Source: Nonomuraea angiospora
GTDB lineage: Bacteria > Actinomycetota > Actinomycetes > Streptosporangiales > Streptosporangiaceae
Assembly: GCF_014873145.1 (NCBI RefSeq)
Contig: NZ_JADBEK010000001.1
Span: forward strand, 12,400,001-12,464,000
Length of the DNA stretch: 64,000 bases
Direction of reading: 5' to 3'
The position numbers and the translations under genes are program-made. Below are positions 1 to 64,000 of the stretch, one piece after another. The first letter of the stretch is position 1. Every line of letters starts with the position of its first letter. The notes beneath the pieces were generated by a model. That model did not search any database and was not told the DNA's origin. It worked only from the letters and a program-made list of their open reading frames with translations.

Positions 1-197
1 CCGAGGTCTCGGTCTTCGCGGTGATGCCGCACATGGGGCACACCACGCCCGAGATCGCCGCCCGGGGCGACGGGCCGGGCCGCTACGTGGCCCGCGGCGA
101 GCTGTTCACCATGACGGGCGTCTGGGAGATCGGCGTCCGGGTGCGGGACACCTCAGGTACCGAGGTCATCAAGGTCACCACACTGGTTGGAGAATAG
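1..197 (+). CDS. YtkA/FixH-like domain protein, 3' end (partial)
   Basis: The last 64 codons of a gene that begins before the window. The frame starts at base 3 and stops with TAG at 195-197. The visible peptide has the motif MPHMGH near its start, followed by a beta-rich stretch (GRYVARGELFTMTGVWEIGV) of the type found in YtkA/FixH-like periplasmic domains, where the Met/His motif may bind copper. The next gene starts 12 bases downstream after an AGGAGAGAA ribosome site, so the two are almost certainly co-transcribed. The family call rests only on this tail. The copper link is inference. Confidence 0.6.
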   Translation, partial: EVSVFAVMPHMGHTTPEIAARGDGPGRYVARGELFTMTGVWEIGVRVRDTSGTEVIKVTTLVGE

Positions 198-209
198 GAG
201 AGAATCCGA

Positions 210-1298
210 ATGTCACCCGAACCTTCGCACTTACCCCGCCGGGAAGTCACCGGCGCCTGGTTCCTGCTCCTCGGCTATGCCACGTTGCTGACCGGCATGG
301 TGTGGGACGGGCAGTGGCACGGCGACGTCGGTCCCGACAACTTCTGGACCGCCCCCCACCTGCTCCTCTACGCGGGCACCGGCGTCATCGGGCTCACCTG
401 CCTGATCGTGGTGCTGCTGTCCACCTGGGGGCGTGGCCCGGCCACCGGCACGCCGTCGGTGACGGTGTTCCGCACGTTCCGGGCGCCGTGGCCGTTCCTC
501 GTGGGCGGGCTCGGCGCCTCGGGCAACCTCCTGTACGCGGGCTCCGACCTGTGGTGGCACGAGGTGTACGGCTTCGACATCGCCGCCGGGCCCACCCCGT
601 CGCATTTCGGGCTCGGCCTGTCCATCCAGGTCGAGATCTTCGCCATGATCATGGCATTCGCCGTGCTGCGGCGCACCCGCTCCGAACGGTGGGGTCTGGC
701 ACTGGCCGTCGGTCTGGCCACCCTCGGTTCGACGTCGGCGTTCGGCATGGTTTCCGAGCTGGTCTTCGAATGGCTGCCCGGGATCGCGCCGCGTGTGCTC
801 GGGCTGGGCGCGGCCGCCGCGCTCATTCTGAGCCTGGTCGTCGGGCTTGCCCGATCCTGGCACTGGCCCGCCGCCACTGGGCTGACGTTCGTGCTCGTCC
901 AGGGCGGGCTGTCGCTGTTCGCCCCGGCCGCCACCCGCTGGTACGCCGAGGCGATCGGCCAGCCGATGCGCGACTACGCCGCGAACCTGCCGCAGGCTCT
1001 GATCGGGTTCCCGGCCACGTACCCGCTCGTCGCGCTGCTGGCCGGCGCCATGACGGCCTGGGCGGTGCGGCGCGGCGTGCACCCGGGACGGATCGCGGTG
1101 GCGGCCGGCGCGCTGGCCGGCGTCAACACGGCTCTCTTCTACGGCGGGATCGGCATCATGGAGATGAACCTGCCGGTCACCCTGCTCGCGGCGACCGCCC
1201 TTGGCACGGTGATGGGCTCGCTGGGCTGGCAGTGCGCCGTTCTGCTGCGCCGCTTCGGCGAGCGCGCGGCCTCCGTCCCGCAGGTGGTGACGGCATGA
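210..1298 (+). CDS. Polytopic membrane protein, function unknown
   Basis: 362 residues with about nine or ten hydrophobic segments, so an integral membrane protein. Several His/Trp/Asp residues sit at segment edges: WDGQWHGDVGPDNFW and APH near residues 32-50, and LWWHEVYGFDIAAGPTPSH near residues 113-131. Similar His-bearing membrane proteins of unknown function occur in actinomycetes beside YtkA-like genes, which makes metal binding conceivable but unproven. The start has a good ribosome site (AGGAGAGAA). The stop overlaps the next start in an ATGA. The gene is part of the five-gene operon that ends with a two-component system. Confidence 0.75.
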   Translation: MSPEPSHLPRREVTGAWFLLLGYATLLTGMVWDGQWHGDVGPDNFWTAPHLLLYAGTGVIGLTCLIVVLLSTWGRGPATGTPSVTVFRTFRAPWPFLVGGLGASGNLLYAGSDLWWHEVYGFDIAAGPTPSHFGLGLSIQVEIFAMIMAFAVLRRTRSERWGLALAVGLATLGSTSAFGMVSELVFEWLPGIAPRVLGLGAAAALILSLVVGLARSWHWPAATGLTFVLVQGGLSLFAPAATRWYAEAIGQPMRDYAANLPQALIGFPATYPLVALLAGAMTAWAVRRGVHPGRIAVAAGALAGVNTALFYGGIGIMEMNLPVTLLAATALGTVMGSLGWQCAVLLRRFGERAASVPQVVTA

Positions 1299-1873
1299 AG
1301 CGCATCCTGGTGATCCCGGCGGTGGCCCTGGCAGTCCTGGCCGTCGCGGGCCCGGCCGCCGCCGCCCCGCTGCCGGGCGAGATCGTGCACACCGAGACCG
1401 TCTCCATGAGCGACGGCGCCCCGATCACCGTAGGGTTCACAAAGTGGCCGATCCGCTCCCTGCAGTCGCTCGACTTCACCTTCGAGCCGGCCGGCGGCAT
1501 CGACGGGCGCACCGGCCTGCTCACGACCGTGTCGCCCAGCGGCGACCGCCGAGGGTTGAAGGGCATCGTCCTGCAGCGTCGTGGCGATGCCATCGTGCTA
1601 CCGCGGCACCCCCGGGCGGATCAGGTCTGGGGGCTGGACGTCGTCTCACTGCCGGAGGAGGGCACATGGCGGTTCGAGTTCGCCGTGGAGAACGCGGGCA
1701 GGACCTCCAGCGGGGTCCTGCCGATCCAGGCGATCGAGCAGCCCGGCCCGCCGCTCGGGCTGAGCTGGACGATCGCGTTGCTGCCCTGGGCGCCGGTGGT
1801 GGCGTTGGCGGCGGCCGGCTGGATGCGCACGCGGGCGATCAGGCGCGGCGCGAAACCCGGATGGAGTGGCTGA
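1295..1873 (+). CDS. Secreted, C-terminally anchored protein of unknown function
   Basis: 192 residues. The N-terminus MKRILVIPAVALAVLAVAG followed by AAAAP is a classical Sec signal peptide. A compact beta-rich domain follows (residues 30-155), then one hydrophobic segment (about 160-178) and a basic tail (RTRAIRRGAKPG). This predicts an extracytoplasmic domain tethered to the membrane. The start ATG overlaps the upstream stop by 4 bases. An upstream extension of the frame to base 302 is antisense-like shadow and was rejected because of this overlap and the signal peptide. No family was recognised. The position between a YtkA-like protein and a sensor kinase suggests that it takes part in the same envelope process. 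Confidence 0.7.
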   Translation: MKRILVIPAVALAVLAVAGPAAAAPLPGEIVHTETVSMSDGAPITVGFTKWPIRSLQSLDFTFEPAGGIDGRTGLLTTVSPSGDRRGLKGIVLQRRGDAIVLPRHPRADQVWGLDVVSLPEEGTWRFEFAVENAGRTSSGVLPIQAIEQPGPPLGLSWTIALLPWAPVVALAAAGWMRTRAIRRGAKPGWSG

Positions 1874-2961
1874 GCGACGGCGTCCCGGCCCTGCTGCCGC
1901 CGCTGGTCGGCTGGCTGGTCGCGCCCGGTGCCGACCTGGGCCTGCAACTGGCCCTGACCGGCGCCCAGTCGGTGGCCCTGACGTGGTCACGCCGCTTCCC
2001 GCTCACCGTCCTGGGCGCGAGCGTCGCCCTGGAACTGATGCTGATCCTGGTCAAGATGCCCGTCCTGGTCGCTCCCCTCGTCGCCGCGTCCCGCCTCGGG
2101 GCGTGGGGCCGGGGAGCCCACAGGGTGATCGGCGTCGCGGCGGTGCTGGCGCTGCTGGGCATCGGTCTGCCGGTCACGCTGGTGTCCCTTGGCGATCCGG
2201 TGCGGGTCGTGGTGACGTACGCGGCGGCGGCGGTGCTCGTCGTCGGGTTCTGGGCCATGGGGCGGCTGGACGGGCGGCGGCGTGACCGCATCCACGAGTT
2301 GCAGGCCCGCTCGCGGCGGCTGGAGGCCGAGCGCGAGCTCGCCGAGCGGCGCGCGGCCGAACGCGAGCGGACGCTGCTGGCCAGGGAGCTGCACGACATC
2401 CTCAACCACTCGATCACCACCATGGTGGTGGACGCCGAAGCGGGCGCCGACACGCGTGACGACATGGAGGAGACGCTGCGGCGCGTGGCCCGCACCGGCC
2501 GGGAGTCGCTGGCCGAGCTGCGGCGGCTGCTCGGCGTGCTCAGACAGGCGCCGCCCGGCCACGACCCGCTCGCCCCGCCCCCACGGCTGGAACACCTCGA
2601 CGCCCTTGTGGCGGCCATCCCACCGGGCGGGCCGCGGGCGACGCTGACCCGCTCGGGCGCCGTACGCCAGGTCGACACCAGCATCGAACTGGCCGCCTAC
2701 CGCGTCGTCCAGGAAGCGCTGACCAACGTCGCCAAGCACGCCGGCCCCGTGGACGTGCGCGTGCTGCTGCACTACGACGCCACCCGCCTGACGGTCACGA
2801 TCACCAACCCGGTGACGTCCAGGCCCATCGGCACGGCGGGCGGAGTGGGGCTGGTCGGCATGCGCGAACGCGTCGGACTGCTCGGCGGCTCGGTACAGGT
2901 GCGCGCGGGGCGCGAGACGTTCGAGGTGCGCGCGACGCTGCCGCTACGGGAAGTGCCATGA
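1861..2961 (+). CDS. Sensor histidine kinase, NarL/DesK type
   Basis: 366 residues. The N-terminal 145 residues hold four or five membrane spans. A charged coiled linker (about 147-172) leads to the HisKA_3 box ARELHDILNHSI with the phospho-accepting His178, and then an HATPase domain with the N-box QEALTNVAKHA and the G-box GGVGLVGMRERVGLLGG. It should autophosphorylate and signal to the response regulator encoded next, whose start overlaps this stop (ATGA). The chosen ATG overlaps the previous gene by 13 bases. The long upstream frame extension to 1444 is shadow. There is no separate extracytoplasmic sensor domain, so the signal is probably sensed in the membrane or through the neighbouring envelope proteins. 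Confidence 0.92.
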   Translation: MEWLSDGVPALLPPLVGWLVAPGADLGLQLALTGAQSVALTWSRRFPLTVLGASVALELMLILVKMPVLVAPLVAASRLGAWGRGAHRVIGVAAVLALLGIGLPVTLVSLGDPVRVVVTYAAAAVLVVGFWAMGRLDGRRRDRIHELQARSRRLEAERELAERRAAERERTLLARELHDILNHSITTMVVDAEAGADTRDDMEETLRRVARTGRESLAELRRLLGVLRQAPPGHDPLAPPPRLEHLDALVAAIPPGGPRATLTRSGAVRQVDTSIELAAYRVVQEALTNVAKHAGPVDVRVLLHYDATRLTVTITNPVTSRPIGTAGGVGLVGMRERVGLLGGSVQVRAGRETFEVRATLPLREVP

Positions 2962-3617
2962 CCGTCATCCGCGTCCTGGTCTGCGATGACGAGCAACTCC
3001 TGCGCGAGGCGCTGGTCCGCCTGGTCGGGGCCGCCGACGACCTGAGCGTGGTGGCCGCCGTGGGCGACGGCGCCACCGCCGTGGCCGCCGCCGCGGAGCT
3101 CCGGCCGGACGTGGTGCTCATGGATGTCCGGCTACCCGGAATGGACGGCATCGAGGCCACCCGCCGCATCGTCGGCGGGCCCAGCCGAGTCCTCATTCTC
3201 ACGACGTACGACCTGGACAGCTACGTCTACGCCGGCCTGCAGGCCGGCGCCAGCGGGTTCCTGCTCAAGGACGCGCCGGGTGAGCGCATCCGCGACGGCA
3301 TCAGGATCGTCGCCGCCGGCCAGTCGGTGCTGGCGCCGGAGGCGACGACCCGGATGATCGAGGCGTTGCAACCCGCGCTGCCCACCGAGGCCGACCGGGT
3401 CCTCCTGGCGGCGGCGGAGCGGCTCACCGACCGCGAGCGGCAGGTGTGCGAGCTGATCACCGAGGGCCTGTCCAACGACGAGATCGCCCGCCGGCTCGTC
3501 ATCAGCCGCTACACCGTGAAGGTGCACGTGTCGAGCATCCTGACCAAGCTCGACCTTCCGGACCGGGTGCACGTGCTGCTGTCGTGGACGCGGCTGCGCG
3601 GTCTGCGCCTGCCATGA
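2958..3617 (+). CDS. Response regulator, NarL/LuxR type
   Basis: 219 residues. The receiver domain (1-120) has acidic pocket CDDEQ at 9-13 and the phospho-acceptor Asp56 in LMDVRLPGMDG. The conserved Lys is in FLLKDAP. The C-terminal LuxR-type helix-turn-helix begins LTDRERQVCELITEG and continues SNDEIARRL and YTVKVHVSSILTKL. It is the cognate partner of the overlapping kinase gene and probably controls this operon, though no operator was recognised. It is the last gene of the operon. The next gene converges on it from the other strand. Confidence 0.93.
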   Translation: MTVIRVLVCDDEQLLREALVRLVGAADDLSVVAAVGDGATAVAAAAELRPDVVLMDVRLPGMDGIEATRRIVGGPSRVLILTTYDLDSYVYAGLQAGASGFLLKDAPGERIRDGIRIVAAGQSVLAPEATTRMIEALQPALPTEADRVLLAAAERLTDRERQVCELITEGLSNDEIARRLVISRYTVKVHVSSILTKLDLPDRVHVLLSWTRLRGLRLP

Positions 3618-3710
3618 GGCCGATGCGCGGAACGCACGACTGGTCGGCCAGGCCAAGCACCGCAAGCTCGCCCCGGCCTGCTGGTTGGCCGGCACCGCCA
3701 GCCGTGGCGC

Positions 3711-5885
3711 TCAGAGCACCGTGGTGACCTTGAGCGCCCATTCGCGCTGTCTCCCTAGGGTGTCGTCCACCCAGGCGATCACCGGCCGCCCCCGGCCGTC
3801 CAGGGTCATGGTCAAGACGCTGCCGAGGCTGTTGCGGATCCTGGCCGCGACGGCGGTCTCGCACTTGCCGCCCGAGCAGGTGGCCAGCACGATCTGCCGG
3901 GCCTTGGGATCCTGGTAGGCCACCAGCGCCCGCCCGGCCTTGTCCACTGCCAGGGCCGGCAGCCAACGGGCGAGAGCCGGACCCGCCAGCGCGACCTTGT
4001 CGATCTGAGCGCAGGTCCGGTCCCGGCAGTCGAGCAGGCTGATCGAGCCGTCCATCACGTCGCGGCGTACGATGACCGGCCGCCCGTCTGCGCGCATGGC
4101 CATGGTCAAATGGCCGCGCTTGTCGCTGGCATACATGTACCTCAAAAAGTCGCCATCGGCATCTTCCTTGTCGCTGCCCTCCTCGGGCTTTGCCACCCGC
4201 GGGGTCGTGCAGGCCGCGTCGGCGCAGGCGATCACGAACATGGCGCCGGTCTTGGAGTCGGCACGCGCGGCCACCGGCCGATCGTCCGCGCCGACCACGA
4301 GCGCCAGGACGTCATCCTCGTAACTCCCGAAGTCCGCGTCCAGAGTGGCGGACATCCTGCGTTCGGGCCGGGAACAGATCGGGTCGTCGCAGTACGTAAA
4401 CGAAACCGTCTCCGAATCCGGCTCGTCCCGGCTGCCCTCGTTCTCGCGCGTTTGCGCGATGACCAGGCCGCCGTTCGGCCGTACGGCGATGGCCACGGGG
4501 TCGGTGTTTCCGAATACGTAACCGTCGGGCTCGGAGAGCGGCTTGCCCCCCTCAGGGGACCTGCACCCTTCCCGGTCGCAGATCAGCAGGCCGAGCCGGA
4601 CCATGGGGACGCGCCCGGGCGAGTCGCCGGGGTTCTTCGTCCAGACGGCCAGGACTAGGCGCCCGTCGGCCAGCCGCGCGCTGCCCACCACAGGTCCGAA
4701 CTGGTTCGGCCCGCGTGGATACGTGAGGGTGTTGTCGCGGCAGTCGGCATCCTCGCAGGTGAGCACGCTGGTCCTGATCCCGCTGCGGTGGCTGAGTGTG
4801 TTGTTCATGACCATCGTCAGCGGCCGGTCAGTGCCGGAGTACAGGGCACGCAGGTCAACGGAGTAGGGGCCGAGGCCGCCGCCGCCCGAGCTTTCCGAGT
4901 CCCGCGTCCATCCCTCCGCCAGGGTCTTCTCCGTGACCTCCACCCAGCCGAGCGGGTTGATCAGGGCGACGCCGCCGTACAGCAGACCCGGCAGCGCCAG
5001 CGCCGCGACCACCCGGACGGGCCTGGCGGGAACGGGAGGACCGTGCGGGAGCAGGCGCAAGACCTCCTCGGACACCCTTTCCCGCTCGCTCTCGTCCGGC
5101 AGGAACAAGAACATCCTGGCCAGCACGACCGCCTGGAAGACAGTGGCCAGCACGCCCACCAGGCCGTACCCCACACCCGTGACGGCCGCCGCGATCGAGT
5201 CGGGCAACTGCGGCATGAGCCGGTCCAGTCCCTGCCAGGCGAGCGCGGGCACTCCCAGCACGCCCACGAGCAGCGTGACCCCGCCATACGCCAGCCGGTC
5301 GCCCAGGCGCCAACCGCGGCCGAGCGCCCGCCATCCCGAACGCCCTTCCAGGATCACGGCCGGCACGGCCAGCAGGAACGGCGCCGCGAGCGCCGCGAAC
5401 CCCAGCATGACAAGGATCGCCAGCCACACCTGAGCGGTCACCCAGGCCACGCCGAGCCCGGCGGCCACGATCGCCACCCACCCGAGCAGCATGATCGCAC
5501 CGGCCGCGAGCATGGCGGGCGCGCGCCGTAGCGCGGTCCGCAGCGCGACGGACGGCGACACGGAGCGGTCGAGCATCAGCCCCGCCGCCATCAGCACAGT
5601 CGCGGGCAGCACCACGGCGTGCGCGAGCATCGAGACGACCCCCATCGCGACCGTCCAGCCCACCAACGGTCCAGGGAGCGCGGACAGCAGCGCGAACTGC
5701 CCGTTGACCAGGCCGCCCGCATCCCCGACCAGCGGCATGGCTGCCAGGTACACCACGATGGCCGCCGGTAACGACGCGATGAGGGCGGGCCCTGCCAGGC
5801 GTGCCAGGTGCCGTCCCGTCCACCGAGCGCTCTGCAACAGGACACTGGTGCGCCATATATGTCCGACGGTGTCAGAGATGGTCAT
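3711..5885 (-). CDS. Large membrane protein with six Cx4C beta-repeats
   Basis: 724 residues. The first 330 or so residues hold about six membrane spans of the kind found in membrane proteins with a glycerophosphoryl-diester-like DUF fold (repeated Ala/Val/Leu helices with the sequence GRGWRLGDRLAYGG between them). After one more span near 300-320 comes a roughly 390-residue outer part made of six repeats of about 50-60 residues. Each carries a Cys-x4-Cys pair: CEDADC, CDREGC, CDDPIC, CADAAC, CRDRTC and CSGGKC, followed by a strand such as RPVIAWVDD. This looks like a disulphide-stapled beta-propeller exposed outside the cell. No enzymatic motif was found and the function is unknown. The start is ATG at 5885; the gene converges with the upstream two-component operon. 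Confidence 0.75.
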   Translation of the reverse strand: MTISDTVGHIWRTSVLLQSARWTGRHLARLAGPALIASLPAAIVVYLAAMPLVGDAGGLVNGQFALLSALPGPLVGWTVAMGVVSMLAHAVVLPATVLMAAGLMLDRSVSPSVALRTALRRAPAMLAAGAIMLLGWVAIVAAGLGVAWVTAQVWLAILVMLGFAALAAPFLLAVPAVILEGRSGWRALGRGWRLGDRLAYGGVTLLVGVLGVPALAWQGLDRLMPQLPDSIAAAVTGVGYGLVGVLATVFQAVVLARMFLFLPDESERERVSEEVLRLLPHGPPVPARPVRVVAALALPGLLYGGVALINPLGWVEVTEKTLAEGWTRDSESSGGGGLGPYSVDLRALYSGTDRPLTMVMNNTLSHRSGIRTSVLTCEDADCRDNTLTYPRGPNQFGPVVGSARLADGRLVLAVWTKNPGDSPGRVPMVRLGLLICDREGCRSPEGGKPLSEPDGYVFGNTDPVAIAVRPNGGLVIAQTRENEGSRDEPDSETVSFTYCDDPICSRPERRMSATLDADFGSYEDDVLALVVGADDRPVAARADSKTGAMFVIACADAACTTPRVAKPEEGSDKEDADGDFLRYMYASDKRGHLTMAMRADGRPVIVRRDVMDGSISLLDCRDRTCAQIDKVALAGPALARWLPALAVDKAGRALVAYQDPKARQIVLATCSGGKCETAVAARIRNSLGSVLTMTLDGRGRPVIAWVDDTLGRQREWALKVTTVL

Positions 5886-5941
5886 CCCGGAGATTCTCCC
5901 ACCGAAGATCTTCGTCCGCGCGATGCCAGCTCACTCGGTCC

Positions 5942-6694
5942 TCACCCCGCGCCCGTGCCGACCTTGTCGGCGATCGCCTTGGCCGCGTCCAGCGCGCCTC
6001 TGGCCAGCCGGCCCTCGGGGTCCCCGGTGACTCTGCGGTCATACCTGACCTCGATCACCGCGTTGCTCAGCCGGACGCCCACGACCGCCGTGGTGGGCCC
6101 CCTGCCTGTGCCACCGGGCATCGTCCACCTCGTGACATAGGAATCATCCCCGATCGCCGGGTCGGCCTTGGCATATCCCCTGGGTATCAACTCCGCCTTG
6201 TACCGGCGCGCGATCAACTGCTCATGCGCCTTCGCCACCCCCTCGGGGAACACCTTGGCGTACACCTTCACAGTGAAGCTCATGTTGTCGGGAAGCGAGG
6301 TTCCGTACTCGGGCGTGGTGTTCCACTCGCACTCCTCCTTGTAGATCTGCGACTTCCTCGGGAAGAGGACGAGCTTGGCCAGCAGGTCCTCGGTGAGGAG
6401 GCCACACGGATCCAGCTCCTTGGTGAACTTCGCCTCCCCGGTCGGGACCGGCTCGCTCGTCGAGGGTTGCGCCTGGGGGACGTCTGTTGCCGGGGGACGG
6501 TCGGTCGCGCTGCGCACCGGAGCGGGGGCCGTCGTGGCCGCGGAGGCGGTCGGGACCTGCGGCCGCTCCCGCGTCAGGAGGAAGGCGATCGTGAACACCA
6601 TCAGCACGAGCACCGCCATGGCCCCGCTGAGCAGGACTGGCGTCATCCGGATGCCGGGTCGTGGGGGACGGGGCTGGGTCGGTCGATCGTTCAT
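5942..6694 (-). CDS. Membrane-anchored DUF3558-like protein
   Basis: 250 residues from ATG at 6694. A Pro-rich cytoplasmic start is followed by one membrane span (about 17-38, LLSGAMAVLVLMVFTIAFLL), a Thr/Pro-rich linker, and an extracytoplasmic domain beginning LDPCGLLTEDLLAKLV with a second Cys in EECEWNTT. This Cys...CxW pattern and the later YVTRW / VIEVRYD strands are shared with the C-terminal domains of the three kinases just upstream and with the protein at 11691. I assign it to the DUF3558-like lipoprotein/sensor group by motif only. It lies last in the cluster, 181 bases downstream of the kinase gene at 6876. A longer frame back to 7135 overlaps that kinase and was rejected. Confidence 0.72.
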   Translation of the reverse strand: MNDRPTQPRPPRPGIRMTPVLLSGAMAVLVLMVFTIAFLLTRERPQVPTASAATTAPAPVRSATDRPPATDVPQAQPSTSEPVPTGEAKFTKELDPCGLLTEDLLAKLVLFPRKSQIYKEECEWNTTPEYGTSLPDNMSFTVKVYAKVFPEGVAKAHEQLIARRYKAELIPRGYAKADPAIGDDSYVTRWTMPGGTGRGPTTAVVGVRLSNAVIEVRYDRRVTGDPEGRLARGALDAAKAIADKVGTGAG

Positions 6695-6875
6695 CTCGTT
6701 CGCGGCGCGGAGATCCGGTTCTTCGGTAACCGGGCGAAACGCCACGTCTCCTCTCGGGGGCTCTGGGGAAGGTGCTCGGTTGTCTCGCCGATCTGTACGG
6801 GGCCCGTTGCCGGGGACACCGCCCGATCGCGCCCGCGTGGCCGGTGCCTGGCCATCCTCCCGTGGGTCGGGCGCA

Positions 6876-8435
6876 TCAGCCGGTGTCCGTCGATGCGACC
6901 TCCGCCAGCGCGTCCGCCAGCGCGCGGGCCGCCTCGACCGCCCGGTCCTGCTGCCCGGGTCGCAGCTCGGAGCTGTCGTGGGCGGCAGAGTCGATCTCGA
7001 CGACCAGGTTGCTGACGCGTACCCACACGATGCTGTGGGCCTGCGTGGACGTCGTGTCCCACCAGTTCTGGCCGAAGGCCTCGTTTCCGATGCCGGGCAG
7101 GTCACGCACAGCCTGACGGGTGATCGAGGACTCACTGCCCTTCATGGAGGCCTGCGCCTGTCTCCTGCCGGTGAAGATCTTTTGCGTCACCGCCACCTGC
7201 GCCGAGTGCGAGATCTTGATGCTGACGACGTCCTTGAGGGTTCCGACGACCCAGTCGCACTTGGTGGGGTCGAGCCTGACCTGCCGCCTGGACAGCCCAG
7301 GCATGATCTTCGACGCCCGCTCGTCGCTCACGAGCCGGCAGGCGTGCGGCGCCGTCGCGAAGGCGCCGTCTCCCCTCGGGGCCTGGGACGGAGCCGCGGT
7401 CGTCGTGGCCGTCGGCTGCGGGGCGGGCGACGACCGGGTGGCGGACTGGTCCGGCGGGAGCTCGGTCATCTGGGCAGGGGCGTTGACCAGCAGCACAGCC
7501 GTGACGGTGATCGAGGCGGCGACCGCCAGCCCGCCCAGCGCGAGGGGAAGCCTGCTCTTCCGCCGCGGCACCGGCGCAGTGGTCGGTGCCGTAACCGCCG
7601 ACTGGCGCGTGGGCAGCGCAACCGCCACCGGCTGGAGAACCTCCCTGATCACTTGGGGATGCGGCCGCGTGGCCGGGTTCGCGTTCAGCAACGCCACCAG
7701 CAGCTCGCCGAACGGTCCCGCGTTGACGGCGGGCGGTGGCGGCTGGGTGAGCACTGCCGCGATGCTCGCCATGGGGGAGTCGCGCTGGTACGGCCCGCGC
7801 CCCTCCACCGCCGTGAACAGAGTGGCGGCCAGCGACCAGAGGTCGGAGGCCGGCCCGGCGGGCTCGCCACGCAGTCGCTCGGGAGCGATGTACCCCGGCG
7901 TGCCCGCCGTGCCCGGCCGCCCGGTCGCCGTGCCCGCCGGGGACGCGGCCGCGGTGTCGGTGATGTGCGTGGCGATGCCGAAGTCGGTGAGGATCGCCTC
8001 GCCGGAGTCGGTGACGATCACGTTGCCCGGCTTCACGTCGCGGTGCAGGATGCCGTGCCGGTGCGCCGCCTCCAGCGCGTCGAGCACCCGCAGCCCGATC
8101 GTGGCGACCTGACCGGCGGGGAGCCTGCCGTGTTCCTTGATCAGGTCGGCCAGCGACCGGCCGGCGAGCAGGTCCATGACGATCCACGGCTGGCCCGACT
8201 CGGCGATGACGTCGTGCACGGTGATGATCGCGGGGTGGTTCAGCGACGCCGCGGAGCGGGCCTCGCGCAGTGTGGCCGCGAGTGCCTGCTCCGTGAGGGC
8301 GAGGTCGGACGGCAGGCGTACCTGCTTGACGGCGACCTCGCGGTGCAGCACCGCGTCGTACGCCCGCCACACCGTGCCGGCGCCGCCGGCGCCCAACGGT
8401 GCGAGCAGGTGATAACGAGCAGCGACGACGTGCAT
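6876..8435 (-). CDS. Transmembrane Ser/Thr protein kinase with DUF3558-like sensor domain
   Basis: 519 residues. Kinase domain about 8-270: glycine loop GAGGAGTV, catalytic Lys37 in VAVKQV, catalytic loop HRDVKPGN (Asp133), DFG at 151-153, and APERL of the activation segment. A single span at about 296-317 leads to an extracytoplasmic tail. The tail has the Cys...CDW signature (HACRLVSDE...KCDWVVG) also seen in its neighbours. It should phosphorylate cytoplasmic proteins in response to something bound outside. The gene ends a tight three-kinase run, 3 bases after the stop of the gene at 8439. The Gly-rich loop lacks the usual GxGxxG third glycine order but remains plausible. Substrates are unknown. 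Confidence 0.92.
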   Translation of the reverse strand: MHVVAARYHLLAPLGAGGAGTVWRAYDAVLHREVAVKQVRLPSDLALTEQALAATLREARSAASLNHPAIITVHDVIAESGQPWIVMDLLAGRSLADLIKEHGRLPAGQVATIGLRVLDALEAAHRHGILHRDVKPGNVIVTDSGEAILTDFGIATHITDTAAASPAGTATGRPGTAGTPGYIAPERLRGEPAGPASDLWSLAATLFTAVEGRGPYQRDSPMASIAAVLTQPPPPAVNAGPFGELLVALLNANPATRPHPQVIREVLQPVAVALPTRQSAVTAPTTAPVPRRKSRLPLALGGLAVAASITVTAVLLVNAPAQMTELPPDQSATRSSPAPQPTATTTAAPSQAPRGDGAFATAPHACRLVSDERASKIMPGLSRRQVRLDPTKCDWVVGTLKDVVSIKISHSAQVAVTQKIFTGRRQAQASMKGSESSITRQAVRDLPGIGNEAFGQNWWDTTSTQAHSIVWVRVSNLVVEIDSAAHDSSELRPGQQDRAVEAARALADALAEVASTDTG

Positions 8436-8438
8436 GCC

Positions 8439-10022
8439 TCAGGCCTTGGCGTCGAGGTTCTCAGCGAGGTACTTGACCGCCTGAGCGGCCTTGTCCCGCA
8501 GTCCCGGCTCCTGCGTGACGTTGCGGGTGAAGCGGATCTGGCCCACGATGTTGCTGGTCCTGAAGACCGAGTAGACCGTGTGCTTCTTGGTGCTGAACGT
8601 GGTGTCCTGCACCTCCCAGGCGACTGCCCCGTCACCCGCGCCGGGGATGTCGAAGACCTCGCCCAGCTTGGTGCCGGTGCCGCCCCGGCCCGCCTCCGAC
8701 TCGGCCTCGGCCTTGGCGCCTTGCACGTGATCCTCGGCGAGCCTGGTCTCGTAACCGTCGCCCTGCTGCGGGTACAAGTAGAGAGTGAGATACATCGTGA
8801 GTGCCTTGTCGTCGCGGACCCGGCTCCACGCGCAGACGACCGTGGGCTCGAGGGCGGTGGTCCGGTACGTGCCCACCACCTGCGTGGCCTGATCCCGGGT
8901 GAGCAGCTGGCATGGCCTGGGGATCGTGGTGAACTTGCCGGGCGTGCGGACGACCGGCGTTCCCGTACTCGACGGGGAGGCGGTCCCCGTGGCTGCGCCG
9001 GTCGGCGTCGCCGTGGCCGGCGGGGACTCTGCGCCCGTCGCGGCCGCAGGCGGGGAGGTGGATAAGGGGGCGGACGGTGACGAGGTGGCCAGAATGAGCG
9101 TGACCGACATGACGAAGGCGACGATCACGGCTGCCGCGAACCCGTACACCGGAAGCCGAGGCAGCACCCACGACGTCGCGCGCGAAGCGGGAACTGTGGC
9201 GGCGGTGCCTTGCGTGATGGAGTTCAGGGCCGCCCTGAGCGTCACCGTGTCCGGGCGCCGTGCCGGGTCCTTCTCCAGCAGCCGCATGAGCAGGGGCGCG
9301 AGCGGGCCCGACCGCTGCGGCGGTCTTGGTGGCTCGGTCATCACCGCACCGTGCGTAGCCAGGGCGGTCGGACGGGAGAACGGCGGCACGCCCTCGACGG
9401 CCGTGTAGATCGTCGCGCCGAGCGACCAGAGGTCGGAAGCGGGACCAGCGGCCCGGCCGGGCTCTTCGGTGAGCGCCTCGGGGGCGGTGAAGCCGGGCGT
9501 GCCCATCGGCGCGCCGCCCGGTTGCCCGCCGGCCCGCGTGGCGATGCCGAAGTCGGACAGCATGACGCGGCCGTCGTCGGCCAGCAGCACGTTGGCCGGT
9601 TTGACGTCGCGGTGCTGCAGACCGCGGCTGTGCGCGGAGGCCAGCGCGGACAGCACGAACAGCCCGATCGAAGCCGCCCACTCCGGCGACATCGGCCCGC
9701 CCGACCTTACGATCTGGTCGAGCGAGCGGCCCTTGACGAGCTCCATGACGATCCACGGTTCGGCGCCGTCCTCGACCACGTCGTGGATGGCGACCACGGA
9801 GGGGTGCCTGACGTGCGCTGCCGCCCGGGCCTCGTGCAGCGTACGCGCGCGCAGCCGCGCATGGTCGTCCGGGGACAGGTCCGGCGGAATATGCACCTGC
9901 TTGATCGCCACCTCGCGGCCGATCGCGGTGTCGTGGGCCTGCCACACCACCCCCATTCCGCCCCGGCCGATGGGCGCGAGCAACCGGTAACGCCCGCCCA
10001 CGAGGCGTGGCTGGTTCATCAC
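8439..10022 (-). CDS. Transmembrane Ser/Thr protein kinase with DUF3558-like sensor domain
   Basis: 527 residues. Kinase domain about 12-270: GRGGMGVVW loop, Lys41 in VAIKQV, HRDVKPANV (Asp139), SDFG (Asp157) and TPGFTAPEAL. A span follows at about 285-310, then a Ser/Thr/Pro-rich extracellular linker (SPSAPLSTSPPAAATG), then the sensor-like domain with PCQLLTRDQATQV and VCAWSRV. It is a PknB-like receptor kinase without PASTA repeats. The gene lies 1 base after the upstream kinase gene and 3 bases before the downstream one. The three kinases therefore form one transcription unit and probably arose by duplication of kinase plus sensor domain. Confidence 0.92.
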   Translation of the reverse strand: MMNQPRLVGGRYRLLAPIGRGGMGVVWQAHDTAIGREVAIKQVHIPPDLSPDDHARLRARTLHEARAAAHVRHPSVVAIHDVVEDGAEPWIVMELVKGRSLDQIVRSGGPMSPEWAASIGLFVLSALASAHSRGLQHRDVKPANVLLADDGRVMLSDFGIATRAGGQPGGAPMGTPGFTAPEALTEEPGRAAGPASDLWSLGATIYTAVEGVPPFSRPTALATHGAVMTEPPRPPQRSGPLAPLLMRLLEKDPARRPDTVTLRAALNSITQGTAATVPASRATSWVLPRLPVYGFAAAVIVAFVMSVTLILATSSPSAPLSTSPPAAATGAESPPATATPTGAATGTASPSSTGTPVVRTPGKFTTIPRPCQLLTRDQATQVVGTYRTTALEPTVVCAWSRVRDDKALTMYLTLYLYPQQGDGYETRLAEDHVQGAKAEAESEAGRGGTGTKLGEVFDIPGAGDGAVAWEVQDTTFSTKKHTVYSVFRTSNIVGQIRFTRNVTQEPGLRDKAAQAVKYLAENLDAKA

Positions 10023-10023
10023 A

Positions 10024-11652
10024 TCACTCCTGGCTTCCTAGCGCCGCCGCGACCCATCGGGCGGCGTCACGCGCGCCCTTGCGCAGGGCTTCGTCGTCCC
10101 CGACCTTGCTGAGGTCGACGTACTTGATCTCGATCACGACATTGCTGAGGCGGAAGACGACGTCGTGCCGTTCCACCTGGCCCTTGGGGTTGACGTACAC
10201 GTAGCTGAACGCCTCGTCCCCGATGCCATCGACCTCCTGGGACGGGCTGCGCCCCTGCGTGATCATCTTCTCGAGGCCGATGTCCGGCCACTTCCAGGGG
10301 ATCCTCGACCCGGACGCCGCACTGTTCAGTCTGTTGACGAACGCCTCCGAGGCCTCGTCCAGGCTGCGCCCCCAGGCGCTGTCCGCCTTCCCCGGCTTCA
10401 GCGGGGACACTCCTACGCCGTTGCCGCGCGCCGTCCAGTCGCAGCCCTCGCCGTCGCGCCGGCCCTCGGCGGCGGCCTTCGGGACCAGAAGGCGCACTTG
10501 CGTTGGCGTCATGAGCGCGCAGGGATTCACGGGGACGGTGAACCGCGCGACGGGCTCGGAGGTCGCCGCGATCGGCGTCGCCGGTGCCGTCGGCGTGCGG
10601 CCGGGGACGGAGGTGGCGGCTTGCGCGCCCGCGTCCGACGTGGGCCGCGTCGGGGCCGGCGCGGACGTGGGCAGGAGCGCGACGGTGACGACCACGGCGG
10701 CCACGGCCGCAGCCCCGGCGACGGCGAGGATCGGCCCGTGCCTGCGCCACCTGCGCGGTGCGGTCAGGGGCGCCGTGGCGTCCTGGCCCTGCGCCACCCG
10801 CTGCAGCAGGTGCGCCGCGGTCCGGGCATCAGGACGCTGGTGGGGTTCGCGCGCCATCATGTGGATGAGCACCGGGCCAAGGCTCCCGGCACGCGTGGGA
10901 GCCCGCGGCGGCAAGGTCAGCGCGTCACGCAGGACCGCCATGGGGGAGGTGCCGGCGTAGGGGGCCATGCCCTCCACCGCGGAGTACAGGGTGGCGGCCA
11001 GCGACCACAGGTCGGAGGCCGGGCCGCCGCGTTCGCCGCGGAGCCGTTCCGGTGCGATGTAGCCGGGGGAGCCGAGGAGCAGGCCCGACTCGGTGATCGT
11101 GGCCTGGTCCTCCAGCCGGGCGATGCCGAAGTCGGTGAGCACCACCCGGCCGTCGTCGGTCAGGAACACGTTGGCCGGTTTCACGTCACGGTGCTGGATG
11201 CCGTGGGCGTGCGCGGTGGACAGCGCATCGAGCACCTGGAGCCCCAGCATCGCCACACGCTGTGGGGCCCACGGCCCCTCGGCGGCCACCGCGTCCTTGA
11301 GGTCGCGGCCCGTCAGCAGTTCCATGACGATCCAGGGCATGCCGTTGTGGACGAGCACGTCATGAATCGTGATGATGTTCGGGTGCCGTAACTGCGCGGC
11401 GGCCATCGCCTCACGCATCGACCGCTGCACTGCCTCCTCGCGCTCGGAGGCGGGGAGCGACTCCGGTATGCGTAATTCCTTGATCGCGACTTGGCGGTCG
11501 AGGAGTTCGTCGTGGGCCAGCCATATCGTCCCCATGCCCCCTTGGCCGAGTGCTGTCAGCACGCGATAGCGGCCCGCCACCCTCTCTCCTCGAACATCAG
11601 CAGCCACAGGGGAAACAATATTGAGGGCCGGTTTCAGTTCGCTATATTTCAT
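10024..11652 (-). CDS. Transmembrane Ser/Thr protein kinase with DUF3558-like sensor domain
   Basis: 542 residues; first gene of the kinase run. Kinase domain about 28-290: GQGGMGTIW loop, Lys58 in VAIKEL, HRDVKPANV (Asp156), TDFG (Asp174) and PGYIAPERL. A span at about 303-325 (ILAVAGAAAVAAVVVTVALL) is followed by a Thr/Pro-rich linker and the outer domain (PCALMTPTQVRLLV, GCDWTARG). A start at ATG 11652 gives about 25 residues before the kinase fold. An internal start nearer the kinase domain is possible. The gene is divergent from the DUF3558-like gene at 11691, with only 38 bases between the starts, so the two directions share one small control region. Confidence 0.9.
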   Translation of the reverse strand: MKYSELKPALNIVSPVAADVRGERVAGRYRVLTALGQGGMGTIWLAHDELLDRQVAIKELRIPESLPASEREEAVQRSMREAMAAAQLRHPNIITIHDVLVHNGMPWIVMELLTGRDLKDAVAAEGPWAPQRVAMLGLQVLDALSTAHAHGIQHRDVKPANVFLTDDGRVVLTDFGIARLEDQATITESGLLLGSPGYIAPERLRGERGGPASDLWSLAATLYSAVEGMAPYAGTSPMAVLRDALTLPPRAPTRAGSLGPVLIHMMAREPHQRPDARTAAHLLQRVAQGQDATAPLTAPRRWRRHGPILAVAGAAAVAAVVVTVALLPTSAPAPTRPTSDAGAQAATSVPGRTPTAPATPIAATSEPVARFTVPVNPCALMTPTQVRLLVPKAAAEGRRDGEGCDWTARGNGVGVSPLKPGKADSAWGRSLDEASEAFVNRLNSAASGSRIPWKWPDIGLEKMITQGRSPSQEVDGIGDEAFSYVYVNPKGQVERHDVVFRLSNVVIEIKYVDLSKVGDDEALRKGARDAARWVAAALGSQE

Positions 11653-11690
11653 GCCTTGACCGGTCCAGACGTCCGAGCTCCGGAGCGAAG

Positions 11691-12578
11691 ATGACCACTG
11701 CCCCTCCCGTTCCTCCCGCCTCCTACTGGCCGGACAACGGCAGTGAGCAGCCGTCGAGCTCGCCCCCCCCGGGCTGGGCGATGTGGATCATGGCGACGGC
11801 CGCAGCGGTCGCGGTGATCGGCGGCGGGCTCATCGCCGTACGGAACGCCGGCTCGCAGCCTCCTGCGGCGTTACCCTTCGACACGGGCAGCCAGGTGGAG
11901 CCGCCCGCCTCCCCGCCCTCGGGGCACCTGTCCCCGGACCCCACTTTCGATCGTTCCACAGAACCCACGGATGACCCGGCGGAACCGTCGGCCTCCCCGA
12001 CCGTCACCTCCACCTTCCCGCCGTTGCAGGATGTGCCCGAGGTGTGCGACCTGCTGCCCGAGAGCTTGATCGCGCGGCTCGCCCCCAAGACCGCGTCGGG
12101 GCCGGGCGTCGCCAAGGACGGTTACGGCGCCAAGCGGAAGGACTGCGAGTGGAAGCCGAAGGGCTACGACATGAAGGGCGGCTACAACCAGACGCGCTCG
12201 ATCAGCGTCAAGGTCAACGTCTTCCCCGACCACGAGAAAGCCATGCGCAACGCCGAATCCGACTGGCGTTTGATGCGTTACTTGTCCGGGAGGAGCGAGG
12301 GCGACCCGCCCATCATGAAATATGGGGAGATCAAGCAGATCTCCGGCCTGGGAGACGGGGCCAACGCGATCTACTCCGAGGGCACCCGCAGGCGCGAGGC
12401 GGTGGCCTGGATCTACGTCGTCCGGGGCAACGCCACGATCGAAATCCGGTTCCGAGGCTCTGACGACAAGGGACGCACGATGTTCCCGAACGAGGACAGC
12501 CGGCCGGTTCCCGAGGCGGAGCTCCTCGAAGGCGTGGAGGAGATCGCTGGAGAGGTGGTCAAGAACCTGGCGGGGTGA
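11691..12578 (+). CDS. Membrane-anchored DUF3558-like protein, divergent from the kinases
   Basis: 295 residues. A Pro-rich start, one span at about 27-46 (WIMATAAAVAVIGGGLIAV), a Pro/Ser/Thr-rich linker to about residue 110, then the outer domain beginning VCDLLPESLIARLAP with a second Cys in KDCEWKPKG. The C-terminal part has the same AVAWIYVVRGNATIEIRF strand as the kinase tails (HDVVFRLSNVVIEIKY). It therefore looks like a kinase-less version of the sensor domain and may bind the same ligand or pair with the kinases. No lipobox is present. It shares its upstream region with the divergent kinase gene. Confidence 0.75.
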   Translation: MTTAPPVPPASYWPDNGSEQPSSSPPPGWAMWIMATAAAVAVIGGGLIAVRNAGSQPPAALPFDTGSQVEPPASPPSGHLSPDPTFDRSTEPTDDPAEPSASPTVTSTFPPLQDVPEVCDLLPESLIARLAPKTASGPGVAKDGYGAKRKDCEWKPKGYDMKGGYNQTRSISVKVNVFPDHEKAMRNAESDWRLMRYLSGRSEGDPPIMKYGEIKQISGLGDGANAIYSEGTRRREAVAWIYVVRGNATIEIRFRGSDDKGRTMFPNEDSRPVPEAELLEGVEEIAGEVVKNLAG

Positions 12579-12604
12579 GGGCCCATACGCAGGATGAGGG
12601 CCTT

Positions 12605-13266
12605 GACCGCGGCAGCGGTGGATGGCCGTCCCGGACGGCCCAGCGGCGGTGCCCACGGTCGGGCGGTTGCTGCGTGAGAACGGGTTCAGCTTGCAGGGCA
12701 ACGCCAAGACCTTGGAGGGGAAGCAGCACCCAGAGCGGGACGCGCAGTTCCGCTATATCAACGAACAGGTCAAGGACCATCAGGCCGCAGGCGAGCCAGC
12801 GATCAGCGTCGATACCAAGAAACGCGAGCAGCTGGGTCGGCTGCCCAACCCGGGCCGCGAGTGGCGGCCGAAGGGCGACCCGATCGAGGTTGAGGACTAC
12901 AGCTTCTTCACTGGGCCGGAGGTCGAGCAGGCCATCCCGTATGGGATCTACGACATCAGCGCGAACACCGGCTGGGTGAACGTCGGCATCGACCATGACA
13001 CCTCAACGTTCGCGGTCGCCTCGATCCGCCGCTGGTGGCAGGCCCGAGGCCGCCTGGACCATCCGGACGCTTCCCGGCTGTTGATCATCGCGGATGCGGG
13101 AGGCTCCAACGGCTACCGGTTCCGGGTCTGGAAGGCCGAGCTCGCCGCCCTGGCCGACTCCCGGCTGACCGGCATGACCGAAGCCCAACTGGACGACCTG
13201 ACGCGCCGGCTCGCCCCCGCCCAGGCCGCTTGGGCCGAGCAGCGCAGGGCTTCGGGTCTTTCTTGA
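12605..13266 (+). pseudogene. ISAzo13-type transposase fragment
   Basis: The reading frame from the codon after the TGA at 12604 to the stop at 13266 matches the middle of ISAzo13-family DDE transposases: GRLLRENGFSLQ, KTLEGKQHPERDAQFRYINEQ, ISVDTKKRE, GREWRPKG, YGIYDISANTGWVNVG, DHDT and LLIIADAGGSNG. The N-terminal helix-turn-helix part is missing. After VWKAELAALAD the expected catalytic C-terminus (PPGTSKWNKIEHR-like) is also missing. It is replaced by about 35 residues (LTGMTEAQLDDLTRRLAPAQ) that look like the start of a different transposase. So it is a truncated, chimeric and inactive remnant. No flanking inverted repeats were found. ATG 12622 is the first possible start. Confidence 0.8.
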
Positions 13267-13600
13267 GCTCCGCTGACACAGCAAGGACGTGCCGACGTAT
13301 CTCGGCTGACAGTGGGGTTCGCATGGATCAGGACGACTCATGTGATCATCGCCGACGTTCAGCCCGAGGCCGGAAGCGAAAACCCAGACAGAGCAGGCGT
13401 TGGTGAACGCCTGCGCCTACTCCACTTCGTCGCGTGGTGCGATGCTGGTGAGCAGGGCCGAGGTGCTGCGGCCCGCTGCCCCTTCGCGAGGGCCGGGGGC
13501 GGGGCGAGTCGGAAGGCGGCCCCAGCTTTTGGGCTGTCCCCATGGGCGGGCTCCGCCGCGCGGCCGACGCCCACGCCCACCGCCGGTGCGAACCCTGTCG
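13267..13600. other. Gene-poor debris between two pseudogenes
   Basis: About 330 bases between the transposase fragment and the fasciclin remnant. Frames are open on several strands because of GC content, but none has a recognisable protein, a ribosome site or a plausible start. A short basic peptide frame (RRRSARGRKRKPRQSRRW, near 13330-13390) could be another mobile-element scrap. That is not supported by any motif I can name. Confidence 0.4.
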
Positions 13601-13965
13601 GCCCGGCTGTGCCCCGATCAAGAAGAGCCTGTCCGGCATCTCCGGCAAGGGGCTCGGTACCGCCCTGGCCCAGATTCCGGAGCCGTCCATGCTGTCGCAG
13701 GCGGTCACGACGGCCGGCTGGCAGAAGAAGTTCAACGATGCCGCCCACCTCACGCTCTTCGCACCGGACAACCACGCCTTCCAGGCGATCCCGGTCAAGA
13801 CCCGGGACAAGATCATGGCCAACAAGCAGGAACTGACCACGATCCTCGGCTACCACGCGGTCCAGGGCAGACTGACCCCGGCCGAGCTGAAAGCTCATCT
13901 GCGGCAACATCCAGGCCCGCAACGCCACCATCTACATCATCGACAAGGTGCTCATACCCCACTGA
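13601..13965 (+). pseudogene. Fasciclin (FAS1) domain protein, truncated and internally deleted
   Basis: The frame from about 13601 reads KKSLSGISGKGLGTALAQIP, then HLTLFAPDNHAFQAIP, then ELTTILGYHAVQGRLTPAEL, which are the FAS1 H1 and mid-domain signatures of secreted actinomycete fasciclin proteins. At about 13888-13891 the homology jumps frame. The +1 frame continues LICGNIQARNATIYIIDKVL and stops at 13963-13965, which is the normal FAS1 H2 end. About 30 residues that usually separate these parts are missing, so this is an internal deletion with frame change and not a simple slip. The N-terminal signal peptide is also absent. Confidence 0.75.
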
Positions 13966-13991
13966 ATCGCCACCGGCCTGGCAGTGGCCGG

Positions 13992-14588
13992 TCAGCTGGC
14001 GCCGGGGACGGTGACGGGCTGCTCCTTGATCTGGACGCCCGTTTTGGAGGCGTTGTGGACCAGGCCGTCCAGCGAGGCCTTGCCGGCGTCGAGGTCGGCC
14101 GGCGTGGCGGTGCCGCTCTTCAGCTTGCCGGTGAGGTTCGTGAACGCGCCGTGGACGGAGTCGAGACCCTTGCACAGCGTCGGGTTGGCCATGGCGAAAC
14201 CCCTGGCGACCTTCACCTGGTGCAGGGCGAACGCACCCGCCACCGCCGCCTTCAGGAAGCTCCGCTTCCGCTTCTCCGCTCCGGCCTTGAAGCCGCCGCT
14301 GCGCAGGGGCTTGTAGATGTAGCGGTGGAAGGCACCCAGCGCGAGACCCGCGTGCAGCGCGAAGCGCGTCTTGGCGAGCCGCCTGTTATTGCCCGACGCC
14401 GGGCATGTGGCGCCGGGCGAGCTCGTGAAGCCCGGGGTCGGCGTGGCGAACGCCGCAGGGCCGGTCGCGACCGCGGCTTCGCGTGGCACGGTGGTGGTCG
14501 TGTTGCCGCCGCAACCAACGAGCAGCACCGCCGCCAGCAGAGCCGACGCCGCCTGCATGGCAACGGATCGAGTACTCCGTACAGCCAC
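13992..14588 (-). CDS. Lipoprotein of unknown function
   Basis: 198 residues. The signal peptide ends in the lipobox LLVGC with Cys26, so the mature protein should be lipid-anchored outside the membrane. The rest is helical and basic (NNRRLAKTRFALHAG, KPLRSGGFKAGAEKRKRSFLKAAVAGAFALHQ), followed by TLCKGLDSVHGAFTNLTGKL and a C-terminal GVQIKEQPVTVPGAS. No named family was recognised. Similar small lipoproteins are common in Streptosporangiales. The gene is monocistronic. Its upstream region is shared with the divergent PAP2-glycosyltransferase gene about 320 bases away. Confidence 0.75.
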   Translation of the reverse strand: MAVRSTRSVAMQAASALLAAVLLVGCGGNTTTTVPREAAVATGPAAFATPTPGFTSSPGATCPASGNNRRLAKTRFALHAGLALGAFHRYIYKPLRSGGFKAGAEKRKRSFLKAAVAGAFALHQVKVARGFAMANPTLCKGLDSVHGAFTNLTGKLKSGTATPADLDAGKASLDGLVHNASKTGVQIKEQPVTVPGAS

Positions 14589-14849
14589 GTCTTCCCCCTA
14601 TGAATGCCATGCGGCGCATCGGTCTGCGGTCTCGAGGCCGGCGGCGCACGCGTGACGCTGAGCACGATGCGAGCTTCGGATGGCGCCGCCGGGAGTACCC
14701 GTGAGTGAACTTGCCACCCTGAACGTGGAGTAAGCACTCCTTTGCCGCGCCCGAGCCGTTTCAGCACCCTGTTCAGCCGGACACTTTTGAGCGGGCTGAC
14801 CATGACTCCGAACGTCATGCGGCGCAGTCTGCGGAAACCGCGGCGTGAA
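14589..14849. other. Intergenic region between divergent genes
   Basis: About 260 bases between the lipoprotein start (minus strand) and the direct-repeat motif at 14850. It should hold the promoter of the lipoprotein gene. No open frame here looks like a gene, and no clear -10/-35 pair stands out in the GC-rich background. Confidence 0.5.
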
Positions 14850-14868
14850 GGTTAGCGCCGCGTTAACC
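14850..14868 (+). promoter_or_regulatory. Putative OmpR-type regulator site, 11-bp direct repeat
   Basis: The 19-base element GGTTAGCGCCGCGTTAACC contains GTTA twice with an 11-base period, the spacing typical for OmpR-family dimers bound head to tail. A near copy, GGTTAGCGGGGCGTTTACC, lies at 21183-21201 in front of the ABC-exporter lipoprotein and the sensor kinase. It sits 45 bases before the preferred start of the PAP2-glycosyltransferase gene. Its binding by the regulator encoded at 22517 is inference. Confidence 0.5.
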
Positions 14869-14912
14869 GAGTGATGAGCCGGCGTTGTGGCGTCCCTCCG
14901 TACCGTGCGTTC

Positions 14913-16718
14913 ATGAGATCAGGCAGCAGACTGACGGTCCCGGTGCCGGTCTCCGCGGCGTTCCTGGGCCTGGGGGTGGTCGTCGGCTTCGCCGCGCGCA
15001 CGCCGGCTTGGACCGCGGTGGACATGAGCCTGAGCCAGGCGGTGCAGTCGCTACGCGGCCCGTGGCTGACCGCCGTGGCGCAGGTCCTGAACGTGGGCTT
15101 CGGCACCATCGTGGGCGCGGTCCTGGCCGCCCTCCTCGTCGTGGGCGTCGCCGTATCGGGACGGACGCGCGCAGCCGGAGGCGTGCTGCTGGTGATCGCT
15201 GCCGGGTGGGGCGTGGGTGCTCTGGTCAAGCTCGTCGTCGCCCGGCCCCGGCCTCCGGCGGCGCACGCCCTCGTGCGGGAGTTCGGCCCCGACAGCTTTC
15301 CCAGCGGTCACGTGTGCCTGACCCTGTCGATCGTGGTCGCCGTGGCGCTGCTGGCCAGGAAGACCCGGTACTTCTGGCCCGCGGTGGCGGCGGGCGGCGT
15401 GCTCGTGGCCGGTCAGATGGCCGCGAGGATCTATCTCGGTGCGCACTATCCCACCGACACCCTGGGCTCGGTCATCCTGACCCCGGCCGCCATTCACCTC
15501 GTCGTCAATTCGCGACGGCTCGGCTTGTTCCTGCTGCGCGCGGACAACCGGCGCAGGGCGCGCCGGGCCGGCCCGCGCAGCACCCGGCAGGTGAAGATCC
15601 TTCTGCTGCACGCGCACGGCATGGGCGGCACCGTCAGGACCGCCTTCAACCTCGCGGGCACGCTGGTGGCCGATCACGACGTGGAGATCGTCAGCGTCAT
15701 CAAGACCAGGGACAAGTCCTTCTTCGAGGTGCCGCAGGGCGTTCGCGTCACCTTCCTGGACGATCGCATGAACCGCCGGCCCCGCGGCGCCCTGCTCCGG
15801 AGCAGGCTCATCCCGCCGGAGGAGGCCGCGTACGACAGGTTCGACCTGCGTACCGACCTCGCCCTGCTGCGCTTCCTGCGCGGCCTGCGCACCGGCGTCC
15901 TGATCACCACACGGCCCGGACTCAACCTGGCCACCGCCCTGCTGGCTCCGCCCGGCGTGATCACGATCGGGCAGGAGCACACGGGCTTCGGCTCGCACAA
16001 GCCCTCCGTCAGGAAAATGATCACCCGCAGGTACGGCCGGCTCGACGCGCTCGTCACCCTGACCGAGGCCGATCTGAGCGCCTACCGCGCGGCCCTGGGT
16101 GCCCGCGCGCCGCGACACCTGCTGCGCATCCCCAACGCCACGCCGCCCCTCACCGGTGGGCCTTCGGCCCTGACCGCCAAGACCGTCGTCGCGATCGGCC
16201 GCCTGACCAAGGTCAAGGGCTTCGACCTGCTGCTGCACGCCTGGCGACAGGTCAACGGCGTACGTCCCGGCTGGACGCTGCGCATCGTCGGCTCAGGCCC
16301 CGAGCGCGCCCGCCTGCTCAAGCTGGTCGGCGAGCTCGGGCCGGCCTGCTCGGTCGAGCTTTCCGGCCCGTCGCGCGACATCGGCGCCGAACTCGACGAC
16401 GCTTCGATCTTCGTGCTCAGCTCCCGCCGCGAGGGATTCCCGATGACCATCCTGGAAGCGCTGAGCAAGGGCGTGCCCGTGGTCGCCTTCGACTGCCCGT
16501 ACGGTCCCGGCGAGATCATCACTCACGGCCACGATGGCCTCCTTGTCCCCCGACGGGACGTCGTCGCCCTGGCCGCAGCGCTCGGTCTCCTCATCGACGC
16601 CGAGACCGAGCGCCAACTGATGGGAAGGGCCGCGCTGACCACCTCGAAGCGGTACGACCCGGAGATCGTCGGCCGACGCTGGAGCGAGCTCCTGGCCGAG
16701 CTTGAGGCAGGCCGCTGA
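14913..16718 (+). CDS. PAP2 phosphatase - glycosyltransferase family 4 fusion
   Basis: 601 residues from ATG 14913. An upstream GTG at 14871 would add 14 residues but abuts the regulatory motif. Residues 1-200 are a multi-span PAP2 (lipid phosphatase) domain with all three signature parts: KLVVARPRPP, SFPSGH, and the third-motif ARIYLGAHYPTD with its His. From about residue 225 (VKILLLHAHGMGGTVRTAFNLAG) begins a GT-B glycosyltransferase. It contains AIGRLTKVKGFDLLLHAW, a nucleotide-sugar pocket, EGFPMTILEALSKGVPVVAFDCPYGPGEII and a C-terminal helix. The fold matches polysaccharide or teichoic-acid-type GT4 enzymes. The fusion suggests coupling of lipid-carrier dephosphorylation with glycan transfer at the membrane; that coupling is inference. 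The gene converges with the ABC permease gene, 3 bases apart. Confidence 0.88.
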   Translation: MRSGSRLTVPVPVSAAFLGLGVVVGFAARTPAWTAVDMSLSQAVQSLRGPWLTAVAQVLNVGFGTIVGAVLAALLVVGVAVSGRTRAAGGVLLVIAAGWGVGALVKLVVARPRPPAAHALVREFGPDSFPSGHVCLTLSIVVAVALLARKTRYFWPAVAAGGVLVAGQMAARIYLGAHYPTDTLGSVILTPAAIHLVVNSRRLGLFLLRADNRRRARRAGPRSTRQVKILLLHAHGMGGTVRTAFNLAGTLVADHDVEIVSVIKTRDKSFFEVPQGVRVTFLDDRMNRRPRGALLRSRLIPPEEAAYDRFDLRTDLALLRFLRGLRTGVLITTRPGLNLATALLAPPGVITIGQEHTGFGSHKPSVRKMITRRYGRLDALVTLTEADLSAYRAALGARAPRHLLRIPNATPPLTGGPSALTAKTVVAIGRLTKVKGFDLLLHAWRQVNGVRPGWTLRIVGSGPERARLLKLVGELGPACSVELSGPSRDIGAELDDASIFVLSSRREGFPMTILEALSKGVPVVAFDCPYGPGEIITHGHDGLLVPRRDVVALAAALGLLIDAETERQLMGRAALTTSKRYDPEIVGRRWSELLAELEAGR

Positions 16719-16721
16719 CCG

Positions 16722-19247
16722 TCACAGGTCACGCAGCGCGGTCAAGGGCGGGCGACGCGCGGCCCGTACCGTAGCGGCTCCTGCGGCCAGCAGCGCCGCG
16801 ACACCGAGAACCGCCAGCACGACCAGATACGCCCACGGCACGGCCAGCGCGTCGGGAGGCGGGTCGAACACCCCGCTGAGCACGGCCACCAGCATCCGCG
16901 ACAGCGCCCACCCGCACAGCCCGCCCAGCACGGCCGCGGCCACCCCGACCAGCCCCACCTCAGCCCACACGAACGAGCCGAGCTGCCGTGGAGTGGCCCC
17001 CAGCACCCTGGCCAGCGCGTACGTGCGGCGCCGCTCGGCGAAGCCCAGCACCAGCAGCAGACCGGTGGCCAGGGCCGCCAGCGCCAGCGCGTAGCCCAGC
17101 TCGATGGCGGTCAGGCCGGACAGGTCCACGGCGGTGAGGCTGCTGCCGACGACCTGGCGCGTGGTCTCCACGTCGGTGACTTTCGCGGTCGGCCCCAGCC
17201 TGTGGCGCAGGTCGGCGGCGACCTGGTGGGGTGGGGTGCCGTCGGTGGTGATGAGATAGGTGGTGCCGGCGGGCATGTGGCGGGCCAGGTAGGCGGCGTT
17301 GGCGACGAGGAAGCTGTCGCGTGGCGCAGTGGGGAACTCGGTGATGATGCCCGCGTAGTGGAAGGGGACGGTGGTGCCGTTCTCGGTGCGCAGCCGGACC
17401 TGGTCGCCGAGGTGGAGCTGGAAGTCGTTGACGGTCTCCTGGCTGACCAGCAGCGCGTCCGGCTGCCGGGCGAGCCGGTCGAGGATCTCCCTGGCGGTGC
17501 CGCCGGAGACATAGGTGTCGTGCAGGCGCGTCGTGGCGGGGCGGATGCCGTACAGGTCCTGCAGGTCGGAGCCGACGTAGGCGAAGCGGTGTCGCAGCGG
17601 CTCGACCCCGGCGACGCCGGGCACGGCCGCGAGCTGCCCCTGCGTGGCGGTGGTCTGTGAGACGGTGACGTCGGCGCCGTTGGTCAGTTCGGCGTCCACC
17701 TGTGCCTGCTGGCGGTAGGTGGTGTCGAAGACGGACGTGGAGACGGCGAACGCGACGGCCAGCGCGGCCAGGGTGGCGGCGCGGGCCAGCGGGGCGCGCT
17801 GGCGGGTCAGCATGGCGGACACGGTGTTCGCCAGTCCTCCGGCCAGTGGCCGCACCGCCCAGGTGATCGGCAAGGTTCGGGTCAGGCGCCAGATGAGCAG
17901 GCCCGCGCCCGTCCACAGCAGCGCGGGCCCGGCGAAGGCCCAGTAGTCGACCGACAGCTGGGGCAGGCCCTCGGGGACGAGGACGAGCTGGTAGCCGTTC
18001 CCGCTGGTGATCCAGAAGATCACTGCGGCTCCGGCCAGCAGCCACAGGTCCAGCCCGTACCGCATCCAGGCGGGGGCACGGCGGCGCTCGCCGACGGGGC
18101 GGCGGGCCGCCGCCACAGGGCTGGCGTGCAGGGCGGGCAGCAGTACGGTGACGGCCGCTACCAGCAGGCCCAGCGTGGCCGCCCACCACGAGACGTTCGC
18201 CGAACCGAACAGCGCCCGGTCGGCCACGGCGGCCAGACCGAGGCCGGCCAGCACTCCGGCGACGCCCACCAGAGCGGTTTCGGCCAGTGCGAGCCGCACC
18301 AGCGTGCCTCTGGACGCGCCCCTGGTGCGCAGCAGCGCCTGCTCGGCCGTCCGCCGCGGCGCGCCGGCCCGCGTCACGAGGCCGGCCAGCAGGGCCGCGA
18401 GCACGACCGCCGGCGCACCCAGGAACAGGAACAGCACCTGTGAGTACAAGGCGTCCTCGCGGGCGGCGTCCAGAGCCGCGCCGAGGTTGTCGCCGACCAG
18501 GCCGCTGCCGGCCATCCGCTCCTCCAGGTTGCGCGCCTGCCCGGTGACCGCGGTGTAGGCCGCCGCCGGGTCGGGCGGCAGCCGGTGGCCGATGCGGACG
18601 TGGTACTGGGTGCGCACCCGGTCGCGGGGGATGCCGTCGAACAGCCGGTGCCAGTCGGCGGCAGGCAGCAGCAGCACGTTGTCGGGGGGCGCCTGGGGCT
18701 GCGCGCCCGGCGGTGCGCCGACGCGCTGGAACAGGGAGTCGGCGGCGGGCAGCTCCACCACGCCGGTGATCGCCACCGCGGCGTCCGGCAGCCCCGGGCG
18801 GCGCACGGTGACACGCGCGCCAGGCTGGGCGTGCAGGTTGGCGGCGGTCTGCTGGGCCAGCAGCGGCCCGTTCGCGTTCCCCGAGAGCAGGCGTAGCTCG
18901 CCGGGAAAGGTCGCGGCGTAGCCGGCGGGAAGGCCGAGGACCTGGCCCGCGCCGGTGGTCAGCGTCTGACCGGCCTGGCGGGACTCGAACCCGTCGATCC
19001 TGGCGAAGCTCACCTCGCGTGACGTGCCGGGCATCGGGACGGACACGGTCTGGCCGGGCTGCTGCTCCACCTGCCAGTCGACCGCGACCCGCTGGATCGA
19101 GCGGGCGGTCATGGTGGCCTTGGCGGTGGCGAGGAACGCGCCCAGCATGGCGGGAAGGGCCACGGCGAGCGCGATGCCCGCCGCGGCGGCGGCCAGTCGA
19201 GCCGTCCGGCGGGTCAGCAGACCGCGCAGCCAGATGAGGATCAGCAT
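16722..19247 (-). CDS. ABC transporter permease, FtsX/MacB type
   Basis: 841 residues from ATG 19247. An N-terminal span (about 15-38, ARLAAAAAGIALAVALPAMLGAF) and a large extracytoplasmic domain precede two FtsX-like four-helix blocks (about 290-480 and 740-835). The second block ends GVAALLAAGAATVRAARRPP. This is the permease half of a mechanotransmission-type ABC system that moves or releases lipid or peptide substrates at the outer face. It overlaps the ATPase gene at 19241 by 7 bases. A longer frame to 19343 overlaps that gene and was rejected. Two different ATPase genes precede it, so the exporter may use them as a heterodimer. Confidence 0.9.
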   Translation of the reverse strand: MLILIWLRGLLTRRTARLAAAAAGIALAVALPAMLGAFLATAKATMTARSIQRVAVDWQVEQQPGQTVSVPMPGTSREVSFARIDGFESRQAGQTLTTGAGQVLGLPAGYAATFPGELRLLSGNANGPLLAQQTAANLHAQPGARVTVRRPGLPDAAVAITGVVELPAADSLFQRVGAPPGAQPQAPPDNVLLLPAADWHRLFDGIPRDRVRTQYHVRIGHRLPPDPAAAYTAVTGQARNLEERMAGSGLVGDNLGAALDAAREDALYSQVLFLFLGAPAVVLAALLAGLVTRAGAPRRTAEQALLRTRGASRGTLVRLALAETALVGVAGVLAGLGLAAVADRALFGSANVSWWAATLGLLVAAVTVLLPALHASPVAAARRPVGERRRAPAWMRYGLDLWLLAGAAVIFWITSGNGYQLVLVPEGLPQLSVDYWAFAGPALLWTGAGLLIWRLTRTLPITWAVRPLAGGLANTVSAMLTRQRAPLARAATLAALAVAFAVSTSVFDTTYRQQAQVDAELTNGADVTVSQTTATQGQLAAVPGVAGVEPLRHRFAYVGSDLQDLYGIRPATTRLHDTYVSGGTAREILDRLARQPDALLVSQETVNDFQLHLGDQVRLRTENGTTVPFHYAGIITEFPTAPRDSFLVANAAYLARHMPAGTTYLITTDGTPPHQVAADLRHRLGPTAKVTDVETTRQVVGSSLTAVDLSGLTAIELGYALALAALATGLLLVLGFAERRRTYALARVLGATPRQLGSFVWAEVGLVGVAAAVLGGLCGWALSRMLVAVLSGVFDPPPDALAVPWAYLVVLAVLGVAALLAAGAATVRAARRPPLTALRDL

Positions 19248-19885
19248 GCGAGTGCTCCGTCGCTCATGGTCCAGGTCTTCGGCAGCCGCGCCGCGACCCG
19301 CGGGTCGTGGGTGGCGACCACGAGGGCCGCGTCCAGCCGGCACGCCACCTGCGTGAGCAGGTCCACCACCTGGCGGGCGAGGTCGGAGTCGAGCTGGGCG
19401 GTGGGCTCGTCGGCGATGATCAGCCGAGGCTCGGCGGCCAGCACGCGGGCCACCGCGACGCGCTGGGCCTGCCCGCCCGACAGTTCTTCGGGCAAGGATC
19501 CGGCCAGGTCGGCCAGGCCGATGGCGCCGAGTGCGGCCAGTGCCCGCTCCTTGGCCTCGGTGTCTGTCAATCCCGCGATGAGCAGCGGCAGCGCCACGTT
19601 CTCGACGACGTTCAGCGGGGGCAGGAGGCTCGGTCCCTGGAAGACCACGCCGACGCGGCCACGTGGGCGGTCGTCGAACGCGGGCCAGCCGATCCGCCCG
19701 GCCGTGGGGCGGTCGAGCCCGGCCAGCAGGTGCAGCAACGTCGTCTTGCCCGACCCCGATGGTCCAGTGATCGCTACCTGGTCGCCCGGCCGCAGCTCGC
19801 AGCTGACCTCGTGCACGGCGACCAGGGCGTTCGTCCCGTGGCCGTAGACCCGGGCCAGTTGCCGGCAGGCGACCAGCGCGGTCAC
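19241..19885 (-). CDS. ABC transporter ATP-binding protein, LolD/MacB type
   Basis: 214 residues from GTG 19885, which overlaps the upstream stop (GTGA). Walker A GPSGSGKTT, Q-loop FQGPSLL, signature LSGGQAQRVAVAR, Walker B LIIADEPTAQLD and switch His in VATHDP are all intact. It is the nucleotide-binding subunit for the FtsX-like permease encoded immediately downstream. The frame continues upstream to 20386 but only as shadow of the preceding ATPase gene. It is part of the four-gene lipoprotein-ATPase-ATPase-permease operon. Confidence 0.93.
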   Translation of the reverse strand: MTALVACRQLARVYGHGTNALVAVHEVSCELRPGDQVAITGPSGSGKTTLLHLLAGLDRPTAGRIGWPAFDDRPRGRVGVVFQGPSLLPPLNVVENVALPLLIAGLTDTEAKERALAALGAIGLADLAGSLPEELSGGQAQRVAVARVLAAEPRLIIADEPTAQLDSDLARQVVDLLTQVACRLDAALVVATHDPRVAARLPKTWTMSDGALAC

Positions 19886-20550
19886 GTCGCCCGCCCGTCC
19901 TTCAGTTCGACCACGCGGTCGGCCAACCGCCGTACGGCCGGGCTGTGCGAGGCGATCACCACGGCGGTCCGCTCGCCGGCCTGCTCGCGGATCAGCCGCA
20001 GCACGGGCGCCTCGGTGTGCTGGTCGAGCTCGCCGGTGGGCTCGTCGGCCAGCAGCAGCGCGGGGCGGTTCGCCAGCGCGACGGCCAGCCCGGCGCGGGC
20101 CGACTCTCCTCCGGACAACTCGCTCGGCCACGCCCGTGCCCTGGCCGAGAGCCCCAGCCGGGCCAGCAACTCGTCGCGCAGACGCCGGTCCTGCCGGCCC
20201 GCCAGCCGCTGGGCCAGGTCGACGTTGGTCGCCACCGTCAGGTGCTCGATCAGGTTGCCGTTCTGGAACAGCACGCCGACCAGCCGGGCCCGCAGCGCGG
20301 CGCGCTCCGCCTCCGGACGGTGGCTGATGCGGTGCCCGTCCACCCTGACGATGCCGCCGTCGGGGTCGTCCAGCCCGCCCAGGCACGCCAGCAGCGTGGA
20401 CTTGCCCGACCCGGACGGGCCGCTGACCAGCACGACCTCGCCCGCGGCGGCGTGGAGGCTGACGCCGCGCAGCGCCCGGGTCTCCTCCTCGCCCGACCGG
20501 TAGAAGCGGTAGAGCTCCTCGGCCTGCAGGATCACGGCGCCGTCGTCCAT
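19882..20550 (-). CDS. ABC transporter ATP-binding protein, LolD/MacB type
   Basis: 222 residues from ATG 20550. Walker A GPSGSGKST, Q-loop LFQNGNL, signature LSGGESARAGLAVA, Walker B LLLADEPTGELD, and the switch His in IASHSP. The signature is unusual: SARAG replaces the common QQRVA, which still fits the LSGGE core. It is the second ATPase for the permease at 16722. Its start overlaps the end of the lipoprotein gene by 19 bases, indicating translational coupling. A longer frame to 20898 was rejected as shadow. Confidence 0.92.
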   Translation of the reverse strand: MDDGAVILQAEELYRFYRSGEEETRALRGVSLHAAAGEVVLVSGPSGSGKSTLLACLGGLDDPDGGIVRVDGHRISHRPEAERAALRARLVGVLFQNGNLIEHLTVATNVDLAQRLAGRQDRRLRDELLARLGLSARARAWPSELSGGESARAGLAVALANRPALLLADEPTGELDQHTEAPVLRLIREQAGERTAVVIASHSPAVRRLADRVVELKDGRAT

Positions 20551-21137
20551 CGGAAGGAGTCGGAGACCGTGCGCCACGGATCCACGTTGTCGGCGCCGAC
20601 CGGCCCGGACAGCGTCAGGATCGCCTCGTGTCCGGCGTGGTAGAAGACGTAGCGCTCGACCTCGTCCTTGACGGCCTTGCCGGTGACCGGATCGGGCTCG
20701 CTGTCGGCGCGGTAGACGATCCGCACCGCCTTGCCGCCGTTCCTGCTCACCGTGCCGAGCGTGCGGATGTCGCCGCTGTGCACCTGGTTCCGGACCGAGG
20801 CCTCGGTAGGCTGCGCGGTGGCGGGCTTGGTCTCGATGCGGATGCTGTTCAGCTTGTCGGTGAAGGCGGCCCCGGTGGGCAGGTCCGTGCGGGCCCACCC
20901 CTCGGGCACTTTCACCTCGTACGGCTGTCCGGGATGCCGGTAGCGCACGAAGACCGTACTGTCCGGAATGTCGCCCGGCGGATTCGACTCCGTGGGCTGC
21001 GGAGCCGGTGCTGGTGGCTGCGCCTGTGATTGCGTCTGTGATTGCGTCTGCGTCGTGGATTGGGCGGGCGCCGCAGCTGCGCAGCCCGCCGCCAGTCCTG
21101 CGATGGCCAGAGCCATGACGCTCTGCCGTACCTTCAT
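20532..21137 (-). CDS. Lipoprotein of an ABC exporter operon
   Basis: 201 residues from ATG 21137. The lipobox LAAGC places the lipid on Cys19. A Gln/Thr/Ser-rich linker (repeated TQSQ) runs to about residue 55. The folded part reads YRHPGQPYEVKVPEGWARTD, DKLNSIRIETKP, VRIVYRADSEPDPVTGKAVKDEVERYVFYHAG and ends FRWTTAP. This resembles the DUF/PsbP-like beta-sheet lipoproteins found beside FtsX-type exporters. It is the first gene of the operon, 86 bases from the divergent sensor-kinase start, with the putative regulator site between them. It probably presents or receives substrate outside the membrane. Confidence 0.8.
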   Translation of the reverse strand: MKVRQSVMALAIAGLAAGCAAAAPAQSTTQTQSQTQSQAQPPAPAPQPTESNPPGDIPDSTVFVRYRHPGQPYEVKVPEGWARTDLPTGAAFTDKLNSIRIETKPATAQPTEASVRNQVHSGDIRTLGTVSRNGGKAVRIVYRADSEPDPVTGKAVKDEVERYVFYHAGHEAILTLSGPVGADNVDPWRTVSDSFRWTTAP

Positions 21138-21182
21138 GTTCTCCACGCTAGGAGCGGGCGGGGAAGCGTCCGCTGAGCATCG

Positions 21183-21201
21183 GGTTAGCGGGGCGTTTAC
21201 C
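21183..21201 (+). promoter_or_regulatory. Putative OmpR-type regulator site, second copy
   Basis: GGTTAGCGGGGCGTTTACC differs at three positions from the element at 14850-14868 and keeps the GTTA/GTTT pair with an 11-base period. It lies in the 86-base gap between the divergent lipoprotein/ABC operon and the sensor-kinase gene, 45 bases from the lipoprotein start and 22 from the kinase start. This would let one regulator act on both directions. Confidence 0.5.
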
Positions 21202-21223
21202 TTGCGTCTGCCACTCTGGAGGG

Positions 21224-22513
21224 GTGACAGCGCAGGGCGTGCCGCTGCGGCGGCGGGTGCTGGTGGTGATCGTGAGTGTGACCGCCCTGGCCGTCGCGCT
21301 CTTCCTGGTGCCGCTGGCGGTCGCGGTGAGCCTGCTCTTCCACGACCAGACAGTGGCGGCCCTGCAACGCGACGCCGCCTGGGTCGCCGCCGCCGTGCCC
21401 GACGAGCCGCGGACGCCGTTGAGACTGCCGACGGGCCTGCCGGGTGACCTGGCCATCGGCGGCTACGACGTGGCCGGCGCCCGGCTGTTCGGCGACGGTC
21501 CCGCCCACTCACGGCTGGCCGTCTCCAGCACGGACGGACGCGTCCACGACGCCGTCGAGGGCGGTTTCCTGGCCGTGTCCGCGCCGGTCCCGTCCGACGA
21601 GGGCACCGCCATGGTCATCCGGGTGGCGACACCGAACTCGCAGGTCGAGGAGCGCGTTCACGAGGCATGGTTGCTCCTGGGCGGACTCGCGCTGACCGTG
21701 ATCGCGTTGGCCGCGGGCGCTGCCGTGCGGCAGTCGGCCAGGCTCGCCGCGCCGCTCGAACGGCTCACCACCGCCGCGCAGGCCCTCGGCGGCGGCGACT
21801 TCAGCGTCCGCGCCTCCCCTTCCGGCCTGCGCGAGACCGACCAGGCCGGGCAGGCCCTGGAGTCGACCGCCCGCCGCCTCGGGGCCGTGCTGTCGCGCGA
21901 GCGGGCCTTCAGCGCCGACGTCTCCCACCAGCTCCGCACGGGCCTGACCGGCCTGCTGCTCGGCCTGGAATCCGCCCTGTCCCGCCCCGGCGCGGACCTG
22001 GCCCAGGCGGTACGGGCCGCGTTGAGCAGGGGCGAGCGGCTGCAGGAGGTGATCGACGATCTCGTACGGCTCAGCCGCGACAGCCGCGTGCCGACCGAAC
22101 ACCTCGACGTCAGCGCCCTGATGGAGGAGGTCCGGCAGGAGTGGCACGGCCCGCTGGCCGAGCACGGCCGCCGCCTGACCATCACCGTGGAGCCGGAACT
22201 GCCGCCGGTGACGGCTCAGCCCGCGGCCGTCCGGCAGATCCTGCGCGTGCTGATCGACAACGCGGTACGTCACGGTCGCGGGGAGGTCGCGGTCACCGTC
22301 TCCGACGTCGGCCCCGGGCTGGCCATCGAGGTGGGCGACCACGGGACGGGCGTGGCCGAGGGCGTCGATCCGTTCGTCAGGTCCAGCGGCGACAGCCACG
22401 GCATCGGCCTCGCCCTGGCCCGCTCGCTGGCCGAGGCCGAAGGCGGCAGGCTGGTGCTCAGCCGGGCCGGGCCACCGCTGTTCAGCCTGCTGCTGCCCGG
22501 CCATGACACGTGA
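21224..22513 (+). CDS. Sensor histidine kinase with HAMP domain (CutS-like)
   Basis: 429 residues from GTG 21224, preceded by GGAGGG. Span 1 at about 11-38, an outer loop to about 145, span 2 at about 147-166, a HAMP linker (about 168-225), then the HisKA box RAFSADVSHQLRTGLTG with His235, an N-box VLIDNAVRHG and G-boxes VGDHGTGV and SHGIGLALA. The outer loop is about 105 residues and likely senses an envelope signal. Its likely partner is the OmpR-type regulator that converges on it, with only 3 bases between the stops. It is divergent from the ABC exporter operon. Confidence 0.93.
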   Translation: MTAQGVPLRRRVLVVIVSVTALAVALFLVPLAVAVSLLFHDQTVAALQRDAAWVAAAVPDEPRTPLRLPTGLPGDLAIGGYDVAGARLFGDGPAHSRLAVSSTDGRVHDAVEGGFLAVSAPVPSDEGTAMVIRVATPNSQVEERVHEAWLLLGGLALTVIALAAGAAVRQSARLAAPLERLTTAAQALGGGDFSVRASPSGLRETDQAGQALESTARRLGAVLSRERAFSADVSHQLRTGLTGLLLGLESALSRPGADLAQAVRAALSRGERLQEVIDDLVRLSRDSRVPTEHLDVSALMEEVRQEWHGPLAEHGRRLTITVEPELPPVTAQPAAVRQILRVLIDNAVRHGRGEVAVTVSDVGPGLAIEVGDHGTGVAEGVDPFVRSSGDSHGIGLALARSLAEAEGGRLVLSRAGPPLFSLLLPGHDT

Positions 22514-22516
22514 CGG

Positions 22517-23194
22517 TCATGGCTCGTAGCGGTAGCCTCGCCCCCGCACCGTGACGATCCGCTCCATCCCCTCGCCGTGCTCGGCCAGCTTGCGGCGCAG
22601 CGCGAACACGTGCACGTCCAAGGTCTTGGTCGGGCCGAACCAGTTCTCGTCCCACACCTCGTCCATGAGCTGCTCGCGCGTGACCACCTCGCCCGCTCGG
22701 CTCACCAGCGCCGCCAGCAGATCGAACTCCTTGGGTCGCAGCGCCACCTCCTCCTTCCCGACGTAGGCGCGCCGGGCGGGCAGGTCGAGCCGCAGCCGCC
22801 CGGCGGTCAGCAGGCGTTCCCCCTGGGCCGGTCCGCGCCGCCGCAGGTGGGCGCGGATCCTGGCCATCAGCTCGGTCAACCGGAACGGCTTGGTCAGGTA
22901 GTCGTCGGCACCCGCGTCGAGCGCCACCACGACCTCGAACTCCTGGGTACGGGCCGTGAGTACGACGATCACCGTGTCCGGCACCGCCGACCGCAGCCGC
23001 CGGCACAGGGCCACCCCGTCCACGTCGGGCAGCCCCAGATCCAGCAGGACCAGATCCGGCTCGTGCCGCTCCGCCGCCTGCAGCGCCGCAGCGCCGTCCG
23101 CGGCCGGCTCCGCCTGGTAACCCTGGGCGGCCAGCGCCTCGACCAGCTCGGACCGGATGACCAGGTCGTCCTCCACGACCAGCACGCACGTCAT
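22517..23194 (-). CDS. Response regulator, OmpR/CutR type
   Basis: 225 residues. Receiver domain with VVEDD at 6-10, phospho-acceptor Asp52 in LLDLGLPDVDG, Thr in VLTAR and Lys in LTKPF. The C-terminal winged helix holds LRPKEFDLLAALVSRAGEVVTREQL and LDVHVFALRRKL and ends VRGRGYRYEP. Together with the convergent kinase gene it forms a complete two-component system in an unusual tail-to-tail arrangement. The tandem GTTA motif upstream of the lipoprotein and PAP2 genes has the 11-base period expected for such a regulator. Confidence 0.94.
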   Translation of the reverse strand: MTCVLVVEDDLVIRSELVEALAAQGYQAEPAADGAAALQAAERHEPDLVLLDLGLPDVDGVALCRRLRSAVPDTVIVVLTARTQEFEVVVALDAGADDYLTKPFRLTELMARIRAHLRRRGPAQGERLLTAGRLRLDLPARRAYVGKEEVALRPKEFDLLAALVSRAGEVVTREQLMDEVWDENWFGPTKTLDVHVFALRRKLAEHGEGMERIVTVRGRGYRYEP

Positions 23195-23528
23195 GCGCCC
23201 GATGGTACGGGCTGCGCCGTCAAGGGAGGTCGAGTGGCCAAGAGACGCCGAAGCGGCCGTCGCCTGAGCCGGCCTTTGTGCTGCAGCCGTAGGAGCTCAG
23301 CGGTTGCGCCCTCGGAGAGCGCCGCCCTCCGCTGAGGCAGCGCCGATCCGAGTCAGGCGCCAGGCCCTTCGACGGCCGCCATGGCGCTTACCCCGGCCCG
23401 AGCGGAGTCCTCCGGCGAGCAGGCCCGAGAGTCGTTTTGGGTGCAGACCGCCGAGGCCGACAGCGTTGACCGCCACCTCCTGCAGACCGCTCCGGAAACG
23501 CCCGGACCATCGTGACACCATAGGCGTC
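23195..23528. other. Intergenic region, no gene supported
   Basis: About 330 bases upstream of the minus-strand response regulator. It must contain that gene's promoter. Open frames run through it on both strands, but they have shadow-like Arg/Pro composition and no ribosome site. Confidence 0.4.
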
Positions 23529-23822
23529 GTGATCTCCGCTGATGAGCTTGTCAGCCGAAGGCTGCTCCAGGTGACGGTGTCGTGGCACACCCACCCCAGC
23601 GGCCAGGTCACCGTCGGTCCCGCCCCAGACGATTTTCTGATGAGCCGATTCATCGGCCAGTCGATCCGAGCCGTTCACCGCATCATCGACCACCGGATCG
23701 AGACGGAGATCGGCCTCCGGCTCGAACTCGATCACGGCGAGGTGCGCATCCTCAACCTGGGCGACGAACTGGTCATCACCGACACTGCTCTGCCGGACGC
23801 GCTCGAAGCCGCTCTCCGCTGA
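23529..23822 (+). CDS. Small hypothetical protein
   Basis: 97 residues from GTG 23529. The frame stays open upstream to 23304 but becomes Arg/Pro-rich there. The protein has a balanced composition and clear secondary structure: ADELVSRRLLQVTVSW, HTHPSGQVTVGP, FLMSRFIGQSIRAVHRIIDH, ETEIGLRLELDHGEVRILNLGDELVITD. No family was recognised. The ribosome site is weak, so both the start and the gene itself are uncertain. The codon bias (G/C in third positions with sensible amino acids) is the main support. Confidence 0.5.
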   Translation: MISADELVSRRLLQVTVSWHTHPSGQVTVGPAPDDFLMSRFIGQSIRAVHRIIDHRIETEIGLRLELDHGEVRILNLGDELVITDTALPDALEAALR

Positions 23823-24025
23823 CACTCTTCGCGACATCGGGCCTTGACGGCTGGCGCACATCCCCCTCAGCGACCTGCGGCGATCTTCTACCTTGTCCCC
23901 CAGTGACGCCGACCCGAGAACCGGGCCGGCATGGCGGTCGAGCTGTACAGGTGATCGCGATTTGACCTCGAGTTCGGTTGAGGTTGCATGCTGGGACCGA
24001 CATCAGCTGAACAGGGGAGAGTGTT

Positions 24026-24970
24026 GTGCGTGCGGTGTGGCTGAAGGAGTTCGGCGGGCCCGAGGTGCTCGTACCTGGAGACGCCCCCGATCCGGTCCCG
24101 GGGCCGGGGCAGGTGTTGATCGACGTCGCCTACGCCAACATCACCTTTGTGGAGACCCAGTTCCGGTCGGGCGCCCCGTCGCCGTTCAAGTCGGAGCTGC
24201 CGATGATCCCGGGCAACGGCGTCGGGGGCATCGTCACGGCGGTCGGCGAGGGCGTCGACTCCGGCCTGGTCGGCCGTCGGGTGGTGACCTCCACGGGGGG
24301 CTCCGGCGGTTATGCCGAACGGGCCGCGGTGGATGCCTCCGGGCTCTTTACCGTCCCCGACGGCCTGGAACTGGACGACGCGGTCGCGGTCTTGGCCGAC
24401 GGGCGTACCGCGACCATGATGATCCGGGCGACCGCGCCACAGCCCGGGGAACGGGTTCTGGTCGAGGCGGCGGCCGGCGGCGTGGGCTCGCTCCTCGTGC
24501 AGCTCGCCAAGTCGGCGGGCGCCACCGTCGTCGGAGCGGCCGGGGGCTCGCGCAAGACCGGTGTGGCCCGCGACCTGGGCGCCGACGAGGTGGTCGACTA
24601 TATGGCTCCGAACTGGACCGACGAGGTCGACCCCGTCGACGTCGTTTTCGACGGGGTCGGCGGCGACATCGCTCGGGCCGCCTTCGAACTGCTCGGCCAG
24701 GGCGGGCGGATGGTCAGCTTCGGGCTGGCGAGCGGAGAGTGGGCCGCCATCGAGGCGGAGGCCGCTGTTGCGCGCGGCATCACACTCGTCCAGGCGAAGC
24801 CCACCCCGGAGACGATGCGCGAGTACACCGAGAGCGCCCTCGCCGAGGCCGCGGGCGGACGGCTGCGGCCGCTGATCGGGCAGCGCTTCCCCCTCGACCG
24901 GGCCGCCGACGCGCACGCCGCCATCGAGTCGCGCGCCAGCGTCGGCAAGACCCTGCTCGAGGTGCGCTGA
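24026..24970 (+). CDS. Zinc-type / quinone oxidoreductase, MDR family
   Basis: 314 residues from GTG 24026, preceded by AGGGGAGAG. It has a GroES-like N-terminal domain (VRAVWLKEFGGPEVL, PGNGVGGIVTAVGEGV) and a Rossmann domain with VEAAAGGVGSLLVQLAKSAGATVVGAAGG for NADPH, then VDVVFDGVGG and a C-terminal AHAAIESRASVGKTLLEV. This is the quinone oxidoreductase branch of medium-chain dehydrogenases, which lacks the structural-zinc cysteines. It likely reduces quinones or enones with NADPH. Its stop overlaps the start of the LLM oxidoreductase gene, so the two form an operon. Confidence 0.92.
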   Translation: MRAVWLKEFGGPEVLVPGDAPDPVPGPGQVLIDVAYANITFVETQFRSGAPSPFKSELPMIPGNGVGGIVTAVGEGVDSGLVGRRVVTSTGGSGGYAERAAVDASGLFTVPDGLELDDAVAVLADGRTATMMIRATAPQPGERVLVEAAAGGVGSLLVQLAKSAGATVVGAAGGSRKTGVARDLGADEVVDYMAPNWTDEVDPVDVVFDGVGGDIARAAFELLGQGGRMVSFGLASGEWAAIEAEAAVARGITLVQAKPTPETMREYTESALAEAAGGRLRPLIGQRFPLDRAADAHAAIESRASVGKTLLEVR

Positions 24971-25848
24971 TGCTCAAGGTCGGCGTGAACCTACCGTCGT
25001 TCGGCGTGGACGAGACCGCCGGGGTGCGCGAGCATGCCCGGCACGCCGAGGAGCTCGGCCTGGAGTCGGTCTGGGTCGGCGACCATCTGATCCCGGTGCG
25101 GCCGTTCCTCGACGGCACCATCGTGCTGGCCACGGCCGCCGCCGTCACCGAGCGCGTCAAGATCGGCTTCGGGGTGATGGTCCTGGCGCTACGCCCGGTC
25201 GCCTGGGCCGCCAAGCAGATCGCCAGCCTGCAGCACCTGTCCGGCGGTCGGGTGCTGCTCGGCGTCGGCTCGGGCGGCAGCGTGCACGGCGACGCAGCCT
25301 GGCGGGCCGTCGGTATCCCCTACGCCGAACGCGCGCAGCGCACCGACGCCGCCCTGGAGATCCTGCCGAGCCTGGTCGAGGGCAAGCCCACGAACGTGAA
25401 CGGCGAGGTGATCACTCTCTCGCCGGGCGCGACGATGCCGCCCGTCCTCATCGGCGCCGGCCCCATGCGCCGAGCCGCCCGTTTCGCCGACGAATGGTAT
25501 CCGGCGTTCTCCACGCCGGCCGAGATCGCCGAACAGACCCGCCAACTGGCCGGCCTCGCCGCCGAATACGGCCGTCCGGCGCCGCGCGTCACGATCGGCC
25601 TCAGCATCGGTCTCGGCGACCTGCCCACGTCGGTGATCGACGCTCAGGCCCGGTCGCTGATGGAGTACGGGATGACCGAGGAGGAGGCCCGTGGCGGCCT
25701 GGTCACCGGCCCACCCGCCGCGGCCGCCGAACAGTTGGCCGCACTCGCCGAGGTCGGCGTGCACCGCGTCATCGCGATGCCGTTCCCCGCCGACCGCCTC
25801 CGCCAGAGCGAGCTGCTGGCCGAGACCAACCGCCTCCTGAACCCCTGA
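24970..25848 (+). CDS. LLM-class (F420/flavin-dependent) oxidoreductase
   Basis: 292 residues, ATG overlapping the upstream stop in TGATG. The fold of the bacterial luciferase-like family is visible: VGVNLPSFGVDETAGVREHARHAEELGLESVWVGDHL, RVKIGFGVMVLALRPVAWAAKQIASLQHLSGGRVLLGVGSGG, and PVLIGAGPMRRAARFADEWYP. The sub-family binding F420 or FMN cannot be fixed by eye, but an actinomycete setting favours F420. The preceding gene encodes a quinone reductase, so the pair may reduce or detoxify an organic substrate. The far longer in-frame extension to 23893 is shadow of the upstream gene. Confidence 0.92.
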   Translation: MLKVGVNLPSFGVDETAGVREHARHAEELGLESVWVGDHLIPVRPFLDGTIVLATAAAVTERVKIGFGVMVLALRPVAWAAKQIASLQHLSGGRVLLGVGSGGSVHGDAAWRAVGIPYAERAQRTDAALEILPSLVEGKPTNVNGEVITLSPGATMPPVLIGAGPMRRAARFADEWYPAFSTPAEIAEQTRQLAGLAAEYGRPAPRVTIGLSIGLGDLPTSVIDAQARSLMEYGMTEEEARGGLVTGPPAAAAEQLAALAEVGVHRVIAMPFPADRLRQSELLAETNRLLNP

Positions 25849-26012
25849 AGGTCTGGGCCTGCCGCTCGGGTCAGTGCCACCAGCCTCAAAGTTGCGCTGG
25901 CCACTGCGAGCGACGGCTGCGGTGCCCGATCCTCCGCCCAGAAGCAGTCCGGCGTACGTTCAGGGCGAGCGGATGCCCGTCGCCGCCGACGTCGCCGAGC
26001 GAGCTTGAGAGC

Positions 26013-29000
26013 TCAGGTGCAGCAGCCGCCGCCCCACGCCTCGCACCAGTCGATGCCGTGGGTGTCGCGCAGCTCCCAGTAGAACCTGGTTCTAGGCCTT
26101 CGTCGCGGGGCCAGCTCGTCCAGCGAGTAGGCGTCGTGGAGCCGCCCGTTGACCATCGTCATCGCCACGGTGGTGGAGTTGCCGATGTCGTCGAGAGGGT
26201 TCTCGCGCAGCACGATCAGGTCGGCGAGCTTGCCTGCTTCGAGCGAGCCGATCTGGTGATCCACCCCGAGGCTCTCGGCCACGTTGATGGTCGCGGTCCG
26301 CAGCACCCGATGCGCCGGCATCCCACCCGCGGCCAGCAGGGCCATCTCCCAGTGCATGGCCAGCCCCGGGATCTCGCCGTGCGAACCGGCGTTGATCCGC
26401 ACGCCCGCCTGGTCGAGCCGGTTGACCGAGCGGGAGACGGCCAGGACGCCGATGTCGTACAGCTCGTCGGCCACGTGGATCGTGGTCATGGCCCGCGCGT
26501 AGGGCGGCGCCTCGTACGGCGTGTTCAACGGGCTGTAGCCGCTCAGGCAGGCCTGGACATACGTGCGGACCCGGGGGTCCTTCCACACCTCGGTCCGCTG
26601 GTACATGTAGTTCTCGCCGAACAACTCGCCGAACGCGACCACCAGCGTGGGCGTGTTGGACACGCCGGACAGGGCCATGAGCCGCACCACGTCGTCGTAG
26701 AGGGTCGCGACGGGCAGGTTGTGCTCGAGGTTGGTGTGGCCGTCCAGGATCATGCTGATGTTGTTGTAGAAGTGCGTCTCGCCTTCTACGACGATGTTGA
26801 CGCCATGTTCCCGGGCGGCCTTGACCAGCATCTGCCGGTGCCGGCGCGCGGGCTGCTTGTAGCTCTTGACGCTCAGCGCGCCCAGGGCCTTCTTCCTGCC
26901 CAGCACGCCCGCGGCGTCCGCGTAGGTCTCGATCGGGCTGTAGAGGTGGAAGACGTTCTGCGGACGGCCGTGGATGGCCGAGCCGGTGCCGATCCAGCGG
27001 GGACCGACCGTCAGCCCGGCCTGCGTGGTCTCCGTGCTCTCGAAGCTCGGCAGCTCGGAGGGGAACGGGTCGAAGTTCGTGGTCACGCCGAAGGCCAGCG
27101 CGGCGAACCTGGCCGCCTGCTTCTGCGGGGTCAGGCCGTTCTCCGAGCCGCCGTCGATGTGCCCGTGGGCGTCGATGAGCCCCGGCATCACCGTCATGCC
27201 CGAGCAGTCGATGACGGTGGCGTCCTCCGGCACGGTGACCTGCCCGACCGCGACGATGCGGTTGCCCCGTACGACGACCGTGCCCTGGCGGTGGACCTCC
27301 TCGCCGCGCATCGTGATCACGGTGCCGCCGACCAGCGCCACGCACCCGTCGGGCACGTCGGCGTCCACGGTGAGCTTCACCGGCGAGGGCCGCTCGATCA
27401 GTGACCAGTCGCCGGTCTCCCGCACGTGCAGCTCCGGCCCGACCGCCCAGTGCACGCTGCGGCCGTCGGCTGCCCAGGCCAGCGCGTAGCCTCCGTGCTC
27501 GGTGAGCCGGTGGCAGGGCAGCTCGCGGGTTTCCGCCGTGACGAGCAGCTCGTGGCCGGTCTCGCGGTACGGGATGACGTGGTACTGGTCGGCGTTCCGA
27601 AACGCCAGCCACCCGCGGTCCGGGCTCAGCCGCAGCTCGTAGGTGTCGGGGTCGGCCGCGCGGGCGTGCACCCTGCGGTCGCCGCCGCGCAGGTCCACGC
27701 TGAAGAGCACCTCGACAGGCATGTCGCCGGAGGAGTCCACGGCGGTGGCGTAGACCCGGGAGCCGTCCGGGCCGAAGGCCGGGGCGTCGTCGGCCGGGCC
27801 CAGGTAGCGGGGTTCGCCGCCGCCGCTGCTCACCACGTACAGGCCGGGGCGGGCGGAGGAGCCGCCGAGCTGCACGTCGTGCTCCTGCAACCGGTACGCG
27901 ATCAGTGTCCCGTCGGGGCTGAAGGCGGGCTGGCGCAGCACCCCGGACGACGCGGTCACCTCGAGAGCCTGGTCCCAGCGGTCCCGCCGGCACACTCGCA
28001 GCGTGCTGCCGCGTTCGTCGTCCCACTCGACGTAGGCGAGCCGGCGGCCGTCGCGGCTGTAGGCGGGCTCGACGGCGTGCAGCGTGTGGTCGCCGACGGG
28101 GACGACGGCGTCCTTGCCCCGGGTGGTGTGCCAGAGCCGGCCCAGCGCGGTGAAGGCCACGTCCTGCCCGCCGGGCGCGACGGCCAGGTGCCGCACCGCG
28201 CGCGCCACCACCTTGTCCGGCGCCAGGTCGTGCCGGACGCGGACCGGCTCGGTGACCGTGTGGCGGCACTCGGCGGTGAACGGGATCGGCGCGTGCTCGC
28301 CGCTGTCCATGTCGATCCGCCGCAGGCCGCCACCCGCCCAGATGGCGACATGGCGGCTGTCGGGGAACCAGGAGAACCTCGGGTAGTAGTTGCCCTGGAG
28401 CTCCCAGACCGCCTGATTGTCGCGGTCGAGGCCGTCGAAGACCGGGCGCTGCCTGCCGTCGCCGGTCAGGTCCAGGCAGAACAGCACGGTCTTGGCCATG
28501 ACGCGGCGGATGAACGCGAGCCGCCTGCCGTCGGGGGAGAGGGCCGCCCGGATGGCGCCGCCGAAGCCGCCGACGACCGTGTCGGTGTGCCCGTCCTCCA
28601 GCCTGCGCCGCCGGATGGAGTAGGTGGCGTGGTTGGCGTCCACGTAGATCTTGGGGTTGACCAGGCGCTCGGTGTAGTAGAGCCAGGCGCCGTCCGGCGA
28701 GAGCGCGGGTTCCAGCACGTCGCGCCCGCTCGGCGGCACGTCCACGAGGAGCCGGCCCTGTCCGGGGCCCTCGAAGAGGCGGATCTGGGAGGAGAAGAGC
28801 TTGCGGTGCGCGCGGAAGATGGCCGGCGCGATCACGCTGCGCCCGTCCGGGCCCCAGATGGGGTCGGTCAGGAGCATGTCGGTGTCCCGCGTGAGCCGGC
28901 GCGGGTTCGAGCCGTCGATGCCGCAGACCCACAGGTTGTCGAACCCGTCGGCGTCGCTGAGGTAGAGGATCTCCGTCCCGTCCGGGCTGACGGACGGCAT

Positions 29001-29195
29001 CCGGTGCATCGCCGGGCCGCCCAGCAGCAGGGTGGCCGTGCCGCCGCCGGCGGGAACGGAGTAGAGGTCGCCGAGCAGGTCGAAGACGATCGTCGTTCCG
29101 TCGGGGGTGACGGAGACGCTCATCCAGGTGCCCTCGGAGGTGGTGAACGAGATCTCCCGCGAGGGCTGTCCGGTCGCGGCGATGTCCCAGGTCAT
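26013..29195 (-). CDS. TolB-like propeller - amidohydrolase fusion, cytoplasmic
   Basis: 1060 residues from ATG 29195, overlapping the upstream stop (ATGA). Roughly residues 20-640 are WD40/TolB-type blades with repeated SPDG (SVSPDGTEILYLSDADG, PALSPDGAWLYYTERL, AFSPDGTLIAYRL). Residues of about 690-1060 form an amidohydrolase: VMPGLIDAHGHIDGG carries the HxH metal site, with further His in VVEGETHFYNN, DGHTNLEHNLP and NAGSHGE, and the typical end GSLEAGKLADLIVLRENPLDD. Relatives act as prolidase-like or imidazolonepropionase-like hydrolases, often exported. This one has no signal peptide. It is the last gene of the importer operon under LacI-type operators, so it probably acts on an imported compound. 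Confidence 0.9.
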   Translation of the reverse strand: MTWDIAATGQPSREISFTTSEGTWMSVSVTPDGTTIVFDLLGDLYSVPAGGGTATLLLGGPAMHRMPSVSPDGTEILYLSDADGFDNLWVCGIDGSNPRRLTRDTDMLLTDPIWGPDGRSVIAPAIFRAHRKLFSSQIRLFEGPGQGRLLVDVPPSGRDVLEPALSPDGAWLYYTERLVNPKIYVDANHATYSIRRRRLEDGHTDTVVGGFGGAIRAALSPDGRRLAFIRRVMAKTVLFCLDLTGDGRQRPVFDGLDRDNQAVWELQGNYYPRFSWFPDSRHVAIWAGGGLRRIDMDSGEHAPIPFTAECRHTVTEPVRVRHDLAPDKVVARAVRHLAVAPGGQDVAFTALGRLWHTTRGKDAVVPVGDHTLHAVEPAYSRDGRRLAYVEWDDERGSTLRVCRRDRWDQALEVTASSGVLRQPAFSPDGTLIAYRLQEHDVQLGGSSARPGLYVVSSGGGEPRYLGPADDAPAFGPDGSRVYATAVDSSGDMPVEVLFSVDLRGGDRRVHARAADPDTYELRLSPDRGWLAFRNADQYHVIPYRETGHELLVTAETRELPCHRLTEHGGYALAWAADGRSVHWAVGPELHVRETGDWSLIERPSPVKLTVDADVPDGCVALVGGTVITMRGEEVHRQGTVVVRGNRIVAVGQVTVPEDATVIDCSGMTVMPGLIDAHGHIDGGSENGLTPQKQAARFAALAFGVTTNFDPFPSELPSFESTETTQAGLTVGPRWIGTGSAIHGRPQNVFHLYSPIETYADAAGVLGRKKALGALSVKSYKQPARRHRQMLVKAAREHGVNIVVEGETHFYNNISMILDGHTNLEHNLPVATLYDDVVRLMALSGVSNTPTLVVAFGELFGENYMYQRTEVWKDPRVRTYVQACLSGYSPLNTPYEAPPYARAMTTIHVADELYDIGVLAVSRSVNRLDQAGVRINAGSHGEIPGLAMHWEMALLAAGGMPAHRVLRTATINVAESLGVDHQIGSLEAGKLADLIVLRENPLDDIGNSTTVAMTMVNGRLHDAYSLDELAPRRRPRTRFYWELRDTHGIDWCEAWGGGCCT

Positions 29196-30268
29196 ACGGC
29201 GACCTCCGTCCAGCCGTCCGCGGTGACCGCGCATGGGCCGCCCTCCTGCAGGACCAGGGTGCGGCGATCGAGGTCGAAGCTGATGAGCATCTTCGTCTCC
29301 CACCGGTCGGTCTCGGGAGCGCCGGGCCGGGGGTGCGCGCAGACCGGCGCGCCGTCCTCCCAGTGGTGGATGAGCCCCTTCGCCCATTCGGTACGGCTCT
29401 GCGCGGTCATGACGGACCTGCGCTCGCGCAGCACCTCCATGCGGGGCAGGGTGTCGTCGCCGATGGCCGCCAGCCGGTCGCCCCTGGCGAGGCCCGGGTC
29501 GAGGAAGTGGTTGGTGTGCAGCAGGAATCCCTCCTCGGGCGGGAGCACCACGACCTCCTCGGGCGAGGCCTCGATGACGGCGCCGTCCGCGCTTCGCCCG
29601 TCCCAGGTGAGCACCGTGAACGAGGCCGAGGCCGTGAGCGGGGCCGAGCGGACGATGTCCACGGCGTCCTGTACGGATCGCGCGGTGTCGAGCACCTGCC
29701 TGGCGACCGCGTGGATGGGCACACCTTCCCGCGTGCCGTCGGAGGTGTGGCAGAGCAGCGTGAACAGCAGCCCGAGCCCGGAGCTGTTGATGCCGGCCTT
29801 GCCGAGCACGCCGTTCTCGGCGAACGTGGCGACCGTCAGGTCCGCGGGCGAGGTGTGCTTCAGCACGGTGAAGTTGCCGACCGAGGGGATCCAGTCCCAG
29901 GTCTGCAACGCCCTGGGCGGCTCGCCCGGGGGCAGCCAGGCCGCCGCCGTGCACTCCTTGAGCCCGGCGATGGAGCCCCTGACCAGGATCTCGGTCCGGC
30001 AGTTGAGCGCCGCGACCTCCCACAGCTCCAGGCCCGTGCCCTGGGCCACGCCCTCCAGCTCGGTGGCGAGCCCGGGGGACCAGGCGCGCAGGTGCTCGTA
30101 GCCCTGCTCGGCGATGCGGCGCACGGTGTGCCGGTCGAGCTTGGCCGCGTCGAAGAGCCAGGCGTAGTCCTTGGCCGTGCCGTGGATCTGGGCCCGCCAG
30201 CGTTCCCCGATGCCGCGGCCGCGAGTGAGCGGGTCGCGTTCGTCCGAGAAGTGGTAGTTGATGGACAT
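29192..30268 (-). CDS. C45-family autoproteolytic acyltransferase/hydrolase
   Basis: 358 residues. The fold resembles acyl-CoA:isopenicillin N acyltransferase. After LNCRTEIL comes GLKECTAAAW, where Cys106 should become the N-terminal nucleophile after self-cleavage. Then follow LQTWDWIP, GKAGINSSGLGLLFTLL, and a C-terminal WETKMLISFDLDRRTLVLQEGGP. Family members cleave or transfer amide-bound acyl groups (penicillins, peptides, N-acyl amino acids). It sits between the importer ATPase gene (7 bases away) and the amidohydrolase gene (overlap), so the product is likely used on the imported substrate. It has no signal peptide and is cytoplasmic. Confidence 0.88.
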   Translation of the reverse strand: MSINYHFSDERDPLTRGRGIGERWRAQIHGTAKDYAWLFDAAKLDRHTVRRIAEQGYEHLRAWSPGLATELEGVAQGTGLELWEVAALNCRTEILVRGSIAGLKECTAAAWLPPGEPPRALQTWDWIPSVGNFTVLKHTSPADLTVATFAENGVLGKAGINSSGLGLLFTLLCHTSDGTREGVPIHAVARQVLDTARSVQDAVDIVRSAPLTASASFTVLTWDGRSADGAVIEASPEEVVVLPPEEGFLLHTNHFLDPGLARGDRLAAIGDDTLPRMEVLRERRSVMTAQSRTEWAKGLIHHWEDGAPVCAHPRPGAPETDRWETKMLISFDLDRRTLVLQEGGPCAVTADGWTEVAV

Positions 30269-30275
30269 CGGCGCC

Positions 30276-31139
30276 TCAGAACCGCAGGTGGCGGCCGATG
30301 GGCACGACCATCGGGGTCTGCGAGACCGGGTCGGGGATCACCTTCGACTTCAGCCCGAAGACCGCCTCCACCAGCTCCTCGGTGACGATCGCGCCGGGCT
30401 CGCCCTGGGCCACGATCTCCCCCTTGCGCATGGCGATCAGGTGGTGGGCGTAGCGGCAGGCGAGGTTGAGATCGTGCAGTACGACGGCGATGGTCCGTCC
30501 CTCCTCGCGGTTGAGCTGTACCAGCAGGTCCAGCACGTCGACCTGGTGTTGTACGTCGAGATACGTCGTGGGTTCGTCGAGCATGAGGATGCCGGTCTCC
30601 TGGGCCAGGGCCATCGCGATCCAGACGCGCTGGCGTTGCCCGCCGGACAGCTCGTCCACGGACCGGCCCGCGATCTCGGCGGTGCCGGTGGCCTGCAGCG
30701 CCCAGGCGACGACCCGCTCGTCCTCGTCGGTCCACTGCCTGAACCACTTCTGGTGCGGGTAGCGGCCCCGGCACACCAGGTCGGCCACCGTGATCCCCTC
30801 GGGTGCGGTGGGCGTCTGCGGCAGGATGCCGATCTTGGTCGCGAGCTGCTTGGACGGCATCTCGTGGATCGCCTTGCCGTCGAGCGTCACGACGCCGCCG
30901 CGCGGCTTGAGCAGCCGGGCCAGCGCCCGCAACGTCGTGGACTTGCCGCAGGCGTTCGCGCCCACGAGGACGGTGATCTTGCCGGGTGGGATGTCGATGT
31001 CCAGGCCGCTGACGATGTCGGCACCGTCGTAGCCGAGCCTGAGCCGGCGGCCGCACAACTGCTGCTCCCGCTCCGGCGGTCCGGCGGGGGAGTCCAGGGT
31101 CACCGCGTGCGGCAGGTCGTCCGCTCGGAAGGATGGCAT
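30276..31139 (-). CDS. FecE/FepC-type siderophore ABC transporter ATP-binding protein
   Basis: 287 residues from ATG 31139. Walker A VGANACGKSTT, Q-loop LPQTPTAPEG with VADLVCRGRYPHQ, signature LSGGQRQRVWIAMALAQ, Walker B LMLDEPTTYLD and switch His LHDLNLA are intact. The RGRYPHQ and TYLD features are typical of ferric-siderophore ATPases. It powers the two FecCD-type permeases encoded upstream in the same operon. The N-terminal extension of about 30 residues before the domain is longer than usual. The frame back to 31280 was rejected because it overlaps the permease gene. Confidence 0.94.
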   Translation of the reverse strand: MPSFRADDLPHAVTLDSPAGPPEREQQLCGRRLRLGYDGADIVSGLDIDIPPGKITVLVGANACGKSTTLRALARLLKPRGGVVTLDGKAIHEMPSKQLATKIGILPQTPTAPEGITVADLVCRGRYPHQKWFRQWTDEDERVVAWALQATGTAEIAGRSVDELSGGQRQRVWIAMALAQETGILMLDEPTTYLDVQHQVDVLDLLVQLNREEGRTIAVVLHDLNLACRYAHHLIAMRKGEIVAQGEPGAIVTEELVEAVFGLKSKVIPDPVSQTPMVVPIGRHLRF

Positions 31140-31144
31140 CGCCG

Positions 31145-32185
31145 TCAATCTCCTTGTCCTGAGCTGTTCGTGGTGGCCAGCAGCCAGAGCAGGTACGGGG
31201 CGCCGGCGATGCCGGTGATGATTCCGACGGAGACCTCGGTGCTGGCCAGCGCCGTACGGCCGACCAGGTCGGCCACGCACACCAGGACGGACCCGGTCAG
31301 AGCGGCCAGCAGCAGCGCGGGCCCCGGTGACCTGGCCAGCCGCCGGGCCACCGGAGCGGAGACGAACGCCACGAAGGCCACCGGCCCGGCCGCGCCGATC
31401 CCGGCGCCGGCCAGCGCCACCCCCGCGACCAGCAGGAGCAGCCTGGCCCGCTGGACGGGCACGCCGACGGCTGTCGCGGAATCGTCGCCGAGCTCCAGCA
31501 CGTTGAGCTGCTTGCCGAGGGCCAGCGTGACCGGGATCAGCACCAGCAGCATCAGCACGACCGGTTCGATGTTCTCCCAGCCCCGCCCGTTGAGGCTGCC
31601 GCTCAGCCAGAGCGCGGCGGAGGCCGCGTCGTGCGTGTGGGCGCGGGTCCAGAAGAACTGCGTCAGCGCGGTGGCGACCGCCCCGACGCCGATGCCGATC
31701 AGGACCAGGCGGTAGCTCGACAGCCCGCGCCGGTAGGCGAAGCCGTAGATGAGGGCGGCGGTGAGCAGCGCGCCGATCGTCGCGGCGAGGGAGAGCGGCA
31801 GGCCGCTCAGCCCCAGCAGGGTGAGCCCCATCACCGCGGCCAGGCTGCCGCCCGCGGTGATGCCGAGGACGTCCGGGCTGGCCAGCGGGTTGCGCGCGAG
31901 CGACTGGAAGACCGCGCCGGACATGCCGAACGCGGCCCCGACCAGCACGGCGAGCAGCGCCCTCGGTAGGCGCAGCGACTGGATCACGAACACCTCGCCG
32001 CGCTCGCCCGACCCGAACGCCGCGGGCAGCACGCGCAGGAGCGAGATCGTGAAGTCGCCGACGGACAGGCTCAGGCAGAACGCCAGCAAGGCGGCCAGCG
32101 CCAGGCCGATGGTGACCGCGCGCTTGCGCCCGGCCACGCGGGCGCGCGTACGCGACACGTGGAGGAGGACGTCGTAGGTCGTCAT
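31145..32185 (-). CDS. FecCD-type siderophore ABC permease
   Basis: 346 residues from ATG 32185. Nine or ten membrane helices with the BtuC/FecCD signatures LRLPRALLAVLVGAAFGMSGAVFQSLARNPLASPDVLGITAGG, GIGAAGPVAFVAFVSAPVARRL, and the EV SVGIITGIAGAPYLLWLL end. It is the second of two adjacent permeases, as in FepD-FepG pairs, and should form the channel for a metal-chelate complex. Its start overlaps the stop of the first permease (ATGA). The ORF continues upstream as shadow to 32827. Confidence 0.94.
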   Translation of the reverse strand: MTTYDVLLHVSRTRARVAGRKRAVTIGLALAALLAFCLSLSVGDFTISLLRVLPAAFGSGERGEVFVIQSLRLPRALLAVLVGAAFGMSGAVFQSLARNPLASPDVLGITAGGSLAAVMGLTLLGLSGLPLSLAATIGALLTAALIYGFAYRRGLSSYRLVLIGIGVGAVATALTQFFWTRAHTHDAASAALWLSGSLNGRGWENIEPVVLMLLVLIPVTLALGKQLNVLELGDDSATAVGVPVQRARLLLLVAGVALAGAGIGAAGPVAFVAFVSAPVARRLARSPGPALLLAALTGSVLVCVADLVGRTALASTEVSVGIITGIAGAPYLLWLLATTNSSGQGD

Positions 32186-33243
32186 AGGGAGGCCAGATTC
32201 TTGCGGCGGACGAGGGCGATGAACACCGGCGCGCCGAGCAGCGCGGTCACGATGCCGACCTGCAGCTCGGCCGGCGCCGCCACGAGCCGGCCGACCACGT
32301 CGGCGGCCAGCAGCAGCACGGGGGCCAGCACCGCGCTGTAGGGCAGGATCCAGCGGTAGTCGGGGCCGACGATCGCGCGGGCGATGTGCGGCACGGTCAG
32401 GCCGATGAAGACGATCGGCCCGGCCGCGGCGGTGGCGGCGCCCGCCAGGATCATGACCGCGACGCCGCAGACGATCCGAGCGCGGGTCACGTTCTCGCCG
32501 AGAGAGCGGGCCACGTCGTCGCCGAGCGCGAGCGTGTTGAGCACCCGGCCGCTGACCAGCGCCAGGACGGCTCCCACGGCGACGAAGGGCCACACCTGTG
32601 CGGCGATGTCGGCGCCGCGGCCCGCCAGCGATCCGGTGGACCAGGCCCGGTAGGCGTCCATGGTCCTGACGTCCAGGAGCTGGACGAGCGTGGTGAAGGA
32701 GGCCAGCAGGGCCGTGACCGCCGTGCCCGCCAGCGCGAGCTTGACGGGCGTGGCGCCGTCCCTGCCGATGCTGGAGATCAGGTACACGACCACCACCGCG
32801 ACGCCGGCGCCGAAGAAGGCGAACCACACGTAGCCGAGCAGGGTCGTGACGCCGAAGAACTGCACGCCGGTCAGCACCGCGAGCGCGGCGCCCGCGTTGA
32901 CGCCGAGGATGCCGGGCTCGGCGAGCGGGTTGCGGGACACGCCCTGCATCACGGCCCCGGCCAGCCCGAGCGCCAGCCCGGTGAGCAGTCCGATGGCCGT
33001 GCGCGGGAGGCGCAGGGAGCGGATGACGGTCTGCGCCTCGTCCGCGGGGTCGAAGCGCAGGAGCGCGTCGAACACCGACGACGCCGGCAGATGCCGGGAA
33101 CCGAGCACCAGGCCGGCCAGGGCGACCGCGGCCAGCACCGCGATCGCGACGACCAGCCCGGCGGGGCGGCCCAGCCCGGTGACCAGGCCCTTGCGGGGCG
33201 CCGCCTGGCTCTGCCGGAAGGAGGTCCGTACGGTGGCGGCCAT
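32182..33243 (-). CDS. FecCD-type siderophore ABC permease
   Basis: 353 residues. The start ATG lies 5 bases after the binding-protein stop. The signature IRSLRLPRTAIGLLTGLALGLAGAVMQGVSRNPLAEPGILGVNAGA is followed by the coupling-loop sequence LNTLALGDDVARSLGENVTRARI and the C-terminal GIVTALLGAPVFIALVRRK. It forms a heterodimer with the permease at 31145 for uptake of a siderophore-like substrate. The DNA has no Fur or DtxR box that I could recognise; a LacI-type palindrome heads the operon instead. Confidence 0.94.
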   Translation of the reverse strand: MAATVRTSFRQSQAAPRKGLVTGLGRPAGLVVAIAVLAAVALAGLVLGSRHLPASSVFDALLRFDPADEAQTVIRSLRLPRTAIGLLTGLALGLAGAVMQGVSRNPLAEPGILGVNAGAALAVLTGVQFFGVTTLLGYVWFAFFGAGVAVVVVYLISSIGRDGATPVKLALAGTAVTALLASFTTLVQLLDVRTMDAYRAWSTGSLAGRGADIAAQVWPFVAVGAVLALVSGRVLNTLALGDDVARSLGENVTRARIVCGVAVMILAGAATAAAGPIVFIGLTVPHIARAIVGPDYRWILPYSAVLAPVLLLAADVVGRLVAAPAELQVGIVTALLGAPVFIALVRRKNLASL

Positions 33244-33248
33244 GCGGG

Positions 33249-34277
33249 CTACACGCTCCCCGAGCGCTTGAGCACGGCGGTGAGATCCTGGATCTGCTTG
33301 GTGTAGTCGGCGTAGTTGAGCGAGACCCGCACCCAGCTGCCGACCTGGCCCGCCTGCACGGCCTTCATGGCGTTCCAGGTCGGATACTTCTTCAGCGCCT
33401 CGTTGCCGAGGGTGTAGCCGCGGGCGTCCACCAGGACGACGCTCGGCTGGTACTTGGCGGCGTTCTCCCAGCTGACCGCCTCGTAGTAGGAGCTGACGAG
33501 CTTGCCCTTGGGAGTCATCACGTTGACCCCCCAGTCCTTAAGGTCGAGCAAGTCGGGGAACAGGTCGGGCACGGCGAAGTAGACCTGCTCCTGCGCCGGG
33601 GTCACGGCCAGCACGGTGAGGTTCGAGCGCTCCTTGGCGGTGCTCTTCAGCTCGTCGACCGCGCTCTGCCACGTGGTGCGGGCCTGCGCGATCGCGCCTG
33701 CGTCGACGTCCGCGCCCAGGGCCTTGGCCAGCTCGGAGAAGCGCTGGATGACGTGCGAGGACGGCTTGGTCGAGTCGACGGCCAGGATCGGGGCGATGGC
33801 CTTGGCGTCGTTCTGCATCTTCTCGGTCTGGAAGCCGTACACGCCGCCGGGGAACAGCACCCCGTCGCCCGTGTAGAAGGTCGAGACGATGACGTCCGGC
33901 CTGAGCGCCGCCAGCTTCTCCATCTTGACCTCGCCGAAGACCTCGCCGATCGACTCGACGCCGCTCAGGTCGAGCCCCTTGAGCATGGGATTGCCGGCGA
34001 AGGGCGCGCCGCCGAAGATGCCCACCGGTTTGATGCCGAGGTGCATCAGGGCGTTGGCGGCGTCCTCCTGGGCGACGACCCGGATGTCCTTCTTGTCGAG
34101 CCGAACCGTTTCGGCACGGTCGTCGGTGAAAGAGAACGAACCTGCCGCCGCGGATGCCTCCCTTGCCGGCTCGGGCTGTGACCCGCAACCGGTCACGACA
34201 AGCAACGCTGCGGTAACCAGAGCGATAAGACGAGGGCGAATGCTGAAACTGTCAGGCGATGTGGGGGGCGCGCTCAT
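33249..34277 (-). CDS. Iron-siderophore-type ABC substrate-binding lipoprotein
   Basis: 342 residues. After an unusually long N-region the lipobox LVVTGC puts the lipid on Cys31. The FepB/FhuD-like fold is visible: RVVAQEDAANALMHLGIKPVGIFG, EVKMEKLAALRPDVIVST, SSHVIQRFSELAKALGADVDA, and the C-terminal TKQIQDLTAVLKRSG. It captures the chelate outside the membrane and delivers it to the two permeases. It is the first gene of a six-gene operon whose control region carries an imperfect copy of the 18-bp palindrome at 34353-34370. The metal and ligand are unknown. Confidence 0.93.
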   Translation of the reverse strand: MSAPPTSPDSFSIRPRLIALVTAALLVVTGCGSQPEPAREASAAAGSFSFTDDRAETVRLDKKDIRVVAQEDAANALMHLGIKPVGIFGGAPFAGNPMLKGLDLSGVESIGEVFGEVKMEKLAALRPDVIVSTFYTGDGVLFPGGVYGFQTEKMQNDAKAIAPILAVDSTKPSSHVIQRFSELAKALGADVDAGAIAQARTTWQSAVDELKSTAKERSNLTVLAVTPAQEQVYFAVPDLFPDLLDLKDWGVNVMTPKGKLVSSYYEAVSWENAAKYQPSVVLVDARGYTLGNEALKKYPTWNAMKAVQAGQVGSWVRVSLNYADYTKQIQDLTAVLKRSGSV

Positions 34278-34352
34278 GTTGTTCCTCTCTCGGCGCCTGT
34301 CCGGTGCTCTCTCAGCCCGTTGACGTGCAGCGCTGGCGGCCGAAGCGTTCTA

Positions 34353-34370
34353 TGCCTGAACGTTTCGGCA
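34353..34370. promoter_or_regulatory. Putative LacI-family operator upstream of importer operon
   Basis: TGCCTGAACGTTTCGGCA differs at two adjacent positions from the perfect palindrome at 34483-34500. It lies 76 bases before the binding-protein start, in the divergent control region. The central ACGTTT core and TGCC/GGCA ends match LacI-family sites. I infer that the LacI protein encoded at 35734 binds here. Confidence 0.7.
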
Positions 34371-34482
34371 CATACAACCACCGGCCATTGGCAGTGTCAA
34401 CGGTCAATCAGGAAGCGAAGTCGCCGAGCTGATGACGGGCTGTCCGGAGACTGTTGCGTCTTTCGGGGGAGATGCCTATGGT

Positions 34483-34500
34483 TGCCGAAACGTTTCGGCA
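34483..34500. promoter_or_regulatory. Putative LacI-family operator upstream of serine hydrolase
   Basis: TGCCGAAACGTTTCGGCA is a perfect 18-base palindrome, 14 bases before the GTG start of the serine hydrolase gene. With the copy at 34353 it brackets the divergent promoter region, which would allow looping or joint repression. The GAAACGTTTC core is a standard LacI-family recognition shape. Confidence 0.8.
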
Positions 34501-34514
34501 TATGCGAGGCACGT

Positions 34515-35720
34515 GTGACGATCCACCTCCCCCCACGGACGGTCACGGACCGGCCCACGCTGGCCAACTGGCTGCGGGCGCCGTACAACCGCTGGTCGTT
34601 CCAGCACGTCAGAGAGATCACACCGACCGCGGCCATCGCGCGCGGCACGGGGCCCGTCATGGAGCTGCCGGAGGCGCCCCTGCCGCTCGGCGAGCGCGAG
34701 GTGACCTACACCTCGCATCCCGACGACGGCGGCGCGACCGGCTCGGAGCCGCTGGCCCGGCTGCTCGAGCGCACCTACACCGACGGTTTCCTGGTGCTGC
34801 ACCGGGGCCGGCGGGTCTTCGAGCACTACGACAACGGCATGACCCCGGCGACGGTGCACCTGTGCATGTCGATCTCGAAGTCCATCACCGCCACGGCGGT
34901 CGGGCGCGCGGTCGCGGACGGGACACTGAGCCCCGAGGACCTCGTGGGCGACCTCGTCCCCGAACTGGCCGGCACCGGCTTCGCGGACGCGACCGTGCGC
35001 CACCTGCTCGACATGCGCACGGGCACCGCGCCGATGACGGCCGGGCAGGCCAGGACCGACATGGAGGCGACGCTGTGGGCGCCCATGTCGCGCCCGGGCG
35101 TGAACACCGACCTGACCTCGTACTTCGCCGAATGGCAGAACGACCGGCCACACGGCGGCGACTTCCAGTACCGCTCGGCGCTGACCTGCGTGCTGGCCCG
35201 GGTGGCCGAGCACGTGACCGGCACCCGGCTGCCCGAGCTGGTCTCGCGCGAGGTCTGGCAGCGGATCGGCGCGGAGCGCGAGGCCGAGATCTGCGTGGAC
35301 GGCCACCGCAACGCTCTGGCGGACGTCGGGGTCTCGTGTACGTTGCGGGACCTGGCCCGCTTCGGGGAGGCCATGCGGCGCAACGGCTCCGTGGACGGCG
35401 TCGAGGTCGTCCCGCGCGCCTGGGTGGCGGACACGCTGGTCCCGGACGCTGACCAGCGGCCGGCGTTCGTCCGGCACGGCGCCCGCTACCTGCCCGGTCC
35501 CGGCGCCTACTACCGCAATCAGTGGTGGGTCGTCGAGTCCGGCCCGCAGGGCGCGATCTACATGGCGCTGGGCATCCACGGGCAACTGCTGCTGGTGCAC
35601 GAACCGGCCGAGGTGGTCGTCGCGAAGTTCTCGACCTGGCCGCAGGGCTGGTCCACGCTGCTCGCCGAGGACACCATCAGCGCCTGCGTGTCCCTGGCCG
35701 CGTCGCTGGCGGACGGATGA
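34515..35720 (+). CDS. Class C beta-lactamase / NylB-like serine hydrolase
   Basis: 401 residues from GTG 34515, chosen because the palindrome and a GAGGC ribosome site lie just upstream and the extension to 34320 runs through the operator. The nucleophile motif is SISK (Ser119, Lys122) in HLCMSISKSITATAVG; the second motif is Tyr219-Arg-Ser in HGGDFQYRSALT, replacing YxN. The C-terminal half contains YYRNQWWVV and GIHGQLLLVH. The family hydrolyses amides and esters, for example 6-aminohexanoate oligomers or small peptides. There is no signal peptide, so it acts in the cytoplasm. It is about 47% alike by eye to the paralogue at 36843 in the motif regions. Confidence 0.9.
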   Translation: MTIHLPPRTVTDRPTLANWLRAPYNRWSFQHVREITPTAAIARGTGPVMELPEAPLPLGEREVTYTSHPDDGGATGSEPLARLLERTYTDGFLVLHRGRRVFEHYDNGMTPATVHLCMSISKSITATAVGRAVADGTLSPEDLVGDLVPELAGTGFADATVRHLLDMRTGTAPMTAGQARTDMEATLWAPMSRPGVNTDLTSYFAEWQNDRPHGGDFQYRSALTCVLARVAEHVTGTRLPELVSREVWQRIGAEREAEICVDGHRNALADVGVSCTLRDLARFGEAMRRNGSVDGVEVVPRAWVADTLVPDADQRPAFVRHGARYLPGPGAYYRNQWWVVESGPQGAIYMALGIHGQLLLVHEPAEVVVAKFSTWPQGWSTLLAEDTISACVSLAASLADG

Positions 35721-35733
35721 GCGGGCGCGGCGC

Positions 35734-36750
35734 TCAGCGCCTGGTGGTCGATTCGCGTACCCGCAGCGCGGTCTCGATGACGACCGGGCCCGCGGCCTTC
35801 TCCCCGCTCACCCGCCTGGCCAGCAGGTCCACTGCCGCCCTGGCCATCTCCACGGGCCGCAGGTCCACGGCCGTGATGGCGGGCGAGGAGCCCTGCAGTA
35901 TCTGCCCGTCCATGCCTCCGGCCAGCAGGATGTCGCCGGGCACCGAACGTCCGGACTCGACGATCGCGTCGAGCGCGCCGAGCGGGGTGCCGTACGGGAT
36001 GGCGAAGATGGCGTCCGGCGGGTTCTTGAGGCGCAGCAGGCTGCGCACGCCCGCCGCCGCGGTCGCCCTGGGCCGCTCCACGTCGATCAGGCGCACCTGC
36101 GACTTGACGCCGTGCTCGGCGCACCAGCGCGCGTACGCCGCGGAGGTGTCCTCGAACCACGCCCACGGCGCGTCGGCCGTCACCAGCGCGATGCGCTCGG
36201 CGCCCTGGGCGGCGAGATGGTCGAGGACCTGCACGGTGCTGCCGGCGTTGTCGGTCTCCACCCACCAGCCGTCGGTGCGCTGGATGTCGCGGTCGATGGT
36301 CACCGCGGGCACGCCCGCGTTGTTGAGCACGGTGAGCGCCTGGTCGCCCTCGCGCGGATCGGCGATGATCACGCCGTCGACGTCGAGCCGGGCGAGATCC
36401 CTGACGTCCGTGGGCCGCGGGGCAACCAGGAGCTGCCGGTCGGAGTCGACGGTGGCCGCGGCGCAGGCGGCCACCAGTGCCATGTCGTACTCGGCGTTCA
36501 CCAGCCACTCGCCCACGCCCACGTGGCCCACCGGCAGGCACATGGCGAACACGCCCGTGCGGCCCGAGCGCAGGGCGCGGGCCGAGCGCCGGGGACGCCA
36601 CCCGACCTGCGAGACGGCGGTCAGCACCCGTTCGCGGGTCGCGGGATCCACCCGTCCCTTGCTGTTGACGACGTCGGAGACCGTCGTCATGGACACCCCC
36701 GCCTGGATCGCCACATCACGGATCGTGGGGCGGGCTCGCTTCGTGGCCAT
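35734..36750 (-). CDS. LacI-family transcriptional regulator
   Basis: 338 residues from ATG 36750. The N-terminal helix-turn-helix is TIRDVAIQAGVSMTTVSDVVN, with the hinge helix PRRSARALRSGRTG. A periplasmic-binding-protein-like effector domain follows (VFAMCLPVGHVGVGEWL, DGVIIADPREGD, RIALVTADAP, ILLAGGMDG). Its own start lies 60 bases from an operator copy at 36810-36827, so autoregulation is likely. It is flanked by two serine-hydrolase genes and stands near the six-gene importer operon. The DNA sites suggest it controls all three. The effector is presumably the transported compound or a breakdown product. The frame beyond 36750 was rejected. Confidence 0.94.
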   Translation of the reverse strand: MATKRARPTIRDVAIQAGVSMTTVSDVVNSKGRVDPATRERVLTAVSQVGWRPRRSARALRSGRTGVFAMCLPVGHVGVGEWLVNAEYDMALVAACAAATVDSDRQLLVAPRPTDVRDLARLDVDGVIIADPREGDQALTVLNNAGVPAVTIDRDIQRTDGWWVETDNAGSTVQVLDHLAAQGAERIALVTADAPWAWFEDTSAAYARWCAEHGVKSQVRLIDVERPRATAAAGVRSLLRLKNPPDAIFAIPYGTPLGALDAIVESGRSVPGDILLAGGMDGQILQGSSPAITAVDLRPVEMARAAVDLLARRVSGEKAAGPVVIETALRVRESTTRR

Positions 36751-36809
36751 GCAGGGACTCCGTCTGTGTCGGGGGCCGCGCAGCGGCGAGGACAGGCCAT
36801 TTGTAGCCG

Positions 36810-36827
36810 TGCCGAAAGGTTTCGTCA
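36810..36827. promoter_or_regulatory. Putative LacI-family operator, third copy
   Basis: TGCCGAAAGGTTTCGTCA matches 16 of 18 positions of the perfect site at 34483-34500. It lies between the divergent lacI-type gene (start 36750) and the second serine-hydrolase gene (start 36843). It ends directly before that gene's GGAGGAGAG ribosome site, so repressor bound here would block both. Confidence 0.7.
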
Positions 36828-36842
36828 AAGGAGGAGAGAGCG

Positions 36843-37973
36843 GTGCCTGCTGAAGCGGTGACGTTGGAGAACTGGATGCGACCGCCGTACAACGTCGTGG
36901 GGTATCAGCGCATCAGGGAGCTGATACCCACCGCGGTCATCTCCCGAGGTGAGGGGCCCGCGTTCGACCTCGAAGGGGGCGGGAGCAGCCTGCTTCTCAG
37001 GGGCTTGGCCGACCGGACCCACACCGACGCCCTGGTCGTCCTGCACCGCGGCCGGGTGATCCACGAGCAGTACGAGAACGGCATGGGGCCCGGCACGCGG
37101 CATCTGTGCATGTCGGTCTCCAAGTCCATCACTGCCACGGCCGTCGGCTCGGTGATCGCCTCGGGGGCGCTGTCGCCCGATGACGAGGTCTGCGCGATCG
37201 TGCCGGAGTTCCGCGGCACCGGGCTGGAGGGGGCCACCGTCCGCCATGTGCTGGACATGCGTACGGGGACACGCGAGGACATCACCACCCTGGAGCTCCA
37301 GCGCGCCTACTACTCCACCTGCCTATGGGCTCCTCCGGCGAGCTTCCCCGAGTCACCGGGGGAGGAGGACTCGCGCAGCCACCTGTGGCGGCTGACCCAG
37401 GTGCGCCCGCACGGCGGCGACTTCGAGTACCGCTCGACCCTGACGTGCGTGCTGGCGATCCTGGCCGAGCGCGCGACGGGACTCCGGCTCCCCGAACTGG
37501 TCTCCCAGCACCTCTGGCAGCGGCTCGGCGCCGAGCACGACGCCGAGATCACGGTCGACCGCAACGGCAACGCGCTGGCGGACATCGGGATCTGCTGCAC
37601 GGCACGCGACCTCGCCAGGCTCGGCGAGGTGCTGCGGCGGGGCGGCCGGCGCCCGGACGGGGCGCGGGTGGTGCCGGAGCCCTGGGTGGCCGACACCCTG
37701 AGCCCCGACGCCGGTCAGCCGGCGGCCTTCACCAGGCACGGCTCGGCGTACCTGGACCTGCCCGGCGCCTACTACCGCAACCAGTGGTGGGTCGCCGACA
37801 AGGGCGGGATCTACCTGGCGCTCGGCATCCACGGCCAGCTGCTCTTCGTGCACGAGAAGGCCGAGGTGGTCATCGCCAAGTTCTCCTCCTGGCCGGAGCC
37901 GTGGATCGAGGACCTGGCGCGGACGACTGTCGAGTTCTGCATGGACATATCAGCGGATATATGCGCAAACTAA
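36843..37973 (+). CDS. Class C beta-lactamase / NylB-like serine hydrolase, second copy
   Basis: 376 residues from GTG 36843 with a strong GGAGGAGAG site. The nucleophile motif is SVSK (Ser91, Lys94) in HLCMSVSKSITATAVG, and Tyr196-Arg-Ser follows in HGGDFEYRSTLT. It shares long stretches with the protein at 34515, including YYRNQWWV and the GIHGQLLxVH end, so the two are paralogues. An N-terminal ~35 residues (ENWMRPPYNVVGYQRIRELIP) matches the paralogue's NWLRAPYNRWSF start. It is cytoplasmic, since no signal peptide is seen. The pair probably differ in substrate size or in step. The gene is 40 bases upstream of the COG4280-like gene and probably co-transcribed with it. Confidence 0.9.
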   Translation: MPAEAVTLENWMRPPYNVVGYQRIRELIPTAVISRGEGPAFDLEGGGSSLLLRGLADRTHTDALVVLHRGRVIHEQYENGMGPGTRHLCMSVSKSITATAVGSVIASGALSPDDEVCAIVPEFRGTGLEGATVRHVLDMRTGTREDITTLELQRAYYSTCLWAPPASFPESPGEEDSRSHLWRLTQVRPHGGDFEYRSTLTCVLAILAERATGLRLPELVSQHLWQRLGAEHDAEITVDRNGNALADIGICCTARDLARLGEVLRRGGRRPDGARVVPEPWVADTLSPDAGQPAAFTRHGSAYLDLPGAYYRNQWWVADKGGIYLALGIHGQLLFVHEKAEVVIAKFSSWPEPWIEDLARTTVEFCMDISADICAN

Positions 37974-38013
37974 CGACTGTTACGTTTCTAACGCAACGGA
38001 AGGATGTGGGCCG

Positions 38014-38808
38014 ATGAACGCGGCCGCATGGGGTCTTGGCGCGGCGGTGCTGCTGGCCTCGATCGTGGAGATGGTCGAAGCGCTCACGATCGTCATGGCG
38101 ATGGGCATGACGCGGAGCTGGCGATCGACGCTCATGGGCGTGGCGGCGGCCCTCGTGGCCCTGACCGCCTTCACCGCCGCCGCCGGCTACGCCCTGGCGA
38201 CCTGGCTGCCGGAGGCGGCGCTGCAGCTCGCGATCGGCGGCCTGCTGCTGATCTTCGGCCTGCAGTGGCTGCGCAAGGCGATCCTGAGATCGTCGGGGCG
38301 CAAGGCCATGCACGACGAGGACCAGATCTACGCCGAGGAGGTGGCCGCCGCCAGGAACGCGGGCGAGGTCAGCGCCAAGGGGCTCGACTGGTTCTCGTTC
38401 ATGATCAGCTTCAAGGGCGTCTTCCTCGAAGGCGTCGAGGTCGTCTTCATCGTGATCACCTTCGGCCTGAGCGCCGGCAACCTGCCGGTGGCGATCGCGG
38501 CGGCCGTGGTCGGTGTGCTCCTCGTGCTCGTCGTGGGCATCGCCGTCAGGGGACCGCTGTCGAAGGTGCCGGAGAACACCCTCAAGTACGGCGTCGGGCT
38601 GCTGCTGGCCGGCTTCGGCACGTACTGGTCGGTCGAGGGGCTCGGCATCTTCACCGCGAGCCGCGAGAGCCTGGAGTGGCCGGGCGCCGACCTGGCGATC
38701 CTGGTGCTCATCGCCGCCTGGTACGGGCTGTCGCGCCTGATGGTCCGCGCGCTCAGACGGCCGTCGCCGGCTCAGGCCGGGGCTGTTTCCACCACGTCAG
38801 GGAGCTAG
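38014..38808 (+). CDS. COG4280-like membrane protein
   Basis: 264 residues with seven or so membrane helices in two halves. Acidic motifs lie inside helices: SIVEMVEALTIVMAMG near residues 16-31 and FLEGVEVVFIVITFG near residues 137-151. This two-fold E-rich pattern is the mark of the COG4280 family, which resembles cation transporters of the FTR1/GDT1 type. I infer metal or cation transport, but the family is not biochemically settled. The start follows GGAAGGAT. Its placement after the LacI operator and siderophore-type importer links metal handling with amide hydrolysis. Confidence 0.8.
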   Translation: MNAAAWGLGAAVLLASIVEMVEALTIVMAMGMTRSWRSTLMGVAAALVALTAFTAAAGYALATWLPEAALQLAIGGLLLIFGLQWLRKAILRSSGRKAMHDEDQIYAEEVAAARNAGEVSAKGLDWFSFMISFKGVFLEGVEVVFIVITFGLSAGNLPVAIAAAVVGVLLVLVVGIAVRGPLSKVPENTLKYGVGLLLAGFGTYWSVEGLGIFTASRESLEWPGADLAILVLIAAWYGLSRLMVRALRRPSPAQAGAVSTTSGS

Positions 38809-38810
38809 AC

Positions 38811-39023
38811 ATGGGGTTCATCCGAGGGTTCGGACAGTTCTGGTACGACCTGATCGTCGGCGACGACTGGAAGATCGCCGTCGCCGTCGTTGTCACGCTG
38901 GCGCTCGGCACGGTGGCGCTGCTGGGGTTCGCCGTGCCGACGGTGGTCCTCACGCCGGTGGTCGGTGTGGGCCTGATGGCGGCCTTCGCCATCGCGTTGC
39001 GGATCGACACACGCGACCGCTAG
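38811..39023 (+). CDS. Small two-span membrane protein
   Basis: 70 residues: MGFIRGFGQFWYDLIVGDDW followed by two hydrophobic segments (about 21-43 and 46-63) and a basic-acidic tail RIDTRDR. It starts 3 bases after the stop of the COG4280-like gene and has a GGGAG site, so translation is coupled. Similar small proteins are found beside COG4280 genes and may be a subunit. No other function can be read from it. Confidence 0.78.
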   Translation: MGFIRGFGQFWYDLIVGDDWKIAVAVVVTLALGTVALLGFAVPTVVLTPVVGVGLMAAFAIALRIDTRDR

Positions 39024-39458
39024 ATCTCTCATGTCCCGTCGCCCCGACAGCGATCGGACCGCCAGGCTCGCCACCGCCTGGCGGTCCGCCGCCACGTCTC
39101 GCCGGGCTGCCGCAACAGCATCCGCCGCGCCCGCTTCTACAAGTGGCAGCGCCACTACCGGGACGGGGGGCGCCACGCCGCGTGTCCGTGCGGCTGGAGT
39201 AACCCCGCTGAGTGCGAACGCCCCGTCCGCCTCCGGGGCGGCGCCCGATGCCGATCGACCGCGTGCCCAGCGAGCCGACCAGGCTGCGGGCCGCGGTCTG
39301 GCGCAAGCTGTATGGATCGCCCACCTCCCGCTATCCGTGGTTGTCTTCCCCGTCCTGCGCATCAACACCGGGAGGCCAGAGAAGCGATTGGGCAAATGTC
39401 CGGCTTATGTCCGGGTAGCGCCCTGGTCGGCCGATGGTGTGATCTTCACAATCGTGCC
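39024..39458. other. Intergenic region, no gene supported
   Basis: About 435 bases. It should hold the promoter for the large secreted protein at 39459. Near 39120-39165 one plus-strand frame reads IRRARFYKWQRHYRDGG, which resembles a transposase helix-turn-helix, but the frame has no homologous continuation. Nothing else is recognisable. Confidence 0.4.
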
Positions 39459-41825
39459 GTGAACCTCCAGCGGATCATTCGGTCCTTACACATCACGGCC
39501 CTCTCCCTCCTGATGGTCGCCTCCTCAGCGGTGCTCTGGGCGGGGGCGACGCCGGCCCAGGCCGTCACGGGAGCCGGCCCGGTGGCCGACGGCACGTACG
39601 GTTTCGTAGCGAAGGTGAACGTCGGCGAGACGCATAGCTGCACCGGAGCCCTCGTCAGCCCGCAATGGGTGATCACCGCCACCAGTTGTTTCGCCTCCCC
39701 AGGGCAGTCCGTCACGAGCGGAGCGCCGAAGACGGCGACGACGGTGACGGTCGGCAGGACGGACCTGTCCGGTTCGGGCGGGCGGGTGCTGCCCGTGGAA
39801 TGGATCCACCCGCACAGCGACCGGGACGTCGTGCTGGTCAAGCTGGCGCTGCGGGCCGTCGGCATCACGCCTGCCCTGGTCGGCTCCACCGTTCCTGCCG
39901 CGGGGGACGCGCTGCAGGTCGTGGGCTATGGACGAACGGCTGGGCAGTGGGCGCCCAACCGGGTGCATGCCGCGCCGATCGTGGCGGGGGCCGTGGCCGC
40001 CGGCTCGTTCGGCTGGACCGGAGCGAACGGCAGTGACGTGAGCGCCTGTCAAGGCGACGCGGGCGCGCCGGTGCTGCGCACGAGCGGGGACCGCACGGAG
40101 CTCGTCGGGCTCAGCTCCGGCGCGGGCCAGGGAGGCTGCCTGGGCGCCGCCGGCGACGGGGCGCGCGGGGGCGACGCGGCGCGGCTGGACGACCTGGCGA
40201 GCTGGATCCGCACGGTCGCGATCGAGCCCACCACGTCCTTCGCACAGTACGGCGGCAGCGTGACCGGTATCGGCGGCTATGACCTGAAGGACAACCGTGA
40301 TCAGGCGGTGGCCTTCGATTACGACCATTCGGGAAAGCTGGATCACCTGCTGCTCTACCGCCCGGGCTCGCAGATCGTCTTCATCGTCAAGCGGAGGACG
40401 GACGGCACCTACGCCCCGGTCTTCTCCTCGACCACTGGTATCGGTGGCTATGACCTGAAGGACAATCGGGACCGCATCATCGCCTTTGACTACAAGGGTT
40501 CGGGAAAACTGGACCATCTGCTGCTCTACCGTCCGGGCGGGCATACGGCCTGGATTCTCGAGCACGGCGCGGGCAACACCTTCAAAGCCGTCTTCAACAG
40601 CTCGGCAGGCATCGGCGAATATGACCTGCAGGGCGCCGAGGACCAGATCATCGCCTACGACTACCAGCATTCGGGGAAGCTGGACCATCTGCTGTTGTAC
40701 CGGCCGGGGACCGGTATGGCCCGCATTCTCCGGCACAACGGTAATGCCACGTTCACGACGGTCTTCGCCACGGCCGACGGTGGGATCGGCGGATACAACC
40801 TGAAGGATGTCAAGGACCGGATCATCGCCTTCGACTACACGGGTTCGGGGAAGCCGGATCACCTGGTGCTCTACCGTCCGGGCGGGCAGACGGCCTGGGT
40901 CCTCGAGCACGGTGCGGGGAGCACGTTCAGGGCCGTCTTCAACAGCTCGGCCGGCATCGGAGGTTATGACCTGAAGAGCACGGCGGATCAGATCATCGCC
41001 TACGACTACGAGCACACGGGCAGGCTGGATCATCTGCTGCTCTACCGTCCGGGCGGAAAGACGGCCTGGATCCTTCGGCACGGTGCGGGCAATTCGTTCG
41101 CGGCTGTGTTCCACAGTTCGACCGGCATCGGCGGTTACGACCTGGAGCTGGCGAAGGACCGCATCATCGCCTTCGATCTCACGAGCACGGGCGGGCAGAG
41201 CCATCTGTTCGCCTACCGTCCGGGTGACCAGATCGCCTATTTCGCGGGACGGGCTCTTCCTCCTGTACGGGTGGTTCCGGTCACCGTGACGCCCGTCATC
41301 GGCCCGGACTCCATCGTGGAGAGGTTCGCCTACCCCGCGCACTTCCCGCACGAATACGCGGGCACCTCCGGTCAGACCGATTGGGGTACGGAAAAGGCCG
41401 AGGAGAAGAACTTCGAGCTGATCTCCGGGAACGGCGGGATCATCTGGGTCTCGTGCAGCTCGTCCCCGGAGAACGGGGTCGGCGTGCTCAAGGTGTTCCC
41501 GGGCCTGCTGAACGGCGACACCGAGGTCGGCGAGCCGCACCTCGGCGTGACGGCGGTCTGCTTCAAGGTCCTCGGCTCCGGCGGATGGGTGAAGCTCCGG
41601 ATCCCGAACGTCTTCGAGGTGCAGGGAGACAGCCGCTCGCCGGGCGCCGGCCACGACGTGGACGCGACAGTCGTCAACGTGGAGACCGGGACGGAGCGGA
41701 CCAAGCGCGTCGAGCGGGACGAGAGCGAGCAGTTCGGACGTACGGATGTCACGTGTGACGAGAGTGACCCGGACTATCCCGAGAACTGCAGGGAGACCCT
41801 CCTGGAACTGCGGGTCGTCGGCTGA
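39459..41825 (+). CDS. Secreted inactive trypsin-fold protein with six propeller repeats
   Basis: 788 residues from GTG 39459. Signal peptide about 1-35 (ending TPAQAV). Residues 38-245 have the trypsin fold (CTGALVSPQWVITATSCF, DRDVVLVKLA, CQGDAGAPVL), but the catalytic His is Ser76 and the catalytic Ser is Ala201; only Asp123 is kept. Six repeats of about 58 residues follow (40255-41250), each like GIGGYDLKDNRDRIIAFDY then SGKLDHLLLYRPGG, as in FG-GAP or VCBS-type propellers. A final domain of about 165 residues has Cys pairs (VSCSSSPENG, AVCFKVLGSGGW, VTCDESDPDYPENC). I infer an extracellular binding protein, not a protease. A hairpin lies after the stop. Confidence 0.88.
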   Translation: MNLQRIIRSLHITALSLLMVASSAVLWAGATPAQAVTGAGPVADGTYGFVAKVNVGETHSCTGALVSPQWVITATSCFASPGQSVTSGAPKTATTVTVGRTDLSGSGGRVLPVEWIHPHSDRDVVLVKLALRAVGITPALVGSTVPAAGDALQVVGYGRTAGQWAPNRVHAAPIVAGAVAAGSFGWTGANGSDVSACQGDAGAPVLRTSGDRTELVGLSSGAGQGGCLGAAGDGARGGDAARLDDLASWIRTVAIEPTTSFAQYGGSVTGIGGYDLKDNRDQAVAFDYDHSGKLDHLLLYRPGSQIVFIVKRRTDGTYAPVFSSTTGIGGYDLKDNRDRIIAFDYKGSGKLDHLLLYRPGGHTAWILEHGAGNTFKAVFNSSAGIGEYDLQGAEDQIIAYDYQHSGKLDHLLLYRPGTGMARILRHNGNATFTTVFATADGGIGGYNLKDVKDRIIAFDYTGSGKPDHLVLYRPGGQTAWVLEHGAGSTFRAVFNSSAGIGGYDLKSTADQIIAYDYEHTGRLDHLLLYRPGGKTAWILRHGAGNSFAAVFHSSTGIGGYDLELAKDRIIAFDLTSTGGQSHLFAYRPGDQIAYFAGRALPPVRVVPVTVTPVIGPDSIVERFAYPAHFPHEYAGTSGQTDWGTEKAEEKNFELISGNGGIIWVSCSSSPENGVGVLKVFPGLLNGDTEVGEPHLGVTAVCFKVLGSGGWVKLRIPNVFEVQGDSRSPGAGHDVDATVVNVETGTERTKRVERDESEQFGRTDVTCDESDPDYPENCRETLLELRVVG
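40255..41250 (+). repeat. Six tandem coding repeats of about 174 bp
   Basis: Within the gene at 39459, six protein repeats start with GIGGYDL or a close variant. They start at about 40261, 40438, 40609, 40786, 40960 and 41134. The unit carries FDY, SGKLDHLLLYRPG and a closing VFxSS strand. The DNA of units 2, 4 and 5 is especially close, suggesting recent duplication or gene conversion inside the array. Confidence 0.85.
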
Positions 41826-41832
41826 GTACGAG

Positions 41833-41867
41833 ACGGCCGGTCGGGCGCATGAGCTCCGGCCGGCCGT
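41833..41867 (+). terminator. Hairpin after the secreted trypsin-like gene
   Basis: ACGGCCGG at 41833-41840 pairs perfectly with CCGGCCGT at 41860-41867 around a 19-base loop. It starts 8 bases after the stop at 41825. There is no T-run, as usual for GC-rich actinomycete terminators. Confidence 0.5.
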
Positions 41868-41891
41868 TCCGCCCATTCATTGACCACATCG

Positions 41892-44800
41892 ATGGAAATG
41901 GTGGAAGTGAATACGATTCGAGCGTTATGTGGTGGTGGCAGGACGGCAGGGGTCATCGGCACCGTGCTCTCGCTGCTTCTCGCAGGCAGCCCCATCACCG
42001 AGGCAAAAGCGGCGGCGAACCCGCCCCCGGCACCGGTGTGCGAACGTCAGGTGGTTCTGGAAGCGTGGGTGACGGGCGGCGTGAATGTGCGTCCGGCCGC
42101 CGAGAGGGCGCTGCTCGGGGACAGAGCGGCGGTCTGTGCCCTGCTCGCCGAGCTTCCCCGGCTCGTGGCGCAGGACGATCGTGAGCAGGTCGGCCGCATC
42201 AAGTCCCGGGGCGAGCCTGAGGTGGCCGCCGCTGCCAATGCCGCCCTGCTCTCGGACGACCCCGGCGCCGTGGCGAAGTTTCTCGACGGTGGCTGGGAGA
42301 CCGCCCGGGAGATCGACCTGCGCGCCAGCGTGAACAAGATGAAGGCGGCCGGCGGACCGGAGGTCAAGGCCGCCGCGAACGCGGTGCTGCGCAACGGGTC
42401 CCGTGCGGACCTGGGGAAGTTCATCGACTCCGGCTGGCGGGTGCCGTACCGGATCGACCTGCGCGTGGTCGTCAACCGGGCGATGTCCGAAGGGGGCCCG
42501 CAGGTGCAGGCCGCGGCGAACCGGGCACTCCAGGACGGCAGCCTGGAGATGCTGGAGCGTTTCGCCCAGATCGACTGGGGTGTGGCCCAGGCCCGGGACA
42601 ACGAGAACCAGACCTTGAACGATCTCCGGGCGAGCGCCACCGAGGCGACCCGCCGCGCGGCGTTCGAGACGATCTCCGCGGTCGCGCAGGCCGACCGTGC
42701 GAAAGCCGAGGCCGCGGCGGCCAAGAGCGACGCGGAAGAGGCGCAACGCCTCGCCTCGCTGGCCGGGCAGGAGTCGGCGGAGGCCAAGCGTCAGGCCCAA
42801 CGCGCTGCTGAGGCCGCCGACCGTGCCGCGGCCGCGTCCCGGGTCGCCGTACAGGCCGCGCGGACAGCGGCGACGGCCGCGCGCGCAGCCTCAGGGGCCG
42901 CCGCACGCGCGGCGACCGCGGCGGCGCGGGCGCACACGAAGTCGGACGAGGCGTGGGCGGCCGCGACGGCGGCGGAGCTGGACGCGGCAGCCGCTGCCAA
43001 AGCGGAGCAGTACAACCGGGACATGCAGCGGATCGGCCCGGAGATCACCGCGTTGATCTCGCCCATCAATCAGATCATCATCGTGACCGAGCAGGCGCGC
43101 GCCGCGGTCGCCGCCGCCGATTCGGCCAGGGCGAACACCGAGGCCGCCGGACGCGCGGCCGAGGCCGCCGGGCGTTATGCGGGGCAGGCCAGCGCCGAGG
43201 CCCGGAACGCGTTCGCAGCGGCCGCGCGGGCGAAAGCGAGCGCGGACCAGGCGAGGCGCGCCACCGAGGAGACGGTACGTCAGGCCGACATCGCCAAGGA
43301 CGCGGCCGGAAAGGCGCGCGACGCGGCGACGCGCGCCGTGACCTACGCGGAGCAGTCGGCGAGCGCCGCGGCGAGCGCTGCCCAGCACGCGGGCAGCGCC
43401 GTCAACGCGGCCGAGCTGGCGACGCAGCACGCGAACAACGCCTACCGCGCGGCGGAGGACGCGTTGCAGGCGGCTGAGACGGCCCAGATCGTTTACAAAG
43501 CGGCGCGTGAGGCGGACGCCGAACGACTCCAGAAGGAGCTGGAACTTGAGCTGTCCTTCGCCCGGTACATCAGCCAGAAGGCCGCCGAGGCCCGTTTGGG
43601 GGAGGCTCGCGGCTTCGATGTGCCAATGGGCCAGTACCACACCCCGCAGATCGACGCGCTGATCGCCGAGGTCGCCAACGCGCCGGAGACCGAGGCCGCG
43701 TCGGCGGCCCTCAAGGCGCGGGAGGTGGCCCGCTACTTCGCGACCGTGCCCGGCACGTGGACCAGTTCGGCGGCCATGAAGGCTCTCGGCGAGGACGATG
43801 ACCTCCTTGTCATCGGGTTCGTCAAGAGCGGACTCGCGTCCGCCGAAGAGCAGGACGACCGCACGACGCTGACCGGCCTCATGATCACCGGCAGCGCGGC
43901 CATGAGAGCAGCCGCTCAGGACGCTCTCGACAGCGGATGGTCCGACGTCATCGAGTTCCTCAAGGACCCGGACTACCCCGAGCGAGCCGCCGAGAACCGG
44001 GAGGAGGTCAACGGCATCCTTGCTGACGCCCGCAGCACCGGCGACACCCACATCGAGGAAGCGGCGAACGTCGCCCTGCGTTCGGACGACCCCGACGCCC
44101 TCAAGAAGTTCCTCGACAAGGAGCACAACACCGCTTACGCGATCGACGTCCGGGCGAAGGTCGGCGCGATCGCCGGGGACGACTCTCACGGGACCGAGGT
44201 GCGCAACGGCGCCCAAATCGCGCTGGCCGGCACGACGGCGATGCAGGTCGAATTCCTGGAGGTGGAGCGGCACCGTGCGGCCCAGCGCGACTACGCGACC
44301 GCGACGCACAACTACATCGCCAGTTCCTTGATGATCGAGACCTCGCAGATCGCGCAGCAGGCCGTCGACTTCGCGCGCACCGCGCAGGCTGCGGCGGCGG
44401 AGGCCCGCGGTGCGGCGGAGGAGGCCATCGGTTACGCGAACGACGCCGGCAAGGCGGCCGAGGAGGCGAAGAAGTTCGCGACCGATGCCGTCGCCCACGC
44501 CCGCGACGCCGCCGCGTCCGCGGAACGGGCAGCGGCGGCCGTCCGCACCGCCGCCGCAGCGACCAAGCAGGCCCAGCAGTCGGCCAGATCGGCGTCCCTC
44601 TCGGCCCGCTGGGCCCGCGCCTCGGCCGTCTCGGCGGCAAAGGACGCGGCCAGCGCCTACGCCGCCTATGACACCGCGTACGCCGCGCAGATCGCGGCCG
44701 GCGAGAGCGCGTCCGTGGCGGCTCGCATCGCCGCGGAAGTGTTCGAGACCTATCGGCTGGAGGCCGAGGGACATCTGCGCGAGCTCAAGCGGGAATTGAA

Positions 44801-45983
44801 AGAGCACTGCGAGAACGCACCCGAACTCGGCAATCCTGGATACCACGACTGCGACGCACGCGCCGAAGAGATCCTGAACGACCCCAAGGGGCCGCTCCAC
44901 GATCCGGACGGCTTCGCCAAGGACAACGTCGAGCACTGCAAGAGGCAGTTTGTCGGCAAAGCCCAGGACGCCTGCATGTCCATCGTCCTGAGCCCGATAT
45001 TCTCCTTCGCGGCAAGGGAAATCGGCAACCGGGAGACCGACGCTCAGCGCCTCGCCGAAGAGTACATAGCCCTGACCGGCATGGACCTGATCAACGCCGC
45101 CTCCCAGTACGGCTTGGTCGGCGATTGCAAGAACGCCCTCAAGGGCGGTGTCGCGGATGCGGCGCAGTCGTTCACGGACTGCATCACTGGAGCCCTGGAA
45201 CTGTCCGAAGATCCCGACTGGGACGAGTACGCGTCCCAGTGGAGGGGGACCTTCGTGGCGTCGCACGTCCCGGAGGAACTCCGGTTCGGCGAGTACAACT
45301 CGATCTGGGGAACGATGTACCTGCTCGCGCGCCAATCTGATCTGTCCATCCTCTGGGCGACCCGCGAGACCGAGCTGGCAACGTCGATACTGCGCACTGT
45401 TCCGATCGGATGCGTCCAGGAAGGCGGGCACTGCCCGTTCGAGGACGCGGCGCAGCAGCTCAAGGACGTGAGCGAGACCATCAAACGGCTCAACAACCAG
45501 GGCTACATCGTGGACGCGTCCGGGCGGGTGCTCGATGCGAACGGCCTGCCGATCGCGACCCTGCCACCGGTCACCGATCTGGAGAAGTGGGCCAACTACA
45601 CCGTCGAGAGCGGTCTGCACGACGACCTCGCGGCCCTCGAACAACGTCTCAGCCTGCTGTACACGCAGCAGTTCGGCCTGCCCATGGCGCCCCCGGCCTG
45701 GCACCTCGAGACGCAGCTCGCCTACCGTGTCGCCACGCGGGAGGTGGCGCTGAAGGAGAACACGCTGCGGCTCGTCATGAACAACCGCGGCGGCGTCTGC
45801 GACGCGGTGCCGATCAGCGGCACTGGGCCCGATGCGCAGCGTCAGATCGTGGCCGGGTGTGTCCAGGCCATCAAACTGCTGCTGCCGGCCGGCACCACCA
45901 TGATCATCTACTATCCGGATCCGGACAATCCGGCGGAACTGCTGGAGGTCACCGTGCGTGGGGTCGGCCGCTGGCTGGACTGA
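41892..45983 (+). CDS. Secreted ALF-repeat protein with C-terminal deaminase-like domain
   Basis: 1363 residues from ATG 41892; a GTG at 41907 with a GGTGGAA site is equally possible. A hydrophobic signal sequence (GVIGTVLSLLLAGSPI) precedes three or four ALF repeats (residues about 60-240, EVAAAANAALLSDDPGAVAKFLDGGWETA). An Ala-rich coiled coil (240-560), more ALF-like units (580-800) and a second coiled coil (800-930) follow. A Cys-rich part comes next. The last 93 residues read HLETQ (His1271, Glu1273), LVMNNRGGVC (Cys1303), AGC (Cys1323), LLPAGTTMIIYYPD, matching the HxE...C...C layout of SCP1.201/DddA-like nucleic-acid deaminase toxins. I infer a polymorphic-toxin-like effector. No immunity gene follows; a strong terminator does. 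Confidence 0.82.
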   Translation: MEMVEVNTIRALCGGGRTAGVIGTVLSLLLAGSPITEAKAAANPPPAPVCERQVVLEAWVTGGVNVRPAAERALLGDRAAVCALLAELPRLVAQDDREQVGRIKSRGEPEVAAAANAALLSDDPGAVAKFLDGGWETAREIDLRASVNKMKAAGGPEVKAAANAVLRNGSRADLGKFIDSGWRVPYRIDLRVVVNRAMSEGGPQVQAAANRALQDGSLEMLERFAQIDWGVAQARDNENQTLNDLRASATEATRRAAFETISAVAQADRAKAEAAAAKSDAEEAQRLASLAGQESAEAKRQAQRAAEAADRAAAASRVAVQAARTAATAARAASGAAARAATAAARAHTKSDEAWAAATAAELDAAAAAKAEQYNRDMQRIGPEITALISPINQIIIVTEQARAAVAAADSARANTEAAGRAAEAAGRYAGQASAEARNAFAAAARAKASADQARRATEETVRQADIAKDAAGKARDAATRAVTYAEQSASAAASAAQHAGSAVNAAELATQHANNAYRAAEDALQAAETAQIVYKAAREADAERLQKELELELSFARYISQKAAEARLGEARGFDVPMGQYHTPQIDALIAEVANAPETEAASAALKAREVARYFATVPGTWTSSAAMKALGEDDDLLVIGFVKSGLASAEEQDDRTTLTGLMITGSAAMRAAAQDALDSGWSDVIEFLKDPDYPERAAENREEVNGILADARSTGDTHIEEAANVALRSDDPDALKKFLDKEHNTAYAIDVRAKVGAIAGDDSHGTEVRNGAQIALAGTTAMQVEFLEVERHRAAQRDYATATHNYIASSLMIETSQIAQQAVDFARTAQAAAAEARGAAEEAIGYANDAGKAAEEAKKFATDAVAHARDAAASAERAAAAVRTAAAATKQAQQSARSASLSARWARASAVSAAKDAASAYAAYDTAYAAQIAAGESASVAARIAAEVFETYRLEAEGHLRELKRELKEHCENAPELGNPGYHDCDARAEEILNDPKGPLHDPDGFAKDNVEHCKRQFVGKAQDACMSIVLSPIFSFAAREIGNRETDAQRLAEEYIALTGMDLINAASQYGLVGDCKNALKGGVADAAQSFTDCITGALELSEDPDWDEYASQWRGTFVASHVPEELRFGEYNSIWGTMYLLARQSDLSILWATRETELATSILRTVPIGCVQEGGHCPFEDAAQQLKDVSETIKRLNNQGYIVDASGRVLDANGLPIATLPPVTDLEKWANYTVESGLHDDLAALEQRLSLLYTQQFGLPMAPPAWHLETQLAYRVATREVALKENTLRLVMNNRGGVCDAVPISGTGPDAQRQIVAGCVQAIKLLLPAGTTMIIYYPDPDNPAELLEVTVRGVGRWLD

Positions 45984-46000
45984 TCCTGCGGGATGCGTAC

Positions 46001-46041
46001 GGATGGAGGCGCGGTCGTCGAGGGACGCCGCGCCTTCATCC
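46001..46041 (+). terminator. Strong hairpin terminator after ALF-repeat gene
   Basis: A 14-base stem: GGATGGAGGCGCGG at 46001-46014 pairs with CCGCGCCTTCATCC at 46028-46041 with one G-T mismatch and a 13-base loop. It lies 17 bases after the stop at 45983. It ends transcription before the convergent reductase gene. Confidence 0.75.
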
Positions 46042-46133
46042 TGCGGCTCCTTCGCCTGGCCGCTCACCCCACACGCGCGAGCTTTGACGCCCTACAGCCG
46101 GCGCCGTTCCAAACAAGATCAACTCGGCAGGCC

Positions 46134-47018
46134 CTAAGGACGGGTCTGACCCGACAGTCGCTGCACGCCGCGTAGCAGCGCGGAGTGGTCGAGGGCGCCG
46201 TCGCCCGAGGCGTTCGCTGCCGCGACGAGCTGGGCGACCAGCGCCCCCAGCGGCAGTACGACGCCGGCCTCGCGGGCGGCCGAGGTGACGATGCCCATGT
46301 CCTTGTGGTGCAGGGCGATGCGGAACCCCGGTTCGAAGGAGTCGTGCAGCATCTTGTCGCGCTTCTGCGTCAGCACGGCGGAGCCGGCCAGCCCGCCGCC
46401 GAGCACCTCCAGAGCCGCCTCCAGGTCCACGCCGTACGCCCGCAGGAACACCACCGCCTCGGCCAACGCCTCGATGTTGGCGGCGACGATGAGCTGGTTG
46501 GCGGCCTTGACCGTCTGGCCGGAGCCGCTCGGGCCGACGTGCACGACCGTCTTGCCGACCGCTTCGAAGACGGGCCTGGCCGCCTCGAAGTCGGCGCTCT
46601 CTCCGCCCACCATGATCGACAGGGCGGCGTTCCTGGCGCCGGCCTCGCCGCCGGAGACGGGCGCGTCGAGGTAGCGCAGGCCGCGCCGGGCCGCCTCGTC
46701 GGCCAGCTCACGGGTGACGTCGGGGCGGATCGTGGAGAAATCGATGATCAGAGTGCCGGGAGCGGCGCCCGCGAACACGCCGTCCTGTCCGGTCAGCACC
46801 TCGCGCACGTCGGGCGAGTCGGGCAGCATGAGCGCGACCACCTCGGCGCCGCGCACCGCGTCGGCGACAGACGCGGCCGCCCGCCCACCGGCTTCGACCA
46901 GGGGTTTGGTCTTCTCCGGCGAGCGGTTGTAGCCGGCCACATCATGCCCGGCCTTGACCAGGTGGACGGCCATGGGGCTGCCCATGATGCCGAGTCCGAT
47001 GAAGGCGATGGTGCTCAC
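46134..47018 (-). CDS. Beta-hydroxyacid dehydrogenase (tartronate-semialdehyde reductase type)
   Basis: 294 residues from GTG 47018, with a GGGAGGAT site. Rossmann start IAFIGLGIMGSPMAVHLVKAGHDVAGYNRSP, substrate motif YLDAPVSGGEAGARNAALSIMVGG, catalytic Lys in GQTVKAANQLIVAANIEALAEA, and C-terminal RIALHHKDMGIVTSAA. The DAPVSGGE and KxxNQ motifs fit 2-hydroxy-3-oxopropionate (tartronate semialdehyde) reductase or 3-hydroxyisobutyrate dehydrogenase. The truncated hydroxypyruvate isomerase gene overlapping its start favours the former. The two would convert glyoxylate- or hydroxypyruvate-derived C3 units to glycerate. Regulated with the GntR gene upstream. Confidence 0.9.
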   Translation of the reverse strand: MSTIAFIGLGIMGSPMAVHLVKAGHDVAGYNRSPEKTKPLVEAGGRAAASVADAVRGAEVVALMLPDSPDVREVLTGQDGVFAGAAPGTLIIDFSTIRPDVTRELADEAARRGLRYLDAPVSGGEAGARNAALSIMVGGESADFEAARPVFEAVGKTVVHVGPSGSGQTVKAANQLIVAANIEALAEAVVFLRAYGVDLEAALEVLGGGLAGSAVLTQKRDKMLHDSFEPGFRIALHHKDMGIVTSAAREAGVVLPLGALVAQLVAAANASGDGALDHSALLRGVQRLSGQTRP

Positions 47019-47308
47019 GTTGATCCTCCCGCGCGTTGCTCGCGTGGTAGCCGGCCGAAGGCGTCGGGGCCCTCGGAACGATATTCGAGACCGACGTGGC
47101 CGCGGTATCCGGCGGCGCGCACGTCGTCGCCGTTGACAGCCAGGTGGTGGAAGTCGGCGACCAGGCCCGCGTTGGGCGCCTGGCCGAGCCGGTCGAGCAC
47201 GGCCACCGTGTCGTCGGCGGTCGGCAGCGGGTAGCGAGGCGCGCCGCTGACGGGTTCGAGCAGCACGGTGCCGTCGACGCCGCGCGCGCACGCCATCAGT
47301 TTCGTCAC
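47015..47308 (-). pseudogene. Hydroxypyruvate isomerase fragment
   Basis: 97 residues, where family members have about 260. It begins in mid-domain with GTVLLEPVSGAPRYPLPTADDTVAVLDRLG, continues VADFHHLAVNGDDV, then jumps to GYRGHVGLEYRSEGPDAFGRLPREQR, the normal C-terminus. The N-terminal half and the stretch that carries HVQIAD and the metal ligands between NGDDV and GYRG are missing. It has an in-frame start and a stop overlapping the next gene (GTGA), so it may still be translated and keep coupling to the reductase, but it cannot be an active isomerase. Confidence 0.8.
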
Positions 47309-47991
47309 TCGGGAGCCTCTTCCGATCGTTCGCGACGGAGCTGGCCGAGCAGGCGCTCCTGAGCCTGGTCGAGGTGGTGGGCCAGGCAGCGCTCAGCGCG
47401 CTCGGGGTCGCCGTCGCCGATGGCCTTCAGGATGTCGTCGTGCTCGTGCACCACGTTCATCGGGTGGGTGGTGCGGTGGGCCTGGAACTGGCCCATCGTC
47501 AGGTGCACCTCACCCAGGATCACCTCGTGCATCCGCGACAGCCGGCGGCTGCCGACGGCGGCGACCAGCGCGGAGTGGAAGGCGATGTCGGCCTCGACCT
47601 GGCTGGCGAACTCCATGTCGCCGGCCGCGGCCTTCATCGCCGCCTGCGCGCGCACGGCCGTGGACGGCACGGTGGCCGAGCGGGCCAGCGCCGCGACGGC
47701 TGCCCGCTCGACGGTCTCGCGGCTGAAGTACAGGTCGCGGATCTCCTCCTCGTCAAGTCTGGGGACCACGGCGGTCTTGTGAGTGGTGCGGCGCAGCAAC
47801 CCGAGAGTGGTCAGCCGCTCCAGGCACGCCTTGGCGGTCGGGCGCGCGACGTTGTATTCGCCGGCGATGCGGATCTCGGTGAGCTTCTCCCCCGGGGCGA
47901 TCTCGCCGTTGACGATGCGCCTTCTGACCGACTCATAGAGCGCATCCGTCAGAGACGACGGGCCGAGAGAGAAGTCGGTCTGACCGTCCAC
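47305..47991 (-). CDS. GntR/FCD-family transcriptional regulator
   Basis: 228 residues. The N-terminal winged helix-turn-helix reads ALYESVRRRIVNGEIAPGEKLTEIRIAGEYNVARPTAKACLERLTTLGLL. The FCD effector domain (about 85-215) holds the metal-binding His set in VEADIAFHSALVAAVGSRRL, EHDDILKAI and AERCLAHHLDQAQ. Such regulators commonly respond to carboxylates such as uronates or hydroxy acids. A matching operator lies at 48016-48026 in its own promoter, and like sites lie before the binding-protein gene and the glycoside hydrolase operon. Its stop overlaps the start of the isomerase fragment. Confidence 0.92.
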   Translation of the reverse strand: MDGQTDFSLGPSSLTDALYESVRRRIVNGEIAPGEKLTEIRIAGEYNVARPTAKACLERLTTLGLLRRTTHKTAVVPRLDEEEIRDLYFSRETVERAAVAALARSATVPSTAVRAQAAMKAAAGDMEFASQVEADIAFHSALVAAVGSRRLSRMHEVILGEVHLTMGQFQAHRTTHPMNVVHEHDDILKAIGDGDPERAERCLAHHLDQAQERLLGQLRRERSEEAPE

Positions 47992-48015
47992 GAAACTCCT
48001 CCCAGATCGCTGAAA

Positions 48016-48026
48016 TCGTCAGACAA
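48016..48026 (-). promoter_or_regulatory. Putative GntR/FCD operator, gntR-type promoter
   Basis: Read on the minus strand this is TTGTCTGACGA, which fits the FadR-subfamily pattern TxGTxxxACxA exactly. It lies 25 bases before the regulator's start at 47991. This suggests autoregulation. Confidence 0.6.
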
Positions 48027-48040
48027 GTATACTAGGCCTC

Positions 48041-48970
48041 TCAGTATCCGGCGGCCTTGTCGACGATGTTCCGCAGCGGCTCGCCCCGCGCGAACCGGCC
48101 CACATTGTCCAGCATGATGTCGAGGCCGCGGCGGGCGGTCTCGGCGGTGGTGGCGCCGTTGTGCGGGGTGACGATGACGTTCGGCAGGGTCCAGAACGGG
48201 CTGTCGCGGGGGAGAGGTTCCACTCCATGGGCGTCCAGCCCGGCTCCGGCGATCTTCCCCTCGCGCAGCGCCTCGAGCAGGGCTCCGTCGTCGGCGATCC
48301 CGCCGCGCGAGACGCAGACGAAGAACGCCGCCGGCCGCATCGCCGCGAACGCCTCGCGGTCGAAGCGGCCCGCCGTGGCCGCGGTGAGCGGCGCGGTCAC
48401 GACCACGAAGTCAGACTCGGCCAGGAAGCGCGGGAAGTCGTCCTGGCCGAACAGCTCGTCCACGCCAGGGGCGCAAGTGCCCGGCGACCTGCGCATGCCG
48501 AGCACCCGCAGGTGGAACGCCTTCGCCTTGGCGGCCAGGTCGAGGCCCGCGTGGCCCAGCCCGTACAGGCCGACGGTCTTGCCCGCCAGCTCGCCGTGGG
48601 CGTAGCGGTCCCAGCGGCGCTCGGACTGGGCGCGCAGCCAGCGCGGCGCGTCCCTGTCGAGCATGAGCATCAGCATCATCGCGTGCTCGGCCAGCGGGAT
48701 CGCGCCGTTGCCCGTGGAGGAGGTGAGGATCACCTCGCTGGCCAGCAGCTTGTCCGACAGGACGGCGTCCACGCCGGCCGACGGGCTGTGCACCCAGCGC
48801 AGCCTGGGCGCCCTGGCCAGCAGCGGGTCCGGCACGTTGCCGACGACGGCGTCGGCGAGCTCGATGCCCTCCGCCGGGTCGGACGCGAACGCGACCTGCG
48901 CGTCCCCGGCGGCCCGGCGGATGCGCCGGCGGGTGACCTCGTCGTGGTGACCGATGACGGTGATTCTCAT
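48041..48970 (-). CDS. D-2-hydroxyacid dehydrogenase
   Basis: 309 residues from ATG 48970, overlapping the permease stop. NAD-binding motif GKTVGLYGLGHAGLDLAAKAKAFHLRVLGMRRSP; catalytic Arg in FVCVSRGGIADD, Glu in GLDAHGVEPLP and His in TPHNGATT are in place. Family members interconvert 2-keto and D-2-hydroxy acids (glyoxylate/hydroxypyruvate reductase, phosphoglycerate-type enzymes). It is the last gene of the sugar-importer operon. The GxGxxG is GLGHAG, a normal variant. The likely job is reduction or oxidation of an acid from the imported glycan. Confidence 0.9.
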   Translation of the reverse strand: MRITVIGHHDEVTRRRIRRAAGDAQVAFASDPAEGIELADAVVGNVPDPLLARAPRLRWVHSPSAGVDAVLSDKLLASEVILTSSTGNGAIPLAEHAMMLMLMLDRDAPRWLRAQSERRWDRYAHGELAGKTVGLYGLGHAGLDLAAKAKAFHLRVLGMRRSPGTCAPGVDELFGQDDFPRFLAESDFVVVTAPLTAATAGRFDREAFAAMRPAAFFVCVSRGGIADDGALLEALREGKIAGAGLDAHGVEPLPRDSPFWTLPNVIVTPHNGATTAETARRGLDIMLDNVGRFARGEPLRNIVDKAAGY

Positions 48971-49854
48971 TTGAGCCCCGTGGTGGCGATGCCGCGGATG
49001 AGCTGTTTCTGGGCGACGGCGAAGAAGATGAGTACGGGCAGCAGCGACACGAGCGACATCGCGAACAGCATGCCCACGCCGGTCTGCGACTCGGAGTCGA
49101 CCATGGAGTTGAGCGCGACCGGCACCGTGAACATCTTCGGCGAGGTGAGGTAGATCAGCGGGACGAAGAAGTCGTTCCAGGTCCAGATGAAGGTGAAGAT
49201 CGTGGTGGTCACGAGAGCGGGCCGCATGAGCGGCAGGACCACCGACCAGAAGGTGCGGAACGGGCCGCATCCGTCGATCCAGGCCGCGCGGTCGAGGTCG
49301 CGCGGGATGGTCCTGATGAACTGCACCATCAGGTAGATGAAGAAGGCGTCGGTGGCCAGGAACTTGGGGAGGAGCAGCGGGAAGTAGGTGTTCACCAGGT
49401 CGAGCTGGGAGAAGAAGATGTACTGCGGGATCACCAGCACGTGCAGCGGCAGCATCACCGAGACCAGCGTGATGGCCAGGTAGACGTTGCGCATCCGGAA
49501 CTCCAGCCGGGCCAGCGCGAACGCCGTCAGCGAGCAGGAGAACAGGTTGCCGATGATCGAGCCGACGGTGACGACCAGGGAGTTGACGAAGAAGACCGAG
49601 AACGGGCGGTTCAGCGCGTTCCAGCCTTCGACGAAGTTGTCGAAGGTGATCTCGCTGGGGATGAGGCCGGGTTCGGTCAGGATCAGGTGGTCGGGCTTGA
49701 CCGAGCTGACGATCATCCAGACCAGCGGATAGAGCATCAGCAGCACGAAGGCGCCGAGGCCGAGGTGCTTGAGCAGGTCGCGGCGGCCGCGCCGCAGAAC
49801 GGCCGTCCTGGAGCCGGCCCGCGCGGACTCGAACGAGGTGGTCGCGGTCGTCAT
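48967..49854 (-). CDS. Carbohydrate ABC transporter permease (MalG type)
   Basis: 295 residues from ATG 49854. Six spans with the inner EAA-loop RTIPRDLDRAAWIDGCGPFRTFWSVVLPL and the C-terminal end KQLIRGIATTGLK, which is diagnostic of MalG-like permeases of CUT1 importers. It works with the MalF-type permease encoded just upstream (stop and start share base 49854) and the binding protein. No ATPase gene is in the operon, so a shared MsiK-type ATPase is probably used, as is common in actinomycetes. The frame back to 50250 was rejected as shadow. Confidence 0.93.
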   Translation of the reverse strand: MTTATTSFESARAGSRTAVLRRGRRDLLKHLGLGAFVLLMLYPLVWMIVSSVKPDHLILTEPGLIPSEITFDNFVEGWNALNRPFSVFFVNSLVVTVGSIIGNLFSCSLTAFALARLEFRMRNVYLAITLVSVMLPLHVLVIPQYIFFSQLDLVNTYFPLLLPKFLATDAFFIYLMVQFIRTIPRDLDRAAWIDGCGPFRTFWSVVLPLMRPALVTTTIFTFIWTWNDFFVPLIYLTSPKMFTVPVALNSMVDSESQTGVGMLFAMSLVSLLPVLIFFAVAQKQLIRGIATTGLK

Positions 49855-50744
49855 CAGTCGTCTCCGTAGAAGACCCAGTACTTCGACAGGATGAAGTGCA
49901 CGGCCGTCACCAGGCCGATCGCGGCCATCAGCACCCAGGCCAGGGCGGAGGCGTAGCCCATGTCGAAATTCGTGAATCCCTGCTGGTAGATGTAGAGCGT
50001 GTAGAACAGCGTCGAGTTGGCGGGGCCTCCGGTGCCGCCGCTGACGACCTGGGCCTGGGTGAAGGTCTGGAACGCGCCGATCGTCTGCAGGATGAGGTTG
50101 AAGAAGATGATCGGGGTGAGCAGCGGGATCGTGACGTGGGTGAACTGCCGGATCACACTGGCGCCGTCCACCCTGGCGGCCTCGTACAGCTCCTCGGGGA
50201 TCTGGCGGAGCCCGGCCAGGAAGATGACCATCGGCGAGCCGAACGTCCACACGTTCAGGACGATCAGCGTCGACAGCGACAGGCTCGGGTTCTGCAGCCA
50301 GCTCCCGAGCTCGAGGCCGAACACCGACAGCGCGCGGTCGATGAGGCCGTCATCGCCGAAGAGCTGGCGCCACAGGATCGCCACGGCCACGCTGGTGCCC
50401 AGCAGCGAGGGCAGGTAGAAGGCGCTGCGGTAGAAGGCCAGCCCGCGCAGCCCGCGGTCGAGGATGAGCGCCAGCAGCAGCGCGAAGCCGAGCTGCAAGG
50501 GGATGGAGACCACGACGTAGACGATCGTCACCCGGACTGCGGCCCAGAAGTTCTCGTCCTTGAACATGCGCTCGAAGTTGGCCAGGCCGTTGAACTCCGG
50601 CGTGCTGAGGATGTTGTAGTCGGTGAAGGCCAGGTAGAGCGAGGCCAGCAGCGGTACGAGCGTGACCAGCACGAGCCCGAGCCACCATGGGATGAGGAAG
50701 ACGTGCGCGGCGCCGCCCTGGCTTTGGAGGCTGCGTTTCGCCAT
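49854..50744 (-). CDS. Carbohydrate ABC transporter permease (MalF type)
   Basis: 296 residues. Six spans with the EAA-loop IPEELYEAARVDGASVIRQFTHVTIPLLTP and an N-terminal FLIPWWLGLVLVTLVPLLASLYLAFTDYNIL. It pairs with the MalG-type permease encoded next to form the translocation pore of a CUT1 sugar importer. The gene lies 9 bases after the substrate-binding protein gene. It carries no ATPase motif. Confidence 0.94.
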   Translation of the reverse strand: MAKRSLQSQGGAAHVFLIPWWLGLVLVTLVPLLASLYLAFTDYNILSTPEFNGLANFERMFKDENFWAAVRVTIVYVVVSIPLQLGFALLLALILDRGLRGLAFYRSAFYLPSLLGTSVAVAILWRQLFGDDGLIDRALSVFGLELGSWLQNPSLSLSTLIVLNVWTFGSPMVIFLAGLRQIPEELYEAARVDGASVIRQFTHVTIPLLTPIIFFNLILQTIGAFQTFTQAQVVSGGTGGPANSTLFYTLYIYQQGFTNFDMGYASALAWVLMAAIGLVTAVHFILSKYWVFYGDD

Positions 50745-50753
50745 GGCGGCCTC

Positions 50754-52037
50754 CTAGCGGGCCCGGGAGATGCCGGCCTGGATCTCGTCGAGCAGCCGTT
50801 TGGCGCCGTCGGCCGTGCTGAGCCGGCCGAGCGCGATCTCCTCGCCGACCTTGGACATGGCCGTACGCCAGGTGCTGGTGCCAGGGGGCGCCTCGAAGCG
50901 GGGGCGGCGTTCGGCCTCGCGACCGGCCTGTACGACGGTGAGCATCTCCTTCTCGTCCCCGCTGGCGCTCTGCAGGGACTGCTGGAAGACCTTGGGGTTG
51001 ACGGGCGCGCCCATGGTCATGCCGACCGTTTTGATCATCGCGGGGTCGCCGGTGTTGTAGCTGACGAGCTTGCCGGCGGTCTCGACCTTGTCATCGTCGA
51101 TGCCCTGATATATCGCCATCCGGGGGAAGTAGAGGAACGGGTGACCGGCCTGGGCGTCCTTGGCCGCGGGGATCGAGCGCAGCTTGAAGCGGTAGTCGGG
51201 GAACATCTTGGCGTCGTCGATGAGGTGGTTGGAGTTGCCCACCTTGGCCAGCACCTTCTTGCCGACCAGCGCCCAGTCGGGGCCCATGCCCTCCTGCTCG
51301 CTGAGCGTGGTCACGGCGCCGGCCTTGTACAGCTTGTCCCACCAGTCGAGCCAGGCGCGCAGGGTGTCGGCGGTGAACCCGGCCCTGCCGTCCTCGGTCC
51401 AGAGCTGCTCGCCGTGCTGGCGCAGCCAGGATTCGAAGCTCAGGTCGTGGTCGGGCTCGTACGGCATGCCCTTGCGCTTGTTCGGGTTGTCCTTGGCGTA
51501 GTCGATGAGGAAGGTCGCCCATGCGTCCCAGTCGGCGTCCTTCGGCGGGAGCTCGACGCCGTCCTGTTCGGCGAAGGTCTCGTTGTGGCGGATGACGGCG
51601 ACGAAGATGCCGAACGGCATGGTGTTCAGCTGCCCGCCCAGCTTGAACGACTCCAGCTCCTCCTTGGAGTAGTCGGCCAGGTTGAGGGACGGGATGTCGT
51701 CGAGGCGGCGGTAGAGCTTGTTCTTGTGGTAGGTCATCACCTGGGGCGAGGCCACCCAGAAGATGTCGGCCACGTCGCGGGCGGCCATCTGGGTGGTCAT
51801 GCGCTCCTGGAAGGCGGCGTACTCGGCGAACTCCGGCTCGACCTGGATGCCCGGATTCTTGGCGACGAACTCCTTGAGTGCCTTGGTGTAGTTCTGCTGC
51901 CGGACGTTGTTGCCCCAGAAGGCGTATCTCAGCGAAGTGGCGCCGCCCTCGGAGCCCGCGCCGCATGCCGACAGGCCCGCGCCCAGCGCTCCGGCCGCCG
52001 CCAGCTTCAGGAATCCTCGCCGATCGAGTCCGCTCAT
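50754..52037 (-). CDS. Carbohydrate ABC transporter substrate-binding lipoprotein
   Basis: 427 residues. The N-terminus has a twin-arginine motif DRRGFLK and a lipobox LSAC (Cys25), so it is probably exported by Tat and lipid-anchored. The mature part is a type I sugar-binding fold: TSLRYAFWGNNVRQQNYTKALKEFVAKNPGIQVEPEF, AARDVADIFWVAS, LLDEIQAGISRA. It feeds the two permeases encoded next. The promoter region holds a GntR-type site at 52097-52107. The neighbouring GHL6-like glycosidase genes suggest that the ligand is a plant-wall or host-type oligosaccharide; the sugar itself cannot be read from the sequence. Confidence 0.93.
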   Translation of the reverse strand: MSGLDRRGFLKLAAAGALGAGLSACGAGSEGGATSLRYAFWGNNVRQQNYTKALKEFVAKNPGIQVEPEFAEYAAFQERMTTQMAARDVADIFWVASPQVMTYHKNKLYRRLDDIPSLNLADYSKEELESFKLGGQLNTMPFGIFVAVIRHNETFAEQDGVELPPKDADWDAWATFLIDYAKDNPNKRKGMPYEPDHDLSFESWLRQHGEQLWTEDGRAGFTADTLRAWLDWWDKLYKAGAVTTLSEQEGMGPDWALVGKKVLAKVGNSNHLIDDAKMFPDYRFKLRSIPAAKDAQAGHPFLYFPRMAIYQGIDDDKVETAGKLVSYNTGDPAMIKTVGMTMGAPVNPKVFQQSLQSASGDEKEMLTVVQAGREAERRPRFEAPPGTSTWRTAMSKVGEEIALGRLSTADGAKRLLDEIQAGISRAR

Positions 52038-52092
52038 CGTGTTCTCCCGTCGTTCTCACAGGGGACCGGCTACCCCAGTGATGACCTAGTGT

Positions 52093-54033
52093 TTATTTGT
52101 CTGACGGGTACGTCAATAGGTCATGAATACTTGTGTGACAATCTGCCAGAACGATCACCTCGTACAGATCGATCCCGGGGAGCCGCACCCTGCGCGCGTC
52201 GATCTCCAGCTCCCGGCCCGCCCTCAGCGCGTACGCCCGCCACTCGCCCGGCCACGGGAGCTCCAGCCACGCCGGGGCGATCGGCACCGGGCGGCGGAAG
52301 CGCTGGTCGGCGTCGCCGGAGCGGTTGAGCAGGTGAATCACCTTGGCCTCGCCCGAGCGGGCGGGCACGATCTCCACCTGTTCCGGCAGCCCGGTCTCCA
52401 GACCGGGGCCCGCGTGGTCGGCGAACAGGTCGCGATGCGCGCTCAGCCCGCTCTCGCGGTAGCCTCGGCCGACCGTCCACGGCAACAGCACGCCCCGGCC
52501 TCTGCCGTAGGGCCTGCTCAGCCAGCCGGGGTGATCGGTTTCGTGGTGGCCATGGCATTTCTCCGGCGGGCCGTACCGGGCTCTGGACAGCGCGTACAGG
52601 CCCGTCTCGGCCTGCTCCGCAGGCTCGATCACATGGAAGGCGCCGATCACGGGCACCATGCCGCGCTCGCCGCGCAGGTGCAGCGAGCGCACCGACTCCT
52701 CGCTGTCCCAGCTCGCCAGACGACGGGCCGCGGGCAGGCAGGCGAGCTGGGGCCGGTCCACCTCGAATCCGCTCGAACCGGTCGCCAGCACGGTCCCGCC
52801 CGACTCGGCGTAGGCGTCCAGCACCTCGGGGCCGGCCAGCGGCCCGAGGTCGGGCAGCACGACCGTCCGATAGCGGGACAGGTCGCTCACCAGCAGCTTG
52901 TCCACCGGTAGCACATCGAAGGGGATATGCCGCTCCAGCAGCGCCAGGTACAGCCCCTGGAACTCGGCGGTGTCCCCCTCAGGACGGACGAGCAGCGTGC
53001 GCGCCTCGGAGACCAGGTCTCGGTACAGGCCGGCGTGGTCGCGGTGGAAGCGGGTGATCTCGCCCGCGATCCCCAGGCACTCGTACGGGCTGTCGTCGGG
53101 CGTCCCCATGATGTAGGTGGACGGGATCGCCCCACGGGAGATCGCCTGCAGCAGGTACTGGGCGAAGTGGTAGGGCTCCTCTCCCGCCATCCGGTACGGC
53201 ATGTCCACGAACCCCACCGAGTTCACCAGCACCGGCACCTGCGGCCGGTACGACTTGGCCGCGCTGACGTGCTCGCTGGTGCGGTGGTGCCACAGGGGCC
53301 GGCCGACGGCGTTGTTGGCCTCGTGGAAGACGATGTCGGCGTGCTCGCCCAGGATCAGCGCCGCCTGTGGCCGCCGCCGGGCGATCTCGGCCCTGATCCG
53401 CGCGTTGAGGTCTTCGAGCGTGTCGCGGGCGAATTCCCGCCAGCGCCCATAGTTGGGCGAGTCCGGCCCTTCGGGCAGTTCCTCGCCGAACCGGCGGGCG
53501 CACGCCAGACACTGGCACACGCCCCAGTACCGGCGGCTGTAGTCGACTTCGTTGAACGACATCCAGTTGAGGAAGAAGCCGTCGATCTCGTACCTGTCGA
53601 GCACCTCGCCGATGACCTCGAACAGCTTGACCTGGTAGTAGTCGCCGCTCGGGCACACGCTGGTCAGCCCGTTGTAGACCTGGGGCTCGCCCGAGGGCGA
53701 GACGAAGCACCACTCGGGATGCGCCTCGGCCCGCCGGTGGTCGATCTTGGAGAAGTCCATGCGGGCCAGCACCCGCACGCCCCTGCGGCGCGCCGCCGCC
53801 ACGGCGTCGCCGATCAGGTCGCCGGACGGCCGCTCGGCCAGATGTGGGTTGCGCGTCTGGAAGTCCAGATCGGTCGGGTAGTTGGACAGGATGCCGCCGA
53901 CGCTGATCAGCCAGGCGTTCGCGCCGAACTCCTCCAGGTAGTCGAGCACCCGCTCGACATCGAGCCCGGCGTCCACCTCGCGGAGGTTGGTCTGGAACAT
54001 CCGGAACGGCTCACGCCACCACTGCCTGCTCAC
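52093..54033 (-). CDS. Glycoside hydrolase-like protein, GHL6/trimerisation type
   Basis: 646 residues from GTG 54033, overlapping the stop of the upstream paralogue (GTGA). The N-terminal part (about 1-380) is an alpha/beta barrel with FGANAWLISVGGILSNYPTDLDF, GVRVLARMDFSKIDHRRAEAHPEW, DGFFLNWMSFNEVDYSRRYWGVCQC and YHFAQYLLQAIS, matching hypothetical glycosyl hydrolase 6. A beta-galactosidase-trimerisation-like domain follows (ISRYRTVVLPDLGPLAGPEV, YAESGGTVLATG), and then a small beta domain. No signal peptide is seen, so it acts on imported oligosaccharides. The catalytic acids are not certain; candidates lie in the NEVDY and GEHAD motifs. The in-frame extension to 55791 is shadow. Confidence 0.86.
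   Translation of the reverse strand: MSRQWWREPFRMFQTNLREVDAGLDVERVLDYLEEFGANAWLISVGGILSNYPTDLDFQTRNPHLAERPSGDLIGDAVAAARRRGVRVLARMDFSKIDHRRAEAHPEWCFVSPSGEPQVYNGLTSVCPSGDYYQVKLFEVIGEVLDRYEIDGFFLNWMSFNEVDYSRRYWGVCQCLACARRFGEELPEGPDSPNYGRWREFARDTLEDLNARIRAEIARRRPQAALILGEHADIVFHEANNAVGRPLWHHRTSEHVSAAKSYRPQVPVLVNSVGFVDMPYRMAGEEPYHFAQYLLQAISRGAIPSTYIMGTPDDSPYECLGIAGEITRFHRDHAGLYRDLVSEARTLLVRPEGDTAEFQGLYLALLERHIPFDVLPVDKLLVSDLSRYRTVVLPDLGPLAGPEVLDAYAESGGTVLATGSSGFEVDRPQLACLPAARRLASWDSEESVRSLHLRGERGMVPVIGAFHVIEPAEQAETGLYALSRARYGPPEKCHGHHETDHPGWLSRPYGRGRGVLLPWTVGRGYRESGLSAHRDLFADHAGPGLETGLPEQVEIVPARSGEAKVIHLLNRSGDADQRFRRPVPIAPAWLELPWPGEWRAYALRAGRELEIDARRVRLPGIDLYEVIVLADCHTSIHDLLTYPSDK
52097..52107 (+). 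promoter_or_regulatory. Putative GntR/FCD operator upstream of the binding-protein gene
   Basis: TTGTCTGACGG matches 10 of 11 positions of TTGTCTGACGA at the gntR-type promoter. It lies 60 bases before the substrate-binding-protein start and only 4 bases after the downstream end of the glycosidase gene, in a 55-base gap. This indicates a separate promoter for the importer genes. Confidence 0.5.
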
Positions 54034-56108
54034 AGCCGCTCCCAGGTCAGGTGCACGACCTCGACGAGTCCCGTGCCGATCAGCTCCACCTCGGCCCGGC
54101 CGTCGCGGACCGTGGCCGGGGCGTCGGCATCGGCGACCAGCAGCCGGGCCTTGGCTCCCCGGACGCCCGGCGGCAGGGCGACGGTGACCGTCTGCGGGGG
54201 TAGCGGGATGGTCTCCCTGATGGGGCCGCGCATGGTCATCGGGTTGGTGAGGTTCACGACGGTCACCGCGACGCCGTCGGCGTCCGCGCGTACGGCGAGA
54301 TCGGCCAGGCCAGGGCCGCGCACGGTGGCCTCGGGCTCGGCGCCGAGCGCCCACCGCACCGCGTTGGCGATCAGGCGGCCATGGTCGGCCTGGAGCGACC
54401 CCCAGAAGACGGCACCGAGGTCGAACGGGAAGTAGACGACACGGCCCCCGCTCTCCCGGGTGATGACGGCCGGGGCATCGGGGGCCTGCCTGGCATACAG
54501 CTCCTCCATGGGCAGGTCGGGAAAGTCCGGGACGAAGCGGAACGGCACCCGCGTGTCTGTCCCGGCCGCGACCCGCAACAGCCGGGTGCCCCCGATGAGG
54601 CGCTTGGCGCCGCCGAAGCCGGCGTTCACCGGGTGGTCGCCGGTCAGGGCGATGTAGTTGTTCTTCACCGGCCCTCTGACCGGTTCGAGCAGGTCGGCGC
54701 CGAACACGTCGGCCAGGCCGAAGTTCTCGCGCGGCTCGCCGTGCTCGTCGTACAGAGAGGACTGGTGCGCGGCCACCAGGCCGCCGCCCGCGGCGACGTA
54801 CTCGCGGATGACCTCGCACTGCGCCGCGCCGAGCTGCTCGGCGTTGGCCAGGACCAGCACCTTGTACGGCCGCAGCCGCTCGGCGCTCAGCGCCTGGTCG
54901 GCGAGGAGCTCGAACGGGATCCGCGCCTCGACCAGCGCCTGGTAGAAGCCGTCCTCGTCGGGGAAGGAGTGCGCCGCTCCGGGCACGAGCTTGCCCGACC
55001 TGCTGGGGTCGAGCAGCGCGACCTCGGCGGTGACCGGCATCGCCGACAGCACGGGCTCCAGCCGCGCGTGCAGCTGGAACGCCTCCACCACGGCCGGCAC
55101 CCAGCGGGGGTCGGAGACGGTGGCGTTGAACTTGGTGAACCACGGGAACGCGCCCTGCGCGAACCCGTCCACGATCCAGGTCCGCACCTCCTCCGGCGGG
55201 GCCACCGAGTCCTTCCACCGGTGCTGGTGGTCCTCGGGGCCAACGGAGGTGATCAGCCCGATCGGCCGCTCGGGGAACAGGCCGCGGCTGCGCTTGGCCA
55301 CCCGCCCGGCCACCCAGGGCGCCTCGATCCCCGAGCGTCCCTGCTTGTCGACCACGAACATCGGGTAGACCCGGTGGACCAGCTCGGGCTCCAGGTCGCG
55401 GGCGGCGAAGGCGCCCAGGTTGGGGATGAAGCGGGCGTGCGGCCGCAGGTCCTTGACTGCCGCGTCCCAGATCGCGACCAGCTCGCTCAGCTTGCGCCGG
55501 CGCCAGGCCACGTACGCGCGCCAGGCCGGGTCGGACTGGTCGTGCTCGCGTTTGGGCAGCTCGAACCCGGTCTCGTCGCGGAAGGAGCGCCGGGCAGCCT
55601 CGCTGTAGGAGATGCCGCCGTAGCCCTCCCATCGGTTGGCGAAGACGGCGTCCACGTCGTACTCCCGCACGATCTCGCGTGTCACCTCGGTGATGAACTC
55701 GCGGTGATAGCCGGTGAAAGCGCAGGTCAGCCAGATGTCCGGATACGACCAATGCTCGATGGGCGCCCCCTCCGGGTCGCACGCCAGCCACTCGGGGTGC
55801 GCCTTGGCCGCGTCGGCGTGCACGGCGTGCGGGTCCACCCTGGCCATGACGTGCATGCCCAGCCCCCTCGCCGCTTCGACCAGCGCGCCGAACGGGTCGG
55901 TGTCGCCCATGAAGGAGCTGCGGTGATGGAAGGGGATCCGGGTCGGATAGTAGGCGACGTAGCCGCCGGCGCTGATGCAGGCCGCGTTGGACCGGCTGTC
56001 GCGCATCACTTCGGTCCAGAAGGCGACGTCGAGATGCGCGGGGTCGTCTTCGGCCAACGTCAGTTGTGTCCAGCGGGTCGCCGTTTGTGGCCAGTCGGAA
56101 GTTCGCAT
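54030..56108 (-). CDS. Glycoside hydrolase-like protein, GHL6/trimerisation type, paralogue
   Basis: 692 residues. It is the first gene of the carbohydrate operon and a distant paralogue of its neighbour at 52093. The shared barrel motifs are ACISAGGYVAYYPTRIPFHHRS, GMHVMARVDPHAVHADAAKAHPEWLACDPEG, DAVFANRWEGYGGISYSEAARRSFRDETG and QGAFPWFTKFNATVSDPRW. The second half has a trimerisation-like domain (RPYKVLVLANAEQLGAAQCEVIREYVAAGGGLVAAHQSSLYDEHG) and a C-terminal beta domain (VNLTNPMTMRGPIRETIPLPPQTVTVALP). It lacks a signal peptide. The GntR-type site at 56150-56160 lies 42 bases upstream. Two different but related hydrolases may cleave two linkages of one glycan. Confidence 0.87.
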   Translation of the reverse strand: MRTSDWPQTATRWTQLTLAEDDPAHLDVAFWTEVMRDSRSNAACISAGGYVAYYPTRIPFHHRSSFMGDTDPFGALVEAARGLGMHVMARVDPHAVHADAAKAHPEWLACDPEGAPIEHWSYPDIWLTCAFTGYHREFITEVTREIVREYDVDAVFANRWEGYGGISYSEAARRSFRDETGFELPKREHDQSDPAWRAYVAWRRRKLSELVAIWDAAVKDLRPHARFIPNLGAFAARDLEPELVHRVYPMFVVDKQGRSGIEAPWVAGRVAKRSRGLFPERPIGLITSVGPEDHQHRWKDSVAPPEEVRTWIVDGFAQGAFPWFTKFNATVSDPRWVPAVVEAFQLHARLEPVLSAMPVTAEVALLDPSRSGKLVPGAAHSFPDEDGFYQALVEARIPFELLADQALSAERLRPYKVLVLANAEQLGAAQCEVIREYVAAGGGLVAAHQSSLYDEHGEPRENFGLADVFGADLLEPVRGPVKNNYIALTGDHPVNAGFGGAKRLIGGTRLLRVAAGTDTRVPFRFVPDFPDLPMEELYARQAPDAPAVITRESGGRVVYFPFDLGAVFWGSLQADHGRLIANAVRWALGAEPEATVRGPGLADLAVRADADGVAVTVVNLTNPMTMRGPIRETIPLPPQTVTVALPPGVRGAKARLLVADADAPATVRDGRAEVELIGTGLVEVVHLTWERL

Positions 56109-56149
56109 CGTGACAGACCTCTCGTCAGGCTTTTGTCAGGCTAGAAATA

Positions 56150-56160
56150 TTGTCATACAA
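56150..56160 (-). promoter_or_regulatory. Putative GntR/FCD operator upstream of glycosidase operon
   Basis: Read on the minus strand this is TTGTATGACAA, an exact fit to TxGTxxxACxA. It lies 42 bases before the start of the gene at 54030-56108. Together with sites at 48016 and 52097 it covers all three promoters of the carbohydrate locus. Confidence 0.6.
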
Positions 56161-56185
56161 GAGTTCAAGCCCGACAAGTCCCTGA

Positions 56186-56575
56186 GGGCTACCCGCGTCG
56201 GTCGCCGTCACTACCGGCAGCGGGCGGGCGGTCCAGCTCAGCACCGAGGGTGAGCCGGTGTCCCTGCCCGTGGTCGTGGACGCCACGGCCTGCCGGATCG
56301 TGCAAGAGTCGCTGACCAACTGCCTGCGGCACGCCTGGGCGGCCAAGGCCGAGGTCCGGGTGCGCTACGAGCGCGACCGGATCGGCATCACCGTCGCCGA
56401 CGACGGCCGCGGCGCCGACCTGTCTCGCGAACCGGTCGGGCGCGGGATCACCGGGATGCGGGAGCGCGCCGCGCTGCTGGGCGGTCACCTGTCGGTGAGC
56501 TCGTTGCCCGGGGCCGGGTTCCGCGTCGAGGCGTCGCTGCCGCTGGAGACGCTGGCGGTCGCGGAGCGGCCTGAC
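56186..56575 (+). pseudogene. Histidine kinase C-terminal fragment
   Basis: The plus-strand frame after the TGA at 56183 reads AVQLSTEGEPVSLP, then TACRIVQESLTNCLRHA (N-box), ITVADDGRGADLS and GITGMRERAALLGGHLSVSSLPGAGFRVEASLPLE (G-boxes). This is the last half of a NarL-type HATPase domain. The N-terminal half of the kinase, the His box and the promoter are missing. It is fused, out of frame, to a response-regulator tail that follows. The region is a deletion remnant of a former two-component system. Confidence 0.8.
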
Positions 56576-56897
56576 GTCGCCCTCGGTCACCCGACGCGTG
56601 CTGGCGGCTGTCGCCCACCGGCATCCTCCGCCTCGCGCGCAACTGCCTGCGGCGCTCACCGAACGTGAGCGGGAGCTGCTCGCTGAGATCGCCACCGGGC
56701 GCTCCAACGACGAGATCTCCCGGCGCCTGTTCCTCAGCCAGGCCACCACCCGCACGTATGTCAGCCGGCTGCTGACCAAGCTCGGCGTACGCGACCGGGC
56801 CCAGCTCGTACATCTCGCGTATGAGAGCGGCCTGGTCCAGCCGGGCGACGGTGACGGCTCCCCGGTGACCGGCCCTGCCGGGGACGCGCTCCGCTAG
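56570..56897 (+). pseudogene. Response regulator C-terminal fragment (LuxR helix-turn-helix)
   Basis: In another frame than the kinase fragment, the sequence reads SPSVTRRVLAAVAHRHPPP, then ALTERERELLAEIATGRSNDEISRRLFLSQATTRTYVSRLLTKLGVRDRAQLVHLAYESGLV and a short tail to the stop at 56897. The receiver domain is absent. The upstream kinase and this fragment are joined at about 56570, as expected from one deletion between kinase and regulator genes. A 99-codon peptide from GTG 56598 could still be translated. Confidence 0.8.
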
Positions 56898-57016
56898 ATC
56901 TTGCGCGGATGCACCAGGACACGGACGATCGCGCGGGCCCCGCTGTCGTGGGGCTGCCCGGCGTTTCGGGCGCGGCCGGCCCTGTGCCCCCGGGTGTGGC
57001 CGGGGGCCGAAAACGG

Positions 57017-57424
57017 TCAGTGGCGCTGGCGGAGTTCTTCGTTGATGCGCAGCGCCTCGGCGAGCTGGTCTTCCAAGATGATGATGCGGCAGGCGGCTTC
57101 GAGCTGGGTGCCGGCGTCGACGAGTTCGCGGGCGCGGGCGGCCAGGCGCAGCTGGTAGCGCGAGAAGCGGCGGTGCCCGCCCTCGCTGCGTAGCGGCTCG
57201 ATCAGCTTGGCGGCGCCGAGGCTGCGCAGGAACGCCGGGGTGACGCCGAGGATCTCGGCGGCCCGGCCCATGCTGTAGGCGGGATAGTCCTCGTCATCGA
57301 GCCGCTGCCCGAGATTGCCGGCCGCTTCGACCGCCTGGACCGCGTGATCGGCTGGGTGAGCGCCGGTGGGGCGGGGCGGCTCCCGCCTGGAGACGGTGAC
57401 CGTTGCCTGAGGTGCTTGATCCAT
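57017..57424 (-). CDS. MerR-family transcriptional regulator
   Basis: 135 residues from ATG 57424, with a GGAAGGTT site. After a ~45-residue N-terminal extension the MerR winged helix reads YPAYSMGRAAEILGVTPAFLRSLGAAKLIEPLRSEGGHRRFSRYQL, followed by a short helical dimerisation part (LAARARELVDAGTQLEAACRIIILEDQL). It lacks an effector domain and resembles HspR-type regulators. It is similar in layout to the MerR protein encoded at 58607 and both flank the Hsp20 gene. A strong hairpin sits just upstream. Confidence 0.88.
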   Translation of the reverse strand: MDQAPQATVTVSRREPPRPTGAHPADHAVQAVEAAGNLGQRLDDEDYPAYSMGRAAEILGVTPAFLRSLGAAKLIEPLRSEGGHRRFSRYQLRLAARARELVDAGTQLEAACRIIILEDQLAEALRINEELRQRH

Positions 57425-57447
57425 TCAACCTTCCCGAATGCGAACAG

Positions 57448-57477
57448 GGGCCCCGGCGCCATGATGCGCCGGGGCCC
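57448..57477. terminator. Perfect 12-bp hairpin before the MerR gene
   Basis: GGGCCCCGGCGC at 57448-57459 pairs perfectly with GCGCCGGGGCCC at 57466-57477 around a 6-base loop. It lies 24 bases upstream of the MerR start (minus strand). It may be a terminator for the plus strand or a structured 5' leader of the MerR mRNA. Which of these applies cannot be decided by sequence. Confidence 0.55.
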
Positions 57478-58106
57478 AGAGGTTAACACCATCGACCGGC
57501 CCTGCCTGCGTGCTGCAGGGGCGGTTCACTTGTGCCGCACCAGCCGCCCGATGCGGGGGTGCGGGGATCGCGTAAGCGTGACCGTAGACCACCGTCCTGT
57601 TCGTGGAGCTGCGGTACCCGTGCGGCGACATGCGGCCGGCGACGGGCGATCCTGATGGCGTTCAACACTCCCTTCCAGTTATCCGTACCTCGGCACCCCG
57701 ACCGCTGGTGCCGACTTCCTGCAAGCGGCAGCGCGTCCACCGCCCCGGCCCTCTTCCTCAACCACACTGGCCGCGGCAGTCCGACCTTCTGCCCTCTACC
57801 TCGTTCTGTACTGCTGTGTTCTGTACTGCTGTCCACGTCCGTCCGGGCAGCCCCATCGTGGTGCTCGTGCTGCGCTGCCCTCGTGGATCCGTCCCTTGCG
57901 ATGTCAGGAACTCTAGCCGCCTACAGCGCGAATGTCTACCGTGGCGACTACAGATTTTCTTTCGCTTTTGAGGTAGGGCCGCCGCCTCGCCCGGTCCATC
58001 CGAGGCACCTCAACATCGTTCGGCAGCTTGCATCCATTCATGGGTGGAGTTAACATACAAACCAAGTTGGAGGTTCTTCTCGGAGAGCTCGCGAAGGGAG
58101 CTGGAC
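57478..58106. other. Intergenic region upstream of Hsp20, no gene supported
   Basis: About 630 bases between the MerR gene and the Hsp20 gene. It contains a tandem 15-base repeat at 57803-57832, but otherwise only shadow frames. The Hsp20 promoter must lie in the last part; an AT-richer stretch (AGTTAACATACAAACC) is at about 58048-58064. I recognised no HAIR or CIRCE heat-shock element. Confidence 0.45.
57803..57832 (+). repeat. Two tandem copies of a 15-bp unit
   Basis: GTTCTGTACTGCTGT occurs twice back to back with no difference. No further copies were seen near by. Function unknown; it may be a slippage product. Confidence 0.85.
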
Positions 58107-58541
58107 ATGCTGCTCACATCCGTCGACCCGTTCATCCAGGAGTTCGAGCGCCAGTTCGACCAGCTGGCCCGCCGGACCTTCGGCACCGGCACAGGCGCCC
58201 TCATGCCGATGGACGGCCTGCGTCGCGACGACGACGTGCTGCTGACGTTCGACCTGCCCGGCATCGACCCCGAGTCCATCGAGGTCACCGTCGACCGCGG
58301 AGTGCTGAGCGTCAGCGCTCGCCGCGAGGAGGAGATCCCCGAGGGCGAGCGGGTCTTCGTCCGCGAACGCCCCATGGGCACCTTCACCCGCCGCGTCTAC
58401 CTGTCGGAGTACCTCGACAGCGACAAGATCGACGCCGGGTACGCCAACGGCGTGCTGAAGGTCCGCATCCCCGTGCTCGAGCGGGCCAAGCCCCGCAAGG
58501 TCGAGATCCAGCAGGGCGACGTCAGGGCCATCCGGGCCTGA
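58107..58541 (+). CDS. Small heat-shock protein, Hsp20 family
   Basis: 144 residues from ATG 58107, with a GAAGGGAG site. An N-terminal region (VDPFIQEFERQFDQLARRTFG) precedes the alpha-crystallin domain (about 33-130: VLLTFDLPGIDPESIEVTVDRGVLSVSARREEE, GTFTRRVYLSEYLDSDKIDAGYANGVLKVRIPV). The C-terminal RKVEIQQGDVRAIRA is of the usual length. It binds unfolding proteins. The extension to GTG 58044 would add 21 residues before the normal start and was not used. A strong hairpin separates it from the MerR gene downstream, with which it may still be partly co-transcribed. Confidence 0.94.
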   Translation: MLLTSVDPFIQEFERQFDQLARRTFGTGTGALMPMDGLRRDDDVLLTFDLPGIDPESIEVTVDRGVLSVSARREEEIPEGERVFVRERPMGTFTRRVYLSEYLDSDKIDAGYANGVLKVRIPVLERAKPRKVEIQQGDVRAIRA

Positions 58542-58552
58542 TACGCACGTCC

Positions 58553-58590
58553 ATGGCAAGGGCGGGTGCCGACGGGCCCGCCCTTGCCAT
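58553..58590 (+). terminator. Perfect 14-bp hairpin between hsp20 and merR genes
   Basis: ATGGCAAGGGCGGG at 58553-58566 pairs perfectly with CCCGCCCTTGCCAT at 58577-58590 around a 10-base loop. It lies 12 bases after the Hsp20 stop and 16 before the MerR start. It will end most transcripts, letting only some read through to the regulator. Confidence 0.75.
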
Positions 58591-58606
58591 TCGAGAGGAG
58601 GTCCGG

Positions 58607-58897
58607 ATGGCCGGCATGCCGTTCGACGACGAGCACGCCCCGCTGTACTCCCTGGGCCAGGTCGCGGAGATGCTGCAGGTGCAGCAGGCCTTCCTGCGCC
58701 GGCTCGACCAGCACGACGTGGTCAGCCCGCACCGCTCTCCCGGCGGGCAGCGCCGCTACTCCCGCCACGACATCGGGCTGCTGCAGCACGTCACCACGAT
58801 GACCGGCCAGGGAATGACGCTCAACGCCATCCGCCGCATCCTCGAACTGGAGCAGGAAGTCCGCGAACTGCGCGCGGCCCTGAAGCGACTCACCTAG
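58607..58897 (+). CDS. MerR-family regulator (HspR-like) downstream of Hsp20
   Basis: 96 residues from ATG 58607, preceded by GAGAGGAGG. The winged helix reads PLYSLGQVAEMLQVQQAFLRRLDQHDVVSPHRSPGGQRRYSRHDIGLLQ, followed by a coiled coil (LNAIRRILELEQEVRELRAALKRL). The RSPGGQRRYS motif is shared with HspR-type repressors. It probably controls the hsp20 gene upstream or itself. It is followed 16 bases later by the stress-protein gene. The start at 58028 used by the longer frame is shadow. Confidence 0.9.
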   Translation: MAGMPFDDEHAPLYSLGQVAEMLQVQQAFLRRLDQHDVVSPHRSPGGQRRYSRHDIGLLQHVTTMTGQGMTLNAIRRILELEQEVRELRAALKRLT

Positions 58898-58913
58898 GAA
58901 GGATGCACCTGTC

Positions 58914-59396
58914 ATGATCGAGACCGCTCCGGCGATCGCATCCGCGGCCGCGGGCGGCGACCGGCCGGTGGTCGGCTCCTACGACACCTGCGAACAGGCC
59001 CGTGAGGCGGTCGCCTTCCTGGCCGACAACGGTATTCCGGCACACCGAGTGGGCATCGTCGGGAAGAACTGGCGTCTGATGGAGGACGTTCTGGGCCGGA
59101 TGACCACCCCCCGTGCGGCGGGCATGGGCGCTGCGCTCGGCGCCGGGTTCGGCCTGCCTTCCAGCCTGATGGTCCTGCTGGTCGCGGGCCCGTGGGCGGC
59201 GCTGCTGGCGGGGATGGCCTTCGGCGCGCTGCTCGGCGCCGCCTTCGGCGTGACCGCGTGCTGGGCCGCGCGCGGCCGAGGCGACCTGTTGACCAGCCAG
59301 TCGCCGGTAGCCGCCCGCTACGCTGTCGTGGCCGACGTGGCCATCGCCGACGATGCGCGCAACCTCTTGATCAAGCACGGCCGGCGCACCGGCTGA
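58914..59396 (+). CDS. General stress protein-like membrane-associated protein
   Basis: 160 residues from ATG 58914, after AGGAAGGAT. It has the ferredoxin-like fold of general-stress 17M proteins: VVGSYDTCEQAREAVAFLADNGIPAHRVGIVGKNWR, two short hydrophobic segments (about 68-98 and 100-124; GLPSSLMVLLVAGPWAALLAGMAFGALLGAAFGV), and the second half ARYAVVADVAIADDARNLLIKH. Family members are induced by heat and envelope stress, and their role is not known in detail. It ends the hsp20-merR-stress gene group. Confidence 0.88.
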   Translation: MIETAPAIASAAAGGDRPVVGSYDTCEQAREAVAFLADNGIPAHRVGIVGKNWRLMEDVLGRMTTPRAAGMGAALGAGFGLPSSLMVLLVAGPWAALLAGMAFGALLGAAFGVTACWAARGRGDLLTSQSPVAARYAVVADVAIADDARNLLIKHGRRTG

Positions 59397-59610
59397 GCCG
59401 GCAGCGCCTCCCTGCCGATGTCCGTGCCTCATCGTACGCGGGAACAGCCCCGGACGGGGTCAGCCCGTTCCGGGCGGTTCCCGCGCAGCTGCACGACGTC
59501 CTCGACGTCGCAGGGATCGCGGACGTTCACGCGGTACGGCACCACGTCACGAACCTTTCTTCCGCACGCTGGCACCGCGTGGGCGGGGAATCGCCATGCA
59601 CGAAGTCCGA
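59397..59610. other. Intergenic region downstream of stress gene, no gene supported
   Basis: About 215 bases after the stress-protein stop, up to the hairpin at 59611. Only shadow frames are seen here. The hairpin could end the stress operon. No promoter was recognised. Confidence 0.4.
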
Positions 59611-59639
59611 GGGTGCCGGGCCGGTCCTGCCCGGCACCC
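59611..59639 (+). terminator. Perfect 11-bp hairpin
   Basis: GGGTGCCGGGC at 59611-59621 pairs perfectly with GCCCGGCACCC at 59629-59639 around a 7-base loop. It is a probable terminator. It follows the stress operon by about 215 bases. Confidence 0.6.
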
Positions 59640-59715
59640 GCCGAGGGCGGAGGCTTGGGGGCAGGCGGTGCTTACCAGGTGGAGTGTCAGCCCGACGGGA
59701 TGCTCGACCGACTCG

Positions 59716-59885
59716 AATGAGGTAACGCTCTCCCGTGGAGTGTTGACGGTCCGTAACACCGGCCCGCACGTGCCCAAGGAACGTCTCGGCGATCTCTTCG
59801 AGCCCTTCCGGCGGCTGCGTAGGACCCCTGGACAGGGCGCCGGGCTCGGGTTGTCGATGCTCATCGTCGATGTCCGTCTCCCGGG
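59716..59885 (+). pseudogene. Histidine kinase ATPase-domain fragment
   Basis: The plus-strand frame reads NEVTLSRGVLTVRNTGPHVPKERLGDLFEPFRRLRRTPGQGAGLGLS. This is the G1/F/G2-box core of a HisKA-type HATPase domain (N-terminal N-box and C-terminal parts are missing). It lies upstream of, and antisense to, the end of the intact response-regulator gene at 59911. No start or ribosome site is present. It is a remnant of a different kinase class than the intact NarL-type kinase next to it. Confidence 0.7.
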
Positions 59886-59910
59886 CCCTGGGCCCGAGAC
59901 CGGCGAACGG

Positions 59911-60570
59911 TCAAGGTGCATCGCGGGTGACGATCCCGTGTTCGTATGCGTAGATCGCCGCGTGTACGCGGGTCCGGAGGCCGAGTTTGGTGAGAATCCG
60001 GTTGACGTGGGTTTTGACCGTGCCCTCCTCGATCGTGCACGCGGTGGCGATCTCGCCGTTGCTCAGTCCTCGGGCCAGGAGGCGTAGCACGTGGTGTTCG
60101 CGCGGGGTCAGTAGGTCGAGTTCGGGGGTGGCGGGGCTCGGGGACAGCGCGGCGAAGCGGCTGATCAGGCGGCCGGTGACCTGCGGGTCGATCAACCCCC
60201 TGCCCTGGTGCAGCTCGCGGACCGCCGCGACGAGCACGTCGGGATCAGTGTCCTTCAGCAGGAAACCGGCCGCTCCTGCGCGCAGCGCGCCGAACAAGTA
60301 CTCGTCGAGGTCGAACGTGGTCAGGGCGAGCACGCGGGGGCCGGATTCGGCGGCGGCGAGGCGGCCGATGGCGGCGATGCCATCCATGCCCGGCATCCGC
60401 AGATCCATCACCACCACGTCCGGCCGGCGCAACAGCGCTTGGTGCACCGCCTCGGCGCCGTCGGCGGCCGTCGCGATCACGTCGATGTCGGGTTCGCCGT
60501 CGAGGATGAGCCGCAGCGCCTCCCGCGCTGCCTCCTGATCGTCGGCGACCAGCACCCGGATCGTCACCAC
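59911..60570 (-). CDS. Response regulator, NarL/LuxR type
   Basis: 219 residues from GTG 60570 (or GTG 60567), overlapping the kinase stop. Receiver pocket ADDQ at 9-12, phospho-acceptor Asp56 in VMDLRMPGMDG, Lys in FLLKDTDP. The helix-turn-helix reads LTPREHHVLRLLARGLSNGEIATACTIEEGTVKTHVNRILTKLGLRTRVHAAIYAYEHG. It is the cognate partner of the kinase encoded upstream in a three-gene unit with a secreted peptidase. It may control that peptidase gene, but no site was recognised. Confidence 0.94.
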   Translation of the reverse strand: MVTIRVLVADDQEAAREALRLILDGEPDIDVIATAADGAEAVHQALLRRPDVVVMDLRMPGMDGIAAIGRLAAAESGPRVLALTTFDLDEYLFGALRAGAAGFLLKDTDPDVLVAAVRELHQGRGLIDPQVTGRLISRFAALSPSPATPELDLLTPREHHVLRLLARGLSNGEIATACTIEEGTVKTHVNRILTKLGLRTRVHAAIYAYEHGIVTRDAP

Positions 60571-61640
60571 ACGTTCCCTTCCCTGGGCAGGTCGGCGCGG
60601 ACCCGCCAGCCGCCCGTTTCGACAGGTCCCACCGACAGGGTGCCGTCGAGCAGGCGCACCCGTTCGCGCATGCTGCGGATGCCCCGCCCCTCGGCCTGGG
60701 GCGCAGGGGCCGGGGCGCCGTTGTCGAAGACCTCGATGCGCAGACCGCGGTCATCCTGCCGCAGGTGGACGGTGACCTCGGTCGCGTCTGCATGCCGTAC
60801 GGCGTTCGTCAGCGCCTCCTGGACCACCCGGTAGGCAGTGTGATCGACGGCTGGCGGCAGCGCGTCCCCGGTCCCGGAGCGGCATATGGTGATCGTCCGA
60901 TCCGCGCAGGTGAGCCGTCCGGCCAGCCGCTCCAGGTCGGCGGTGCCGGGCTGGATGGCGGCCGGGTGCTCGTCGAGCGTCCGCAGCAGGCCGCGCACCT
61001 CGGTGAGCGCCGACTGCGACAGGTCCGAGATCGTCTGCAGGGCCTGCCTCGCATGCGCGTCGCCGGGCGCCCGCCGGCCCGCCGCGGCCTGCAGCCGGAT
61101 CGCGGTCAGGTGGTGACCGACGCTGTCGTGCACGTTCCTGGCCAGCCAGGTACGCTCCTCGGCCAGCACGCGCTCCACCTCGGCCCGCTGCAATCGCAGC
61201 GACTGGTCGGCCCTATCCCGGTGCAGCCGCAGCGCGTAGCCGGTGGCCACGGGCGCGACGCTCATGATCACTATGCTGGTCGGCTCCGGGACGCCCTCGC
61301 CCCCCAGCACCGCCAGGGTCCCGAGAACCCAGCTCGAGGAGACCGCCAGCACCAGGCCCGGACGCCGGGGCCGGTGGTAGACGGCCGCGCAGAACAGAGC
61401 CATCGTGACGAGCATCCCCTCCCAGCAATGCAGCTGCGCCATCCCAGCCAGCGCGATCACCGCGGACGTCACCGCGGCGGCCAACGGCAGCAACCGCCGG
61501 ACGAGCAGAGGGAGGCTGACGCCGACACTGAAGACGATCAGAAGCGGGACCCCGGCCGGGACCGGCCCTTTCAGTGCCGTCAGCAGCGCCGCAGCGGTCG
61601 CGGCGCCGGCGACGAGCAGAACCTCCCTCAACCACGGCAT
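60564..61640 (-). CDS. Sensor histidine kinase, NarL/DesK type
   Basis: 358 residues from ATG 61640; an upstream GTG at 61661 would add 7 residues and overlap the peptidase gene. Five or six spans (about 1-145) are followed by a coiled linker and the HisKA_3 box LARNVHDSVGHHLTAI with His171. The N-box VVQEALTNAVRHADA and G-box GRGIRSMRERVRLLDG are intact. No extracytoplasmic sensory domain is evident, so the signal is likely sensed in the membrane. The gene starts 1 base after the upstream peptidase stop and ends overlapping the response-regulator gene. Confidence 0.92.
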   Translation of the reverse strand: MPWLREVLLVAGAATAAALLTALKGPVPAGVPLLIVFSVGVSLPLLVRRLLPLAAAVTSAVIALAGMAQLHCWEGMLVTMALFCAAVYHRPRRPGLVLAVSSSWVLGTLAVLGGEGVPEPTSIVIMSVAPVATGYALRLHRDRADQSLRLQRAEVERVLAEERTWLARNVHDSVGHHLTAIRLQAAAGRRAPGDAHARQALQTISDLSQSALTEVRGLLRTLDEHPAAIQPGTADLERLAGRLTCADRTITICRSGTGDALPPAVDHTAYRVVQEALTNAVRHADATEVTVHLRQDDRGLRIEVFDNGAPAPAPQAEGRGIRSMRERVRLLDGTLSVGPVETGGWRVRADLPREGNVW

Positions 61641-61641
61641 G

Positions 61642-63057
61642 TCACGATGATGCCGGACCACAGGTCGTGCCCGCGGGCGGGAGTTGCCCGGTGGTCAGGT
61701 ATCGGTGAACGTGATCGCGGACGCAGGGATTGCCTGCCAGGTAGAGCGCGTGACCACCTTCGGCCGCCAGGTAGCGGGCGCTGTCGAGTTGTGCCGTGAT
61801 CCGGCGGGCGGACGCGGGCGGTGCCACGTCGTCGTACAGGCCGGCGGCGACCAGGATCGGGGGCAGGCCGCGGGGGTGAACCGGATGGGGCGGGAAGGAC
61901 GCCTTTTGCGGGAGTCCTGAACAGAAGTTGGCCAGCGGCCACGCCACGGTCCAGCCGATGCGCGGCGCCGCGTGCCTCAGCCGCTTTTCCAGAGCCTTGA
62001 CCTCGCTGAATGCGGTCGGGTAAGGGAAGTCGGCGCAGTTCGCGATCCTGCTGAAATCCGGATCGGCCGCTCCGGTGGACGGCTTGGCGAACCGGGTGGC
62101 GTCGCCCGCGTACGCCTCGGCCAGGGACTTGGCCAGTTCGGGCCAGGTCGCGTCAAACGTGACAGTCGCGCGGGAGGCGATCAGGGTCGCGCTGGCCGCT
62201 GCTCCGGCTCCGGCACCGGGCGCGGGGATCGGCCGCTTGGCGGCGCGGTCCATGACCTCGTCCCACACCTTGAGCACGTCGCGGCCGTGGAGCGCGCAGC
62301 TCTGGTCGGTGGCGCACCACTCGGCGAAACGGCGCAGGTTGTCTTCCTTGACCTTCGCTCTGGGCAGGAGCCATTCGGTCCACGATCGGTTGGTGTGGTC
62401 AATCGGGCTGTCCAGGTACATGCGGCCGACGCGGGAGGGGAACTTCTCGGCGTAGGCCACGCCGAGGACGGTGCCGTAGGAGTTGCCGTAATAGTTGAGT
62501 CTCTGTTCGCCCAGCGCCACCCGGACGGCCTCCAGGTCGTGGGCCCCTTGACCGGAGTCCAGGTTGCCCGCGAGCGGGCCGGCGGCATCGGCGCAGCCGA
62601 GGCCGAAGCGACGGTTCTGCTCCGTGTACCGGGCATAGGTGGCGCGGTCGGGGAACACCCACTCCGCGTTCGCGGCCCACGGTGCCGGGTCGGGGCAGCG
62701 CACCCCGGTGCTCGCCTCGAATCCGCGCGGGTCGAAGACCACCACGTCGAACCATCGAGTCAGGTCGGCGAAGGCCTTCTTCGCCACGCGCAGGACCGAA
62801 ATCTGCTGGGCGGGGCCACCCATGTTGAGGACAAGCGTCCCCTTCTTGGCAGCCGGGTCACTGGCGGGCAGCTTGGCGAGCCCCAGGGTGATCTGCTCGC
62901 TCTTGGGAGCGGCCCAGTCGGCGGGCACGGTGATCCGGCCGCATTGCAGGCCGTCGCCGCAGTCCTGCCAGGACAGCCCGGTATCCGCCGCCGCGGGCGT
63001 TGCCGCCGCTAGGGGGAGCAACATTGTGCCGAGCACGGCAATGATCGTCTTCTTCAC
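61642..63057 (-). CDS. Secreted alpha/beta hydrolase, TAP-like (tripeptidyl aminopeptidase type)
   Basis: 471 residues. Signal peptide MKKTIIAVLGTMLLPLAAAT ending PAAAD. The catalytic Ser is in YYGNSYGTVLGVAYAEKFP, the oxyanion region in VLNMGGPAQ and DVVVFDPRGF. The Asp lies in AAGLYDDVAPP and the His in EGGHALYLAGNPCVRDHV, which is the TAP C-terminal domain. Such enzymes release tripeptides or single residues from peptides outside the cell. It is the first gene of a three-gene unit with the two-component system, so extracellular peptide processing may feed back on that system (inference). Confidence 0.92.
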   Translation of the reverse strand: MKKTIIAVLGTMLLPLAAATPAAADTGLSWQDCGDGLQCGRITVPADWAAPKSEQITLGLAKLPASDPAAKKGTLVLNMGGPAQQISVLRVAKKAFADLTRWFDVVVFDPRGFEASTGVRCPDPAPWAANAEWVFPDRATYARYTEQNRRFGLGCADAAGPLAGNLDSGQGAHDLEAVRVALGEQRLNYYGNSYGTVLGVAYAEKFPSRVGRMYLDSPIDHTNRSWTEWLLPRAKVKEDNLRRFAEWCATDQSCALHGRDVLKVWDEVMDRAAKRPIPAPGAGAGAAASATLIASRATVTFDATWPELAKSLAEAYAGDATRFAKPSTGAADPDFSRIANCADFPYPTAFSEVKALEKRLRHAAPRIGWTVAWPLANFCSGLPQKASFPPHPVHPRGLPPILVAAGLYDDVAPPASARRITAQLDSARYLAAEGGHALYLAGNPCVRDHVHRYLTTGQLPPAGTTCGPASS

Positions 63058-63440
63058 GGCCCCCAGCTTTGCCGAGAAGACTGCCGCCGGTCGTCCACCT
63101 TTCGATAGATCCTTACGCGTGCGTATCGGCGATCACTTGCGGAAGGAGGGCTGGGGTGGGGAGCCGGGCTCTCTTGCACTCGTCTTCCTGTGGCCAGGCC
63201 GGGAACAGCACGCGTGGTTCGAGGTCGAGCCGGGTGGTGGGGTTCTGACCCGGCGGGGTCAGGTCGGGCGTCCAGTTGCCGAACCGGCGCACGGTGTGGG
63301 TGATGTGGGGCGGGACGTGGCCAGATCGTCGAGGTCGACGGGCCGACCTTCAGCGTCCCACCTGGCCTTCCTAGCCCGCCACTACCGTCGATCCCGGCAT
63401 TCCAGCCATCAGCCCCGACCGCTGATCGGCGACACGTGCT
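63058..63440. other. Intergenic region upstream of the peptidase gene
   Basis: About 380 bases. It must carry the promoter of the minus-strand peptidase operon. Frames on both strands are open only through GC bias. One plus frame (REQHAWFEVEPGGGVLTRRG, about 63200-63260) has a protein-like run but no match I can name and no start. Confidence 0.4.
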
Positions 63441-63616
63441 CTGAGGCTCCTGGCCGGGGGCTGGGAGATCAGCGCCGAGGACGTCGCGCAGCTGTCGCCC
63501 TACCTGACCGCGCACATCAGCCGCTTCGGCCTGTATGCCACCGACGTGCTGCGACTGCGGCCTGATGACTCGACCTGCCCGAGATCGACTTCACCACCCT
63601 GGCCGAGGCGGCGTAG
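63441..63616 (+). pseudogene. Tn3-family transposase C-terminal fragment
   Basis: The frame reads LRLLAGGWEISAEDVAQLSPYLTAHISRFGLYATDVLRLRPDD and then, after a small frame change near 63570-63578, LPEIDFTTLAEAA with TAG at 63614-63616. This is the conserved tail of Tn3-type transposases (the LSPYxxxHIxRFG region). More than nine tenths of the protein is missing, and no inverted repeats were recognised. The fragment overlaps the end of the gene encoded on the other strand. Confidence 0.65.
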
Positions 63617-64000
63617 CGGATCCGAGCCCCCTGCTGATTCTGGTTCGCAGGGAGTGCAAGGCTTGCCGGAGTTCGGCCGGTTCGATGTCGGTGATGTCGG
63701 CGTCGAAGGTGAGGATCAGTCCTGCCAGTCCTGGCCATGACCATGCGCCGAGGGTGAGGCGGCACGTGGTCTCGGTGCGGTACTCGACTGTTGATCCGCC
63801 GGGGGCGAAGCGAGCGACGGTGGAGGCGGGCAGGGCGAGGACGGCTGAGCCGCGGCATGGCCATTCGGCAGCGGCGTCTCCGCGGTCGTGTGCGGTCATG
63901 ACGAAGACGACGGGATCAACGTGCGGGATGTCACGCCGGTCGAAGGGGGTGTGCGTGGGCAGGTGCGCCTGGATGCGATCCACGCGCATCGCGCGCCATC
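63591..64000 (-). CDS. WYL-domain transcriptional regulator, 3' part (partial)
   Basis: The frame runs off the right edge; the 136 visible codons are the C-terminal part. The edge reads WRAMRVDRIQ, the end of the WYL domain core (usually WRxFRVDRI). The rest, FVMTAHDRG, CRGSAVLALPASTVARFAPGG, TCRLTLGAWSWPGLAGLILTFDADITDIEPAELRQALHSL, is the typical WYL C-extension of DeoR/YafY-type regulators. The DNA-binding helix-turn-helix lies outside the window. The last 26 bases overlap the Tn3 tail on the other strand, so an insertion may have set the present stop. Confidence 0.75.
   Translation of the reverse strand, partial: WRAMRVDRIQAHLPTHTPFDRRDIPHVDPVVFVMTAHDRGDAAAEWPCRGSAVLALPASTVARFAPGGSTVEYRTETTCRLTLGAWSWPGLAGLILTFDADITDIEPAELRQALHSLRTRISRGLGSATPPRPGW

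Follow-up and report, generated by a model that had tools for sequence, protein, structure and literature searches.

The importer of the locus analysed here comes closest to that for ferrioxamine uptake in Streptomyces coelicolor, with which it shares the fold and sequence of the binding protein DesE, the FecCD permeases and the ATPase, but the locus carries LacI operators, lacks an IdeR-type box and has hydrolases within the importer operon. Importers of the FecCD/Peripla_BP_2 class handle chelates, haem and corrinoids. Hydrolysis of an imported siderophore is the business of the Fes/IroE-type enzymes, which are iron-controlled esterases of catecholate lactones, whereas the enzymes of this locus are predicted amide hydrolases placed under a LacI-family regulator. 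Two of them share the SxxK motif, the catalytic tyrosine and the fold family with the 6-aminohexanoate-dimer hydrolase NylB/NylB', although the residues at positions 170, 181 and 266 differ in one (NylB1).

Growth on a siderophore has been described in Mesorhizobium loti LU, which can live on deferrioxamine B as its only source of carbon through a probable serine-peptidase-like enzyme, and the report names no gene for this catabolism (PMC5805875). If the reading proposed below is true, the two systems would have in common a siderophore as sole carbon source, amide hydrolysis and a serine-type enzyme, but M. loti belongs to a different phylum and the present system is known from its genes alone. 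No described system with the same gene set was found in the literature searched (open-licence PMC papers). Here we report the gene content, predicted regulation and distribution of this locus, located at positions 26013-39023 of a 64-kb stretch of the Nonomuraea angiospora genome (the window).

Results

Gene content and operon structure

The locus comprises ten genes, all of which were found (Table 1). Six minus-strand genes encoding a DesE-like binding lipoprotein, two FecCD permeases, an ATPase, a C45 hydrolase and a TolB-amidohydrolase are tightly packed, with spacings of 5, -4, 5, 7 and -4 bases between ORF ends with chosen starts, and are adjoined by genes for two NylB-like hydrolases, a LacI regulator and a COG4280-like membrane protein, in agreement with the initial annotation. 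Its count of four amide-cleaving families needs correction: there are four enzymes but three families, NylB1 and NylB2 being PF00144 paralogues with 60% identity along most of the sequence. A hydropathy check, used in place of SignalP, showed no hydrophobic N-terminus in any of the four hydrolases, which agrees with their predicted lack of signal peptides; the binding protein has one. An ORF at 38004-39023 was rejected as an alternative frame, the COG4280-like gene and a small membrane ORF being the likely genes there. The dN/dS ratio is 0.13-0.40 across all ten genes.

Table 1. Predicted genes and operator sites of the locus, in window coordinates.
Feature	Position	Strand	Evidence
TolB-type beta-propeller fused to amidohydrolase, 1060 aa, last gene of operon	26013..29195	-	Pfam
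Predicted C45-type N-terminal-nucleophile amide hydrolase, Cys106	29192..30268	-	NCBIfam, Pfam
Siderophore-type ABC ATPase	30276..31139	-	Pfam ABC_tran 5.5e-30
FecCD permease B	31145..32185	-	PF01032 1.9e-79
FecCD permease A	32182..33243	-	PF01032 3e-90
DesE-like substrate-binding lipoprotein, first gene of operon	33249..34277	-	PF01497
Operator-like extra site inside binding-protein gene, 1 mismatch	34100..34115	.	Not found in relatives
Predicted LacI operator, importer-operon promoter, 2 mismatches	34354..34369	.	Matching sites in both relatives
Predicted LacI operator, NylB1 promoter, perfect 16-base palindrome	34484..34499	.	Palindrome search; kept in relatives
NylB1, class-C beta-lactamase-fold serine hydrolase, SISK	34515..35720	+	PF00144 1.7e-29
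LacI-family regulator, C45-linked group	35734..36750	-	PF00356 4.3e-15, PF13377 5.4e-27, trees
Predicted LacI operator, between LacI and NylB2, 2 mismatches	36811..36826	.	Kept in relatives
NylB2, class-C beta-lactamase-fold serine hydrolase, SVSK	36843..37973	+	PF00144 5.5e-30
COG4280-like polytopic membrane protein (COG name from initial annotation)	38014..38808	+	Weak GDT1/OFeT_1 matches
Small membrane ORF, 70 codons, after COG4280-like gene	38811..39023	+	Within stretch matching relatives

Importer and binding protein

Two PF01032 permeases, an ATPase and a PF01497 lipoprotein in one operon make up a FecCD-type importer. The permeases and the ATPase score best with iron-siderophore models of NCBIfam, the best model for the ATPase being the enterobactin ATPase (342.9 bits, below the cut-off of 497). 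For the binding protein, DesE was the top structure both by sequence, with 28% identity, and by fold, in a Foldseek search made with the predicted model of this protein alone and considered among its best 1000 matches. In NCBIfam it gives weak matches to differing models, led by haem IsdE at 1.3e-4 and followed by FecB and FhuD, and binding proteins of DesE-like fold bind various chelates and haem. No ferric-siderophore reductase was found by Pfam and NCBIfam among the scanned genes. The host genome has NIS synthetases.

Predicted hydrolases and the COG4280-like protein

The C45 hydrolase matches NCBIfam NF040521 (216.8 bits against a cut-off of 85) and Pfam AAT (5.9e-19), and Cys106, the nucleophile proposed initially, is kept in at least 97% of 81 sequences. 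The solved member of this family is a penicillin acyltransferase. The TolB-amidohydrolase matches Pfam PD40 (5.9e-23) and Amidohydro_1 (6.1e-18), with H677, H679, K777, H825, H939 and H948 invariant in seven sequences. Eight neighbourhoods of its relatives have mixed gene content with no common theme, and such neighbours were dropped as a clue to the substrate. In one neighbourhood only, that of Novosphingobium EMRT-2 (L238), a TonB receptor and a PepSY_TM gene (Pfam) adjoin.

The SISK and SVSK motifs read initially in NylB1 and NylB2 are present, and the NylB family is the best PDB match for both proteins, at 2e-51 for NylB1 (S119, K122 and Y219 kept) and 3.5e-60 for NylB2 (S91, K94 and Y196 kept). 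When NylB1, the one protein aligned residue by residue, was compared with NylB, Tyr170, Asp181 and Asn266 were not kept, falling on a gap, Met and Asp. These three are presumably the specificity residues of NylB, and nylon degradation was rejected as the native role since NylB1 lacks them. A G181D/H266N variant is named in PMC13269358, and the reference list of that paper gives PDB 8rlj as the carbapenem-hydrolysing PIB-1; NylB2 matches 8rlj at 4.1e-30 and classical class C beta-lactamases at 0.0067 or weaker.

The COG4280-like protein scores 24.6 bits with GDT1 (cut-off 27) and 18.3 bits with OFeT_1 (cut-off 26.9), and its part in the function of the locus is uncertain. Its gene lies 3' of NylB2 in all four genomes with close NylB2 orthologues and has a ChrB neighbour in G043 and G044.

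Predicted LacI operators and absence of iron boxes

The predicted LacI operator is a 16-base AACGTT-centred palindrome, GCCGAAACGTTTCGGC. Four occurrences lie within 3 mismatches, against 0.35 expected and with four reached in none of 100 shuffles, and a whole-genome search within 1 mismatch returned this locus only. The claim that such palindromes mark all promoters stands for three promoter sites, which are kept in three genomes (N. angiospora and both relatives), but the fourth palindrome, at 34100, is intragenic.

A both-strand scan of the locus detected no DtxR/IdeR box within 7/19 mismatches, and no Fur box was found within 3 mismatches in the 64-kb window, as the initial annotation had stated; the one DtxR/IdeR-like site of the window within 6 mismatches, at 18191, lies outside the locus. 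In contrast, IdeR-like boxes with 2-4 mismatches precede the binding-protein gene in five of five related FecCD stretches from other Nonomuraea, and such boxes occur in four of six siderophore-type stretches of the N. angiospora genome itself; chance would give 0-0.02 per stretch.

Distribution of the locus

Co-conservation was checked in 54 Nonomuraea genomes: orthologues of the importer, the C45 hydrolase and the TolB-amidohydrolase occur together in the same three, the last of these in no more than these 3/54. G044 retains the stretch of about 13 kb and G043 retains it apart from NylB1, and window genes outside it had no match in the fetched flanks of the relatives. In a fourth genome, G019, exactly the block from LacI to TolB is missing, and the NylB2-COG4280 pair is present without importer and LacI. 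Because NylB2 persists in G019 and NylB1 is missing in G043, neither NylB is strictly tied to the importer. Class-wide genome searches covered a sample of 394 genomes, with the best 5, 5 and 2 candidates scored per genome. Among 16 stretches around NylB relatives none holds the full gene set, three having generic ABC-ATPase matches only.

Related LacI/C45 loci in other genera

From 154 confirmed C45 relatives, 78 other C45 loci were kept for comparison, none of which holds the whole gene set. In the trees, the LacI regulator falls within a 39-tip split (UFBoot 99, FastTree 0.964) that includes 35 of 38 LacI genes from other C45 loci and one of 27 paralogues. That lone paralogue itself lies about 9 kb from a C45 gene. 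The operator of these relatives, GCCGGAACGTTCCGGC, is nearly identical to that of the locus and was found at 14 sites in 12 of the 78 loci, while 40 scrambled palindromes gave a mean of 0.2 and a maximum of 4; no operator was found in two other Nonomuraea C45 stretches, L212, whose LacI gene lies just outside, and L213.

The importers of the C45/LacI relatives are of Dpp (peptide) type or belong to MFS, as in loci with a Dpp-type importer and a copper amine oxidase (L013, L043 and L048) or with MFS (L035). A copper amine oxidase or a class-III aminotransferase occurs in 11 of 47 non-proteobacterial C45 loci, pointing to amine products; neither is found among the genes of locus 26013-39023. The N. 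angiospora locus likewise places a LacI of this group close to a C45 gene and to importer genes, with the AACGTT-centred palindrome at its promoters, but its importer is siderophore-type, and the 78 loci show no TolB-amidohydrolase match and a NylB-like gene in L084 only. A FecCD permease lies within 5 kb of C45 in two of them (L015 and L031) and within 10 kb in three (also L078), never with the remaining genes. Its regulator groups with the C45-linked LacI proteins, and many of their loci combine a near-identical operator with an ABC importer of peptide type or an MFS one; the locus thus appears to belong to a wider LacI/C45 regulon for amide utilisation, with its importer exchanged.

Discussion

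We tentatively interpret the locus, with somewhat less than even confidence, as a LacI-repressed regulon that imports and hydrolyses an amide-built, ferrioxamine-like metal chelator as a nutrient. A hydroxamate-type complex would enter through the FecCD importer with its DesE-like lipoprotein, and its amide bonds would be cut in the cytoplasm by the C45 hydrolase, the TolB-amidohydrolase, NylB1 and NylB2. The metal would thereby be set free and the resulting amines and acids would feed metabolism, and LacI may be released from the operators at the three promoters by the substrate or by one of its cleavage products. The set could have evolved from a LacI/C45 amide-utilisation module by replacement of the usual peptide-type ABC or MFS importer with a siderophore-type one lacking an iron box. 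In its favour are the conserved operators, the dN/dS ratios, the co-inheritance of importer, C45 hydrolase and TolB-amidohydrolase, the LacI grouping and the operator of the relatives, the amine products suggested by other C45 loci, the likeness to DesE, the iron boxes present at related importers but not here, and the M. loti precedent. Against it speak the low identity to DesE and the mixed NCBIfam matches of the binding protein, the range of ligands bound by its fold, the absence of a ferric-siderophore reductase among the scanned genes, NylB relatives that lie beside other kinds of importer, the loose tie of NylB1 and NylB2 to the importer, the mixed neighbourhoods of TolB-amidohydrolase relatives, and the missing amine oxidase or aminotransferase. 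The initial proposal that an amide-linked chelator or peptide conjugate is imported and cleaved is thus supported in part: gene content, operators, co-inheritance, LacI group, importer class and lack of an iron box are computed results, whereas substrate, cleavage, nutrient use and the direction of the importer swap are what we infer. A full siderophore-eating set is possible though rather doubtful; in such an inducible regulon the importer would have escaped iron control, come under an amide-catabolic LacI and supply a ferrioxamine-type chelator to the four hydrolases, which would break it down as a carbon and nitrogen source.

The FecCD importer might instead have been recruited for a metal-free, peptide-like or acylated-amine nutrient that the four hydrolases degrade, which we consider unlikely but worth weighing. 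Such a role would suit the missing iron box and the C45/LacI relatives, which pair either with MFS transporters or with Dpp-type importers, the latter in some cases accompanied by an amine oxidase or an aminotransferase. It would also suit the NylB relatives on four rhizobial plasmids, which adjoin polyamine- or peptide-type (Pot/Dpp) importers and amidases; a fifth relative, on an Arthrobacter plasmid, adjoins urate genes, and no siderophore importer lies beside any of the five. A gene 3' of the block in G043, whose nearest relatives are L-amino acid oxidases, is a further point for it, set aside as core evidence as no close copy occurs in G000 or G044. Against a metal-free substrate stand the iron-siderophore models matched by ATPase and permeases, the likeness of the binding protein to DesE in sequence and fold, and the chelates, haem and corrinoids for which the importer class is generally known.

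Iron acquisition, with the hydrolases breaking a foreign siderophore as Fes-type esterases do and nutrient use secondary, is improbable: the importer class fits, and cleavage of a hydroxamate backbone would, by general chemistry, lower its affinity for iron, but the locus is under LacI control and has no IdeR or Fur box, related importers have IdeR-like boxes, and three hydrolase types are more than iron release would call for. It is more improbable still that the importer operon and the NylB/COG4280 genes have separate functions and merely share a place. The NylB2-COG4280 pair without importer in G019 and the ChrB neighbours of COG4280 would agree with this, but operators at all three promoters are kept in three genomes, and the stretch of about 13 kb is kept in G044 and, but for NylB1, in G043, whereas window genes outside it had no match in the fetched flanks. 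Least probable is detoxification of an imported siderophore-antibiotic conjugate or amide antibiotic, which the two class-C beta-lactamase-fold enzymes, the C45 enzyme with its relation to penicillin acyltransferase and the match of NylB2 to 8rlj might suggest, but importing a toxin merely to destroy it is costly and NylB2 is far closer to NylB than to 8rlj or class C beta-lactamases.

Read as a regulon for catabolism of a ferrioxamine-like chelator, the locus would be a candidate gene set for living on siderophores, with a siderophore-type importer under catabolic and not iron control. It would also be a source of naturally occurring NylB- and C45-family amide hydrolases for which a native substrate can be suggested, and the comparison exposes a wider LacI/C45 regulon in soil bacteria, whose operator is defined and whose importers can be exchanged.

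Gene content and distribution of the locus

The window lies in a single-contig genome of 13.09 Mb, and translations together with family scans bore out the ten genes of the initial annotation (see table). The operon genes are separated by 5, -4, 5, 7, and -4 bases from the binding lipoprotein to the TolB-amidohydrolase. NylB1 and NylB2 are paralogues (60% identity), and therefore the locus encodes four enzymes of three families, not the four amide-cleaving families proposed initially.

Genes of the locus and their positions in the window
Feature	Position	Strand	Unit
Binding lipoprotein	33249-34277	minus	operon
FecCD permease A	32182-33243	minus	operon
FecCD permease B	31145-32185	minus	operon
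ATPase	30276-31139	minus	operon
C45 hydrolase	29192-30268	minus	operon
TolB-propeller amidohydrolase	26013-29195	minus	operon
NylB1	34515-35720	plus	
LacI	35734-36750	minus	
NylB2	36843-37973	plus	
COG4280-like membrane protein	38014-38808	plus	
Small membrane ORF	38811-39023	plus	

Among named records, the two loci closest to this one come from Nonomuraea sp. NEAU-A123 and MG754425 (genomes G043 and G044). Among 54 Nonomuraea genomes, the window's own included, the C45 hydrolase (at least 80% identity), the binding protein (at least 82%), and the TolB-amidohydrolase (E 1e-40) were found in the same three. The co-occurrence that the initial annotation proposed to check holds for importer, C45, and TolB-amidohydrolase. 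NylB1 is missing from G043, and NylB2 (at least 77%) occurs in 4 of 54 genomes, G019 being the fourth. Compared with G043 at the nucleotide level (~95% identity), G019 has both flanks, but 52 bases stand where the 9.8-kb LacI-to-TolB-amidohydrolase block would be. The stretch common to the relatives starts at 26009-26011 and ends at ~39015, followed by a brief additional match up to 39310, and the window genes outside it had no match in the fetched flanks of the relatives, those of G044 being short. These findings, together with the class-wide searches below, mark the locus as rare, accessory, and inherited in one piece.

In a class-wide sample of 394 genomes, the TolB-amidohydrolase was found in no further genome at E 1e-100 (best two candidates per genome), and the best relatives outside the genus reached 47% identity for NylB and 34-37% for the binding protein (best five candidates each). 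Of 16 stretches around NylB relatives, three contained generic ABC-ATPase matches; genes for C45, LacI, TolB, permeases, or a binding protein were detected in none.

Several neighboring features were also recorded. The G019 stretch (L208) retains NylB2, COG4280, and the far-side oxidase gene at ~95% nucleotide identity to the G043 stretch (L009). In G043 this gene, which resembles L-amino acid oxidases, comes directly after the operon (L009:14338-15870). The window's own genome offers just a 31% relative at another place, and nothing in G044 matched at E 1e-30. A ChrB_N-type gene lies near COG4280 in both relatives (L009:1504-2163; L010:403-1014), of which the window holds only a short match at 39250-39310. 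Beyond it, an ORF reading like a trypsin-like protein with repeats (39312-41825) adjoins an ORF of 1367 codons that has long stretches rich in alanine (41880-45983).

LacI operators and search for iron boxes

The palindrome GCCGAAACGTTTCGGC is present in perfect form with its end 15 bases upstream of the NylB1 start. Copies with two mismatches occur in the promoter of the operon and in the gap that separates LacI from NylB2. The initial annotation had placed LacI-type palindromes at all promoters; these three promoter sites agree with it and are kept with one or two mismatches at the matching places in G043 and G044, while a fourth, with one mismatch, is inside the binding-protein gene and has no counterpart in either relative. 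Four matches with up to three mismatches compare with 0.35 expected, a number reached in 0 of 100 shuffles, and a whole-genome scan allowing one mismatch returned only the perfect NylB1 site and the intragenic site. G043, which lacks NylB1, keeps both sites of the intergenic stretch that holds the operon and NylB1 operators.

As noted initially, the locus has no DtxR box: none was found within 7 of 19 mismatches to the IdeR/DtxR box on either strand, nor within six in the G043 and G044 stretches, and the lone such site in the window (six mismatches allowed) is at 18191. As a control, boxes with 2-4 mismatches precede the binding-protein gene in all five related FecCD stretches from other Nonomuraea (L242-L246, representing five of the seven next-best binding-protein genomes). 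Boxes with up to five mismatches occur in four of six siderophore-type stretches of the window's own genome (L271, L269, L002, and L004, but not L270 and L005). The chance level in resampled sequence was 0 to 0.02 such sites per stretch (maximum 1; six stretches tested). The LacI operators, the absent iron box, and the boxes of related importers argue that this importer is under LacI instead of iron control.

Conservation of the hydrolases

The locus enzymes look intact. The C45 hydrolase scored 216.8 bits against a family cut-off of 85, and Cys106, named in the initial annotation, is retained by at least 97% of 81 sequences. For the Ser, Lys, and Tyr of NylB the figure is at least 95% of 27 sequences, and all seven amidohydrolase sequences compared share the HxH motif and other residues of metal-ligand type. 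dN/dS is 0.13-0.40 for ten genes against G044 and nine against G043, which lacks NylB1.

The nearest solved relatives of both NylB proteins are NylB/NylB' structures (NylB2, 3.5e-60; NylB1, 2e-51). NylB2 also matches PDB 8rlj (4.1e-30), which is PIB-1, carbapenem-hydrolysing according to the reference list of PMC13269358. Its matches to classical class C beta-lactamases are only 0.0067 or weaker. At the NylB specificity residues Tyr170, Asp181, and Asn266, the alignment of NylB1 reads gap, Met, and Asp; by sequence NylB1 is therefore NylB-like and no nylonase. A G181D/H266N variant is named in PMC13269358.

The wider LacI/C45 module

We analyzed the best 80 loci of 154 confirmed C45 relatives, two of the 80 being this locus. 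In 39 of 80 loci (37 of 78 when this locus is set aside) a LacI-family match was found no more than 10 kb from C45, and in 19 the distance was at most 1.5 kb; some loci contribute a second LacI gene to these counts. For a tree, 68 LacI proteins were taken, with up to two matches per C45 locus and the 28 paralogue loci of the window's own genome and G043; it left out matches covering fewer than 230 residues, such as L295, a partial LacI match ~9.5 kb from its genome's other C45 gene. In this tree a 39-tip split (UFBoot 99, FastTree 0.964) unites the three LacIs of the locus with 35 of 38 LacIs from other C45 loci and one of 27 paralogues, and this paralogue (G043:C22:22437) is itself ~9 kb from a C45 gene.

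Some C45 loci carry GCCGGAACGTTCCGGC, one symmetric base apart from the locus operator. With up to one mismatch, 14 sites were found in 12 of 78 loci (40 scrambled palindromes: mean 0.2, maximum 4), and, as read by position, each is no more than ~280 bases away from where a copper amine oxidase, DppA-type, or LacI match starts. These loci, from other genera (L011, L012, L013, L014, L015, L018, L043, L048, L064, L065, L077, and L087), combine C45 with a Dpp-type importer, and six have a copper amine oxidase. Literature searches found no description of this wider regulon.

C45 loci were sorted by record title into 33 proteobacterial and 47 non-proteobacterial ones, the latter including this locus. 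In tblastn searches that used one or two representatives per protein type as queries (at least 100 bits; distant members may escape), DppA-type binding proteins were detected in 15 of the 47, MHS-type MFS genes in 12 of the 47 and 30 of the 33, and copper amine oxidase or class-III aminotransferase in 11 of the 47 (copper amine oxidase in six). These counts suggest that C45 of this kind is often accompanied by an importer and that its product is plausibly an amine. In Agromyces (L084), a NylB-like gene (36%), LacI, C45, and two ABC-ATPase genes have come together independently.

Proposed function and precedents

The reading that fits best is a LacI/C45 amide-utilisation regulon with a siderophore-type importer and two added hydrolase kinds; full-text literature searches found no description of this gene set, in line with the initial annotation. 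Since the binding protein is DesE-like and an iron box is absent, an amide-built chelator used as nutrient would be the simplest substrate, the main rival being a metal-free substrate instead. In deferrioxamines, amide bonds link diamine units, a make-up that agrees with the amine logic of the C45-locus relatives. Mesorhizobium loti LU can grow with deferrioxamine B as its sole carbon source, using a probable serine-peptidase-like enzyme (PMC5805875), and PMC12364333 cites work in which the amides of desferrioxamine B and ferrichrome A are hydrolysed inside the cell to obtain carbon. A Microbulbifer strain degrades amphibactins and not desferrioxamine (PMC11800396).

On a Novosphingobium EMRT-2 plasmid (L238:9704-16175), genes for a TonB-dependent receptor and a PepSY_TM protein flank a relative of the TolB-amidohydrolase, an arrangement like that of a chelate-utilisation operon. 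Of five plasmid-borne NylB relatives, L259 has a Pot-type importer for a neighbor and L260 urate genes. The other three, on Shinella plasmids (L258, L261, and L262), are NylB-like serine hydrolases whose genes share an ABC-importer operon with those of an amidohydrolase, an amidase, or a carbon-nitrogen hydrolase, and these operons offer a hint at the native substrates of the NylB-like family.
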